A model generated the notes under the pieces. That model was not told where the DNA came from. It saw only the letters and a list, made by a program, of their open reading frames with translations, and made no database searches. Positions 1 to 49,446 of a stretch of DNA of 49,446 bases are shown one piece after another (the stretch's first letter is position 1; each line of letters opens with the position of its first letter). The stretch comes from a virus. The translations under genes were made by a program, and so were the position numbers. Location of the stretch: positions 1 through 49,446 of IMG/VR virus record IMGVR_UViG_3300044675_001660, one strand, 5' to 3'.

Positions 1-684
1 GTGCTTGAGAGAATCATGCAAGGTATAGACGTTCCTAAGGACATCGTTACAGGTCTTGCAAACGTTAAGTACTCAAACGCTGTTCAGATTGACGAGTCAC
101 TTTACAAGGCACACATTGAGCCTTTGATGCTCTTGATTGCAGACGCTCTTACTGTTGTTTACCTACGTCCGTATCTACTTGCTAACGGTTTCCAACCTAG
201 CGAAGTTGACCGCATTGTTGTCTGGTTCGACCCAACTGCTGTTGCAACTCGCAACGACCGTGCACAGGATGCAGACTCGGGTTTCGAGAAGATGGCGATT
301 AGCCTTGAGACTTGGCGTAAGACTCACGGATTCTCTGAGGCAGAGGCCCCTTCTCCAACAGAGTTGGCTCTACGTCTGCTCGTTGAGAAGGGTGTAATCA
401 CGCCTGAACTTACTGAGGCAATGCTTAACGCAGTTGCTCCAGAAGTTATGGCTAAGGTTCGCCAACTTGCTCAAGAGAACTCTGCTGCACCTGTTCCTGA
501 AGGTGTAGAACAAATGCTTCAAGGTGGACCTCCACCTGCTGAGGGTGGAATGCCTCCAGCCGAAGAACCTGTTGCTCCAGCACCAGCAGAGCCTACCGCT
601 CCTGCCCCTGTTGAACAGCCAGCCCCTGCCCAACCTGCTGAACAGGCCCCACCTGCCTTAGCCGAACCTCAAATAAATATCTAG
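1..684 (+). CDS. Portal protein, C-terminal part (5' end outside window)
   Basis: The reading frame is open from the first base, so the GTG at position 1 is probably an internal codon and the gene begins upstream. The first ~90 residues (PKDIVTG, then IDESLYKAHIEPL, ALTVVYLRP and VVWFDPTAV) match the conserved C-terminal half of actinobacteriophage portal proteins, the dodecameric ring through which DNA is packaged and ejected. From about residue 165 the protein becomes a low-complexity Pro/Ala/Glu tail (PAPAEPTAPAPVEQPAPAQ type), probably disordered. Its stop (682-684) overlaps the ribosome binding site of the next gene, so the two are cotranscribed. Portal followed by head genes is the standard order. 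Family assignment comes from recalled motifs, not a database search. Confidence 0.8.
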   Translation: MLERIMQGIDVPKDIVTGLANVKYSNAVQIDESLYKAHIEPLMLLIADALTVVYLRPYLLANGFQPSEVDRIVVWFDPTAVATRNDRAQDADSGFEKMAISLETWRKTHGFSEAEAPSPTELALRLLVEKGVITPELTEAMLNAVAPEVMAKVRQLAQENSAAPVPEGVEQMLQGGPPPAEGGMPPAEEPVAPAPAEPTAPAPVEQPAPAQPAEQAPPALAEPQINI

Positions 685-692
685 GAGATAAA

Positions 693-1196
693 TTGCATAA
701 CTACGACATGTCAGATGGTGGAAAAACCAAAGACGCCTTAGGTGAAAAACTTATGTGTATCCTTTCGGATTACGTTATCTATAAGTTTCTTGCTCAGGGT
801 TACCACTGGAACGTTCGAGGTCCTGAGTTTTATCAGTTCCACAAGTTCTTTGGCAAAATTTACGAAGACGCTGAAAGTGCTATTGACCCAACCGCAGAAG
901 CACTACGTACTCTAGGTTATGACGCCCCCTTCTTGCTAGAAGACTTCTTAAGTCTTACTTGCATTGAAGCACGTCCAGTAGGTTATGACCCTATTGCTAT
1001 GTCTGCTTCTTTGTATGACGCTAATGGAAAAATTCTTAACTACTTGGTTGAAGCGTTTGACATTGCTAACTCATGCCACCAGCAGGGTATTGCAGACTTC
1101 CTAGCAGGAAGAATCAGTCAGCATCAGAAACTGAACTGGCAGATTGGCACAACCATTGGTGCAGATTCAATAGTCGTTTCACCGAACTTAATGTAA
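693..1196 (+). CDS. Dps/ferritin-like protein
   Basis: This 167-residue protein has the signature of Dps (DNA-binding protein from starved cells), a ferritin-fold shell that oxidises and stores iron and protects DNA. Visible ferroxidase residues are H38 (in YHWNVRG), H50, D65 and E69, with the spacing seen in bacterial Dps. The aspartate expected four residues after the second histidine is G54 here, so the iron site may be altered. The start is TTG at 693, chosen because GGAG at 684-687 lies five bases upstream; the in-frame ATG at 708 is too far from it. The gene sits between portal and a giant head-region gene, so the product may be packaged or protect phage DNA. That role is inference. Confidence 0.85.
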   Translation: MHNYDMSDGGKTKDALGEKLMCILSDYVIYKFLAQGYHWNVRGPEFYQFHKFFGKIYEDAESAIDPTAEALRTLGYDAPFLLEDFLSLTCIEARPVGYDPIAMSASLYDANGKILNYLVEAFDIANSCHQQGIADFLAGRISQHQKLNWQIGTTIGADSIVVSPNLM

Positions 1197-1205
1197 GGAA
1201 GTAAG

Positions 1206-4200
1206 TTGTCAGACCTAGATAACGAACAGAACCCGATTAACTGGTTAATCGGGCAACCTGTTGATGCCACCGAGATTGGTGGTGAAACATACACACCAAA
1301 GCAGACTCTTTCTGAGATGATTACAACCATGCTGGCTTCAGCCAACAAGGATGTACCAGAAGCACGTCAGGTACTAAAGAGAACTGCAATGGACGTAGTT
1401 GAGCGTTCACTTTACAAGACCATTGGAGTGTCTGACGTTCACCAACGTGTATTCGCTGCTGAAAGAGAACTTGCCGATTACTTAAACATGGCAATCAACG
1501 GACACCAGCCAGTAGTTGCTGGTGGCCACACCGACCTACTACCAATTGGACACCCACTTTCCACAAACCCTTCTGAGGTATCTCTCAGAACTAGGGCTTT
1601 GTCGGAGAGCGAATGGGTATCTGCTGACCCAAGAATAAGCGAAGAGTTTAGACCTCTCGTTGCGTCAATCTACCTAACCTCGCCAGGTAGCGTTGAACAC
1701 AACTTTTTGGTCGCTCGCTTAGAGTCAGCCGATATCAAGGATGTCCCTAAAGATGTGGTGCTAGCAGTAACTGCTGCTGGTAACCCATTTGGTGGGGGGA
1801 ACTCTTTTTTAGAACGCTCGGCGAGGGCTAAACTCCAACGACGTGACCGTTTAGGTCGCTTTGCCTTTATGGGCGGAGGTGCTAGAGCCTTCGTTAGACT
1901 TGCTAATGGATTTATTCAATCCGTTGTTGGACGCTTCGTAGGCGTTGGCACCGATAGCGACACTTTCGACGTCGAATTTATTGATGACCCAGTATTAGGT
2001 ACTGGCATCTATCGCATGAAGACGCAGAACGTTGCTGGCGTTAGAGCCTTCATTCGCAACTTGCGTGGACTGCTGAAAAACGTAAGACCTAAGTCTGCTA
2101 CATACGCTAGTGGCTATGCTGTAGACGCTAAAGACTTAAAAAAAGTAGACGCACCTAACGGCTGGGAAGTAGATGCTACTCCTCTAAACCCAGACGAGAA
2201 GCACACTAAAAAATTCAACGCTGCTGATGGTTATGGCGTACGTCAATACAACAATGTAAATGACATTCCTTCTTATGAAGAAACTAGCAAGAACAAAGAC
2301 GTTGAAGTTAAAGGCTTGGGTAAGAAAGGTGCAATCGACCCTAAGTACCCTGTTTACGAACTTTACACTGACCCTCTAAATTCTCAAGACAAAGACAAAT
2401 TTGATAGCGACGAACCTACACTAATTGGTTACTACCAGAGTTGGGGTGACCTACAAAGTTCTACCCAAAGATTTGATAAGAAGGCTTACCAAAAAGTAGA
2501 TTCACGTGAAGAGCGTGAGATGTGGGGCGATGCTCCAGATGGTGACCACCCTCAAGGAGTTTTTGAGCAAGTAAACCCTTCAGACGACAAAACTCCTTTT
2601 TCTACTTACAGAAGTAGAAACAATGCCAATGGCAATGGTGGCTATACCGTTAGAAGATTCCAACCAGAAAAGCACGGCGACGCTAAAGCCGATATGGATA
2701 GAGAAGTTGCCGACGGTGCAGAAGTTAGAGGATTTAAGAGTGGCTCTTCGGAAATGGAGCCTGACCAGCCCATATTCGAGGTTACTCGCCAGCCAGCACC
2801 GTGGGAGCGTAACACTGAGCCAGATGTCATTGGATACGCTCAGGACTGGGAAGACGTTCAGGCTATGGCCGAGGCTAGCGAGTTGGCTATGCCTAGAGGA
2901 GAAAATCCTAGACGTAAGGCTATTAAAAAGTTTAAGCAAGAAACTGGCTTAGATTACGTTGACGAGAAAGATGTTGTTCTACCTTCTGACTTTGAAGAAT
3001 ACGAGAACGGCAGACTTTATTACATTCCTAAAGATGTCAACGCTGACAGAGCAAGAATCACTAGAGACTACCGAGGTCAGTATGTTGCAGAGTTCTATGA
3101 CAATGCTGAAGACCAAAAAAATCTTAAACCTTCTAGAACTATCACATCTAGAACTAAAGAAGAAGCACTACTAGATGCAGCAGAACATTTAACTGAAGAA
3201 AAAAGCATTAAGTCTGCTCCAACTCCTGAAGAAAAAGAACGTTCAGAAGCAGAGATTCTTGCTCAGCCAAAACCTACTAGACCAGAAGTTAAAAAGCCTT
3301 CAGAAGAAATTTTCCCTATCCCTGACGTTTCTAATGTCATTGGTGCAGATGGTAAACCAGTAGACCCAGCGTTACTTGAGTGGTACGCAGATGCAGACGG
3401 TATTCGTATTCCTGATGCTAATTTAAAAGACTCTGATAAGACTCCAGAAAACAGACGTATTAGAGATTTAGATAACAACAGAGTTCTAGACGGCAACGGT
3501 AGAGAAGTAGAGTTTGACCCTAAGTATTCTCCTGACGCTGACCCTAGACCTGATGTCCACCCAGACCACGAGGATGGTTTCTGGGACGCTAACGAAGTAA
3601 ATGACAGTGAAGTACAAAGAGATATCACTGACCCTCAGTTGGCTTACGAGGCTCTTTTTGATGGTGGTTTTATTGAGGTTGACCAACGAGTTGCAATAGA
3701 TGCTGTAACTATTGCGATGGAAGATAGAAAGTTTATCGGGCCTGACGACAATGCAATTGGTCGTTCACGTCTTGCTCGTGCTTTGAGCAGTGCTCTGCAA
3801 GGTCTACCTACTTCTCAGGCTAACCGACTAAGACGTGCAATAAATCCAGCGGCTCTAAGCAGAGAACGTGCTCAAGAGTTGCTTGACTTCATCAACAGTA
3901 AGAGTGGAGACCCTCTAACTACAGACGAAATGAAAATGCTCCACCGCAAGTACCGCAACATGGGTGTAGACCTTACAAACATGAAGATGGAAGGTACCAG
4001 CAACTACCTAAACAACAACCTAGGTGCTGAGCGTGGAAAGATGCCTCAACTTTCCACACCAGAAGACCAAGCGGACTTCGAGGCTGCTCTTGGACGTCTT
4101 GGAATTAAGTTTGAAGCCAAAACTATGACTCCAGACCAGTTGACTCCAGTTCAAGCCGAAATGGATATGGGTAACGTTGGTCTAATTAAAACTTCTTGGC

Positions 4201-7200
4201 TAGACCCTGAACTTCGTAAGAAGTTTGGTATGGATGACCAAGTTCTTTACGTTACTCGTGACGGTTATGTTATTGACGGCCACCACCGTTGGGCATCTGC
4301 TCTTCTTGCTCAAATAGATAGTGGCAAGCCTATTGAACTTAAGTGTGTTGTTGTTGACCTAGACCACGAAGACGCTCTTCGTATCTGTAACGAATACAAC
4401 GACCACATTGGTGTAACTCGCCAAACTCTAGGTGCTACTTCTGCTGACGCTAAAGCAACTCCTAAGCGTGAAGTTGATGGCGAAGTTGGTAGAAAAGGCA
4501 ATCCTCCGAAAGACTCTACTCCTCCAGTATCCACGCCTTTAGCCGAACCGCCAGACGAATTACCCGATAGGCAACCAGTAGCGAGACTCCCTGAAGGTGC
4601 ACCTGCACCTCAGTCTCCGCCACCTCTACCTAATTTTACTGAGACCTTACCAGAACCTAAAAAAGCAACAAAAAGAATTCCTACTCCTGTATCTGCAAAG
4701 GCTTTTGTAGATAGGCAGGGTACAGACATTAGAAAGTTTAAAGAGTACGGTACTGGTTTTGTGTTGACCACTCCAGACCCAGTCGGGGGCACTGGAATTG
4801 TACCCACTCCAGAAAAATTAGAAGAGTTCGAGAATTGGCTAGATACTCATAAAGATGCAGACAACGAAGTAAAGAAGCGTATATCTTCTGCAATGGTTGA
4901 AAAGTATGGGCCAAACTGGGCAGAAAAGTTTATTGAAGTAAGTTCTGCTGTAAACAGGAAAAATGAGATTTACGGTGAACTCAGAGCACACATGCGTGAC
5001 CTGTGGGAAAAAAATCTTGGCGGTGCTGGCGAAATAAAAATGAAAATTGCTAGCGACATTCGCAGAGCAGTTCAAAGCGGTGAAATAAAATTCCCTGATA
5101 ATGATGCCGCCATGAGGGAGTTCCGCATACAGCAACTCATTGATGAAACCCTTAGATTAGAGTACGCCAAGTGGGACACGCTGGCTAATGCTGTTGCTGT
5201 CATTAGAGAGAAGTATCCTGATAGCGAATACGCTCGGTTAATAAACGAGGGCTATGAAGTAAAAGCACGTATTGATTTACTGTCAGCAGAAGAGTCTGAG
5301 ATGAATGCAGACTTATCTAAGTTTGCTCAAAGGGAATACAGAAAATATCTTGAAGAGTCTGGCGTTGAAATGTACAGCGGAGATGGCTCAGAAATATTTG
5401 AAGTTTCTGGCACGCTACGTCACTTAGTGCAAAAAGGTTTTCTTGGTAGAGAAAAAGAAGAAACTAAAAATCAAGAAGAAGATGAAGAAACTCTAAGACA
5501 AGTTGAAGTAGCATTTCGCTCTGCTTTAAGTCGCTACCCAAAGTGGATGGTTGACAGGCTTGAAAAAATTATTGCAAAAACTCCTAGCGGTAAACTTCAA
5601 GTTTCTATAAATTACACTGAAGACCCTAATTTTACAAAAAGAGGTTTCTTTCAAATTATTGATGGAAATCTTTATATTCAAATTAGCAAAAATAACAATC
5701 CAACTCACGGGTTACTTGATTTTGAAGAGACCGCTGCTCACGAAATAGGGCACGCTTTGGAGGCAGCGATTCCAGAAATTCGTGCTCTTGAGTGGTCTCT
5801 ACTTACCAGCAGGACTAGAAGATTCGCTGGAGGCGAGGCTAGACCTATTGGCAAACTAGAAAGTGTGGTTCCGGGCCAGCCTAATAGCGACGAACTTGGA
5901 ATTCTAGACGATTTTAGAAACACATACGCTAGCAGGATATACGGACCACTTAACCCTAACTCTTACTACGAAGTCTTTACTATGACACAAGAGCGTATGC
6001 AGGGTGGAGGAACTCACAGAGTAACTAACAAAAAAATCCTAGAAGACGTAAAAAGCGGAAAAATCACCGCAGAACAAGCAATCTTAGGTGACACCGACAC
6101 AACAATGGCTTTGGGAATCATGCTTGACGGCGGAGATTCTGAACTAACTCTTGCTGATGAGCAGGTTAGAAAAGGTGCTGTTCTAGAGGTAGACGGCTGG
6201 TCAAAAAAGGGTAGCCCTGAATTAGTTGATACTGGTTTTGTAGACGAGACACAGAATCTTTCTGACCAAGCGTCTACTAAGAGAAGTAAAAAATCTGAAG
6301 AAATTATTAGTCGTATTGCTGACGTTGGCGATAAGAGAGCAATTGTAAATGAAGATTACGGAGGCTACGTAGATGTTTACCAGAAAGGCCGTTACGACGC
6401 CCCTGACGGTAAAACTTACACAATGTATTTCCGAGAGACTCAGTTTCCTAACGATGATGGAACATTCACGATTAGTGGTGGAGTGGATATCACTGACGGA
6501 ACTGATGATGTGGGAGAGATTTCATACAGTGAAGTTAGAAAAGTGCTTGACTACAAAGGTAACGTCATTTGGGATGAAACTGCATTACCTTTGTGGTATT
6601 CGAAAGACCTTTACGATGTAACTAAGCCTTTCTCTACTATCAAATACGTCGAGGTTGCATCAGAAGCAAGAAGAAAAGGTATCGCTACAGCACTTCTTGA
6701 GTTTGCTCGCAGACACTCTGCCACTCCTATTCACCACTCTCAAGAACTACTAGATGACGGAAGAAACTTTGCCAAGGCAGTTCAAAGTAGCGATGTATTG
6801 ATTGAAGACCTGCCTGTTTTAGAGGGTGACACTTCTGTATCTTCTCCAGATTTGTACGGTGCTCAGTCTGAAAAGGCTAAGCAGATTGAAAGTCGCATAG
6901 TTCCTAGTGATAAAGAACCTGTTGTTAAAAAAACCAAACTTCCAAGTTTTATAAATAACGTCGACCACACAATGGTGATGACTACTACCGATTCTGTCTA
7001 CACAACAGAAAGTGGAGAAAAATTTATAATTCGCCGTGAAGTCGAAGAAGTCGTAAATGACTCTACTGGCGAGGTCACTCAACTTAGAGGCACTGTTTTT
7101 GCCTTCCCAGAGGGTCAGAATATTCCTGACGATATTGATGAAGACAGCGGTTTTGTTTCTCAGATAGATTACGTCGGCGGTAAGAAAGACATATCTACTG

Positions 7201-10200
7201 TTGCAGATGAGTACCGCTCCACCGTTGATGACAGCAAGCCTTTTGCAACTATATATGGAATCGCTACTGACCCAGAGCACCAAAGAAAAGGTTTAGCGAC
7301 CGCACTGCTGTCGGTTGCTAGAAAAGATTCTGCTATGCCTGTCTATCACAGTTCTTTACGAACTATGGATGGGTATCGTTTCTCTCAGGCTATACAAAAT
7401 AGTACTGATGTTCTTGAAGAACTTCCTGATTTAAAAGAGACCCCTGAGACTAAAAAAGTTGCAAGCAGAGTCAAGATTAAAGATGATTTAGAGAAGACAG
7501 AACTAGATAGATTAAATGGTGAAAAAGAGTTTGGCGTAACTAGAACTGCTGAGTACACCGATGAAGATGGAGTTGTCTACAATCTAGTATTCACTTTAGG
7601 TGGAATCGTCGATGAAAACGGAGAAACTGTTGGCTACTACAGGAGAGGCTCTGTACGTGCTTACACTAAAGATAAAAATAGTGAATACATGGATACTGCT
7701 GGTGTTCTTGATTGGGAATTTACTGACAACCTTGGCATGGTTGCACCAGAAGCACAGCCTGATGTTGATTTAACTAAACCTTTTAATTTTATTAGAAGTG
7801 TAGTGGTCTACCCGTCTTACACAAGAAAGGGTCTTGCCACCGCTATGTTGCAGTTTGCAAGAAGCCAAGACGAGCAACCTATTTATCACAGTAGTGTTCG
7901 AACTGCTGAGGGCTATAAATGGTCGACTCAAGTCAAGTCTCCAGACGCTTCTACTGAAGAATTACCTGACAATTTCAGTTCTGGAGACCCTAAGAATTTA
8001 ACTAAAACAGATATCAACTATTTAATTGAATCTTCTCCTGTAACAAAAAACACTGCGACCTTCCAGCAAGGCAAAAAAGGTATTGGAAGTCTGTCTAGAA
8101 ATGGCTACAAAGAAAATTCTCTAGAAGGTTACAAGCCAAACTTTGACGCAGATGGCGACGCTATACATGAAAAAATTTACACTAGAGCGATTGAGTCTGG
8201 TCTATCAGACAAAGACGCTGAAGAACTTGCTACCAAGCAGACTACTGAAATTAGAAACTTTATTCAGCGTAAAAACGACAAATCTAGAATGGCTTACTTA
8301 GTAGAAAAAGCGATTACACCACCAGAAGGTGCTTCAGAGAAGGTAGTGAAAGAGCGTACTCGTTGGGCTAAGATTTGGGATAAAAACACTACTACTGTAA
8401 AAGAAAGAGTCTCTAAAGCACTTGCTACTGGAAGAGTGGTAGAGCCAGTAAGTAAAGAATCTTTTATGGACATAGTAGAGAACAACGGCAAGTTTAATGG
8501 AGTTGGTTTTATTGCCGATGACTTCTCTACTGGTAAATCTGAATCTGAATCTGTTGACAGTATCGGTCAAAAGATGAAAAGCATTCTCAGCATTAAAAAT
8601 AAAAAACACGCTTCAAAAATTAAAGTTGTATTCAAAAACTCTGTTAGAAAAAACACCAAATACACTGTCGGAGATTCCCTAAATTCTGCTTCTATACCTA
8701 GTCCTCTAGATTCTAGAGACGAAGACTCTATGGTTTTGTCTGGCCTTATGGGTAATGCAAATGGTGCTTTTATCTCTATGTCTGGTATGGGTGCTCCTAA
8801 AAATGATGACGCTCAGATTCAAACTTCTACAACTGGTGATTTAGGTCTACCTGACGTCGAGGCAGTGTACGTTTCTGGAGAAGAAGACGCTAGAGAAATT
8901 AGACAGGCTCTAGATGAAAACTTCCCTGACATTGACGTAGTTGATTTGGATGGCAGTGAGTCAGACAGAAAAGACGTCGGTCTTAATTTCTTAAGAAAAA
9001 ACGATGGCCAAATACAGAACAGTCTTGACGAAATTCAAGAAGAGTTGCCGACACCTGACCCAGATTCGCCAGAACGTCAAATGTCTGAAAAGGCAAAGGC
9101 TGTCCGTAAAAACCTAAGTGTAGATACAGTCCCAGAAGTTGTTGCTACTGAAAAAATGTCTTTTGGTGACACAAGGGAGTATCTAGAGGGACGTGGAAGT
9201 TACCTAACTCCTAATGGAGACATGATTGATTTAGTTTTTGAAGAAAAAAGAAATTACAATAGAGAAGGTCAGAAAGAAACTGACACTGTAACTATTACCG
9301 CATTTGACGACAACTACAATTTAGTTGGTTTGCTGGAAGTCAACATGGTTGAGTTTGACACAGACGATAGCGGAATTGAACGTTATTCTCTAAAAGGTAT
9401 TGACGAGGTGGCACATCCAGAAATTTTAGGTAAACAGGACAGTGCCACTCCACTTGCTGAAATCTCTTGGATTAAAGTTGAAGACGACTACCAACGTCAA
9501 GGTATTGGAACTGCATTACTAGAGTTTGCTAGAGATACTTTCCCTATGCCTATCTACCACAGCAATAACTTAAGCCCAGACGGTAGAAAGTACTCTAAAG
9601 CAGTACAGACTTCCGAAAACGTCGAAGAAGACCTTCCTAGTGTAGAAGAGACCACTCCTAGAAAACCTATTCCTCCGCTGGTAGAAGACGAAGCACCTGA
9701 ACCAGAGGCTACTGCTGAAGCGTCCGATAAAGCCAGAATAGTTCGTGAAAGAGCATTAGAGATTGAACCTAAAATCACGGAAGACGTGGCTAAGGTTGCT
9801 AAAGTTTCTGGCGGAGTTCTGAAGAGCCTAGAGAACAGAATTAAGACCACGGGGTCTCTCGCTCGCAAAATTGATAAAGATGCAGTAGAACTTTTTAATG
9901 GCGACCGTGCAGATGCTGCTCTTAGAATCAGCGACGCCGTTCGTTACACTATGGTAACCAGCACCGCTGACTACGTTGCTGCTATTAAACAGGTTAAAGC
10001 AGAATTTTTAGATTTAGGCTATGAAGTACAAAATGAAAAAAACTTCTGGAAGAGCAGTGAATACAAAGGATTTACTTTTAAGTTAGTTTCTCCAGAAGGA
10101 TACGCAGTGGAGTTCCAAATCCACACTGACGAATCTTATGAAATTAAAGACGACTTACACAAGTTGTACAAAGAACTTAGAAAAATTCCAGTAGGCACAA

Positions 10201-13200
10201 ATGTACCTAAGAGAAGGCAACTAAGTTTTGAGTTGGAAAAATTGGCAGACCTTATTCCTGTTCCAGAGGACGAAGAACTATTTCAAGTAGGAAAACTTGT
10301 TCAATACAATCCAGATAAAAAATTAACCAGACTTGGCGATGAATTTGAAGAGTTTGAAAAGCCTGAGCCTCAGAAACCTCAAGCACCACAAACGTCAGAA
10401 ACTTTAACCGAGGAAGATTTACCAGAAACTACCCCATCTACCCCTTTAGTGCAAAAAATTAAAGAGCGTCTAAGAAAACCTTTATCTAAAAATGCTGAAG
10501 AAGATAGACAATTGCTAGAAAAAATGATGGATAACCAGTATGGTGAAAATGCTCCAGAAGAAAAAAAGATTTTAGACGAAAAACTTAATCAACATATAGA
10601 AGATGCCGAACTATCTGTTCGAGTATTTCCAGAGGCATTTGAAAAAATTCTAGAAAGTGGCAAGTTAGAAAATATTTTTGCTCGCTCTAAAAGCGAAATA
10701 GAGGATAAAAAAACCGTGTCATGGGCTAGAGACGAAGCATATATGGGAAGTAGGAGGGCTTGGGAAGAGGCTAACCTTGGAATTTCTGACAATGCTAGTG
10801 CAGACGACAGGCCTATATATCTATCTGCTCACACTCCGAATGAGAGTACCTACGAGGAAGCAAAGAGATACGGAAGTGTGAAAATTATCTTTAAGCCAGA
10901 ATTAAAGAAGCGTTCCACTTTTACAACTGCCGATAGCCTAAATAAATTTAAAATACCGTTTAGATACGGAGAGGCTAACGTAGACAAAATAGACGTTAAT
11001 GAGGCAATTTCTGACGCTAGAAAAATAGGGGTCAAAGTGTCTGACCCGAATTTTAAGCCTTTCTCTACCGAAATTTGGGGGGAAGATGTTTTCAACGATG
11101 ACCCTAAATTTATAGAGGCTCAGGTCATGGGTGGAATCTCTAGAAAAGATATGACTGGCACTCTTGTAGTAGATTTTAGGGAAGAAAACTCTCCTTCAAT
11201 TGAGCAACTACAAAAATGGCAAGATGCTGGATTTGAAATAGTCCTTAAAGATAAAACAGGGGAAACATCTCTACAGTCTTATTTGGAAAACGAGGAAAAG
11301 GCTCAAGCAAAGATTAAAAAAGACCAAGAAGAAAATGCAGACAAGTGGGAAAAGTATCGTAAGGCTGATTTGGCTCAGTTGGAGGCTGACATAAAGAGGC
11401 TTAACTTAACCCCACTAACTGAAAGTGAAAGAGCCGACATACTTTCTGGAAAACTTACTGGCATGACGAATATATTGCAGGAAAAAATTGCAAAGAAGAG
11501 AAGCGAGGACAGCCTCAATGAGTCAGGCTCTAAGCCTATTCAATCACCTACTACTACTACTGAAGAAGATTTGCCTGATAGCAAAGATACATTTGACGTC
11601 GATTTGTGGGGAGACCCTATTCTTGCACCAGTCGAGGGTTCTTTCTACGACGATGATGGCAATTATAAATACGGCCCTAGAGGTAAAAAATCTAAAGAAA
11701 TTTTTAAAAGAATTTTCCCAACTGGCCAAGATATGGACCGAGACGGAGATATGGTCTATACCGCCGACTTTATCGATGAAGAAGGAAATAAATTCAATCT
11801 GATAAACAGGATAGACAGTTACGCTAGCAAGGGAGTAGTTCAGATATATAGCACTGGTGCCTACCCACAAAGGGTCGGAGAAATTATATATTCTGAAGTA
11901 CCTATAAGTAACGACGAAGATGGCTTACTTACTTGGGACAGGAATCAACTTCCGCCTTGGTACCCAGAAGAAAATTACGACATATATAACCCATTTGCAA
12001 CAATCGATATAGCAAGAGTAAGCACTGGTCAGCAAAGACGTGGACTGGCAACAGCCATGCTTGAGTTTGCTAGGTCTACAAACAGTATGCCAATTCACCA
12101 CTCTTACAACTTAAGCGAAATGGGCCAGCAATTTGCTCAAGCGATTCAAAATGCACCTACTTTAGAAATCGAGAATGAAGACCTTCCTAAACTAGACGAG
12201 GTTAAGTCTGTTGCCGAAAGAATCGATTACGGACCTCAGAATCAAGGTGACAGTTTGTTCCAGCAGACCGCTACTTACAAAGCCGAGGACGGCACTGAAT
12301 ACAAGATGGATATGACAGTTTACGTCAACCCAGAGAGTCCTTTTAAAAACAAAACTGCAAATATAGAAATATTACATGAAGGAAAATTTGTTGGACGTTT
12401 GTCTTGGCAAACTGCTTTCAGTTATTTTGAAGATGATGGTGAGCAGGTCTGGCTACCACGCTCAGAGATGAACAGAGTTGCACCTGAATCCATAGACTCT
12501 GTAGACACTTCTAAACCTTTCTCAATTATTGATTCCTTGGCTGTAAGTGAAGACAGTAGGCGTAAAGGTATTGCTACTGCAATGCTTACTTTTGCTAGAG
12601 AAAGTTCAGACGAGCCGATTTACCACAGCCAAGACAGAACCGATGACGGTAAGGCATTCTCTAGAGCCGTACAAAGCCCTGTACTGCTAGAAGACATGGA
12701 TGAATTGCCAGTTAGAGATGAAGTTCCTTTTAGAGACACTCGTCTCAATAGGAGACCTGATAGACGAGCAGTTAGACGATTAGCCAGAAAAGGTCTTAAC
12801 TCTAAGGAAAGAGCAGAGAGTAAGAAGCGAAACAGATTGACAGAGTCCCCTAGCACTATAGGAGACGAGGCAAAGTTAACTCCTACCAGAATTATGGTTG
12901 ACTACGCTGAAGCACTTAGAACAGCAAATCTTGAAAGACTAAATTTCTCTCAAAGAGTTACTGAAGCAATGGATTCTCTAGAAGCGGATGGAATAACTAA
13001 GAAAGACATTGCAGACAGCATACATAACCCTCAGAATCTCGTTCCTTGGGAGGGAAAAATTGATATCTCTAAAGTATTAGTCTTAGATTCTGTTACAGGT
13101 AGAGCCTTGAGCATGTATGAATACTCAAATATGCGTGAAGTTAATGAGCAGGAAGATATTCTTAAGAATAAGCGTGGTAAGAGTAGAGAAGTAACTTTTG

Positions 13201-15887
13201 AAGAAGCAAAAGAAATCTTAAGAAAATATGGTGGTTACGGCAGTGGCAATAGAAGATATGTCCTACTATCAGATACCGAAGTTTCAGTTCCTACTGTTGC
13301 TAGAAAACACATAGAAAAAACATTTAGAGCATTAGATAAGAACCTATCTATTAAGCCAGAAACTTCTCAGCAATTAGAAGAAGAACTTCCTACCTATGAC
13401 TACGAACCAATGAGTTCTAAATCAAGAGAAGTGGCCGAAAGAATAGTAGAAGACCCTTCTAAGTCCCAGACTTGGCCAGATGAGCAAAAAGTATTAAATA
13501 ATGTCGATAATAATGTTGATTATTGGTTGAGACTTTATATGGGTTCTGACTCTATTCTTGATTTCGATGAAACATTCACGCTTGAAGATTACAAGAGATT
13601 AGATGAATACAGGCTTAATCCTCCAGTAACCGAAATAACTGTCTCGGAACGAGAGCACGTCGCTACTTACAAAGCAGTGGGAGGTGGCGATACTTACAAA
13701 CTGACAATGACGGTGAAAGAAATAAAAGACTCTAAAACTGGAAAAGTATTAGCAGTTAGTGGCAGGGGCGAGGCTTCCTCCGAGAAAGATTTCACTAGCG
13801 GTGGAGAATTCTTGTTTGCGTCTCCAAATGTTAATGGAATAGACGAGCAAGGTAATTTCTTATATGACGCTAGATTTATTGCTCGTGAGACAAGAGAGAA
13901 TATAACTAGAGATGATTTGAAAAAACCGTTCGGTTTTGTTACTGGAGTTTACGTTGACGAAGATGTTCAGCGTCAAGGTATAGCCACTGCTCTACTTGAG
14001 TTCGCACGTCAGAAGGCTGGCGTACCAATTTATCACAGTAGCAATAGAAGCGACGAGGGCTACGCTTTCTCTACTGCTGTAAAGTCTCCTCAATTAGTTG
14101 AAGAAGACCTACCACCTCTAGCCGAGGGACAGAGTTCAGAAGGAAGAACACTATCTGAAAAGAGTAGAGAAGTTAAGGCTAGGATTTCTACCAACTCTCC
14201 ACGTCAAGAAGTGCGTAAAGATGGAGATGGCAATCCGATTTATCAGAGTAAGGGAACTTACAAAACCCCATCTGGTGAAGTTTTAAATTTGCTTTTAGAA
14301 GATACCGAAACTACGAGCAAAGAAGACAACATACGTTACATTAACGGTTTTGTTGATATTTCAGATAAAAATTCTAGGGTTCTTGGCAGTTTAAGTTTTG
14401 GAGTACCTTATGACTACATGAACTACCCTAATTCACTTGATTACGACATCGGTGCTGTCGACAGGGATATACACCCAGAAGCCAGCCCAGATAGCCCGTT
14501 TGCGGTGATTGATTTTATCTCGGTATTCCCTACTCGTCAGCGTGAAGGTATTGCCACCGCTATGTTGGAATTTGCTAGAGAAAACTTTAATCTTCCTATC
14601 TACCACAGCACTGATAGAACTGCTCGTGGAAATGCTTTTGCTGATGCTGTCCAGTCTCCTGAAACTTCTGATGAAGAGTTGCCTACTCCTACCGTCGCAT
14701 CTTCAATTGTTTCTGGACGTGACAAGAACATCCAAGAGTTACTGGACACCAACGCAATTGCTAGCATCGAAGACGCAACAAAAATTAAAGAGTACGGTGC
14801 TGGTGTAGGTAATTTAGACATTGGCACCACTATTAGTTTGGGTCTAGGGCAGCATGAAACTCGTTCCGACAAGTTCATGCAACGCCTGTGGGAATTAAAT
14901 TTGCAATACCTTCAAAAATCTCTAGGCATTATTGACTGGAAGGTCGAGCAACAGACTATAGACAAAATGAAGGCTATGGGTCTATCTGATAGGGCATCAA
15001 AGCGTGCAGCAGCAGGTGCCCTACTCGCTGCCAAGGCTTACGCTAAGGTTAAAAACTTTGCTGAGGCTATGAGTAAAATCGCTAAAACTATGGCAGAAGA
15101 ATTCCCAGAGGACCGTTGGTTCGCTGGATACTATAAGAGAGCATTAGTAACTAGAGAAGTGCTAAAAGACAAACTTAAAACAGCAGTGCCAGTAATTTCT
15201 GCTGACTTTGACTCTGCTCTTGGAATTATTTCAGATAAGAGATTTAAAACTCAGTGGGAGACTGGAAGTAGCAATGGGCTGTACGAGCCTTCTACACGTG
15301 AAAAGCGAGAGTTTGGACTACTAGCAGTAGACCCTAAAACTCCTAAAAGCAAGAGACCAATTTATGGTTTTATGGCCACGGATGATGATGGCAAGACTCC
15401 TATGGCTAAGCCTCACAATATGGACCTATTTGCTGTAAACAATAGAGCCATAAGTCAATATGGAGATGTCAGATTTGTTCTAAAGCCAGAAACAAGGGAA
15501 AGAACTACTTTCACAATGCAAGACTCTCTAGACGTTATAGCACTGCCACAGCCACTTTCCGACAACCCGACCGACGAGCAGATAGATATGGCTGGTTTTT
15601 GGCAGAACGTTACTGACTCGCATGACGGTTTCTTTAGAGAGCCTTACGTCGAGGCTCAGGTTTCAGGTGGAGTTAGTATGGAAGATGTTGAAAGGATAGT
15701 GGTATCAGTTCCTTATTATACTGACTACCCAGAGGCACAGGCTAAGTTCTTAAAGCGAAAAGTAGATACATTAAGAGCAGAATTAGATGCAGCGGGATAT
15801 GAAAATATTCAAATAACAACCGTTACAGAGACTCCTAGCGAGAGTTATCAAGACGAGGCTATGAATATCAGCGGAATTCCACTATAG
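1206..15887 (+). CDS. Giant modular polyvalent protein (4,893 aa) with eight GNAT modules
   Basis: One uninterrupted frame, TTG start with AAGGAAG just upstream. Domains in order: N-terminal region with RDRLGRF (213-219) and a beta-rich stretch; a duplicated motif with core IGY-x-Q-x-W (about 406 and 542); ParB-like domain (945-1075, DGHHRWAS at 1024); zinc-peptidase-like segment (HEIGH at 1512-1516, possible third ligand E1589); GNAT modules at 1694-1870, 1887-2074, 2082-2254, 2626-2811, 3493-3661, 3664-3835, 4069-4303 and 4315-4493; RelA/SpoT-like domain (2839-3020); three copies of an unassigned domain (2359-2585, 3099-3335, 4662-4845). (E/D)(E/D)LP linkers separate domains. The architecture matches phage polyvalent proteins, thought to enter the host with DNA and counter defences. 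No canonical MuF fold was recognised although the gene sits in the minor-head-protein slot. Substrates of the GNAT modules are unknown. Function is inferred from domain content only. Confidence 0.8.
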   Translation: MSDLDNEQNPINWLIGQPVDATEIGGETYTPKQTLSEMITTMLASANKDVPEARQVLKRTAMDVVERSLYKTIGVSDVHQRVFAAERELADYLNMAINGHQPVVAGGHTDLLPIGHPLSTNPSEVSLRTRALSESEWVSADPRISEEFRPLVASIYLTSPGSVEHNFLVARLESADIKDVPKDVVLAVTAAGNPFGGGNSFLERSARAKLQRRDRLGRFAFMGGGARAFVRLANGFIQSVVGRFVGVGTDSDTFDVEFIDDPVLGTGIYRMKTQNVAGVRAFIRNLRGLLKNVRPKSATYASGYAVDAKDLKKVDAPNGWEVDATPLNPDEKHTKKFNAADGYGVRQYNNVNDIPSYEETSKNKDVEVKGLGKKGAIDPKYPVYELYTDPLNSQDKDKFDSDEPTLIGYYQSWGDLQSSTQRFDKKAYQKVDSREEREMWGDAPDGDHPQGVFEQVNPSDDKTPFSTYRSRNNANGNGGYTVRRFQPEKHGDAKADMDREVADGAEVRGFKSGSSEMEPDQPIFEVTRQPAPWERNTEPDVIGYAQDWEDVQAMAEASELAMPRGENPRRKAIKKFKQETGLDYVDEKDVVLPSDFEEYENGRLYYIPKDVNADRARITRDYRGQYVAEFYDNAEDQKNLKPSRTITSRTKEEALLDAAEHLTEEKSIKSAPTPEEKERSEAEILAQPKPTRPEVKKPSEEIFPIPDVSNVIGADGKPVDPALLEWYADADGIRIPDANLKDSDKTPENRRIRDLDNNRVLDGNGREVEFDPKYSPDADPRPDVHPDHEDGFWDANEVNDSEVQRDITDPQLAYEALFDGGFIEVDQRVAIDAVTIAMEDRKFIGPDDNAIGRSRLARALSSALQGLPTSQANRLRRAINPAALSRERAQELLDFINSKSGDPLTTDEMKMLHRKYRNMGVDLTNMKMEGTSNYLNNNLGAERGKMPQLSTPEDQADFEAALGRLGIKFEAKTMTPDQLTPVQAEMDMGNVGLIKTSWLDPELRKKFGMDDQVLYVTRDGYVIDGHHRWASALLAQIDSGKPIELKCVVVDLDHEDALRICNEYNDHIGVTRQTLGATSADAKATPKREVDGEVGRKGNPPKDSTPPVSTPLAEPPDELPDRQPVARLPEGAPAPQSPPPLPNFTETLPEPKKATKRIPTPVSAKAFVDRQGTDIRKFKEYGTGFVLTTPDPVGGTGIVPTPEKLEEFENWLDTHKDADNEVKKRISSAMVEKYGPNWAEKFIEVSSAVNRKNEIYGELRAHMRDLWEKNLGGAGEIKMKIASDIRRAVQSGEIKFPDNDAAMREFRIQQLIDETLRLEYAKWDTLANAVAVIREKYPDSEYARLINEGYEVKARIDLLSAEESEMNADLSKFAQREYRKYLEESGVEMYSGDGSEIFEVSGTLRHLVQKGFLGREKEETKNQEEDEETLRQVEVAFRSALSRYPKWMVDRLEKIIAKTPSGKLQVSINYTEDPNFTKRGFFQIIDGNLYIQISKNNNPTHGLLDFEETAAHEIGHALEAAIPEIRALEWSLLTSRTRRFAGGEARPIGKLESVVPGQPNSDELGILDDFRNTYASRIYGPLNPNSYYEVFTMTQERMQGGGTHRVTNKKILEDVKSGKITAEQAILGDTDTTMALGIMLDGGDSELTLADEQVRKGAVLEVDGWSKKGSPELVDTGFVDETQNLSDQASTKRSKKSEEIISRIADVGDKRAIVNEDYGGYVDVYQKGRYDAPDGKTYTMYFRETQFPNDDGTFTISGGVDITDGTDDVGEISYSEVRKVLDYKGNVIWDETALPLWYSKDLYDVTKPFSTIKYVEVASEARRKGIATALLEFARRHSATPIHHSQELLDDGRNFAKAVQSSDVLIEDLPVLEGDTSVSSPDLYGAQSEKAKQIESRIVPSDKEPVVKKTKLPSFINNVDHTMVMTTTDSVYTTESGEKFIIRREVEEVVNDSTGEVTQLRGTVFAFPEGQNIPDDIDEDSGFVSQIDYVGGKKDISTVADEYRSTVDDSKPFATIYGIATDPEHQRKGLATALLSVARKDSAMPVYHSSLRTMDGYRFSQAIQNSTDVLEELPDLKETPETKKVASRVKIKDDLEKTELDRLNGEKEFGVTRTAEYTDEDGVVYNLVFTLGGIVDENGETVGYYRRGSVRAYTKDKNSEYMDTAGVLDWEFTDNLGMVAPEAQPDVDLTKPFNFIRSVVVYPSYTRKGLATAMLQFARSQDEQPIYHSSVRTAEGYKWSTQVKSPDASTEELPDNFSSGDPKNLTKTDINYLIESSPVTKNTATFQQGKKGIGSLSRNGYKENSLEGYKPNFDADGDAIHEKIYTRAIESGLSDKDAEELATKQTTEIRNFIQRKNDKSRMAYLVEKAITPPEGASEKVVKERTRWAKIWDKNTTTVKERVSKALATGRVVEPVSKESFMDIVENNGKFNGVGFIADDFSTGKSESESVDSIGQKMKSILSIKNKKHASKIKVVFKNSVRKNTKYTVGDSLNSASIPSPLDSRDEDSMVLSGLMGNANGAFISMSGMGAPKNDDAQIQTSTTGDLGLPDVEAVYVSGEEDAREIRQALDENFPDIDVVDLDGSESDRKDVGLNFLRKNDGQIQNSLDEIQEELPTPDPDSPERQMSEKAKAVRKNLSVDTVPEVVATEKMSFGDTREYLEGRGSYLTPNGDMIDLVFEEKRNYNREGQKETDTVTITAFDDNYNLVGLLEVNMVEFDTDDSGIERYSLKGIDEVAHPEILGKQDSATPLAEISWIKVEDDYQRQGIGTALLEFARDTFPMPIYHSNNLSPDGRKYSKAVQTSENVEEDLPSVEETTPRKPIPPLVEDEAPEPEATAEASDKARIVRERALEIEPKITEDVAKVAKVSGGVLKSLENRIKTTGSLARKIDKDAVELFNGDRADAALRISDAVRYTMVTSTADYVAAIKQVKAEFLDLGYEVQNEKNFWKSSEYKGFTFKLVSPEGYAVEFQIHTDESYEIKDDLHKLYKELRKIPVGTNVPKRRQLSFELEKLADLIPVPEDEELFQVGKLVQYNPDKKLTRLGDEFEEFEKPEPQKPQAPQTSETLTEEDLPETTPSTPLVQKIKERLRKPLSKNAEEDRQLLEKMMDNQYGENAPEEKKILDEKLNQHIEDAELSVRVFPEAFEKILESGKLENIFARSKSEIEDKKTVSWARDEAYMGSRRAWEEANLGISDNASADDRPIYLSAHTPNESTYEEAKRYGSVKIIFKPELKKRSTFTTADSLNKFKIPFRYGEANVDKIDVNEAISDARKIGVKVSDPNFKPFSTEIWGEDVFNDDPKFIEAQVMGGISRKDMTGTLVVDFREENSPSIEQLQKWQDAGFEIVLKDKTGETSLQSYLENEEKAQAKIKKDQEENADKWEKYRKADLAQLEADIKRLNLTPLTESERADILSGKLTGMTNILQEKIAKKRSEDSLNESGSKPIQSPTTTTEEDLPDSKDTFDVDLWGDPILAPVEGSFYDDDGNYKYGPRGKKSKEIFKRIFPTGQDMDRDGDMVYTADFIDEEGNKFNLINRIDSYASKGVVQIYSTGAYPQRVGEIIYSEVPISNDEDGLLTWDRNQLPPWYPEENYDIYNPFATIDIARVSTGQQRRGLATAMLEFARSTNSMPIHHSYNLSEMGQQFAQAIQNAPTLEIENEDLPKLDEVKSVAERIDYGPQNQGDSLFQQTATYKAEDGTEYKMDMTVYVNPESPFKNKTANIEILHEGKFVGRLSWQTAFSYFEDDGEQVWLPRSEMNRVAPESIDSVDTSKPFSIIDSLAVSEDSRRKGIATAMLTFARESSDEPIYHSQDRTDDGKAFSRAVQSPVLLEDMDELPVRDEVPFRDTRLNRRPDRRAVRRLARKGLNSKERAESKKRNRLTESPSTIGDEAKLTPTRIMVDYAEALRTANLERLNFSQRVTEAMDSLEADGITKKDIADSIHNPQNLVPWEGKIDISKVLVLDSVTGRALSMYEYSNMREVNEQEDILKNKRGKSREVTFEEAKEILRKYGGYGSGNRRYVLLSDTEVSVPTVARKHIEKTFRALDKNLSIKPETSQQLEEELPTYDYEPMSSKSREVAERIVEDPSKSQTWPDEQKVLNNVDNNVDYWLRLYMGSDSILDFDETFTLEDYKRLDEYRLNPPVTEITVSEREHVATYKAVGGGDTYKLTMTVKEIKDSKTGKVLAVSGRGEASSEKDFTSGGEFLFASPNVNGIDEQGNFLYDARFIARETRENITRDDLKKPFGFVTGVYVDEDVQRQGIATALLEFARQKAGVPIYHSSNRSDEGYAFSTAVKSPQLVEEDLPPLAEGQSSEGRTLSEKSREVKARISTNSPRQEVRKDGDGNPIYQSKGTYKTPSGEVLNLLLEDTETTSKEDNIRYINGFVDISDKNSRVLGSLSFGVPYDYMNYPNSLDYDIGAVDRDIHPEASPDSPFAVIDFISVFPTRQREGIATAMLEFARENFNLPIYHSTDRTARGNAFADAVQSPETSDEELPTPTVASSIVSGRDKNIQELLDTNAIASIEDATKIKEYGAGVGNLDIGTTISLGLGQHETRSDKFMQRLWELNLQYLQKSLGIIDWKVEQQTIDKMKAMGLSDRASKRAAAGALLAAKAYAKVKNFAEAMSKIAKTMAEEFPEDRWFAGYYKRALVTREVLKDKLKTAVPVISADFDSALGIISDKRFKTQWETGSSNGLYEPSTREKREFGLLAVDPKTPKSKRPIYGFMATDDDGKTPMAKPHNMDLFAVNNRAISQYGDVRFVLKPETRERTTFTMQDSLDVIALPQPLSDNPTDEQIDMAGFWQNVTDSHDGFFREPYVEAQVSGGVSMEDVERIVVSVPYYTDYPEAQAKFLKRKVDTLRAELDAAGYENIQITTVTETPSESYQDEAMNISGIPL
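6285..14684 (+). repeat. Eight-copy GNAT module repeat within the giant protein
   Basis: Protein-level repeats at nt 6285-6815, 6865-7427, 7450-7967, 9082-9638, 11683-12188, 12195-12710, 13411-14114 and 14150-14684. Each begins with a helix of the type SxKSREVxxRI, then ~100 variable beta-rich residues, then KPF and the acetyl-CoA loop (RRKGIATALLEFAR, QRQGIGTALLEFAR, QREGIATAMLEFAR and similar), then P-I-Y-H-S with a following G and F, and ends near (E/D)(E/D)LP. The R/Q-x-x-G-x-A/G loop is the classic GNAT motif A. Codon choice differs between copies, so these are old, diverged duplications. Copies 1-3 are contiguous; the others are separated by different domains or paired (5-6, 7-8). Confidence 0.85.
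8280..15740 (+). repeat. Three-copy unassigned domain (xTFTxxDSL / EAQV type)
   Basis: Copies at about nt 8280-8960, 10500-11210 and 15190-15740. All share a beta-strand followed by a T-F/Y-T-x-x-D-S-L element (NTKYTVGDSLN, RSTFTTADSLN, RTTFTMQDSLD). Copies 2 and 3 also share RPIY and, near the end, EAQV followed by GG and S (IEAQVMGGIS, VEAQVSGGVS). I recall this combination from C-termini of actinophage head proteins, where its function is not established. An ADP-ribosyltransferase-like fold is one possibility but I cannot identify the catalytic triad with confidence. Copy 1 has lost the EAQV element (IQTSTTG instead) and may be degenerate. Confidence 0.6.
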
Positions 15888-15898
15888 TTAGGATTAAG

Positions 15899-16135
15899 AT
15901 GATTAAAAAAGGTGAAGTTTTATACAATAAAAACTCTGGCGAAGAGATAATTTTTGACGAAGAAATTGGTGGTCAAATCTACGCTCACGTCAAAGACGCT
16001 AATGGCGTAGAGCACACACCTAAGTACCTCCTAGATATAATCAAATTCGGTGGTTGGAATCCTCAGGTTGATTTCAAGGCTTTAGGGATTAACTCCGAAG
16101 ATGATGATGACGTTCTTGACTCAATGCCAGATTAA
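15899..16135 (+). CDS. Small acidic protein of unknown function
   Basis: A 78-residue protein starting at ATG 15899, with AGGAT nine bases upstream just after the stop of the giant gene. I do not recognise a family. The first half (KGEVLYNKNSGEEIIFDEE, then GGQIYAHVKDANG) looks like a small beta-barrel with alternating hydrophobic residues; the C-terminus ends in an acidic run of aspartates (EDDDDVLDSMPD). No membrane segment or signal peptide. It opens a run of three short genes lying between the two giant genes, which could be chaperones, partners or inhibitors of the giants. That is inference from position only. Confidence 0.75.
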   Translation: MIKKGEVLYNKNSGEEIIFDEEIGGQIYAHVKDANGVEHTPKYLLDIIKFGGWNPQVDFKALGINSEDDDDVLDSMPD

Positions 16136-16144
16136 GGTTATAAT
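16116..16144 (+). promoter_or_regulatory. Sigma70-like promoter, possibly giving a leaderless mRNA
   Basis: TTGACT at 16116-16121 and TATAAT at 16139-16144 are separated by exactly 17 bases, a near-consensus housekeeping promoter. The expected start, about seven bases downstream of the -10, falls at 16150-16151, which is the ATG of the next gene, so the transcript may be leaderless. The -35 lies inside the end of the upstream gene. Confidence 0.5.
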
Positions 16145-16149
16145 AAACT

Positions 16150-16383
16150 ATGATTAAGTATTACTTCAGACTAGACTCGATAAACGAGAACAAACCGCTG
16201 GCCCTTTATTACGTCAACTACTCTAACTATTCAGAAAAAAGATTTGACAAGGTTTCTGGTAAATGGGTACCTACCGATAGAGTGTATTTTGCTGTCATTT
16301 CTGGTGACATGGACTATGAGCAGGTTGACATAGAAGATGCAAAAAAGTTTGCTCCTGAAGCATTTAAGGGAAGTGGAAAATGA
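16150..16383 (+). CDS. Small protein of unknown function
   Basis: A 77-residue protein from ATG 16150. No good Shine-Dalgarno sits at the usual distance (AAGG lies about 12 bases upstream), which fits either weak initiation or leaderless translation from the promoter just upstream. The sequence is rich in aromatic residues (IKYYFRLDS, LYYVNYSNYSEKRF, VYFAVISGDMDY) and ends with a basic or neutral tail. I see no known motif. Its stop overlaps the next start by ATGA (16380-16383), so the two are translationally coupled. Function unknown; it belongs to the small-gene cluster between the giants. Confidence 0.75.
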   Translation: MIKYYFRLDSINENKPLALYYVNYSNYSEKRFDKVSGKWVPTDRVYFAVISGDMDYEQVDIEDAKKFAPEAFKGSGK

Positions 16384-16727
16384 TAAACAAAAAACTACAG
16401 GCACAGGTAGATTTGGCTCACGCAAACGCTAAATTATCATGGCACGCAAAAACTCCTGACGGCAAAATTTTTGAATGGTACCCAGCAGGTGATTACGTCG
16501 GTGGCGACCCTTTTGTTGCTACTCAGGTAGAAAGCATTATTCTTGACCAACCTTGGAGATTGAAGTTAGGTTTTTATCAATCACTACCAGCCGATGTCAC
16601 TAATCCTTACTCGGTAAGGCTTGCTTTACAAATTCTTTACGACGGCATGGGTGAAATTGAATACTTCGGTAATGTCCCTAATTTAGACGATTTGACTGAC
16701 AAACTGCCAGATGGTGCTGTTGAATAG
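16380..16727 (+). CDS. Protein of unknown function, 115 aa
   Basis: ATG at 16380 overlaps the previous stop (ATGA), indicating translational coupling; GGGAAGTGG a few bases upstream can serve as ribosome binding site. The protein has an amphipathic N-terminus (KLQAQVDLAHANAKLSWHAK), a Gly/Trp/Tyr-rich middle (EWYPAGDYVGGDPF, QPWRLKLGFYQSLPADV) and an acidic C-terminus with LPDG. No transmembrane segment and no family recognised. It is the last of three small genes before an intergenic region with promoter-like sequence. Confidence 0.75.
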   Translation: MINKKLQAQVDLAHANAKLSWHAKTPDGKIFEWYPAGDYVGGDPFVATQVESIILDQPWRLKLGFYQSLPADVTNPYSVRLALQILYDGMGEIEYFGNVPNLDDLTDKLPDGAVE

Positions 16728-16762
16728 CGTGTTTTGTATAAATAACCCCTAATTATTGTTGC

Positions 16763-16806
16763 TATAATTTTGGTTATAGAACAATACGTTTATAACTAAC
16801 CAGGAG
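16763..16806 (+). promoter_or_regulatory. AT-rich leader with -10-like box and SD of the second giant gene
   Basis: The 89-base gap before the second giant gene contains TATAAT at 16763-16768, a further TATAGA at 16775-16780 and the Shine-Dalgarno CAGGAG at 16801-16806, followed by a run of seven T before the ATG. No -35 element is present at 16-18 bases from either box; the nearest candidate, TTGTAT at 16734-16739, is 23 bases away. A promoter here is plausible but weakly supported. Confidence 0.35.
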
Positions 16807-16816
16807 TTATTTTTTT

Positions 16817-19800
16817 ATGACTGTTGACCCACAGGGCGAGAACTCCAAAGACCTCGAAATTGATTCATTAGTTGCTGCTGGCGGAAACTCAGCCGCAGCC
16901 AGACGTCTACGTGTTAAATCACAGTTGCGTGACCGATTTGGTCGCTGGATTGAAATGGGCCGAGACTCTAAAATTAAGGCTCGCTGGCAAGGCAAAGTTG
17001 TAAGCATAATTGGTAAGTTCGTTGGTGGTTCGCCAGACAAGCCTGGCTACGGAATGTTTGTTGTTAAGGATGACCCTAACGGCATACCTAGTGGCGTCTA
17101 TCACTTTAAGGGCAGAGCCGTAAACCAGATTCTAGCCAGACTAGACCCTGAGTACCTTAAAAGCAACAATATTGACCTTAACCGTGACGTCAACGGTAAC
17201 TTGATTGGCGATGTTCTAGATAAAGACATTGAAGATGTCGAGAACGTCAGACGTGATGAAATTGGCTCTCTAGACGAAGCCTTGGCTGGCGGTCAAGTAA
17301 AGCCTGAAGAAGATGCTGTAAAAGTTGTTGCTCGCCTAAAGGCTCCAAAGCACGAGAGCGAAAACGTTGTAGCGAACCTAGAAGAAGCCAGCAAAGATGA
17401 TGTTGCTGAAGGTTCTGACTTAGTTAAAAGTGTACTTAATCTCCCAGATTCAGACCAAGAAGAACTTCCAACCGACGACGTACAACTTGGACTAGAAGCA
17501 TTAGCAAACGCAAAAACAGTTAAGGGGATTTTTGGTCCTGAAAAACTAGACAGAGCAATTGCTGAAGTTTCTGCTATTCAGGACCCGTACCAAAAAAGAA
17601 TGGCTTTTAGGAAGTTATACAATGAAGCGTATGAAAGGTCCATCGATAAGCAGGGTAGAGGTTCTGGTTACGGAGAAGACTGGGAAGACACCGATTCTTA
17701 CAAAGAATTAGAAGAAATTTCTGCACTTGTTCCTGATAATGCTTTTGAAAAAGAAGTTGACAAACTTTACTTTGACGAAACTGCTAGAAAAGCAATTGGT
17801 GCCAGACAGTGGGCCAACAAGGTAAAAGAACTAGACAATGCTGGTTCACAGGCTGAGGCTGATGAGCAATTAGCCAGACTAAAAGAAGAAGCAAAAAACT
17901 ATTCTGAAAAACCACGCAGATTCCCACGACTGTTTCCGCAGTCCCCAGATTCAGACCAAGAAGAACTACCTAACGAAAAAAAGCAACAGGCGTTGTCAGA
18001 CGAGCAAAAGACCGAGGCACTTGCCAAGGTCGATAAAATGGCTGAAATTTTTACTGAAGCCTACCCACCATATGAGTGGGATGATGGAACTAAACTACAA
18101 AAAACTATTCAAGACTTAAGAGATGCTATTCAAAATGGGAGTAGCGATGAATTAGGTATAGCAGCCAGAAAACTTAGAGACAAGACTACTGGCGACAATC
18201 GAAACTATCCTATTCGTGAAGAGGCTAGAAAACTTGCCATAAATTTTATTGAAGATTACGGGATTAACCCTCAGAGAGTCGAAGACGAAAAGGTTCGTGC
18301 TGAAGTAGCAATTGGCAACGTTAAGGCAGGTGCTGAACGTGAAAAGTTTTTAAAATATCTTGCTGAAAACGGTGGCCCATTAGAAGTTGCTAAAAAGTTA
18401 CTAGAGCAGAATCCCTCTAATGCCGAAGAACTTAAAATTTCAATTAATGAAATAGAAGCCCAAGGCTACGTGCTTGAAAAACAAAGGGATAACGTATTAG
18501 ATGCATACAATGAATTGATAAGTGGCAACCCAGCCAACGCTGCCATCAAAAAAATTCTTGATGCTACTGGTGTAGACCTGAGCCAGCCATCAGACAACGA
18601 AACGAACGAACAGGCTCGTGACTCACTGCTACACATGTCAGACCTTATTGAGAAGAGTGATTCTCCAGATAAGGCTGAACTTTATGACAGACTTGCCGAT
18701 GGAATAATTCAGCACTTTGACAATAAAAACAAAGGTGTTGCTGGCGGAAGAAAGAAGTTTGCTGGAAAAGCAGATACTATTCAAAAGATTACTGAGCGTA
18801 AAGAGGGTACAACAATTGACCCATCTACCTTGGCTCAAAACCGTAAAGGTATTGCCGTTGCCCTAGATGGTCGCAACGAAGAAACTATTGACACTCTATT
18901 CTTTGACGAAAAGTTGGGTGACCTGCTCCTTGCTGACTATATTGACAAGAACATGGACAAGTTTGGCGATACATTTAAACTTGGCACTTGGCATGACAAG
19001 GACAACAACGAGGTAACTCTTGACGTTATTGAAATTTTCCCTGAAGCAAACAGGGATGAGGCTATCGCTGCTGGACAACAAAGGAACCAGCAAGGTATCT
19101 TTAAACTAAGCAACAAAGAATACATCGATACTGGAGGTACTGGAGACCGTGGACGAGCAAGAAGACAACGTGAAGAGTCAAGAGGCCAGAGTGGTCTCGG
19201 ACTTGGTAATAGACAAGGAAGAGTGGAGTCGCCTGACTCCAACAGAGAAGGCGGCGAAAGTCTCCCTTCTCAGACAGCAAATAGTGCAGGAACTCCTGAA
19301 CTCAGAGCAATCCCAGCCAGAAGACTAAGAAAATTTGACACTGGTGAGGATAAGTATGACTCATACGAACTTACTGGAGATGTGGCATCTGACACTGTAA
19401 ACATGCTTGACTTAGGTCAAGAAGATATGTTGTCTGGGATTAAAGACCCAGATAGTGTTGAAAATTATAGAACAATCCTTAACTCTATTAGAGAAAACAT
19501 ACTAAGTGAAGATGAGGATGTTAAGCAGTCTGCCATTAAAGATTTGCAAAAAGTATCTTTAAAAATACTAGACGAGGCTTGGGGAGACGTAGAACCCGAC
19601 GCTGGTTTGGGTGTGCTAGAGTCCACAACTCCCACTGAACTGGCAAAAAGTTTTTATTGGTACGCCAAAAGTGTAGACAAAGAAGCCAACGCCTTAGAAC
19701 TTTCTGAAGGTTTAAAAGCGTTCCTACCTGACTTAAAAAATATTACTAGCAGAGTTAGACCTAGCGAAGAGTCAAGAAAAGTCGACTCTATTGTTGAAGG

Positions 19801-22800
19801 CATAGAAGAGGCTCAAAATAGAAAAGGTGGTTATCCAGTAGAAGACGTACTGTCTAAACTTGGAGAACTCAGAACTCAACTTGCTCAGATGGTTTACGAG
19901 GCTAACCACAATTTCTCTCCTGATTTTGATGATGAAGAGTGGGCCGATTTAAAGCCTATCCGTGACCGCGTGATGACATTCCTTAGAGGTGCTACCAAGG
20001 GCTGGGATTCAGCAGACTACGAAACAACCACTGTCCCACGTCAGCCAGCAAATCCTCAGGTATTTGATTCTAAATTAGTAGACGAACTGCTTCCACAAAT
20101 AGAAGAAAACACCGAACTTACTCCTAACGGCTCTGAGTGGTTCCAGAACTTCAAGTCAGCCGTGCAAAATGGCGAGAATGTATCAGAAGAACTAGAATCT
20201 GGTATTGACAAACTAAAGAGCGATGACGCCGAAGGTAAGAACCAAAAAACTGTTGGAGCAATTCAAAGGTTTATTAACTCAAATAAGAAGTTTAAGAAGT
20301 CTCACAGACCTAACTTGGGACCTGTCCAGAACACCGAGAACTCGGAAGAAGAATTACCAGAAAACCCTGGCTCAGCGGAAAACCCTAATAGAGAGCCTTC
20401 AGACCCTGCCGATTACGTTGTTGACGGTACTTCTCAGGTAGAAGAAAGTTTAGAAGAACAGCACAAAAGAATTGGGCTAGAACGTTCTACTGCACTTGAG
20501 TTGAACACTCGTCAAATTGACCGAAGTAAAATGAATGAACGTCAAAAGAAAATTTTGACAAAAATGATAACTCAACGTAATAAGGCTATCAAGGCACTTG
20601 CCGAAAGTGTAGACAGAAAAAATAGCGTTGAATATGAAAGAACATATAACTATGTTCTAGCCACTACTAATGCTATAAAGCACATAGTGAGTGGTGTCGA
20701 GTCTGGTGGCGACAGTTACAATTTCGGTTCTGGTGAAGAAGACAGAATAAAAAACTTCTTAGTTTTAGAAGATTCTATTAAATACGCTAGTCAGCCTGAC
20801 AGCAAGGGTAACCTACGTGTTGTTGCAATGAGAGGATTTTACACCGCTAAGAATGGTAAGACATACATTGCCGAATGGAGCGGAACTCAAGCAACACTTA
20901 AAACCATTAATCCAGACGGCAGTGCTGGTAAAATAGCAAGTTACGTTAACGTTAATCTTGACCGTGAAGATTCTAGAGGACCAGAGTTCCCTTTATCATC
21001 AACTCCTGGGTACCTAAAAACTTATGGACCTCATCAGCAGTTGGGTCTAGGTGCTGCTTCAATTACCTTTGCTCGCCTAGCATTGGAGAAATCTGGTAAA
21101 CATTTTGCTCACAGTTCGTCTTTGACTCCAGACGGTGCAAACAACTCTAAAGGTATAGACCCTACCGACCCTGAACGTCACCACTACAGTCAAGCCGAAA
21201 AAATTCTACACCTTATGGACGCACCTGCCATTGAGTTGCTAGACAGAATCGGTTGGTTTGAAGATGACTATCGAATGGATATGCCTAGTGGAATAGTTAA
21301 TTTTAAAAACTTTAAAAGACCTATCAAGGCTGATAACGATTGGAATAGAAACGGCTCTAGCGAGATGAGGGGTCCTTTATATAATCTGGACTCGGGGTCT
21401 CAAAGACTAGGTGTTGACGCTTTTCAGAAAAAACGTAGGGGAGAAGATATAGTTTCAGGAGTAGACTACCCTGCCTTTATGAAAACTCACGTTGAATCAA
21501 CTGACGGTAACTATTCTTCATTTGGACTGAGAAGTTTACTTACCGACATGTCTTATAAAGATGGTATTTCAAAAGAAGATGGCATTAAGAAACTTAAGCA
21601 GATGCTGGCTGACTTGGATGAGTACGAGCCTACTATTGCACCGTCAGCAGACGGAAGTGACGAGACTTACAAAGAATACAAGCGTAGAGTTTCAGCACAA
21701 TTAAGAACTTCTATAAACGAAATAATCAACGGTCTAGAGCAGTGGGATGAGTTTGACTCTAAGCGTGTAGACAGACCTAAGCCTTTTGCTAAAGATTCTT
21801 TCAAACTTATAACTTCTCAGCCTTACGGTGATTTGAAAGAAGATTCAAGTAACACTTTTGATTTTGGTTTAGATGTTGGTATGCTAAAAGCAAATATTGG
21901 CAATAGATTTACGTGGAGAACTGGGGCCACTGAATCTGAATTTACGCAAACACAGGGCTATGCTCCACCAGAAAATTACGCATTTGATTCCAAAAAATTA
22001 GCGTTACGTCACACTTCTGAAGAATTAAAAGAAGCCATTAAAAAAGGCGTTGCTGATAAATTATCTGGTCAAATAGATGCATCTAAAAGAGATTTTATTG
22101 TCAGTCTAGACCATTCTAGAGATTACGCCGAGGCTCCAGAATTTGCTCCAGTAAGACTATCCGTTGCACTGTCTGCACTTGAAAAACATGGAGTTGATGC
22201 GGACTCATTCTTAGCCGAAACAATAGACGAATTTAATGGAAACAAAGAAAAGTCTGAAGCGTTAAAAGAAGCAAAAAGAGGGCAAACTTCACTTCTAAGC
22301 GAAATGGATAGCGTACTTAAAGCCCTTGGCAAACAAAAGTCTATAACTGCACAAGACATAACAAGTCTTGCTAAGGTGAAAAAAGGCTCTTATGACCCGA
22401 CTATCAAGGTTGTAACAACTAATCTAGAGAGCCAAGAAAAAAATTCTGACTTAAGTCGAGCATTGAGGAATCAATACGGATTTGAAGGCACTTCTCCTTT
22501 AATTGATAATGAGGAATTTTTCTATCCTGGAAGTACAACACCAGTTCTTAGCGACCCACCGACTAAAGAAACTTTCTTGCAACGTGACATTAATAAGCAG
22601 AACTTAGGCTTTATTGGTGATTACACCACATCTAACCCTTTATACATTCAAGCAAATTTTGATAAAGATGACCTTGTTAGTGCCTTTACAGATGCTTTGA
22701 AAGAGCAAAGAAATTATGTCCGTTTAAGATTCTCTTCAGGTCAGGCTTCCCCAATAGAACTTGCTTCAATTAGAGATGCACTTCAGTATCAAGGCGTAGA

Positions 22801-25800
22801 CACTAACGCAATTGCAAGGTCTGTATTTAGCAACTTTGCTGACCAAAATGTTTTAGACGCAAAACTTAAGCCTGAAGGAAGAATTACTCCTAGAGGGGCG
22901 AGCGAAGTAGTTGACCACGCTAACACTGTAATTGACTTAAATAATGGCTTTACTCAGTTAAGCCAGTTCTCTAACGGAATTAATGCACCAGCACTTTTTG
23001 AAGGTCCAGACGGTAAAAAATATGTTGTCAAGAGGCTTTTAACAAGTTCAGACGAAAAATCTGCACGTGCAGTCGACCAAGAACTTGCTACTCAGGCGTT
23101 CTATCGTGCCTTGGGAATCAATGCTAGTGCCCCTCAGCGAGCCACCCTAAACGGTGTAGATATGATTGCCACTGAATACATTGAGGCTGGTAACGTTTCT
23201 TATCTTGACACTCTAGTTCAAGTAACTGCAACTCAAAGTGGATTTGGAAGTGCTAACAGTCAAGGCCCAGTAAAGGCAATCGCAAATGGTCTTATAGGAG
23301 ATTTGTTCCTAGACCAAGTAGACGGGCCTTTTAACAGTGGAAACGTAATCATAGACCCCGACGGTAACCCTGTAAGAATTGACGGTGGTGGTGGACTTCT
23401 TTGGGATGGACTTCCAAATGAAGGCTCTAAAGACCAAACCGACAGATATAACGCTGGAGGCTTTGAAGGACCTAGCACACCTGAACAAAGAGCGGCCCTG
23501 AGAGCAGCATGGCAAGAAGGCTCATTTGAGGGTAACGGAATTGAATTCTCGCTTGATTACTTTTTAAATCCTGATGGCTGGCACTGGAATATTAGCAATC
23601 TAGCAAGAAAGAAGATTCTTTCTCATTTAACTGACGATGACTTAAAAGTACAGGCTGAGCGTTATCTGTTGGACAACATGACTCCAGATAAAATTAACGA
23701 AATTTCTAAAATTATTCGTAACCCTATGGACAGGGCTAAGGTAGTCGACGCTCTAATTCACAGACGTAAGAGAATCTTGGAACGTTTTGGAATAGAAGAT
23801 ACTTACAACCCAAGCGAATCATTTGCTTCAAGCAGAAATCCTTCCGCTGACCAACTCTATGAATACTATGGAATGTTGGATGACCTGCGTTTTGGTAAAG
23901 ACGCCATAAATGAAGAAGAATATTCTGATTTGTGGGATAAGGCTGATGCCCCAGATGCTACTGCTGGCACACTCTCTGGTTTAATTGAAGAACTACGTAA
24001 GCGTAGTGCTGAGACAGAAAGTGTTTCATTTGAAGAAAGAGCAGAGCGTCTAGATAAAGAACTAGAAGAGGCTATAACTGACTCTACTGAAGCAACTGCT
24101 GGGTTTGATTTGGAGTTGGGACTAATTAACGGTACTAACACAGACAACACAAACCCTTACGTACCACTTGAAAAGTCTGCACAAGACCTTAAGTTTGGTG
24201 ATTTTGTGGTCACAGACAACATTCTTGGGTACGTAATGTTCACTTCTAGAAAACCTGACGGCAGCATTTATGTGGCCATGAGACAGGGCGGCGGTGCAGT
24301 TATAGATAGAGTTTTTGACTATGACGAGCAAGTTACTTTAGACGTAGGTAGTAGAGTTCAGGCTGGCTATGAGTCATCTTTCCCCTCATCTGATATTCGT
24401 TCTACTAGAGTTGGGCAAGAATTTGTCAACCGTATACGTTCCAGAAGCAATGCAGTACTACAGGACGTTTTAAATAACTTTAACAGTGCTAAGCAATTAC
24501 CTAACGGTGATTTAATAGTTGCAAGTAAAATTTTTACTGAGAAGTCGAGACTACAACGAACATTCCGTTTTGATGTATTAGTTCACAGAATGCCAAATGA
24601 AAAATTTGTGTCTTACGTTCGTCGTACTCAGGTGGACCCAACCACTAATGACCCTATTGGCGAGCCAGTAATTGGTAGAATTAGTAAGGAAACTCACTCT
24701 TCTAGACACCTAACTAATAGGATTAAGCCTCTTATTACCAATGGCTCATACCGAGGTATTTATGGAAGAAACCCTAATAACTGGTTTAACAACTCGCCAG
24801 ACTTACAGCGTGAGGTAATTCACCCAGGCACTAAGCAACCAATTCCTGTTTCTTTGGCACCTGAAAATTACTTAAATGATAAGTACATTGGCAACACTGG
24901 TATTAGAGAAACTGGCGACCCAATTAAAGATGCTTTAATTAGCCACATTGCAGACCTAATTGACAGAGGACACGAAGTCCCTACTGTTATGAACAGAATG
25001 TTCCAGCAGACAGTCTTATCTAGGAACCAAGTTGCAGATATTGCTGACCAAATTCAGGCTAACAGACAGTTCCCAGGAGTTAATCAAGTACCTTACGTAT
25101 CTCGTGACAACGTCAATTTGGTCCGTGAAGGTGACCGTGTACGCCACTACCACCCAGACGGAACAATTAGACAGGGTACAGTACTTAGGCGTGTACCTCT
25201 TTCGGTTAATCAACGTACTCAAGGTGAGTACAACTACACAGACGTTTTGCGTGTCAGTTTTGATGACGGAACTAGAAGTCCGATTGTTGCCAAAAACCTA
25301 GAGATTCTTCGTCGTGCTGATGGCTCAACGCCAGAAATTGGCACACAGGCACTTAGACGCAACAACGTTCGTCCTATGCTGAAAGAGCCAGTCGGTCTAC
25401 CTGACAAGTTCTCTGTGATAGACAACCAAAGCAACAGAAGAATAAAGCACTCTAGAGACCCAATAAGTCACAGCCAAGGTCAAGTAATGACTATAAAAGA
25501 TGCAGACGGTGTTGAATCTTATATCGGTGCTATTTGGGAAAGAGGCTCTAACCCAAACAAGAGTAGATTTGCTGACTCTATTAGAGTAAACGACCCGAAC
25601 GTTGCTCAGGCGTGGGTTGTCGCTAAGATGAACGAAAAAGAAGAATCTTATCTAAGAGAAGACAGTCCTAGAAGTGTCGCACCTCAGAATGCGGAGCAGT
25701 CTAGTGACGAGTTGCCAGAAAATCCTTTAGATAAAATGAAACCTCTAAGGTTTGCAACATCCACTGATGATAGTGACCTTGAAAATGTTAAAACAATTAT

Positions 25801-27418
25801 TGTTGCCGAGAATGTCACGGGCGAGAATCCAGACAGTCTACCTAGAGCAGTAATTGAATTGGTAGATATTAAAAACGAAAGTGGAAAAAAGACTGGTAAA
25901 AAACGTAAAGAAATAAAACTTTACCTAAATAAAAATGACTTTGATAAGGGCGAGAGTGGGATAACAATTGAAGTCGACCCTAAAAACTCTGACCAAGAAA
26001 ACATTGAAATTGCTACAAAGCGATTAACCGACTCCCTTCAATACAAGTTCACTGGGCCTCACAAAGTCTTGGGTCAAGATTTAGATTTTGGCGACTTCCT
26101 TGGAATTATGGCTTCTAAGATTGGGCGTAAGCACTTCAGAATGCCGACCTTCCAAGGAGACAAAATTATCTCTGCTGAACGTGAGGCAGAGTATGAAGAA
26201 ATTGTAAAGAGGATGATTCCTGCTGGTGTAAAACCTAACCCTAGCGGAAAACCAAAGGTATTCTTTACTGGTGGAGGACCTGGTGCTGGTAAGGGTTCTA
26301 TTGCTAAGCCTAACCCTAAATCTAGAGAAGACGACCCTGATGGATTTACAAGACCTTCACTGCCTGTCACTCAAGAGTGGGTAGAAGATGGCACTCCAAA
26401 ACCTCTACCAGACGGGGTAGAAGCCACTGGTGTGATGGTTAACCCAGACGATGTTAAGACTCAATTTAAAGAAACTCGTTCAGCACTTCTAAGACTCTTT
26501 GCAAAGAGGGAGGACCCTTCAATTAGATTAAAGGCTGGAGATGAAAAGTGGGCGTCAGAAATTCATGAAGAGTCTTCCTTGCTTTCAAAAATTCTTTTGA
26601 ACAGAGTTACTGACATGAACCTAGACGTAGTCGTTGATGGCACTGGAAACGATGACCTAGATAAAATGATTGGCAAAGTTGAGAAGATGAAGCGTAAGGG
26701 TTATAGAGCAATTGGTGTATATCTAAATGCACCTCCAGCGGATGCTGTAGGTGGTGCTATAGGTAGAGCGTTTGAAATTATGCGTAAAGTCCCTAGAGAA
26801 GTTCAATTAAACACCTTTATTAACCTTGCAAAAATGCTATTCCCTAGTTACGTTAAAAAGGATGGCTCAGTCAGAGATAAGCCTCCTTATGACATAACTG
26901 AAGGTGTTTTTGACGAATTTGTCTTATACGATAGAAGAGAATTTGGCACACCTCCATTCGTCGTTGGCTATAGCAATGTAGATGTACAAGATGGTAAGTA
27001 TCTTAGAAACCAGACCATGAAGGGTGGTAACCTAGAATGGGTAGAAATCGAAGATAAAATTAAATCATATATACCAGGATACTCTGACAAAGGTAACCCA
27101 GCAAAAAATAAAAATGAAATTTTTGAAGCACTTGAAAAAGAAGGCAAAAAAATAGGTGATAAAAAAAGACGAGAGAAAAAAGCAGAGTTACTTGCAGACC
27201 AACAAAAACCTGTGGAGCAGAGAGCAAGAGAAGCAGAAGAACAAAAAAACAAATTAAAGCAGAATGTTATTAGCAACATAAGGATAATTAAAGCAATTGC
27301 TGCAGAACTCGGTAAGACTCCTCAAGAAATTGTAAACAGGATGGACGTAGCAAGTATGATTAAGGATGGAATGTCTGTAGAAGATATTATTAGCAACCTG
27401 AGAGGTGCATTTAACTAA
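16817..27418 (+). CDS. Second giant polyvalent protein (3,533 aa) with kinase and Zeta-toxin domains
   Basis: ATG at 16817 with CAGGAG ten bases upstream. The N-terminus has RDRFGRW (38-44) followed by a beta-rich segment, like the first giant protein. Recognisable parts: a conserved segment with GTWHDK and a later GQQRNQQGIF (about 722-765), family unknown; a GNAT-like domain (about 1328-1460, core QQLGLGAASITFAR); a HipA/PI-kinase-like domain (about 2042-2330) with K2072, E2089, a D2169-x6-N2176 catalytic loop and D2189 followed by four glycines; two small beta-barrel-like segments (VKP-type near 2460 and REGDRVRHYHPDG near 2770); and a C-terminal Zeta-toxin-type kinase (about 3148-3440) with Walker A GGGPGAGKGS (3152-3161), NPDD and VVVDGTG. 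Zeta toxins phosphorylate UDP-N-acetylglucosamine. The last 100 residues are a highly charged coiled coil. TAATG overlap with the next gene. Confidence 0.8.
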   Translation: MTVDPQGENSKDLEIDSLVAAGGNSAAARRLRVKSQLRDRFGRWIEMGRDSKIKARWQGKVVSIIGKFVGGSPDKPGYGMFVVKDDPNGIPSGVYHFKGRAVNQILARLDPEYLKSNNIDLNRDVNGNLIGDVLDKDIEDVENVRRDEIGSLDEALAGGQVKPEEDAVKVVARLKAPKHESENVVANLEEASKDDVAEGSDLVKSVLNLPDSDQEELPTDDVQLGLEALANAKTVKGIFGPEKLDRAIAEVSAIQDPYQKRMAFRKLYNEAYERSIDKQGRGSGYGEDWEDTDSYKELEEISALVPDNAFEKEVDKLYFDETARKAIGARQWANKVKELDNAGSQAEADEQLARLKEEAKNYSEKPRRFPRLFPQSPDSDQEELPNEKKQQALSDEQKTEALAKVDKMAEIFTEAYPPYEWDDGTKLQKTIQDLRDAIQNGSSDELGIAARKLRDKTTGDNRNYPIREEARKLAINFIEDYGINPQRVEDEKVRAEVAIGNVKAGAEREKFLKYLAENGGPLEVAKKLLEQNPSNAEELKISINEIEAQGYVLEKQRDNVLDAYNELISGNPANAAIKKILDATGVDLSQPSDNETNEQARDSLLHMSDLIEKSDSPDKAELYDRLADGIIQHFDNKNKGVAGGRKKFAGKADTIQKITERKEGTTIDPSTLAQNRKGIAVALDGRNEETIDTLFFDEKLGDLLLADYIDKNMDKFGDTFKLGTWHDKDNNEVTLDVIEIFPEANRDEAIAAGQQRNQQGIFKLSNKEYIDTGGTGDRGRARRQREESRGQSGLGLGNRQGRVESPDSNREGGESLPSQTANSAGTPELRAIPARRLRKFDTGEDKYDSYELTGDVASDTVNMLDLGQEDMLSGIKDPDSVENYRTILNSIRENILSEDEDVKQSAIKDLQKVSLKILDEAWGDVEPDAGLGVLESTTPTELAKSFYWYAKSVDKEANALELSEGLKAFLPDLKNITSRVRPSEESRKVDSIVEGIEEAQNRKGGYPVEDVLSKLGELRTQLAQMVYEANHNFSPDFDDEEWADLKPIRDRVMTFLRGATKGWDSADYETTTVPRQPANPQVFDSKLVDELLPQIEENTELTPNGSEWFQNFKSAVQNGENVSEELESGIDKLKSDDAEGKNQKTVGAIQRFINSNKKFKKSHRPNLGPVQNTENSEEELPENPGSAENPNREPSDPADYVVDGTSQVEESLEEQHKRIGLERSTALELNTRQIDRSKMNERQKKILTKMITQRNKAIKALAESVDRKNSVEYERTYNYVLATTNAIKHIVSGVESGGDSYNFGSGEEDRIKNFLVLEDSIKYASQPDSKGNLRVVAMRGFYTAKNGKTYIAEWSGTQATLKTINPDGSAGKIASYVNVNLDREDSRGPEFPLSSTPGYLKTYGPHQQLGLGAASITFARLALEKSGKHFAHSSSLTPDGANNSKGIDPTDPERHHYSQAEKILHLMDAPAIELLDRIGWFEDDYRMDMPSGIVNFKNFKRPIKADNDWNRNGSSEMRGPLYNLDSGSQRLGVDAFQKKRRGEDIVSGVDYPAFMKTHVESTDGNYSSFGLRSLLTDMSYKDGISKEDGIKKLKQMLADLDEYEPTIAPSADGSDETYKEYKRRVSAQLRTSINEIINGLEQWDEFDSKRVDRPKPFAKDSFKLITSQPYGDLKEDSSNTFDFGLDVGMLKANIGNRFTWRTGATESEFTQTQGYAPPENYAFDSKKLALRHTSEELKEAIKKGVADKLSGQIDASKRDFIVSLDHSRDYAEAPEFAPVRLSVALSALEKHGVDADSFLAETIDEFNGNKEKSEALKEAKRGQTSLLSEMDSVLKALGKQKSITAQDITSLAKVKKGSYDPTIKVVTTNLESQEKNSDLSRALRNQYGFEGTSPLIDNEEFFYPGSTTPVLSDPPTKETFLQRDINKQNLGFIGDYTTSNPLYIQANFDKDDLVSAFTDALKEQRNYVRLRFSSGQASPIELASIRDALQYQGVDTNAIARSVFSNFADQNVLDAKLKPEGRITPRGASEVVDHANTVIDLNNGFTQLSQFSNGINAPALFEGPDGKKYVVKRLLTSSDEKSARAVDQELATQAFYRALGINASAPQRATLNGVDMIATEYIEAGNVSYLDTLVQVTATQSGFGSANSQGPVKAIANGLIGDLFLDQVDGPFNSGNVIIDPDGNPVRIDGGGGLLWDGLPNEGSKDQTDRYNAGGFEGPSTPEQRAALRAAWQEGSFEGNGIEFSLDYFLNPDGWHWNISNLARKKILSHLTDDDLKVQAERYLLDNMTPDKINEISKIIRNPMDRAKVVDALIHRRKRILERFGIEDTYNPSESFASSRNPSADQLYEYYGMLDDLRFGKDAINEEEYSDLWDKADAPDATAGTLSGLIEELRKRSAETESVSFEERAERLDKELEEAITDSTEATAGFDLELGLINGTNTDNTNPYVPLEKSAQDLKFGDFVVTDNILGYVMFTSRKPDGSIYVAMRQGGGAVIDRVFDYDEQVTLDVGSRVQAGYESSFPSSDIRSTRVGQEFVNRIRSRSNAVLQDVLNNFNSAKQLPNGDLIVASKIFTEKSRLQRTFRFDVLVHRMPNEKFVSYVRRTQVDPTTNDPIGEPVIGRISKETHSSRHLTNRIKPLITNGSYRGIYGRNPNNWFNNSPDLQREVIHPGTKQPIPVSLAPENYLNDKYIGNTGIRETGDPIKDALISHIADLIDRGHEVPTVMNRMFQQTVLSRNQVADIADQIQANRQFPGVNQVPYVSRDNVNLVREGDRVRHYHPDGTIRQGTVLRRVPLSVNQRTQGEYNYTDVLRVSFDDGTRSPIVAKNLEILRRADGSTPEIGTQALRRNNVRPMLKEPVGLPDKFSVIDNQSNRRIKHSRDPISHSQGQVMTIKDADGVESYIGAIWERGSNPNKSRFADSIRVNDPNVAQAWVVAKMNEKEESYLREDSPRSVAPQNAEQSSDELPENPLDKMKPLRFATSTDDSDLENVKTIIVAENVTGENPDSLPRAVIELVDIKNESGKKTGKKRKEIKLYLNKNDFDKGESGITIEVDPKNSDQENIEIATKRLTDSLQYKFTGPHKVLGQDLDFGDFLGIMASKIGRKHFRMPTFQGDKIISAEREAEYEEIVKRMIPAGVKPNPSGKPKVFFTGGGPGAGKGSIAKPNPKSREDDPDGFTRPSLPVTQEWVEDGTPKPLPDGVEATGVMVNPDDVKTQFKETRSALLRLFAKREDPSIRLKAGDEKWASEIHEESSLLSKILLNRVTDMNLDVVVDGTGNDDLDKMIGKVEKMKRKGYRAIGVYLNAPPADAVGGAIGRAFEIMRKVPREVQLNTFINLAKMLFPSYVKKDGSVRDKPPYDITEGVFDEFVLYDRREFGTPPFVVGYSNVDVQDGKYLRNQTMKGGNLEWVEIEDKIKSYIPGYSDKGNPAKNKNEIFEALEKEGKKIGDKKRREKKAELLADQQKPVEQRAREAEEQKNKLKQNVISNIRIIKAIAAELGKTPQEIVNRMDVASMIKDGMSVEDIISNLRGAFN

Positions 27419-27648
27419 TGAGTGAACAGCAAGACTGGAACATTCCTGGTCCTTTGATGAACAGCATGTACGCTACTTTTGCGAGCGGATTAGATAGATA
27501 CGAAATGTATCAAGCATTGTCAATCCCAAGTAAGTATGCAGATGCTGTCTCGGCTATGTGGGATGCTTGGGAACTAGAACGTGAAAATGACCCACTGCCT
27601 GAAGGCATAGTAGCCGACATCCCAAGCGAATTCCCTGACATCGACTAA
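27418..27648 (+). CDS. Small protein of unknown function coupled to the Zeta-domain gene
   Basis: 76 residues. Its ATG (27418) overlaps the stop of the giant gene by one base (TAATG), so translation is coupled. The sequence is helical and aromatic-rich (WNIPGPLMNSMYATF, YEMYQALSIPSKYADAV, MWDAWELEREN) with an acidic C-terminus ending PDID. No family recognised. Because it directly follows a C-terminal Zeta-type kinase, an inhibitor or antitoxin-like partner is conceivable, but it does not resemble the epsilon antitoxin closely enough for me to say so. Confidence 0.75.
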   Translation: MSEQQDWNIPGPLMNSMYATFASGLDRYEMYQALSIPSKYADAVSAMWDAWELERENDPLPEGIVADIPSEFPDID

Positions 27649-27668
27649 TAACTTAATCGGTTTTAATG

Positions 27669-27695
27669 TAAGATTGATTATAGATATCTATTGGA
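27669..27695 (+). promoter_or_regulatory. -10-like box and ribosome binding site before the 219-aa gene
   Basis: The 53-base gap holds TAAGAT at 27669-27674 preceded directly by TG, then a TTATAGA stretch, then GGAG at 27692-27695 seven bases before the ATG. No -35 hexamer is visible at the right distance, so promoter activity is uncertain. The TAnnAT plus TAT(A/G)GA pattern recurs in other gaps of the window. Confidence 0.35.
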
Positions 27696-27701
27696 GACGA
27701 A

Positions 27702-28361
27702 ATGCCTCAACGCCCTGAGTTTGATATGAACTCTCAAACGATTGCACCAGTATATGGTCGCGTCGGCGTTTTAGAGTCAGACAAGTCAAAAGACCCGATT
27801 TTAGGTGCTTACTATGACAGAGCACCTGAATATCAAGGTCTTTATGTTATTACTAGCACGGGAATTAAGTATTTTGACATATCAGTAGACGCCTTGTCTG
27901 TAATTGGCCTAACTGGTTATGCGGAATTTACCTACAATGGCACCCCCTACCTACTTCGTGAATTAGACGAAGAAGACGGTCTGTGGATGTCTAACTACAA
28001 AACAGAACTGCCTATACCTGTTCTTCAGCAAATGATTGTAACTAAATCAAGAAGACAAATTGAGCAATTGACTGGGATTGAAATTCCAGAAGGTTTGCCT
28101 GAGTTTGAGGCTTTATATGTGTATCACGAGCCAAAGTCAGATAAAGTTTTAGCAATTATATACATGAGTTCTTACGGCATATTTAGCCGAAATGACGCTG
28201 ACTGGCAAGATGTAAACTTAAGGTTGCCAGAGTTGCAGAATTTAACTACGGAAGATGTAGACCCTTTGAAAGCAAATGAACTAATAAATTTGTATGACGA
28301 TAACAGGGACAACATGTCTGTCAAACAGGCAGTTAAGTACACTATTAAGGTTAAGGGATAG
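27702..28361 (+). CDS. Protein of unknown function, 219 aa
   Basis: ATG at 27702 with TTGGAG upstream. No signal peptide or membrane segment. The sequence has several alternating hydrophobic strands (GLYVITSTGIKYFDI, VLAIIYMSSYGIFSR) and acidic loops, suggesting a mixed alpha/beta soluble protein. I recognise no family. It lies two bases upstream of the prohead-protease fusion gene, so it is probably translated with it and may be a head accessory protein; this is inferred from position alone. Confidence 0.75.
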   Translation: MPQRPEFDMNSQTIAPVYGRVGVLESDKSKDPILGAYYDRAPEYQGLYVITSTGIKYFDISVDALSVIGLTGYAEFTYNGTPYLLRELDEEDGLWMSNYKTELPIPVLQQMIVTKSRRQIEQLTGIEIPEGLPEFEALYVYHEPKSDKVLAIIYMSSYGIFSRNDADWQDVNLRLPELQNLTTEDVDPLKANELINLYDDNRDNMSVKQAVKYTIKVKG

Positions 28362-28363
28362 GG

Positions 28364-31300
28364 ATGGAACAAGACTCTAACTTATCTACTCCTGTATATC
28401 TTGGTAGACAGGACAATTTAGCCTTATTTATTAGTGGAGAGATGGCTGTAGTTGTAGATGCCAATCTCGGTATGCTCATAGAATTTGGTACCGAAGAAGA
28501 TATATTAAACTCCAAGGAGTGGGCACTATCCAGCGAGCCAGTGTCTGAAGAATTAGCAGACTTTGCTGAGCACGCTTTGGAGAACATTCAGCCATCTAAA
28601 ACTGACGCTTTAACTGCTTCGGCACGTTTATACACCATACCAACTGGAGTCCGTTCCGAAGCAAAAAAGGCTTTAGAGTGGCGTAAAGAACACAAGCGTG
28701 GTGGCACCCCTGTCGGTCTAAACACTGCTCGCACTCTTGCTAAGGGTGGACAGATTGGTATCGAAAAAGTACGTCACATCGCAAAATACTTCCCAAGACA
28801 CGAAGTCGACAAGAAGGGCAAAGGCTGGAAGCCGGGACAAGATAACTTCCCTTCTAACGGACGAATTGCTTGGGCACTCTGGGGCGGAGACGCCGCTTGG
28901 CGTTGGGCTAAGGCAATCGTTGAACGTGAAAACAAAAAGCCAATTAGGGCTGATGGTTTTTATGAAGCATACGGTGCTGAGTTAAATCCATTTATTAAGG
29001 CTACCGAAATAGATGAGACCGCTGCTCCAGAGTTCCTAGCAAGAGTACGCATGGACGGCTCTGGCATTGACCGCATCTACAAGATTGACATTAGTGGTCA
29101 CGTCTACGTTTGGGATGATGGTACTTGGGACGACCTAGGCCATATTGAGGGAGACGTTTGGACTTATGACAAAGCCCTAGACGACCCTTACGACACTTGT
29201 GAAAAATCTCACGTTCAGATTGACCCAGACTCTGCTATCTCAATTTGTGCCAGAATGCAGACTAATCCTTTTAAAAATATCTCTATCGGTGATATTGAAA
29301 AAGAAGAAGCAGAAATGTTTGCTGAGTCAGACTTGTCTGAAGAATTTGAATTTATTGATTCTGTAGTCACTGCCGCTGCTGGTGACGGAGTTTCACTAAA
29401 GAGTACAGTAAAAAATGACGGGGTATACACTCCTGAAGAACGTTCAAAAAATGCCTCAAGTCAGGTTAGAGACGGCAGTGGTCAGTTTGCTAAGCAAGGT
29501 GGTCGAGTTGTAGTTGGTGGTGACAGGGAAAACGGTCGTGGTGTAATCACCAGAGTAAACCCAGACAAGACATTGAGCGTAGAATTAGACAACGGTAAGA
29601 CTATAAACGTTGACGCAAAATCAACTAAAGACGAGCAGACTGAACTTTCTAAACCTCAGAGTTTGCTACAGAAAAGAGTTGTAGCGGATGATTTTGAAAA
29701 ACCTCTAGACGTTTCTGGAATCTTAGGTGAGCCTAGGTCTCCTCAGGGTACTAAAGGTACTTTGCCTGGCACTCTTCCTGCTTTAACTTCAGACGATTTA
29801 CACTCTCTCCTCAAAGACTGGGATGGTTGGGTCGCTGGTCAACGTGCAGAGTTTAAGCGTTTTGAAAAACCAGAAATTTACAAGTTTGGCCGTAAGAACT
29901 ATCCGGGCAAAAAAATTATTGACGATATGCCTAACTACGCACTTCTTGGCAATGACCTGACCAGCCTTGCTAATAAAGAAGATGGGGAAAAGGCATGGGA
30001 GGACGACTCTGAGTTTGAAGACGAAGAGCAAAAAGACAGCGTACATCCGCTACTTAAGAAGTGGAAGCAAAAGCAAGAAGACCCCTCTAAAGTAAAGGTT
30101 GACTCTCCGCTTTGGGCAAAGCCTGTTGTCGCTGCTGCTGGCCCACAACCGTCTGACGTAGCACCTGTTTACTTAGCGATTGTTGCACCAGATGACCCTC
30201 GTGCAGTTCTTGACTTAATTAGCATTGTTCCAGCAAGTGCAACTTCAACTCAGCCTATGACTTACGTTCGCCGTGAGAAGAAATGGCAACGTGAACCTAA
30301 GTTTCTAAATGATTTGAAATCAGCCACTCCTCCACCAGTTGTCCCTCTCGACCCTGAAGTTTTGAATGATGTTTTGATTCAGGTTGACGGCCTTCAGGCT
30401 TCTGGAATTAATGCTTTGGACCACACTCTTATGGTTCTTTGGGGACCTAGCCCAAGTGCTATGAAATTTGCTTTGGAAGAGGCTTTTGAGCAAGATTTAG
30501 AAGCACTTTTATCTGCTGGCGGTGCAGACCGAAACAGGGGAAATGCAGAGAAATTAAGACGTTATTGGACTAAAGGTAAGGGTGCTGCCAAGATTCGCTG
30601 GGGCACTCCGGGTGACTGGAAGCGTTGCGTTCGTTACTTAAGTAAGTACATGGGTGTCCGTGCGAAGGGCTACTGTCAACTTCGTCACAAGGATGCAACA
30701 GGTGTTTACACTGGAAGCAAACTAAATCCAGGAAGAGAGAACTCTACAAACGAGTTCATCATGGAAGAAGTGTGGGCTAAGAATATTGGCAAACCTACTG
30801 TCATAACTGACGAAGATATGTTGATGCCTCTACCTAAAATTATGCGTGACAGTGATGATATCTATGACCACCACTGGACTCCAGAAGACGACATTGTTTT
30901 TGAACTAAAAGAACTAGCCAAATGTAGCGATGAAGAATACGCTTTGGTTGCTGGTGCTCGCCCACCTAGTGGATTTAACATCAATAGAAACCGTAGAAAC
31001 GCTGAGAAGTTGCGTCGCTATTGGACTGTAGGTAAGGGTGCTGCGAAGATTCGTTGGAACAGCGGTGGAGACTGGACTAGATGCGTTAAGTATTTATCAA
31101 AGTACATCGGTATGCGTTCTAAGGGCTACTGTGCTCTACGTCACAAAGAGATGACTGGGATGTGGACTGGTGACAGAGAACACCTTCAAATGTATGGAAG
31201 AAACTTTTCTGGTAAAAACGTTTTCAGCACCGAGGTAATTAACAGTAGTGAAAAGGTTGTAGAACTTAGTCAACTAATTGCTAAGGCTAATATGGCTAAG

Positions 31301-33610
31301 AGCAGATTTGCTTTGACAGCATCTGCACCAGCAACTCAAGAAGTTAAATTTTCTATCCCCCTAGTTATCCCCGAAGAACTAGAATCTGGCGATGGCAGAA
31401 GTTTTAAGAAAGGTGCTATTACTTTCCGTGAACTTCCACTGCCTCTTATGTGGCAAACTCAAACAGCAGACGGCCACAATGGTTCCGTAGTAGTTGGTCG
31501 AATCGATTACATGGAAAGAACCGACAATGGTATTGGGAACGCCTACGGTGTTTTTGACACTGGTAACCACGCACGAGAAGTGGTTCGACTTTTGCAAAAC
31601 GGATTCATTCGTGGCGTATCGGCTGATATGGACAAATTTGAAGCCGTTGAAGAGAAGTCTGAATCTTCAAAAGAGGACTCAGAGAACTCTAAAAAAACTT
31701 TAGGTAAAGACAAAATCACTATCAACAAGGCACGCGTTATGGGCGTAACTATCGTCCCTAAACCAGCGTTCCAAGAATGCAAAATAACTCTTCAAATTGA
31801 AGAGCCTTATGAAAATCAGCAGGAGGAACCATTGATTTCCGATGGAATCTATGCGGATGATGCAGATTCTCTAGACGCTCAGAGCCTCGTCGCTTGTGGC
31901 TTTGTCGCTGGAGCAATCCCCGTCACACCGCCTACAGCGTGGTTTGCCAATCCAAAACTGGATAAGGCTACACCACTAACAGTTACTGACGACGGACGAG
32001 TGTTCGGTCATATTGCCGCTTGGCACGTTGACCACATTGGTATGGCGTACGGTACAAAGCCACCACGAAGCCGTAGCAACTACGCATACTTCCACACTGG
32101 TGTTGTTCGCACCGATAGTGGCACAGATGCTCAGGTTGGTCAACTAACTCTCGCTGGTGGTCACGCATCACTTCAAGCAAGTGCAGAAGAGGCTGTTCGT
32201 CACTATGACGACACCGCTTCAGCAGTAGCAGATGTCCACGCAGGTGAAGACCGCCATGGTATTTGGGTTGCTGGTTCTTTAAGACCAGGAACTACTCCAG
32301 AACAGATTCGTGCTTTGCGTGCATCAGCACCTTCTGGTGACTGGCGTCCAATCCGTGGCTCACTAGAACTTGTCGCTGTATGTCAGGTAAACGTTCCGGG
32401 CTTCCCAGTTGCTCGTGCTCGTGTTGCTTCAGGTGCTGTTATGGCTCTGGTTGCAGCGGGTGCAGCGACACTAGCCAAGATGAAGAACGACCCACTAACT
32501 GAGTTGAGCGACAGACTTGCTCGTCTAGAGATGACTAGCAACTCTGAATTAGTTGCTAAGGCTGAATCTGCTAGAGCAGTTTTTGCTGACATCAAGGCTC
32601 AGAAGAATGATGCATTGCTAAGCAGAATGGCTGAACTATCTTCACGTTTTGATGAGAATCTAGAGTACTTAGATGACTTTGCATTTGTCTCTCGTCGTGA
32701 GCGTAAAGACTTGGCAGAAAAAGGTCAGGCTCTTTCAGATGGTTCATTCCCTATTCGTAACGAAGAAGACTTGAAGAACGCAATTAGTTCTTATGGTCGT
32801 TCTAAGAAGGGTGACCGTGCTAAGGTTCGTCGTCACATTATTAAGCGTGCTCGTCAACTGAAGCAGAGCAAATTGATTCCTGACAACTGGAAGACTGCAT
32901 CAATTGAAGAGTTTGACACTCACTTAGATTCTATGCGTTCAAAGATTGCAGAGTTCTCTGGATTGGTAGCAGCACCTGTTGAGCCAGTAGTGCCTGAAGA
33001 GCCACTAGAAGGTGAGCAATTCCCAAAATCTGATGCGGTTGAGCCTGAAAACGTAGAGGATGTTAATTCCCCTACTGTGGAGAGCGGTCTAAAAGTAGAC
33101 GGCAAATACACTCCACAGACTCAACCGCGTGACGATGCTGGAAAGTTCCGTCAGGTTCTTGCTCGTTTAAAGCAAGACCTCGGAACATCTGGTCTACAAG
33201 ACATTGTTGAAGAAGCAAAATATGTTGAAAACCTGCATGAAATCGGCAACTATGTCGAATCTGCTGGAGCAGCAGTAAATCTTCTAGACATTTTGGACAG
33301 ACTAGATTCTGGTGCTTTAAACAAAGTTTCCCTAGAAAACGTGCGTAGTTCTGCATCTGAACTAGGAAAAGTTATTTCTAACCTACCGCTTGGCTTTAAT
33401 AACCAAGCCCAGAAGGTTAGATACTCAGATTTGCCGCCTTCTCTAAAAAACCTCATGGATAGCATGATGGACAGAGTTGAGGCAAAAATAGGTAAGGATG
33501 ACGCCGAAATTGCTAACGCAGATTTGGCAGCATTTAGAAGTGGCTCAGAGGTTTATAGTCAGGGTGAGATTTCATCCCAGATGTCTAAACTCCTGAGGCT
33601 CCTTACTTAA
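28364..33610 (+). CDS. Prohead (capsid maturation) protease fused to multiple head domains, 1,748 aa
   Basis: ATG at 28364, two bases after the previous stop. Order: unknown N-terminus (1-85); actinophage head domain (about 92-193) with IPTGVRSEAKKALEWRKEH and GRIAWALWGGD; acidic domain with VYVWDDGTWDDLG (about 197-300); RDGSGQF (369-375); two copies of an AEKLRRYWT domain (about 721-787 and 874-940); serine protease of the prohead-protease type (about 993-1146) with H1038 in GHNGSVVVGRID and S1086 in RGVSADMD, 48 residues apart; a conserved actinophage domain (about 1160-1375) with TPLTVTDDGRVFGH and VNVPGFPVAR; a DUF6582-like domain (about 1443-1510); RDDAGKF (1589-1595) and a helical tail. 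It should cleave scaffold and capsid precursors inside the prohead. Such domains are often separate proteins in other phages; the fusion suggests self-processing, which is inference. Confidence 0.8.
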   Translation: MEQDSNLSTPVYLGRQDNLALFISGEMAVVVDANLGMLIEFGTEEDILNSKEWALSSEPVSEELADFAEHALENIQPSKTDALTASARLYTIPTGVRSEAKKALEWRKEHKRGGTPVGLNTARTLAKGGQIGIEKVRHIAKYFPRHEVDKKGKGWKPGQDNFPSNGRIAWALWGGDAAWRWAKAIVERENKKPIRADGFYEAYGAELNPFIKATEIDETAAPEFLARVRMDGSGIDRIYKIDISGHVYVWDDGTWDDLGHIEGDVWTYDKALDDPYDTCEKSHVQIDPDSAISICARMQTNPFKNISIGDIEKEEAEMFAESDLSEEFEFIDSVVTAAAGDGVSLKSTVKNDGVYTPEERSKNASSQVRDGSGQFAKQGGRVVVGGDRENGRGVITRVNPDKTLSVELDNGKTINVDAKSTKDEQTELSKPQSLLQKRVVADDFEKPLDVSGILGEPRSPQGTKGTLPGTLPALTSDDLHSLLKDWDGWVAGQRAEFKRFEKPEIYKFGRKNYPGKKIIDDMPNYALLGNDLTSLANKEDGEKAWEDDSEFEDEEQKDSVHPLLKKWKQKQEDPSKVKVDSPLWAKPVVAAAGPQPSDVAPVYLAIVAPDDPRAVLDLISIVPASATSTQPMTYVRREKKWQREPKFLNDLKSATPPPVVPLDPEVLNDVLIQVDGLQASGINALDHTLMVLWGPSPSAMKFALEEAFEQDLEALLSAGGADRNRGNAEKLRRYWTKGKGAAKIRWGTPGDWKRCVRYLSKYMGVRAKGYCQLRHKDATGVYTGSKLNPGRENSTNEFIMEEVWAKNIGKPTVITDEDMLMPLPKIMRDSDDIYDHHWTPEDDIVFELKELAKCSDEEYALVAGARPPSGFNINRNRRNAEKLRRYWTVGKGAAKIRWNSGGDWTRCVKYLSKYIGMRSKGYCALRHKEMTGMWTGDREHLQMYGRNFSGKNVFSTEVINSSEKVVELSQLIAKANMAKSRFALTASAPATQEVKFSIPLVIPEELESGDGRSFKKGAITFRELPLPLMWQTQTADGHNGSVVVGRIDYMERTDNGIGNAYGVFDTGNHAREVVRLLQNGFIRGVSADMDKFEAVEEKSESSKEDSENSKKTLGKDKITINKARVMGVTIVPKPAFQECKITLQIEEPYENQQEEPLISDGIYADDADSLDAQSLVACGFVAGAIPVTPPTAWFANPKLDKATPLTVTDDGRVFGHIAAWHVDHIGMAYGTKPPRSRSNYAYFHTGVVRTDSGTDAQVGQLTLAGGHASLQASAEEAVRHYDDTASAVADVHAGEDRHGIWVAGSLRPGTTPEQIRALRASAPSGDWRPIRGSLELVAVCQVNVPGFPVARARVASGAVMALVAAGAATLAKMKNDPLTELSDRLARLEMTSNSELVAKAESARAVFADIKAQKNDALLSRMAELSSRFDENLEYLDDFAFVSRRERKDLAEKGQALSDGSFPIRNEEDLKNAISSYGRSKKGDRAKVRRHIIKRARQLKQSKLIPDNWKTASIEEFDTHLDSMRSKIAEFSGLVAAPVEPVVPEEPLEGEQFPKSDAVEPENVEDVNSPTVESGLKVDGKYTPQTQPRDDAGKFRQVLARLKQDLGTSGLQDIVEEAKYVENLHEIGNYVESAGAAVNLLDILDRLDSGALNKVSLENVRSSASELGKVISNLPLGFNNQAQKVRYSDLPPSLKNLMDSMMDRVEAKIGKDDAEIANADLAAFRSGSEVYSQGEISSQMSKLLRLLT
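30525..31185 (+). repeat. Tandem duplicated AEKLRRYWT domain
   Basis: Two copies of a ~67-residue domain, nt 30525-30725 and about 30984-31185, 87 residues apart. Shared: NAEKLRRYWT, GKGAAKIRW, then DW, RCV and YLSKY, then KGYC, RHK and TG with W or Y. The conserved Cys pair and His could bind metal. DNA differs at many third positions, so this is an old duplication. One copy is the usual state in the actinophage proteins I recall. Confidence 0.85.
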
Positions 33611-33634
33611 ATAATAAGCAATAGAAATCTATTG

Positions 33635-33741
33635 TAAAATAAAACTAGGTGGAGTGCCTTGCGTGTCCGTACGTAAAGTCCCTTTACCTTGTACCGAAAG
33701 CGTATAGGTGAAATCCATCTATACAAACTGTCCTTAGGAGG
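33635..33741 (+). promoter_or_regulatory. Capsid gene leader region
   Basis: The 135 bases before the capsid start contain a TAAAAT box (33635-33640, preceded by TG), a second strong ribosome binding site AGGTGGAG (33647-33654), a small inverted repeat GTAAAG-TCC-CTTTAC (33673-33687) and the capsid Shine-Dalgarno AGGAGG (33736-33741). The upstream SD could serve a 14-codon peptide from GTG 33663 to the stop at 33705-33707. No -35 element is evident. A regulated leader is possible for the most highly expressed virion gene. Confidence 0.4.
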
Positions 33742-33745
33742 AACA

Positions 33746-35743
33746 GTGGACCAAATTAAGTCGCAGGTAGATAGCCTGTCTGAACTTAGTGACGAGCAAG
33801 TCTCGGAACTTCAGACCGCTATCGTAAGCGAATTCGAAATGGTTGAGGGTCAAGAGCCTACTCCTGAGATAGTTGACGCTATGACTTCACTCGCAGACAT
33901 GCTAGACACCGTACGCGGTGAAACTGCACGTCGTGAGGCTGCCGCCGAGGAACTTGCTTCCAGAGCCGCCGAAGCAGCCATGCGTGTTAAGGGCGAGGGA
34001 GACACAGGCACTTATGGTGAAGATGTCGCTCCAATGGAGGAAGTAGTTCCTTCAGACGAGCCAGTTTCATCAGAAGTTGATGCTCCAATGGAAGAAACCG
34101 ATGTACCAACCGACATGCGTATGACTGAAAAGGAATATGGAGTTGAGTATGGTTCTGAGGAAGATTCTAAAGAGACCCCTGCCACCGAAGATGAAGACGA
34201 GGACAAGAAAGACATGAAGTCTTATTCCTCAACTGATTCCGAAGAAGCGTCTGCTATCACACAGGAGAACTCTGAGTTCTCATCCGAAACAATTGAGGCT
34301 ACCGTAGCCTCGGGCGAAGGCGAAGAAATTTTGCCAGAAGCCACACCAATTGAAACCCCAATCGTTGAAGAAGTTCAACAGGAAGAACAGGTTCCCGTGA
34401 CCGCATCAGCAGATGAGACTCCAGTAGTCCCGGCTGACCGTCAGCCTGTAATCGAGGTTTCGGAGCCAGCACGTGTAGCAATTACCGCTGGTGCCGACAT
34501 CCCTGGTTATACAGCAGGTAGCACAATCAATGACATGTACGAAGTTGCATCAGCAATGGAGAAGCGTCTCCACTCGCTTCGTCGTGTCAACGGAGGAGAT
34601 GGAGAGCAGCACATCGTTGCATCCTTCGCCACCCAGTATCCAGAGGAACGCACTCTGACAACCGACCCAGAAGCGAACTCTCTAAAGGTAAACGCTGTCG
34701 TAGGCCCTGAGGCACTTGTTGCTTCTGGTGGTCACGCTGCACCTTTCGAGGTTAAGTACGACATCTTTGGTCTCGGTTCAACCACTGACCGTCCAGTACG
34801 TGACGCACTTCCAAAGTTTCAGGCTGACCGTGGCGGTATCCGCTTCGTAACACCTCCTACCTTGGTTCGTTACTCTAGCGGCACCGTTTACGACTATGAC
34901 GCAGCAGTAAGCGTGTGGACAGCCGCAAACGACTCAGCAACTACTCCATCACCAGCAAGCAAGTCTTCGCTTACTGTTTCTGCAGCAGCAGAGAACACCG
35001 TCGCAACTGACGCTGTTACTCTACAACTACAGTTCGGTAACTTGATGACTCGTGCGTACCCAGAACTAATCGCTCGTCACAACGAGTTGGCTCTAGTACA
35101 GCACGCTCGTGAAGCAGAGTTGTACCTAATAAGCAAGATTGAGACAGCATCGACTGCGGTAAACGCTCACGTAGCAACTACCGAAGCCGCTAACCTAATT
35201 GGTTTTGCTCGTGACTTCTTGGTACAGGTTCGTAAGGCAGCAGTTGCTTACCGTAGCCGTCACCGTATCGATGTTGGAACTCGCCTAAAGGCAATTGTTC
35301 CAACATGGATTTACGACGCTATGGCAGCAGACCTTGCTCTAAACATGCCGGGCGATGGAACCCTAGGTGTTGGCGAAGCAGAAATCAAGGGTTACCTTGC
35401 TGGAAGCAACGTTGACATGGTTGGTTCACACGACCTAGGTTCGTTTGGTGCTCAGCAGGGTTCATCCGCTAAGTTGCTGGAGTTCCCAGACAGCATTAGT
35501 TGGTACCTATTCGCAGAGGGTTCATTCCTCTTCCTAGATGGTGGAACACTTGACCTAGGTATCATCCGTGACTCATCTCTAGTCGGCACCAACGACTACA
35601 AGATGTTCATTGAAACATTCGAAGCCATTGCCTTTGTTGGCGTTGAGTCTTTGAAGATTACTACAGCACTAAGTATCAACGGTGTGGCTGCCGCTCTACG
35701 CGACACCACTGGTGGTGCAACCGCCGCAGCAATCGAGGAGTAA
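33746..35743 (+). CDS. Major capsid protein with N-terminal scaffold-like domain
   Basis: I place the start at GTG 33746, four bases after a perfect AGGAGG; a TTG at 33689 would add 19 residues but lacks such a site. The product is 665 residues. The first ~240 are helical then strongly acidic and low-complexity (runs of E, D, P, S, T), typical of a scaffold or delta domain removed by the prohead protease. The remainder looks like a HK97-fold capsid subunit: SINDMY-like start around IPGYTAGSTINDMYEVA, long spine helix near LIGFARDFLVQVRKAAVAY, and a C-terminal strand region (ISWYLFAEGSFLFLDGGTLD). It directly follows the protease gene, as expected. Capsid assignment rests on position, length, architecture and recalled actinophage similarity. 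Confidence 0.75.
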   Translation: MDQIKSQVDSLSELSDEQVSELQTAIVSEFEMVEGQEPTPEIVDAMTSLADMLDTVRGETARREAAAEELASRAAEAAMRVKGEGDTGTYGEDVAPMEEVVPSDEPVSSEVDAPMEETDVPTDMRMTEKEYGVEYGSEEDSKETPATEDEDEDKKDMKSYSSTDSEEASAITQENSEFSSETIEATVASGEGEEILPEATPIETPIVEEVQQEEQVPVTASADETPVVPADRQPVIEVSEPARVAITAGADIPGYTAGSTINDMYEVASAMEKRLHSLRRVNGGDGEQHIVASFATQYPEERTLTTDPEANSLKVNAVVGPEALVASGGHAAPFEVKYDIFGLGSTTDRPVRDALPKFQADRGGIRFVTPPTLVRYSSGTVYDYDAAVSVWTAANDSATTPSPASKSSLTVSAAAENTVATDAVTLQLQFGNLMTRAYPELIARHNELALVQHAREAELYLISKIETASTAVNAHVATTEAANLIGFARDFLVQVRKAAVAYRSRHRIDVGTRLKAIVPTWIYDAMAADLALNMPGDGTLGVGEAEIKGYLAGSNVDMVGSHDLGSFGAQQGSSAKLLEFPDSISWYLFAEGSFLFLDGGTLDLGIIRDSSLVGTNDYKMFIETFEAIAFVGVESLKITTALSINGVAAALRDTTGGATAAAIEE

Positions 35744-35751
35744 AAACCTCA

Positions 35752-35800
35752 TGGTTGGGGGGTGGAGTTTTCGGACTCCACTCCCTACCCCATAAATTTT
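35752..35800 (+). terminator. Hairpin after the capsid gene, possible (partial) terminator
   Basis: GTGGAGT (35762-35768) pairs with ACTCCAC (35775-35781) around a TTTCGG loop, and the stem extends through the flanking G-run and C-run (to about 35753 and 35790). AAATTTT follows at 35794-35800. Location right after the capsid gene fits an attenuator that lowers expression of the genes beyond. Confidence 0.6.
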
Positions 35801-35814
35801 AGACAAGGATTAAA

Positions 35815-36909
35815 ATGGCTTTCCCTAAGAATGGCGTTGTAGAGGCTGGAAAAATTGTGCCCTCCGCTTTTGGCCTACTCGCTGTAATCAAGCCTGAAAA
35901 CTCTAATAACGAAGACATGTGGATTCGTGGATTTTCTCAGGAATATGAGACAACTGTAGACACTCTTACAAATTGGGATGATACTGACACAAGCAGTTAC
36001 GTATTAGTAAATAACGCAACAGTTAATTACTACGATGAAATTAAGCCTTTCTTTATTGAACTAGACGAAGTTCGTTCAACTTTAGGTTTCCTTGGTATTG
36101 ACCGAATTGCACGTCTAAAGCGTCAACTTGAGGGAGTAAGTCAAAAATCTATAGAGCGTGAACTTTGGAATGGCGACATTAGAATTGCACAGGGCGATGA
36201 CAACAAGGCTTTAGTTAGTAGTAGTGCTACCGTTTTGAATTCTGGAGTTGCACTTTCTTCTAAGCGTGCACTAGCAGTGCTAGAGCACGGAATTGCTATT
36301 GCATCTCACGCAGGTGAGCAAGGAATTATTCACGCAACTCGCGACGTAGTTGCTCTTCTTTCAAGTAACTCAAACATGCTTTTTCACGAAAAAGACAAGG
36401 ACCACCTACAAACTATGGGTGGCACTCCAGTAATTGTTGGTTCTGGCTACAGTGGCGATGGTCCTCGTATTGCGGCTGCTACTGCAACTATTAGCGGTAG
36501 CACTACGCTGACCATCAACACATCTACTCCACACTACTTAATTGCTGGTGATACTGTTCAATATTCTGTTGTTGGAGCAAACATTAACCAGTCTTCTACT
36601 TCTACAGCAGTTGTTACCGCAGCCGACGCTGACACAGTAACAATTACTATTGCAAGTGCCACTAACCGTTCTGAAGAAGCGGTTACTGGTTTTATTCAGC
36701 AGTTGGGAACCAACTCTGCAAAATGGATTTACGGCACAGGAAACGTCCGAGTTTACTTGGGCGACATTGATGTTGTAAACGACAATCTAAGTCAGGCTTA
36801 TGATGTGTCGGGTAATGCGAATGACATGCGTATCAAAGCAATCCGCCCTGCAGCGGTTTACTTTGGTACATCCATCCACCTCGCTGTTCGGGTTGACCTA
36901 ACAGCATAA
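35815..36909 (+). CDS. Virion structural protein, capsid-like
   Basis: ATG at 35815 with AAGGAT upstream. 364 residues. Motifs such as IERELWNGDIRIAQG, a long helix SSKRALAVLEHGIAIASHAG, IIHATRDVVALL, then GTPVIVGSGYSGDGP and TGNVRVYLGDI resemble a family of actinophage virion proteins that look like HK97-fold capsid or minor capsid subunits. Between about residues 225 and 290 an inserted beta-repeat (TPHYLIAGDTVQY, then TAVVTAADADTVTITIA) matches the repeat type found many times in the distal tail protein. Could be a second capsid subunit, a decoration protein or a connector; the evidence does not decide. Confidence 0.55.
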   Translation: MAFPKNGVVEAGKIVPSAFGLLAVIKPENSNNEDMWIRGFSQEYETTVDTLTNWDDTDTSSYVLVNNATVNYYDEIKPFFIELDEVRSTLGFLGIDRIARLKRQLEGVSQKSIERELWNGDIRIAQGDDNKALVSSSATVLNSGVALSSKRALAVLEHGIAIASHAGEQGIIHATRDVVALLSSNSNMLFHEKDKDHLQTMGGTPVIVGSGYSGDGPRIAAATATISGSTTLTINTSTPHYLIAGDTVQYSVVGANINQSSTSTAVVTAADADTVTITIASATNRSEEAVTGFIQQLGTNSAKWIYGTGNVRVYLGDIDVVNDNLSQAYDVSGNANDMRIKAIRPAAVYFGTSIHLAVRVDLTA

Positions 36910-36928
36910 CAACTAAGGAGAATAGGTA

Positions 36929-38101
36929 ATGCCTACTCAAGACTATGCAGCAAGCATTCAGGGTGTGTCAATTCGTGTCACTCGTCTAGATGCTGCTGGT
37001 AATTTACTAAACGGTGCTGGTGACTCATACACCACATCTGCTTTCATGCGTGTTTCATTTACACCAGAATACGAAGAAGGCGAAGAAATCACTGAAAAGG
37101 GTGCCAACGGTGTAATCTGTGTTTCTTACAAAGCACCAGACACACTAAAACGTATCACTATGGAACTCGCTATCTGTGAGCCAGACCCAGAACTATCTCA
37201 ACTTCTATCTGGCGGTCTCTTGCTTCGCAAGACCGTTAACGGTGAAGTTAAGTCTGTTGGTTGGTCTGCTCCGGGTGTTGGTGACGACCCAGCAGGTAAT
37301 GGTGTAGCCATTGAATGTTGGTCACACGCAGTTAAGGGCGGTAAGCGTGCTGCTACACTTCCGTACTTCCACTGGGTATTCCCATACGCCAAGATGCGTC
37401 AGTCAGGTGACCGTGTTATTGAAAACGGTATGCTTGCTAACACATTCGAAGGCTATGGTCTAGGTAACCCTAACTTTGGTGCAGGTCCTGATGGTCGCTG
37501 GGAGTTCCCAGTTGCTGCAGAGCGTCCGTACTCATACGCACGTGCATCTTACGCACCTGTATCACTACAGGGCTTCTACACTTGGTCAGATTCTGCAAAC
37601 AACACCCCTGAGTCAGTGTTCTTTACTAAGTCTGGAATCCAAGGTGCTACTTCTCAAACAATTACAAGCATTGTTGCTAACGCTAACATTGCTACTGTGA
37701 CAATGAGCAACGTTACTGCTGCTGGTATTGCTAACGATGACTTCATTACAATCAGCGGTGCTGGTGACCTGTTTGACACTCGTACCAACACTGATGGTGT
37801 ATACACCTTCAACAGTGCTGGTGTTGCTGTTTCTAACGTTAATGCAACTACCTTTACCTATGTCACAACTGACAGCGTCGGAGCCACTGCTATAACTGCT
37901 ACTCTAGACAAGTTCAGTCGTGTCACAGTGGTTAACCAGGCAACTGAAGCACCTTCTTACTCTGTTGTTACTACCGCTGCTCTAGATACTAAGTACGGTG
38001 GAGCAACTGCTAACAGTGCAAGTGCTTACAACGTGCCTGGAAGCATCGTTTACAACCCAGACAACAACGTCGACTTCGTAATTCGTTCGAACGAGAGTTA
38101 A
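36929..38101 (+). CDS. Probable major tail (tube) protein with beta-repeat insertion
   Basis: ATG at 36929, AAGGAG eight bases upstream. 390 residues. The first ~220 residues (SIQGVSIRVTRLDAAGN, RVSFTPEYEEGEEITEKGA, APDTLKRITMELAICEPDPE, SHAVKGGKRAATLPYFHWVF) have the beta-rich pattern of siphovirus tail-tube subunits. Residues about 235-330 hold an Ig-like or beta-repeat insertion (NIATVTMSNV, NDDFITISGAG, NVNATTFTYV) related to repeats in the distal tail protein, probably displayed on the tube surface. The gene lies in an unusual place, before rather than after the connector genes, so a head protein remains an alternative. Confidence 0.55.
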   Translation: MPTQDYAASIQGVSIRVTRLDAAGNLLNGAGDSYTTSAFMRVSFTPEYEEGEEITEKGANGVICVSYKAPDTLKRITMELAICEPDPELSQLLSGGLLLRKTVNGEVKSVGWSAPGVGDDPAGNGVAIECWSHAVKGGKRAATLPYFHWVFPYAKMRQSGDRVIENGMLANTFEGYGLGNPNFGAGPDGRWEFPVAAERPYSYARASYAPVSLQGFYTWSDSANNTPESVFFTKSGIQGATSQTITSIVANANIATVTMSNVTAAGIANDDFITISGAGDLFDTRTNTDGVYTFNSAGVAVSNVNATTFTYVTTDSVGATAITATLDKFSRVTVVNQATEAPSYSVVTTAALDTKYGGATANSASAYNVPGSIVYNPDNNVDFVIRSNES

Positions 38102-38115
38102 TAACTGGATTAAGA

Positions 38116-38161
38116 AAGGCGGCGTGTTTTGGTTCTTAAATGTTCCGAAACACGTCGCCTT
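38116..38161 (+). terminator. Long hairpin, probable terminator
   Basis: A 17-base arm (38116-38132, starting AAGGCGGCGTG) pairs with 38145-38161 (ending GTCGCCTT) around a 12-base loop; the only two non-Watson-Crick positions are G-U pairs. Such compensating wobble indicates selection for RNA structure. There is no strong U-run after it, so it may be a terminator needing a factor, or an mRNA-end stabiliser for the capsid/tube transcripts. Confidence 0.65.
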
Positions 38162-38184
38162 ACTTCTTACTTAAGGATTTATAA

Positions 38185-39291
38185 ATGACAGCACTTTGGA
38201 TTCAACCAGAAGAACTCGGCGACTACGCTAATACTGAGTTTGCACAAGAGGCTGCTCAGACTGCGTCTTATTTACTGTGGGCTATGTCTGGTCGTAAATT
38301 CTCTGGCGTAACAACTGTTACAGAACGTTATACCTGTGTGCTTCGTCGTGGACGTATGGGTGACTCTGTTCGTACTACTGACGCTCTACTGTTTAACGGT
38401 AGCGTCTATAACATTCCAAAATCAGATTTTGATTTTGATGAATACTCTTCTTTAACTGTAGATGGTATTTCTCCTGAATCACGTATTAAATTGCGTGGTG
38501 GCCCTGTGACAGAAATCCACTCTATTCGCAACAGGCTTGGTGAGGTTCTAGACCCTTCCTACTATTACTTAGTGGACCACTCGACTATTCAAATTTCTGT
38601 TGGTGCTCCTTGGACTCCTTGTAATACTGAAATCACTTATTCTTACGGTGCTCCACCTCCAACTTCTGGAAAAATGGCTGCTCGTACACTAGCCATCGAG
38701 TTGGCTAAGTTGTGGAATGACGAAGATTGTGCCTTGCCACAGCGTATTACTTCTGTTTCTCGTCAAGGTGTGTCTTACACAATCCTTGATAGTCAAGACT
38801 TTATTGATGACGTTCGTACTGGTCTGTACGCAATTGATTTGTTCCTTAAGACTGCAAACCCTGACAAAGCACGTGCTAAGGCTAAAGTGTTCTCAGTTGA
38901 CGCTCCTAGAGGACGCCGCTACAATCCAAAGGCTTCGGTTTATACAGCCAATGTGTCTAAAGACATTACGGTAAATGCAGGTGCAACTTCTACTGGTTCT
39001 GTGACTTTAGGGCTTTCTAACATAAACGCAACTTTTCTTACGTCACAGGCTGGTTGGACTCCAAGCCTTACAGCCAAGAGTTACTCAGGTCTATACTCTA
39101 AAGACTTAGGTGCTTCCTCAGCCACAGTAAATACAAATGCTTCTACAATAACTCTCACGATTGGCTACAATGATGCCAACAATGTCTTGGGAAGAATTGA
39201 CCCTGGGTCTTGGGATTTGTACGCAACTCACACAAATAGCAGCGTTGTCTTGATTACTAGCGGAAACCTAAAAATCAACACAGTCATATAG
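38185..39291 (+). CDS. Head-to-tail adaptor with extra C-terminal domain
   Basis: ATG at 38185, AAGGA upstream. The first ~250 residues match actinophage head-to-tail connector (adaptor) proteins that sit under the portal: EAAQTASYLLWAMSGRKFSG, a GGPVTEIHSI strand, AARTLAIELAKLWNDEDCALP, TSVSRQGVSYTILDSQDFIDD, and GLYAIDLFLKTANP, ending in a basic AKVFSVDAPRGRR. About 110 further residues (from VYTANVSKDITVNAGATSTG) form a predicted beta-sandwich, rich in Ser/Thr/Asn, not normally part of adaptors; it may decorate the neck. Confidence 0.75.
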   Translation: MTALWIQPEELGDYANTEFAQEAAQTASYLLWAMSGRKFSGVTTVTERYTCVLRRGRMGDSVRTTDALLFNGSVYNIPKSDFDFDEYSSLTVDGISPESRIKLRGGPVTEIHSIRNRLGEVLDPSYYYLVDHSTIQISVGAPWTPCNTEITYSYGAPPPTSGKMAARTLAIELAKLWNDEDCALPQRITSVSRQGVSYTILDSQDFIDDVRTGLYAIDLFLKTANPDKARAKAKVFSVDAPRGRRYNPKASVYTANVSKDITVNAGATSTGSVTLGLSNINATFLTSQAGWTPSLTAKSYSGLYSKDLGASSATVNTNASTITLTIGYNDANNVLGRIDPGSWDLYATHTNSSVVLITSGNLKINTVI

Positions 39292-39294
39292 TTT

Positions 39295-39326
39295 TACAAT
39301 AGAAACATATCCATTACTAGAGAAAG
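39295..39326 (+). promoter_or_regulatory. -10-like box before the 73-aa gene
   Basis: The 42-base gap holds TACAAT at 39295-39300 followed by AGAAACATAT and a weak GAGAAAG binding site. No -35 element seen. It shares the TAnnAT pattern of other gaps. Confidence 0.25.
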
Positions 39327-39333
39327 TCAAAAA

Positions 39334-39555
39334 ATGGCACACATTCAGACAAACTTCACCGCTGCGTCTATGAACACAGGCAAGAAGGTAGAAGCAACAG
39401 TAGCCCCTAAAAAGGTAGAAAAGCCAGTTAAAAAAGAGAAGCCAGTTGTAGTCGAAGAGGTAGTAGTCGAGACTCCAGTTGTAGTAGAAGACGTAGCCGT
39501 TGAGGCTCCTGTCGTCGAAGAGACTGTAACACCAGCAGAGCCTGAAGCAGAGTAA
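39334..39555 (+). CDS. Low-complexity Lys/Val/Glu/Pro-rich small protein
   Basis: 73 residues from ATG 39334. After a short N-terminus (AHIQTNFTAASMNTGKK) the protein is almost entirely repeats of K, V, E, P and A: first basic (KKVEKPVKKEKP), then acidic (VVEEVVVETPVVVEDVAVE). It is probably intrinsically disordered. The charge switch from positive to negative along the chain is notable. It lies between connector genes, separated from the next gene by two bases, so a virion or assembly role is likely by position, but no function can be assigned. Confidence 0.7.
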   Translation: MAHIQTNFTAASMNTGKKVEATVAPKKVEKPVKKEKPVVVEEVVVETPVVVEDVAVEAPVVEETVTPAEPEAE

Positions 39556-39557
39556 GT

Positions 39558-40064
39558 ATGGCACAGCCTCTAGTAACAGCAAATTTTACTGAAGAGGCTC
39601 TCCGTCTAAAAGTAATGATGGACGGCATACTCGAAAGAGTAGAGTCAGTCTTTCAGTCTTACAACGTTCCGCTCCCTAACCGACGTTACTGGAACATCGG
39701 ACAGCCACCAGTTGATTGCGACCAAGTAGTCGTGTCCTTTATGGGCATGTACTTAGGTTCGCCCGGTGATGAAGTAGCACAACCTCAGCGTTGTAACGTA
39801 CCTAGAAGTGCGACAGTTGCTATCAGCATCTCTCGTGAAATCCCTACTGTGGGTCAAAGCGGTAGACCACCTTCTGGAACCAAAATTCAGGAAAGCAGTG
39901 AGATATCTGTAGTTGACGCTTGGATTCTTATGGAATCTTTGCGTGAATTTGACATGTGGGATGACACTGGTTACGGCCTTGGTATTGTTGCAACACTTGA
40001 AATTGGTGAGCCTGAAGGTGGATTTGTTACCTCAGTACTCAACGTTGTGATGGCAGTTCCTTAA
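39558..40064 (+). CDS. Head-tail connector / tail terminator-like protein
   Basis: 168 residues from ATG 39558. Features shared with the actinophage connector/tail-terminator family: an N-terminal helix (EEALRLKVMMDGILERVESVF), NRRYWNIGQPPVDCDQVVVSF, QRC, an ATVAISISREIPT strand, a conserved DAWILMESL helix, and a C-terminal strand pair (GIVATLEIGEPEG and SVLNVVMAVP). These proteins cap the tail tube and join it to the head. The next gene starts two bases after the stop. Confidence 0.65.
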   Translation: MAQPLVTANFTEEALRLKVMMDGILERVESVFQSYNVPLPNRRYWNIGQPPVDCDQVVVSFMGMYLGSPGDEVAQPQRCNVPRSATVAISISREIPTVGQSGRPPSGTKIQESSEISVVDAWILMESLREFDMWDDTGYGLGIVATLEIGEPEGGFVTSVLNVVMAVP

Positions 40065-40065
40065 A

Positions 40066-40725
40066 ATGCCTTACGGTTTAAAAGATAGTTGGATTCTTTG
40101 GGGTGGCCGTAAGGTTGCCAGAGCAGGTAGAGGTAGACGTCCACCAAAACCGCCTAAATTATCTCCTATCAAAATTGGTGGTAGAGGTAGAACTTCTACT
40201 AAAACTGTATACACATATAAATTTAGCCACATGTCTTGGGATAGACATGCTGTAAGTTACTATCGTGAATTTCACACCATAGATGGTTATCTATGGAAGT
40301 ACTTAGATAAGCAAGGTGAGTTAGCAACTAAAGCGGCCAAAAACCGTATGCGTAAGATGCCTCAGAAACCTTGGCGTACTGGACGTCTGGCTAAATCTAT
40401 CCACAAAAAACATCTTGGATATTTAAACACCAAAGGTCAATATTTAATGGTCGGTTCTTGGACTGTGCCATACGCTCTCATGGTACATAGGGGCACTAAG
40501 CCACACACCATCACTCCAAAGGGTGACAATCAACTTGTCTTTATGGGTAGAGGTGGCGGTAAGAGTGGTAGCCGTTTAAGGCTAGTTAGGACTAACTTAG
40601 TCAACCACCCAGGGACTAAAAGAAATAGATACCTCTACGACCAACTTAAGTTTTTTAGAGGTGCTGGTAGGACTCCTATGTACACTCCTAAGCCCGGACA
40701 GCGTTCTAGGTACGGTATCAAATAA
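40066..40725 (+). CDS. HK97 gp10-like neck / tail completion protein
   Basis: 219 residues from ATG 40066. The C-terminal two thirds carry the HK97 gp10-type signature: a basic helix (AATKAAKNRMRKMP-like), WRTGRLAKSIHKKH, a VGSWTVPYALMVHRGTKPH element, the strand QLVFMG, and NHPGTKRNRYLYDQL. These proteins act at the head-tail joint. The N-terminal 65 residues are unusually basic and Gly/Pro-rich (RKVARAGRGRRPPKPPKL), an extension that may contact DNA or the portal complex. Confidence 0.7.
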   Translation: MPYGLKDSWILWGGRKVARAGRGRRPPKPPKLSPIKIGGRGRTSTKTVYTYKFSHMSWDRHAVSYYREFHTIDGYLWKYLDKQGELATKAAKNRMRKMPQKPWRTGRLAKSIHKKHLGYLNTKGQYLMVGSWTVPYALMVHRGTKPHTITPKGDNQLVFMGRGGGKSGSRLRLVRTNLVNHPGTKRNRYLYDQLKFFRGAGRTPMYTPKPGQRSRYGIK

Positions 40726-40746
40726 ATCACTCTTTTTTATACATAG

Positions 40747-40769
40747 TAAAATTGACTATGGATGCATAC
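40747..40769 (+). promoter_or_regulatory. -10-like box before the tail chaperone gene
   Basis: The 88-base gap contains a TTTTTTAT run, then TAAAAT (40747-40752) and TTGACTATGGA. No -35 hexamer is found at a proper distance. The only candidate binding site, GAGAAAGAAC just before the ATG, is weak. Promoter activity is uncertain. Confidence 0.3.
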
Positions 40770-40813
40770 CGTATCTAATAACTCACGACAACACGAGAAA
40801 GAACTAAAAACAA

Positions 40814-41155
40814 ATGACTGCTAGATTCAAAGATTTTGGCCGTGGAAATGACAAGAACGTTTCTGACCAGCCTCTAACCTTTAAACTATTCGACCAAGAG
40901 TTCCACTGCTACCCACGTATGCAGGGTAAGGCTCTACTTGAGTTTGTTGAGATGGCAAACTCTGAAAACGCTTCTGACACTGCAAAGGTTACAAGAGTCT
41001 TCTTTAAGAAGGTGCTAAAGCCAGAGAGTTACACAAAGTTTGACGCTCTACTTGATGACCCAGACAAGATTGTTTCAGTTGAAACATTGGCTGAAATTAC
41101 TGGATGGCTACTAGAACAATATGGTGACCGCCCGGAAGAGCAACCAGAAGTCTAA
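40814..41155 (+). CDS. Tail assembly chaperone, short form
   Basis: 113 residues from ATG 40814. Size, acidic helical composition (LTFKLFDQEFHCYP, MQGKALLEFVEMANS, VTRVFFKKVLKPESYTKF, LAEITGWLLEQYGDRPEE) and position directly before the tape measure identify the first of the two tail assembly chaperones, which bind the tape measure during tail assembly. The family in actinophages is recognisable by the AFxRxLxPxxY-like helix and by the WLLEQYG ending. Its stop lies inside a hairpin; see the frameshift product. Confidence 0.8.
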   Translation: MTARFKDFGRGNDKNVSDQPLTFKLFDQEFHCYPRMQGKALLEFVEMANSENASDTAKVTRVFFKKVLKPESYTKFDALLDDPDKIVSVETLAEITGWLLEQYGDRPEEQPEV

Positions 41156-41535
41156 TAACTTGGGCGTTAGACCTCTGGTATTACGTAAACGGTAAAGCCT
41201 TGATGAGCCAAGTTAAATTGGCAGAAATGGATGCAGCGGACATGCTTGACGTTATCCATTACATATATGAGGAAGATATTAATTACGTTTCTCAAGAGCA
41301 AGCACAGATGGTAGAAACTCGCAGAGTTGCTATTTGGAAAAGTATGTACAACGCTCCATACAGGTACACAGTTTTTCAAAAAAGCAATGAGTTTGATGTA
41401 GAAGAAACTGAAGACTTTAAAGCGTTTGACCCTACTCAAAGAAGTAATGTAAAACCTTATTTTCCACCTACTGACTTTAGTGCAGATGATAGTGACCCGT
41501 TTGGTGGAGTCTTAGACGCACCTATTGGTGGCTAG
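40814..41535 (+). CDS. Tail assembly chaperone, long form by -1 frameshift
   Basis: The downstream frame (-1 relative to the first) is open from 41128 to the stop at 41535. A slip at CCCGGAA (41131-41137) gives a fusion of about 240 residues. The -1 frame between the slip point and 41200 reads TWALDLWYYVNGKALMSQV, which looks like genuine protein, and the internal TTG/ATG at 41200/41203 has no good binding site, so an independent gene is unlikely. Actinophages and lambda make the long chaperone this way. The 0-frame codons CCG GAA would re-pair as CCC GGA, a plausible but not classic slip site. Confidence 0.75.
41131..41179 (+). promoter_or_regulatory. -1 ribosomal frameshift signal (slip site plus hairpin)
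   Basis: Candidate slip site CCCGGAA at 41131-41137, spacer of five bases, then a hairpin: 41143-41155 (ACCAGAAGTCTAA) pairs with 41167-41179 (TTAGACCTCTGGT), 12 of 13 positions paired, loop of 11 bases. The 0-frame stop TAA is the last part of the 5' arm. Spacing matches known frameshift stimulators. Confidence 0.65.
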
Positions 41536-41572
41536 GAAAATAATTAAGAGTGGATAGTTAGGAGGTGAGAAT

Positions 41573-44500
41573 GTGGCAGTAGTCGGTGAAGCATATATTT
41601 TAGTACGTGCTATCACAACTGAAATTAAAAAAGATATCGCTAACGGCTTTGATGGCGTTAAGGGTCAGTCGACTAAAGAAGGTAAGTCTGCTGGTAATGC
41701 TTTTGGTCAAGGTTTTGGTGACACAATGCGTGACCAAGCGACTCAATCGGCAAGAGCGTTCTTCCAATTAATGCGTAGAGGTTACTCTGTACAAGCAGGT
41801 ATCGGTGCTGCCCTCACCTCCGTCTCCGCACTTATCGGTGCTTTAGGTGCTCTGTCTGGAACGTTAGTCGGTGCTGCTACTTCTGGTATTGCTCTTGTAG
41901 GAGTGATGGCTCAACTAAAAGTCGCTAGCATGGTTGGCAAGATGGCTTTCAAGGGCATTACGCAAGCCATTCAAGATACTGGAACCGTTGGAACAAAGAG
42001 CCTACGTGAACTTCGTGAAGAAATGCAACAACTTGCGTTTGACGCTGAAGAGGCTGCTCTTAGCGAAGAAAGTGCTGCTCTTAAATTAGAGAATGCTAGA
42101 GAAACTCTTGCTCGTGTTCAAGACTTACCACCTAACAACAGGGCTAGACGTGAAGCAGAATTAGCCTTCAAACAGGCGGAACTAGCCTACAGACGTGCTA
42201 GGGATAAAAATAATGACTTGCAAGAAGAACTTGCAAATCCAAAAAAGGCTGCTGCAAACGCTGGTCCAGACCCTATGGCTCAACTTACCAAAAGCCAAGT
42301 AGCATTTGCTCAGTACCTAAGGGCTGTAAAGCCAAGAATGAAAGAACTTACAGAGGCTGCAGCAAGTTCCTTCTTACCTGAACTTACAAAGCAAATGAAA
42401 GTCCTTTTTGATAGTGGCTACTTCGACATGCTTGTTAGAGGGTTTGAAGACGTCAGCAAGGGACTAGGTAAAGCAGTAAGTGAATTTGCTGGCACCATGT
42501 TTGACCCGTCTAATAGAGCAAATCTTTCAGCATTTTTTGAATCTACTGGCAGAACCCTAGGGACAATGGGTCGTGTAGTTGGAAACTTCTTTGGCTACTT
42601 TATGACATTGATGAAGGCTGCTGACCCTCTAATCGGAAGACTTGTACACTTCTTAGATAGAAAAGTTTTTAGTCTTGGAGATGCTTCTAAGAAAAACTTT
42701 GGGCAGTTAAATGCATTTTTTAAAAACGCTGGTGACTCCGCTGCAGATTTTGGAAGACTTTTAAGTAATATTTTTCAGCCGTTTAAACGTCTTGTTATGA
42801 GTCAAGTTGGGCCTGGCTCTGCTGGTAGAGAATTCCTTGACTGGATGAAGCAGAGTAGCGAAAGCCTTAGAGAATTTAAAATGGGTGCAGATGGCCTAAC
42901 TCTAAACGAAAAACTTTTGCCTATGGTTGAAAATACTCAGGCCATTTTTAGGGCATTTAGTGGACTCGGTAAGGCTCTTTTTGACATTGGAAGAGACCCC
43001 GGTGTTAAAGAATTTTGGACAATATTAGGGCAGGGAACCTCTTCCGTTCAATCTATTTTGCAAAATATTGTTACTGCCACTGGTCCTGCTTTTGCAAGAG
43101 TCATAGTTGCTATTCTCCAAATTCTTCAAGAGTTTAGCGACGGTGCTCAGTTAGAAGCCTACTTTGACGCTTTGGCTGAAATATTCACTGTGTTTGCTCA
43201 AATTGCCTCTGCTTTGGGTGACGTTATGAGATTATTTGGACCTATGACTGGTGTAATAGGTGCTTTAGTTACAGGTTTCTTGCTATTAAAAAAGGCAGGA
43301 ATGCTTGTTGTAGGTGCCTTTGGAATTTTACGTGGTGGAATAGTATCTTTAACTGCCCTGTCTTATAAACAGATTATTGCTCAAAGAATTCAAATTGCAG
43401 TACAAAAACAAAAAAACATTGCGGACACCTTATCTTTAGCATTATCTAAAAAAACTTTAACTGCTAAAGGTCTTGAAACTATTGCAGAGTACAGAAACGT
43501 TGTTGCAAATAATGCTAACCTCACTGCTTCTAAAAAGAAGCAAATGCTTTCTGCTTTAGATGCAGTCGCTAGCGGAAAAAAACTTACAGCAAAGCAAGCA
43601 GAGACTATTGCTGAGATACAAAACACTGCTGCCAAAAATGCAAACATAGCAGCACAAAAAACTCAAATAGTTCAATCTCTTGCTGCTGCTAAAGCAGGAG
43701 ACACTGTCACTGCTTCTATTGCTAGGCAGGGTATAGCCGCTGCTGGAGCAAAAGTTCCAGTCACTCTTTTTGGTATTGCACTCAACTCTGCCCTTTGGCC
43801 AATCATTGCAATCGCTGCTTTAGTTGCTGGAGGTATTGCTGCTATTTCCTTGGCTATTGGCAAACAAAATGACAAAATGAAACAAGCGTCTTCTGACACT
43901 CAAAAAGAATTAAAAAAGTTAACTGACGCTAATGTAAGTTCAAGTCAGCGTTCGGCTTATGCACAAGGCGTTTGGACAGCAGCACTTTCATCCACTGGGA
44001 CTGCTGCCAATTCTTCAATTTCAGACATAAATAAACTAGGTGCCCAAACAAAGTTACTGGGTAAACTGCAAAAAGACGGGATTGCTGATTGGATTCCGCT
44101 GGCTCAGGCTGGAATAGACATAGGAAAGTATGTCCCATTTTTACAATTTGTAAGATTAATTCCAACACCTATGCAAGCATTAATCAAGACTCAAAATAAC
44201 TATCAAGAAGGATTAAAAAACTTAGGTAGTGCTTTAGGTTCTATTGCTAAAGTTAACATGAAGCAAGCCCAAAGAGGCTTTACTATGCTTGCCAACGAAA
44301 TGTATGACCATAGTCTGTCGCAAGAGCAAAACTTAGAGCAACTACGGGCACAAATACAAGCACAGCCAGCCTTTACAGAACAACTAAAAGAAACTGCTGA
44401 AAAATATGCTTTAGTTAATGATGCAATGACTGAGCAAGAAAAAATTGCTGTCTACACTGACATTGCATTGACCCGTGGAGCATATGCGGCAATTAAGGCT

Positions 44501-45529
44501 GGAGAGGCTCAGCAATTCCTAGCAAATAAATTAAAGAACGCTGCGGCTTCGTTTATTGATGTAAACGCTCCTCTAGAGAAGTTCACTAAAAAGGGTGTAG
44601 TAGACCTTAAGGGTTATCAAGGTGAGTTAGACAAGCAACTTACGGTTCAGGTAGATTGGTTTGACAATCTACAAAAAGTACAGGCTAAGGGTATCAAGGG
44701 CAGTACTTATAAAGCACTTATTGACATGGGTAAAGAAGGTGCAAATTTAGTTTCAACTCTTGCAAGTTCAAGTGTGAAAGATGTCAAAACTTGGGAAAAA
44801 ACTTTTAATGCAGTAATTCCTGACACTACTGCTGGTCTTGCAAGTGCCTTAACCGACCCTGAAACTCTTTTTAGTATTATAAGAACAAGGCGTGGTGCAA
44901 AAAGAAGCACTGACATATATATAAAAAGTTTAAAAGATAGTTTAGATGCTGGAAAAACTACCATTGGTAAAATTATGCAGGAGCAAAGCATTACGGTTGC
45001 AGATATTATGCAAGGACTGGCTGACGCAAAACCTATCAAACAAAAAGTTGAATGGGATGGCGACTCAATTACAAAACTCCAAGAAAAACTTGCCGAAGAA
45101 ATGGGTAAGACTACTCTAACAGTGACTGCTACTACAAAAAATAAAGACGGCGGACTTATTAAATTTGCTAATGGTGGGTTCGCTAAATTTGCTAACGGTG
45201 GAAATGTATTGAAGAAATTTGCTCCGGGTGGTCAAGTATTTGGTCAAGGCGGTCCTCGCTCAGACAAGATTCCAGCCATGCTTTCCAACGGAGAGTATGT
45301 TGTGAACGCTGCGGCTACTGCTCGCACGCTACCATTACTTAATGCTATTAACTACGGAGTTACTCAAAGAAATGGTGACGCTGGCACGATGGTCGGTGGA
45401 GGTGGAGGTTCTCTAATGAACTCCGTAAACATCACCGTAAACCCTGCTCCTGGAATGGATGAAGCAGAACTTGCCGCCATGGTTGGCCGTGAACTTTCTG
45501 CTCAGATGCGAAGAGGGGCGATGTCGTAA
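41573..45529 (+). CDS. Tail tape measure protein
   Basis: GTG start at 41573, four bases after a nine-base Shine-Dalgarno (AGGAGGTGA); the ATG two bases earlier hits a stop at once. 1,318 residues, which by the usual 1.5 angstrom per residue implies a tail near 200 nm. N-terminal helical region, a hydrophobic stretch (about 75-120), coiled-coil segment (about 140-230), two more hydrophobic segments (about 555-595 and 735-765), and a Gly-rich C-terminus with FANGG repeats, SDKIPAMLSNGEYVV and a final helix, all typical of siphovirus tape measures. It contains a 42-residue internal duplication (LTAKGLETIAE and LTAKQAETIAE). Overlaps the next gene by one base (TAATG). Confidence 0.9.
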   Translation: MAVVGEAYILVRAITTEIKKDIANGFDGVKGQSTKEGKSAGNAFGQGFGDTMRDQATQSARAFFQLMRRGYSVQAGIGAALTSVSALIGALGALSGTLVGAATSGIALVGVMAQLKVASMVGKMAFKGITQAIQDTGTVGTKSLRELREEMQQLAFDAEEAALSEESAALKLENARETLARVQDLPPNNRARREAELAFKQAELAYRRARDKNNDLQEELANPKKAAANAGPDPMAQLTKSQVAFAQYLRAVKPRMKELTEAAASSFLPELTKQMKVLFDSGYFDMLVRGFEDVSKGLGKAVSEFAGTMFDPSNRANLSAFFESTGRTLGTMGRVVGNFFGYFMTLMKAADPLIGRLVHFLDRKVFSLGDASKKNFGQLNAFFKNAGDSAADFGRLLSNIFQPFKRLVMSQVGPGSAGREFLDWMKQSSESLREFKMGADGLTLNEKLLPMVENTQAIFRAFSGLGKALFDIGRDPGVKEFWTILGQGTSSVQSILQNIVTATGPAFARVIVAILQILQEFSDGAQLEAYFDALAEIFTVFAQIASALGDVMRLFGPMTGVIGALVTGFLLLKKAGMLVVGAFGILRGGIVSLTALSYKQIIAQRIQIAVQKQKNIADTLSLALSKKTLTAKGLETIAEYRNVVANNANLTASKKKQMLSALDAVASGKKLTAKQAETIAEIQNTAAKNANIAAQKTQIVQSLAAAKAGDTVTASIARQGIAAAGAKVPVTLFGIALNSALWPIIAIAALVAGGIAAISLAIGKQNDKMKQASSDTQKELKKLTDANVSSSQRSAYAQGVWTAALSSTGTAANSSISDINKLGAQTKLLGKLQKDGIADWIPLAQAGIDIGKYVPFLQFVRLIPTPMQALIKTQNNYQEGLKNLGSALGSIAKVNMKQAQRGFTMLANEMYDHSLSQEQNLEQLRAQIQAQPAFTEQLKETAEKYALVNDAMTEQEKIAVYTDIALTRGAYAAIKAGEAQQFLANKLKNAAASFIDVNAPLEKFTKKGVVDLKGYQGELDKQLTVQVDWFDNLQKVQAKGIKGSTYKALIDMGKEGANLVSTLASSSVKDVKTWEKTFNAVIPDTTAGLASALTDPETLFSIIRTRRGAKRSTDIYIKSLKDSLDAGKTTIGKIMQEQSITVADIMQGLADAKPIKQKVEWDGDSITKLQEKLAEEMGKTTLTVTATTKNKDGGLIKFANGGFAKFANGGNVLKKFAPGGQVFGQGGPRSDKIPAMLSNGEYVVNAAATARTLPLLNAINYGVTQRNGDAGTMVGGGGGSLMNSVNITVNPAPGMDEAELAAMVGRELSAQMRRGAMS

Positions 45530-48500
45530 TGGTACAAACTCCAGACCAAGGCCAAGAAAATGCAATTGTCAATAGAGCCTTAACTAAGGTCCCAAGACCG
45601 CATATTACTGGAGCCGTTCTAGGCAAGGATATAAAACTTGGAGACCTACAACTTAACGCTATTGACGACAACGACGTTGTGTGGGTCTGCACTGACATCG
45701 AGGGCTGGTGGAATCTCCCAGACGTCGAGGTTCAGGATTTAGATAAAGGTTGGGGCGACGGAAGTTACAACTCCAAAGGACGTTATCGTTCTAGGATTTT
45801 GACACTTGAGGGCGTAATTCTGCCACCAGACGCTAGCAAAGTCACTGTTGCTAGAGATACTTTGGTTCAAGCAATAAACCTAATTAGGACTACTGCATGG
45901 CTAGTTGTTAACGAGGCTGACTACACTAAGGCTGTAAAGGTACGTATAAGTGGTAAGCCTAGAATTGACAACGTTAATGCTCGTGGTCGAATTCAATTTT
46001 CTATTGGTCTAGTCGCTGTAGACCCTATCAAGTACCAGTGGTTTGGAGATAGTCTAACTACTGACTACGCTGAAACTCAACCAAAAAATGCTACTGGAAC
46101 TCAAGACGGCTACGTCACAATCAATAACAAGGGTAACTATCCTGTCGGTGCCGTCTATGAAATAGAAGGTCCGATTGTTAGCGGAGACGCTACTATTTTT
46201 AACCAAACAAATGGCGATTTACTTTCAATCATTGACTCGACTCGTGGGAAGATGTATCGCTACGCAAACGCTAAATCTATGGCTAACGGTACATCCACTC
46301 TTACTGTAACTACTAAGCACGATTTGACCGAGGGCGATGAAGTAGAAATAACTCTTCCGCAAAACTTTGGAGTTACTAACTTTGTTGTGTCCAGTTTGGT
46401 GGCAACATTTACCACAAACGCAACCCACAACTTCGCTATCGGTGATGTTTTTGCTGTATCAAACGTCCACGCTAACGTAGATGGCGTAGAACTGACTGTA
46501 GCCTCTACACCTGCCCACAACACATTTACTGCTACTACATCTTCTGGAAATATAACTAGCACTGCTGTCACTGGAACTGTTGAAAATATAACCAACAAAA
46601 AACTTAACGGAACTTTCCCTGTTGCTAGCGTAGTAAATAACTTTGCGTTTACCTACACAACAATTTATAATGATTCGATAACTAACGTTGCTCAGACGTT
46701 TGCCAACTCTGTACCTACGGTTTTTAGAGACGCAGACATTCTTGAGATTGATACTTCAAACAGAGAAGTTGCGTTTAACGGAGATGGTTCTCAAAAACGT
46801 GGAATGCTAGATGCCATAGTTGATTGGGTGTCCCTCAGTAAAGGCAACAACATAGTTCAGTTTGATGACAGCGGTGCCCCTACTTCTTGGATTTACAGAT
46901 ACAAAACTGTAGCAAACGCTACTGCCGACACAGTAACTCTTTACACAACTAATGCTCACGGCTACAGCACTAGCGACTCGGTCACAATTAGCAATGTCTC
47001 TAGCAACGTCAACACTGATTTGTCTAAGCCTATTGTTACTTATGTTAGTACTGCAAACGTAGTCACTGCTCGTGTAAATTCTCACGGATACACTACTGGA
47101 AATCACGTTGTTGTGTCTGGAATAGATAAGACCGTAGATGGACTATACGCAGTAACAAATGTAAATGCCAACTTTATATCTTTTACGACCACTAGCAGCG
47201 GTAACTCTTATACAACTAACGCACCAGAAGGTGCTACGGCTAGAAAAGTTTCTAAGGTCTATGACTACAGTAGAACTGCAAACGTTGTGACTGTAAATGC
47301 AACTGCTCACGGTTTTTACTCTAACGAATACGTATTTTTCACTGGTCTAAGTAACGTAGTTGATGGCTTGTACATTGTTACTAACGTAGATGCTAATACT
47401 ATGACTTATGTAACTAGGTCTACTGGCAACGTCGCTAGTACTAACACTGCTAATGGGTATGCTGCTGTTAGATATCAACTGGCTGACGAAGACGACTACA
47501 AGATTGTATTCACTAAGAGACCTGCAACTGTCAACGTTTCAGAGGTCGGTATTGGTGCAATTGCTTCTACCGATAACGTAGGAGAAATTGGCGTTTACTC
47601 TATTTCAACCAATCCTACAACTAATTTAGTAACTCTAACTACTAACGGCGAGCACGGATTCCAACCAAACGACCACGTGCAAATTATTTCCGAAGACACT
47701 TCTTCTTCTGCTGTAAATATGTACGCTGTTGCAACTGGAACTCCAGTTAGAATCAATAACTGGGAACGTGCCAGCAATGGTAGAGTCACTCTAAATTCAA
47801 CAAATGTTTTTAATTACGTATCTTTTTCTGCTAATAACTACGTAACTGTTAGTAACGTTGATAGTTCTGTAGATGGTACTTATCAACTTATTAGTGCTTC
47901 TTTGGCAAGCAATGTGTATACAGTAACTTTTGATAGTTCAAACACAAACTCTGTATCAACTACTGTGGTAGACAATGCTTACATGAAGCGTCTACACAAA
48001 GTAATCTATTTCACTAGAAATGATGGAACTGCTGTTAACTCGGCTACTATAGGAAACTCTGTGTCAGTAGCATTTGATTCTCCGCATGGACTGTTGACTG
48101 GAGAATCTCTTGCCTTGTATGGACTAAGTTCTTCTGTAGACGGAGTTCGACAAATATCTAACGTCAATGCTGACGTTGTTCGCTACACCGTAGATAGCAC
48201 CGCTTTAAGACAATCTAGAGCAAGCACAAACGTTAGAAGAACTAGCCCTAATAACATAGTCACTGTAGTTACCTCTACTAATCACGGATTCACCGTTGGA
48301 GATTCTATATATGTTGTCGGTGCTGGTGCAGTAGGGGACCTAGACGGCCAATGGGTAATGTACTCAAACATCAATGCTACTGCTTTTACTTACGTTTCTG
48401 GTGCTAACACAAACGCAAACATTACAACTACTACTCGTGTACATCAAAGCCTAGTAGACACTTACGCTGAAGAAGTTTATCCGATAGTTAGTAAGACAAA

Positions 48501-48840
48501 TACTACTTTTACTTACTTCCATCCAAATCTGAGAGTCTTTAACGCCTCTGGCACGGCTTCTGCTGGAAACACAACCATAACTGGAACTACTACTAACAGT
48601 GAGTTCTATGTTGGAAGAATTGTAGAACGTAACTCTGGAGCAGCAATGGCTAACTCATTTATTACAAGTGTGATAAACGCTACTGCTTTCACGGTCAATA
48701 CTGCTCCCACTGGTAGCGGTTCCATAAACTACTCTCTTATGGGGTCAAGCAACCTTGTTTTAGCAAATACTCCTGGAGAAATAGTAAGGAACAGCGACGG
48801 CACCATGCGTGTCTACTTCAGGTCTGGCTGGATAGGTTAA
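45529..48840 (+). CDS. Distal tail protein fused to a beta-repeat array, 1,103 aa
   Basis: ATG at 45529 overlaps the tape measure stop. The first ~170 residues (VVWVCTDIEGWWNLPDVEV, RYRSRILTLEGVILPPDA, GKPRIDNVNARGRIQFSI, LVAVDPIKYQWF) match the siphovirus distal tail (Dit) family that forms the hexameric base of the tail. Residues about 250-980 consist of at least eight or nine copies of a ~50-residue beta-repeat (HGF, GD, V-SNV, VDG-Y-VTNV-A-TFTY). The last ~110 residues contain a different beta segment and end RVYFRSGWIG. The repeats probably project from the tail tip and could bind host glycans; this last point is inference. Confidence 0.8.
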   Translation: MVQTPDQGQENAIVNRALTKVPRPHITGAVLGKDIKLGDLQLNAIDDNDVVWVCTDIEGWWNLPDVEVQDLDKGWGDGSYNSKGRYRSRILTLEGVILPPDASKVTVARDTLVQAINLIRTTAWLVVNEADYTKAVKVRISGKPRIDNVNARGRIQFSIGLVAVDPIKYQWFGDSLTTDYAETQPKNATGTQDGYVTINNKGNYPVGAVYEIEGPIVSGDATIFNQTNGDLLSIIDSTRGKMYRYANAKSMANGTSTLTVTTKHDLTEGDEVEITLPQNFGVTNFVVSSLVATFTTNATHNFAIGDVFAVSNVHANVDGVELTVASTPAHNTFTATTSSGNITSTAVTGTVENITNKKLNGTFPVASVVNNFAFTYTTIYNDSITNVAQTFANSVPTVFRDADILEIDTSNREVAFNGDGSQKRGMLDAIVDWVSLSKGNNIVQFDDSGAPTSWIYRYKTVANATADTVTLYTTNAHGYSTSDSVTISNVSSNVNTDLSKPIVTYVSTANVVTARVNSHGYTTGNHVVVSGIDKTVDGLYAVTNVNANFISFTTTSSGNSYTTNAPEGATARKVSKVYDYSRTANVVTVNATAHGFYSNEYVFFTGLSNVVDGLYIVTNVDANTMTYVTRSTGNVASTNTANGYAAVRYQLADEDDYKIVFTKRPATVNVSEVGIGAIASTDNVGEIGVYSISTNPTTNLVTLTTNGEHGFQPNDHVQIISEDTSSSAVNMYAVATGTPVRINNWERASNGRVTLNSTNVFNYVSFSANNYVTVSNVDSSVDGTYQLISASLASNVYTVTFDSSNTNSVSTTVVDNAYMKRLHKVIYFTRNDGTAVNSATIGNSVSVAFDSPHGLLTGESLALYGLSSSVDGVRQISNVNADVVRYTVDSTALRQSRASTNVRRTSPNNIVTVVTSTNHGFTVGDSIYVVGAGAVGDLDGQWVMYSNINATAFTYVSGANTNANITTTTRVHQSLVDTYAEEVYPIVSKTNTTFTYFHPNLRVFNASGTASAGNTTITGTTTNSEFYVGRIVERNSGAAMANSFITSVINATAFTVNTAPTGSGSINYSLMGSSNLVLANTPGEIVRNSDGTMRVYFRSGWIG
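46290..48430 (+). repeat. Beta-repeat array in the distal tail protein
   Basis: Copies at about nt 46290-46400 (partial), 46402-46560, 46930-47030 (partial), 47050-47210, 47280-47440, 47620-47740 (diverged), 47780-47950, 48050-48210 and 48250-48430. Consensus: a strand ending in N or S, H-G-F/Y, a few residues, G-D/N, strand with V-S-N/G-V, V-D-G, Y-x-V-T-N-V, A/N, T-F-T-Y. DNA identity between copies is low, so recent unequal crossover is unlikely. Confidence 0.8.
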
Positions 48841-48886
48841 ACTTTTAATAATGAAACATAGACGCTTTTAGGAAAGAATATAAGAC

Positions 48887-49446
48887 ATGGCAACAAGCGA
48901 CACTGTGTCATACAAATACATCCTGACTAATTTACTTACAAATGAAGTAATAGCAGAGGTGCCTTTTGTCGACGTCAATTATTCAAGAGCAATTAAATCT
49001 GCTGGAAGTTTTTCTGGAAAAATAGCAGTAACGGACGACACCTCTTACTTAAATCTTTATGAGACAACTATGCCAGCAAAAACTGGCTTATACGTAATGA
49101 GAAACGATTCTTGCGTTTGGGGTGGAATTCTTTGGAGCAGAGATTACAACGTTAAGGGAAGAGAACTAACTGTTAAAGGGTTAGAATTCACAAGTTACTT
49201 TGCCCACAGAAAAATTTGGAAGACTTACACAAATTCATTTTCTGCAAAGTTAGTTGTTCCTAATGAAATTGGTGCAGATTGTACTGTAACTCTTTCTAAT
49301 GATACTTTTGGTTTTGAGGCTGGAAGTGACGTATACATATCTTTTACTGGCGATTACATAAACCTAAGCAGTTTCTTTAAAATTGGAAATAACCCGACTA
49401 CTGAATCTTTTCAAATAAACCCTGCTGAACGTTCTTATATTATAAA
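48887..49446 (+). CDS. Gp37-like minor tail protein, 5' part (3' end outside window)
   Basis: ATG at 48887, with TTAGGAAAG upstream; open to the window end (186 complete codons, no stop). The visible part contains IAEVPFVDVNYSRAIKSAGSF-type start (SRAIKSAGSFSGKIAVTDD), LYVMRNDSCVWGGILWSRDY, GRELTVKGLEFTSYFAHRKI. This is the pattern of the ReqiPepy6 Gp37-like / minor tail family of actinophages, which follows the distal tail protein and forms the baseplate hub. From residue about 118 a beta segment (ADCTVTLSNDTFGFEAGSDVY) interrupts the usual alignment and may be another inserted beta-repeat. Confidence 0.75.
   Translation, partial: MATSDTVSYKYILTNLLTNEVIAEVPFVDVNYSRAIKSAGSFSGKIAVTDDTSYLNLYETTMPAKTGLYVMRNDSCVWGGILWSRDYNVKGRELTVKGLEFTSYFAHRKIWKTYTNSFSAKLVVPNEIGADCTVTLSNDTFGFEAGSDVYISFTGDYINLSSFFKIGNNPTTESFQINPAERSYII

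Follow-up and report, generated by a model that had tools for sequence, protein, structure and literature searches.

A giant phage head-region protein with eight GNAT modules and a phage-specific punctuation peptide: a probable virion-cargo polyvalent effector

What is a single open reading frame of 4,893 codons, rich in acetyltransferase-like modules, doing among the head genes of a phage? The window analysed here is the entire IMG/VR record IMGVR_UViG_3300044675_001660 (49,446 bases), whose 5' edge lies inside the portal gene. An initial annotation of the same letters had described, in the protein that we call P0001, eight GNAT modules sharing a start helix and an end, with a diversified region before the acetyl-CoA loop, and had suggested that the array is delivered with the DNA and could acetylate several host targets. 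The frame of P0001 is uninterrupted and opens with a TTG start codon, with an AGGAAG-like ribosome site immediately 5' (Table 1). In our reading, P0001 is probably a polyvalent effector that a large, actinobacteriophage-like phage carries as virion cargo, with modules that would act on the host. It is a mixed effector set that extends beyond the GNATs, and its most unusual feature is a short peptide that punctuates the chain; the initial annotation had missed both.

Table 1. Features of the window (relatives are given by their contig handles, L006 being phage DSL-LC01)
Feature	Position	Strand	Evidence or remark
Portal protein, C-terminal part	1..684	+	phrog_776 E 8.3e-36; 74% identity to L012 portal
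Ferritin-like (Dps-like) protein	693..1196	+	PF00210 E 5.6e-13
P0001, giant protein, 4,893 aa, probable polyvalent effector	1206..15887	+	one open frame
N-terminal domain, RDRLGRF motif; candidate head-targeting domain	1791..2048	+	blastp: P0002 E 5e-7, L006 E 4e-42
ParB-like segment (GHHRWAS)	4251..4400	+	phrog_1033 E 7e-4, weak
13 [DE][DE]LP in P0001, 12 bases each	within 4554..14684	+	at 4554, 6804, 7416, 7956, 9039, 9627, 10413, 11565, 12177, 12699, 13380, 14103, 14673
Zincin-like metallopeptidase motif HEIGH	5736..5760	+	sequence; HExxH kept in L037, L005, L011
GNAT module 1, loop RRKGIATA	6282..6803	+	i-Evalue 5e-55; orthologue in L005, L011
GNAT module 2, loop QRKGLATA	6864..7418	+	i-Evalue 6.9e-42
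GNAT module 3, loop TRKGLATA, altered at the first pocket residue	7437..7961	+	i-Evalue 8.4e-45
W1, divergent ART/DUF3626-like module	8403..9005	+	18% identity to W3 in alignment; similar module in L005
GNAT module 4, loop QRQGIGTA	9081..9632	+	i-Evalue 1.4e-53; orthologue L005 m5
Alarmone-synthetase-like (RelA/SpoT SYNTH) module	9720..10301	+	phmmer PDB 8vx3 E 1.6e-13; phrog_7625 E 6.8e-16
W2, ART/DUF3626-like module	10488..11255	+	PF12294 E 8e-7
GNAT module 5, loop QRRGLATA	11682..12179	+	i-Evalue 1.4e-48
GNAT module 6, loop RRKGIATA	12195..12704	+	AlphaFold2 model; PDB matches GNATs
GNAT module 7, loop QRQGIATA	13584..14108	+	i-Evalue 2.5e-42
GNAT module 8, loop QREGIATA	14154..14678	+	i-Evalue 1.6e-50
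W3, C-terminal ART/DUF3626-like module	14970..15845	+	PF12294 E 3.4e-7
P0002, second giant protein, 3,533 aa	16817..27418	+	four [DE][DE]LP, at 17459, 17960, 20348, 25706
Degenerate GNAT-like segment in P0002	21002..21178	+	E 0.0037; present in L037 homologue too
Zeta-toxin kinase-like domain, P0002 C-terminus	26435..26833	+	PF06414 E 4.8e-11
P0003, structural protein containing head-maturation protease	28364..33610	+	phrog_859 E 7.6e-98; phrog_18402 E 6.5e-60
Major capsid protein	33689..35743	+	phrog_777 E 2.9e-77; best relative Actinomycetia phage DSL-LC01

The count of eight holds. A profile of the eight cores returns exactly eight domains from the one polypeptide, at 102–116 bits each; a 183-position model of the full-length module gives i-Evalues of 7e-42 to 5e-55 across the copies, and Pfam GNAT families match P0001 repeatedly, with whole-protein E-values down to 1.6e-31. 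The acetyl-CoA loop, between β4 and α3, is recognisable in every copy and its Q/R-x-x-G-x-G/A pattern is intact in seven of the eight, the sole exception being copy 3, in which Thr replaces Gln/Arg at loop position 1. The shared end, too, is borne out: all eight GNATs close on P[IV][YH]HS...G..[FYW], with [DE][DE]LP following 26–29 residues downstream. The common start helix is a looser affair: four GNAT copies show its pattern, as does the stretch ahead of one other module, and elsewhere the fit is less close.

In the usual GNAT topology, an α1–α2 pair lies in the N-terminal half and β6–β7 come at the end. Module 6 was modelled with AlphaFold2 together with 21 aligned modules, the assignment of the other seven GNATs resting on alignment, so that the structure prediction proposed earlier for each module speaks here to module 6. 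Its model (pLDDT 90.5, pTM 0.86) finds GNATs as its best PDB matches: the 12 fold matches of lowest E, among them aminoglycoside acetyltransferases, YlbP and RimI, are all of this superfamily (probability 0.94–1.00, E about 0.007–0.03). Against the ten best of these, the TM-score is 0.34–0.37 of the query, the match lying chiefly in the CoA half; the scores are low because the N-terminal half is divergent; the model shows it as successive strands, with no α1–α2 pair evident. Nothing resembling β6–β7 lies beyond the last helix either, and we therefore call module 6 a divergent, rather than textbook, GNAT. At the level of profiles, the eight-core profile retrieved no PDB chain at E 0.01; a longer GNAT profile matched only GNATs, across the β4–α3 segment, the segment in which the P0001 modules are alike to the Pfam ESCO1/2-type GNAT (PF13880) and to RimI-like GNATs. 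By loop and fold, the modules belong to the GNAT superfamily, with acetyl-CoA binding and transfer as their predicted activity.

Between and around the GNATs lie effector domains of other kinds. The alarmone module (residues 2839–3032) stays under the Pfam RelA_SpoT cut-off, and its assignment to the SYNTH class rests on the 8vx3 match together with two catalytic-type residues that are kept, the Asp in SDAVRYT and the Glu in EFQIHT. W1, W2 and W3 align together; the model of W3 is of low confidence (pLDDT 64.8), and the 11 PDB chains that match it best (SopF, DarT and Tpt1) all belong to the ART superfamily. For the zincin-like HEIGH motif, a Pfam scan yielded no zincin match. The RDRLGRF motif of the N-terminal domain is present in P0001, P0002 and P0003 only, while the domain itself also occurs in relatives. 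PADLOC assigned no defence-system family to P0001 or P0002.

Such a mixture of unrelated effector domains in one chain (GNAT, alarmone-synthetase-like and ART-like, where at least two are asked of a polyvalent protein), encoded with adjoining portal, protease and capsid genes, places P0001 beside the polyvalent proteins that Iyer et al. (2017; PMC5512222) described in phages and in conjugative elements. These, too, are giant multidomain proteins encoded with portal–terminase head genes, and they are predicted to be packaged and injected. They hold 2–15 domains, mixing GNAT, ART, zincin, RelA/SpoT and ParB, all kinds for which P0001 has at least a candidate. Unlike them, P0001 combines eight GNATs per chain with a phage-specific punctuation peptide. 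Both the GNAT number and the peptide are new as far as our limited literature search shows; the word “linker” has no occurrence in the text of PMC5512222. To call the copy number extraordinary, as had been done, is nonetheless to overlook that polyvalent proteins bearing GNATs, and another bearing an ART in 12 copies, had been published by 2017 (PMC5512222). As for the placement between portal and protease, both do flank P0001, but P0002 intervenes before the protease-containing gene. A ferritin/Dps-like gene sits between the portal gene and P0001, and the phages L012 and L045 have it there too.

Other known systems share parts of this arrangement. In MuF polymorphic toxins and Apk2 alarmone synthetases (PMC5576092; PMC12226406), effector enzymes are joined to a head protein encoded next to the portal; the alarmone module of the relative L037 matches PHROGs named head morphogenesis and minor head protein. 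Since neither Pfam nor PHROGs detects a MuF domain in P0001, we leave it out of the MuF toxins. The exported alarmone synthetase SaEAS (PDB 8vx3; PMC12691689) is matched over 176 residues, with the Asp/Glu pair kept in P0001; unlike SaEAS, the P0001 module is embedded in a phage giant protein. By predicted function, the GNATs may be likened to the Rac acetyltransferase of phiKMV-like phages, a phage GNAT that acts on the host and sets a precedent for RNA polymerase as a target, though Rac is a single stand-alone protein (PMC7552054).

The capsid protein of the window is closest to that of Actinomycetia phage DSL-LC01, followed by those of large Microbacterium, Arthrobacter and Gordonia phages, and in DSL-LC01, Microbacterium phage Pumpernickel and Arthrobacter phage Mimi a giant protein likewise lies after the portal, either directly or behind small genes. 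A search for the repeat in other phages had been proposed, and profile scans of IMG/VR do find related GNAT arrays. Among relatives with capsid proteins 56–83% identical to that of the window, L037 has six GNAT copies, L012 four, and L014, L045 and L046 three each; these arrays, recurring at three to six copies, further temper the claim of an extraordinary number. The incomplete contig L005 has the N-terminal region of P0001 and at least five GNATs, and L040, which has no capsid match to the window, reaches eight as four plus four in two adjacent ORFs (L040:6720-14722). DSL-LC01 itself (L006) has none by profile, and single-protein IMG/VR scans with modules 5–6, module 8 and the alarmone module gave no close relatives. 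In tblastn searches of a phage collection with three GNAT arrays, cultured phages gave matches only in single-GNAT genes. One related GNAT is gp70 of Rhodococcus phage E3, whose record labels it a structural protein, and a weak GNAT-like match (i-Evalue 1e-4) lies in gp16, the ejectosome transglycosylase of the T7-like phage pO103 (L033:3490-8028). Two side observations belong here. The first GNAT ORF of L040, a high-GC phage, also matches a head-maturation-protease PHROG, and 3' of the fifth GNAT of L005 a segment (L005:18998-20092) resembles by eye an R-S-E ADP-ribosyltransferase, Pfam giving a weak deaminase-like match only.

Where its gene lies, which domains it holds and how its relatives are annotated, as structural or ejected proteins, lead us to read P0001 as a head-carried, delivered effector. 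What we infer of its packaging, injection and acetylation targets can be put as a sequence of steps. P0001 would be built into the prohead alongside the portal and protease and would enter the host together with the phage DNA; its modules would then have an early effect on several targets in the host, with the GNATs acetylating different substrates by way of their diversified N-terminal halves. A phage-specific partner, likely a protease, may cut the chain at its punctuation peptides into single effectors, a step for which we would put the chances a little below even.

The punctuation itself is readily described. P0001 carries its 13 [DE][DE]LP where 0.6 would be expected, and nearly all modules from the ParB-like segment onward have one at their boundary; besides the GNATs, W1, W2 and the alarmone module are each followed by it. 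Within the window, 17 occur in the 8,426 aa of the two giants vs none in the 7,088 aa of other proteins, the maximum in shuffled sequences being 4. The motifs were derived from these same sequences, and such statistics are therefore descriptive and provide no independent confirmation. The independent part of the pattern is the recurrence of a phage-specific mark in phage after phage: EDLG in L037, mostly E[DE]FP-like peptides in L005, PSQNRE in L014, L045 and L046, and GPSPKEE in L012, with [DE][DE]LG counted 14 times in L037, PSPKEE 19 times in the L012 phage and QNRE 11 times in the L045 phage. In L037, L012 and L045, both giant proteins bear one common mark per phage, which the analysed portal, capsid and protease genes lack, except for one DDLG in the protease-containing gene of L037. 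Even L012 and L014 have different marks, with 74–92% identity between their orthologous GNAT halves. No strong mark of this kind is present in Pumpernickel or Mimi. Within the marks of the window, Leu is encoded by TTA, TTG, CTT, CTA and CTG. That the mark differs between relatives in both giants, and that its codons vary, points to the peptide as what is selected.

Within a phage the mark is constant and common to two genes, yet from phage to phage an altogether different peptide takes its place; a trans-acting partner is the best explanation. We suggest, with not quite even confidence and from sequence patterns, that the peptide is read by a phage-specific partner of this kind, most likely a protease that would divide the chain into individual effectors. 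The head-maturation protease is one candidate cutter and the putative zincin of P0001, known from its motif, another; zincins of polyvalent proteins have been proposed to process those proteins (PMC5512222). Among related giant phages, prohead-protease motifs do drift, with AXE in SPN3US and SXE in phiKZ (PMC5694885), and this suits processing rather than docking, although neither the major capsid protein nor the protease carries the mark, as both might if a maturation-protease site were shared. If the mark is instead left uncut, it could serve, copy after copy, to dock the cargo chain to capsid, scaffold or portal, or to order its threading through the tail; its essential confinement to two giants per phage, and its joint switching in both, would be in keeping with this. 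By analogy, the chain might then be ejected whole in the manner of the N4 virion RNA polymerase, which is packaged unprocessed (PMC5512222). Docking and whole-chain ejection alike seem to us rather unlikely, and we prefer processing. Far less probable is that the linkers are DNA repeats left as scars of recombination, which let modules shuffle and have no function as peptide. Module order and copy number do change fast between relatives, as this would predict, but the codons at the mark vary freely while the peptide is constant, so that DNA homogenisation is no explanation and a scar origin is set aside. Building on processing, we would venture, a shade more tentatively, that effector cargo is carried here as polyproteins: two giants with phage-specific marks (EDLP/EELP, EDLG, E[DE]FP, PSQNRE, GPSPKEE) and a partner co-evolving in trans. 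On the same tentative footing, acetyltransferases, ADP-ribosyltransferases and alarmone synthetases would be freed singly, with modules swappable between marks.

Whether the GNAT copies are enzymes at all, and whether they are delivered, may be weighed against two further alternatives. The region before the loop does vary between copies, as first described, mean paralogue identity across the eight being 0.20 before the loop vs 0.44 after it. That 20% identity in the substrate half, the loss of the usual Gln/Arg in copy 3 and the degenerate GNAT-like segment in P0002 could all indicate mostly non-catalytic copies, a structural or binding head filler kept for bulk while its substrate half decays. 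We consider this improbable: window modules 1 and 4 retain 0.45–0.50 identity to their L005 orthologues in the substrate half (0.56 in the CoA half), the loop is kept in seven copies, and three orthologous modules shared by L012, L014, L045 and L046 have dN/dS of 0 to 0.31 in both halves. In the window's own modules dS is saturated, and purifying selection can therefore be measured in the relatives only. Because the substrate half differs between copies yet is kept between orthologues, the copies look specialised rather than decayed. In a tree, modules 1 and 4 pair with their L005 orthologues, and three modules of the sister group each form their own clade across phages; the sequences thus fit copies that diverged long ago and may have been retained for different jobs. 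It is similarly improbable that P0001 works undelivered in the producing cell, during assembly or late infection. Its presence in the virion is a prediction, which leaves this reading some room, but three things speak for P0001 as delivered cargo: its gene lies in the head module, its relatives include proteins annotated as structural or ejected, and polyvalent and MuF effectors set a precedent (PMC5512222).

Should the preferred account of cargo and processing hold, a whole set of enzymes, each specialised in modifying proteins, would be delivered by one virion gene, and the peptide that punctuates them would show where effector chains divide and lead to what recognises them. The eight paralogous GNATs, with their separate substrate halves, would likewise provide a ready panel for finding the targets of phage acetylation. 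The co-located giants of the cultured phages Pumpernickel and Mimi make packaging and processing testable, the GNAT array itself excepted. Further along the window, a tail protein (45529-48840) combines an SPP1 Dit-like domain with an E1_FCCH match.
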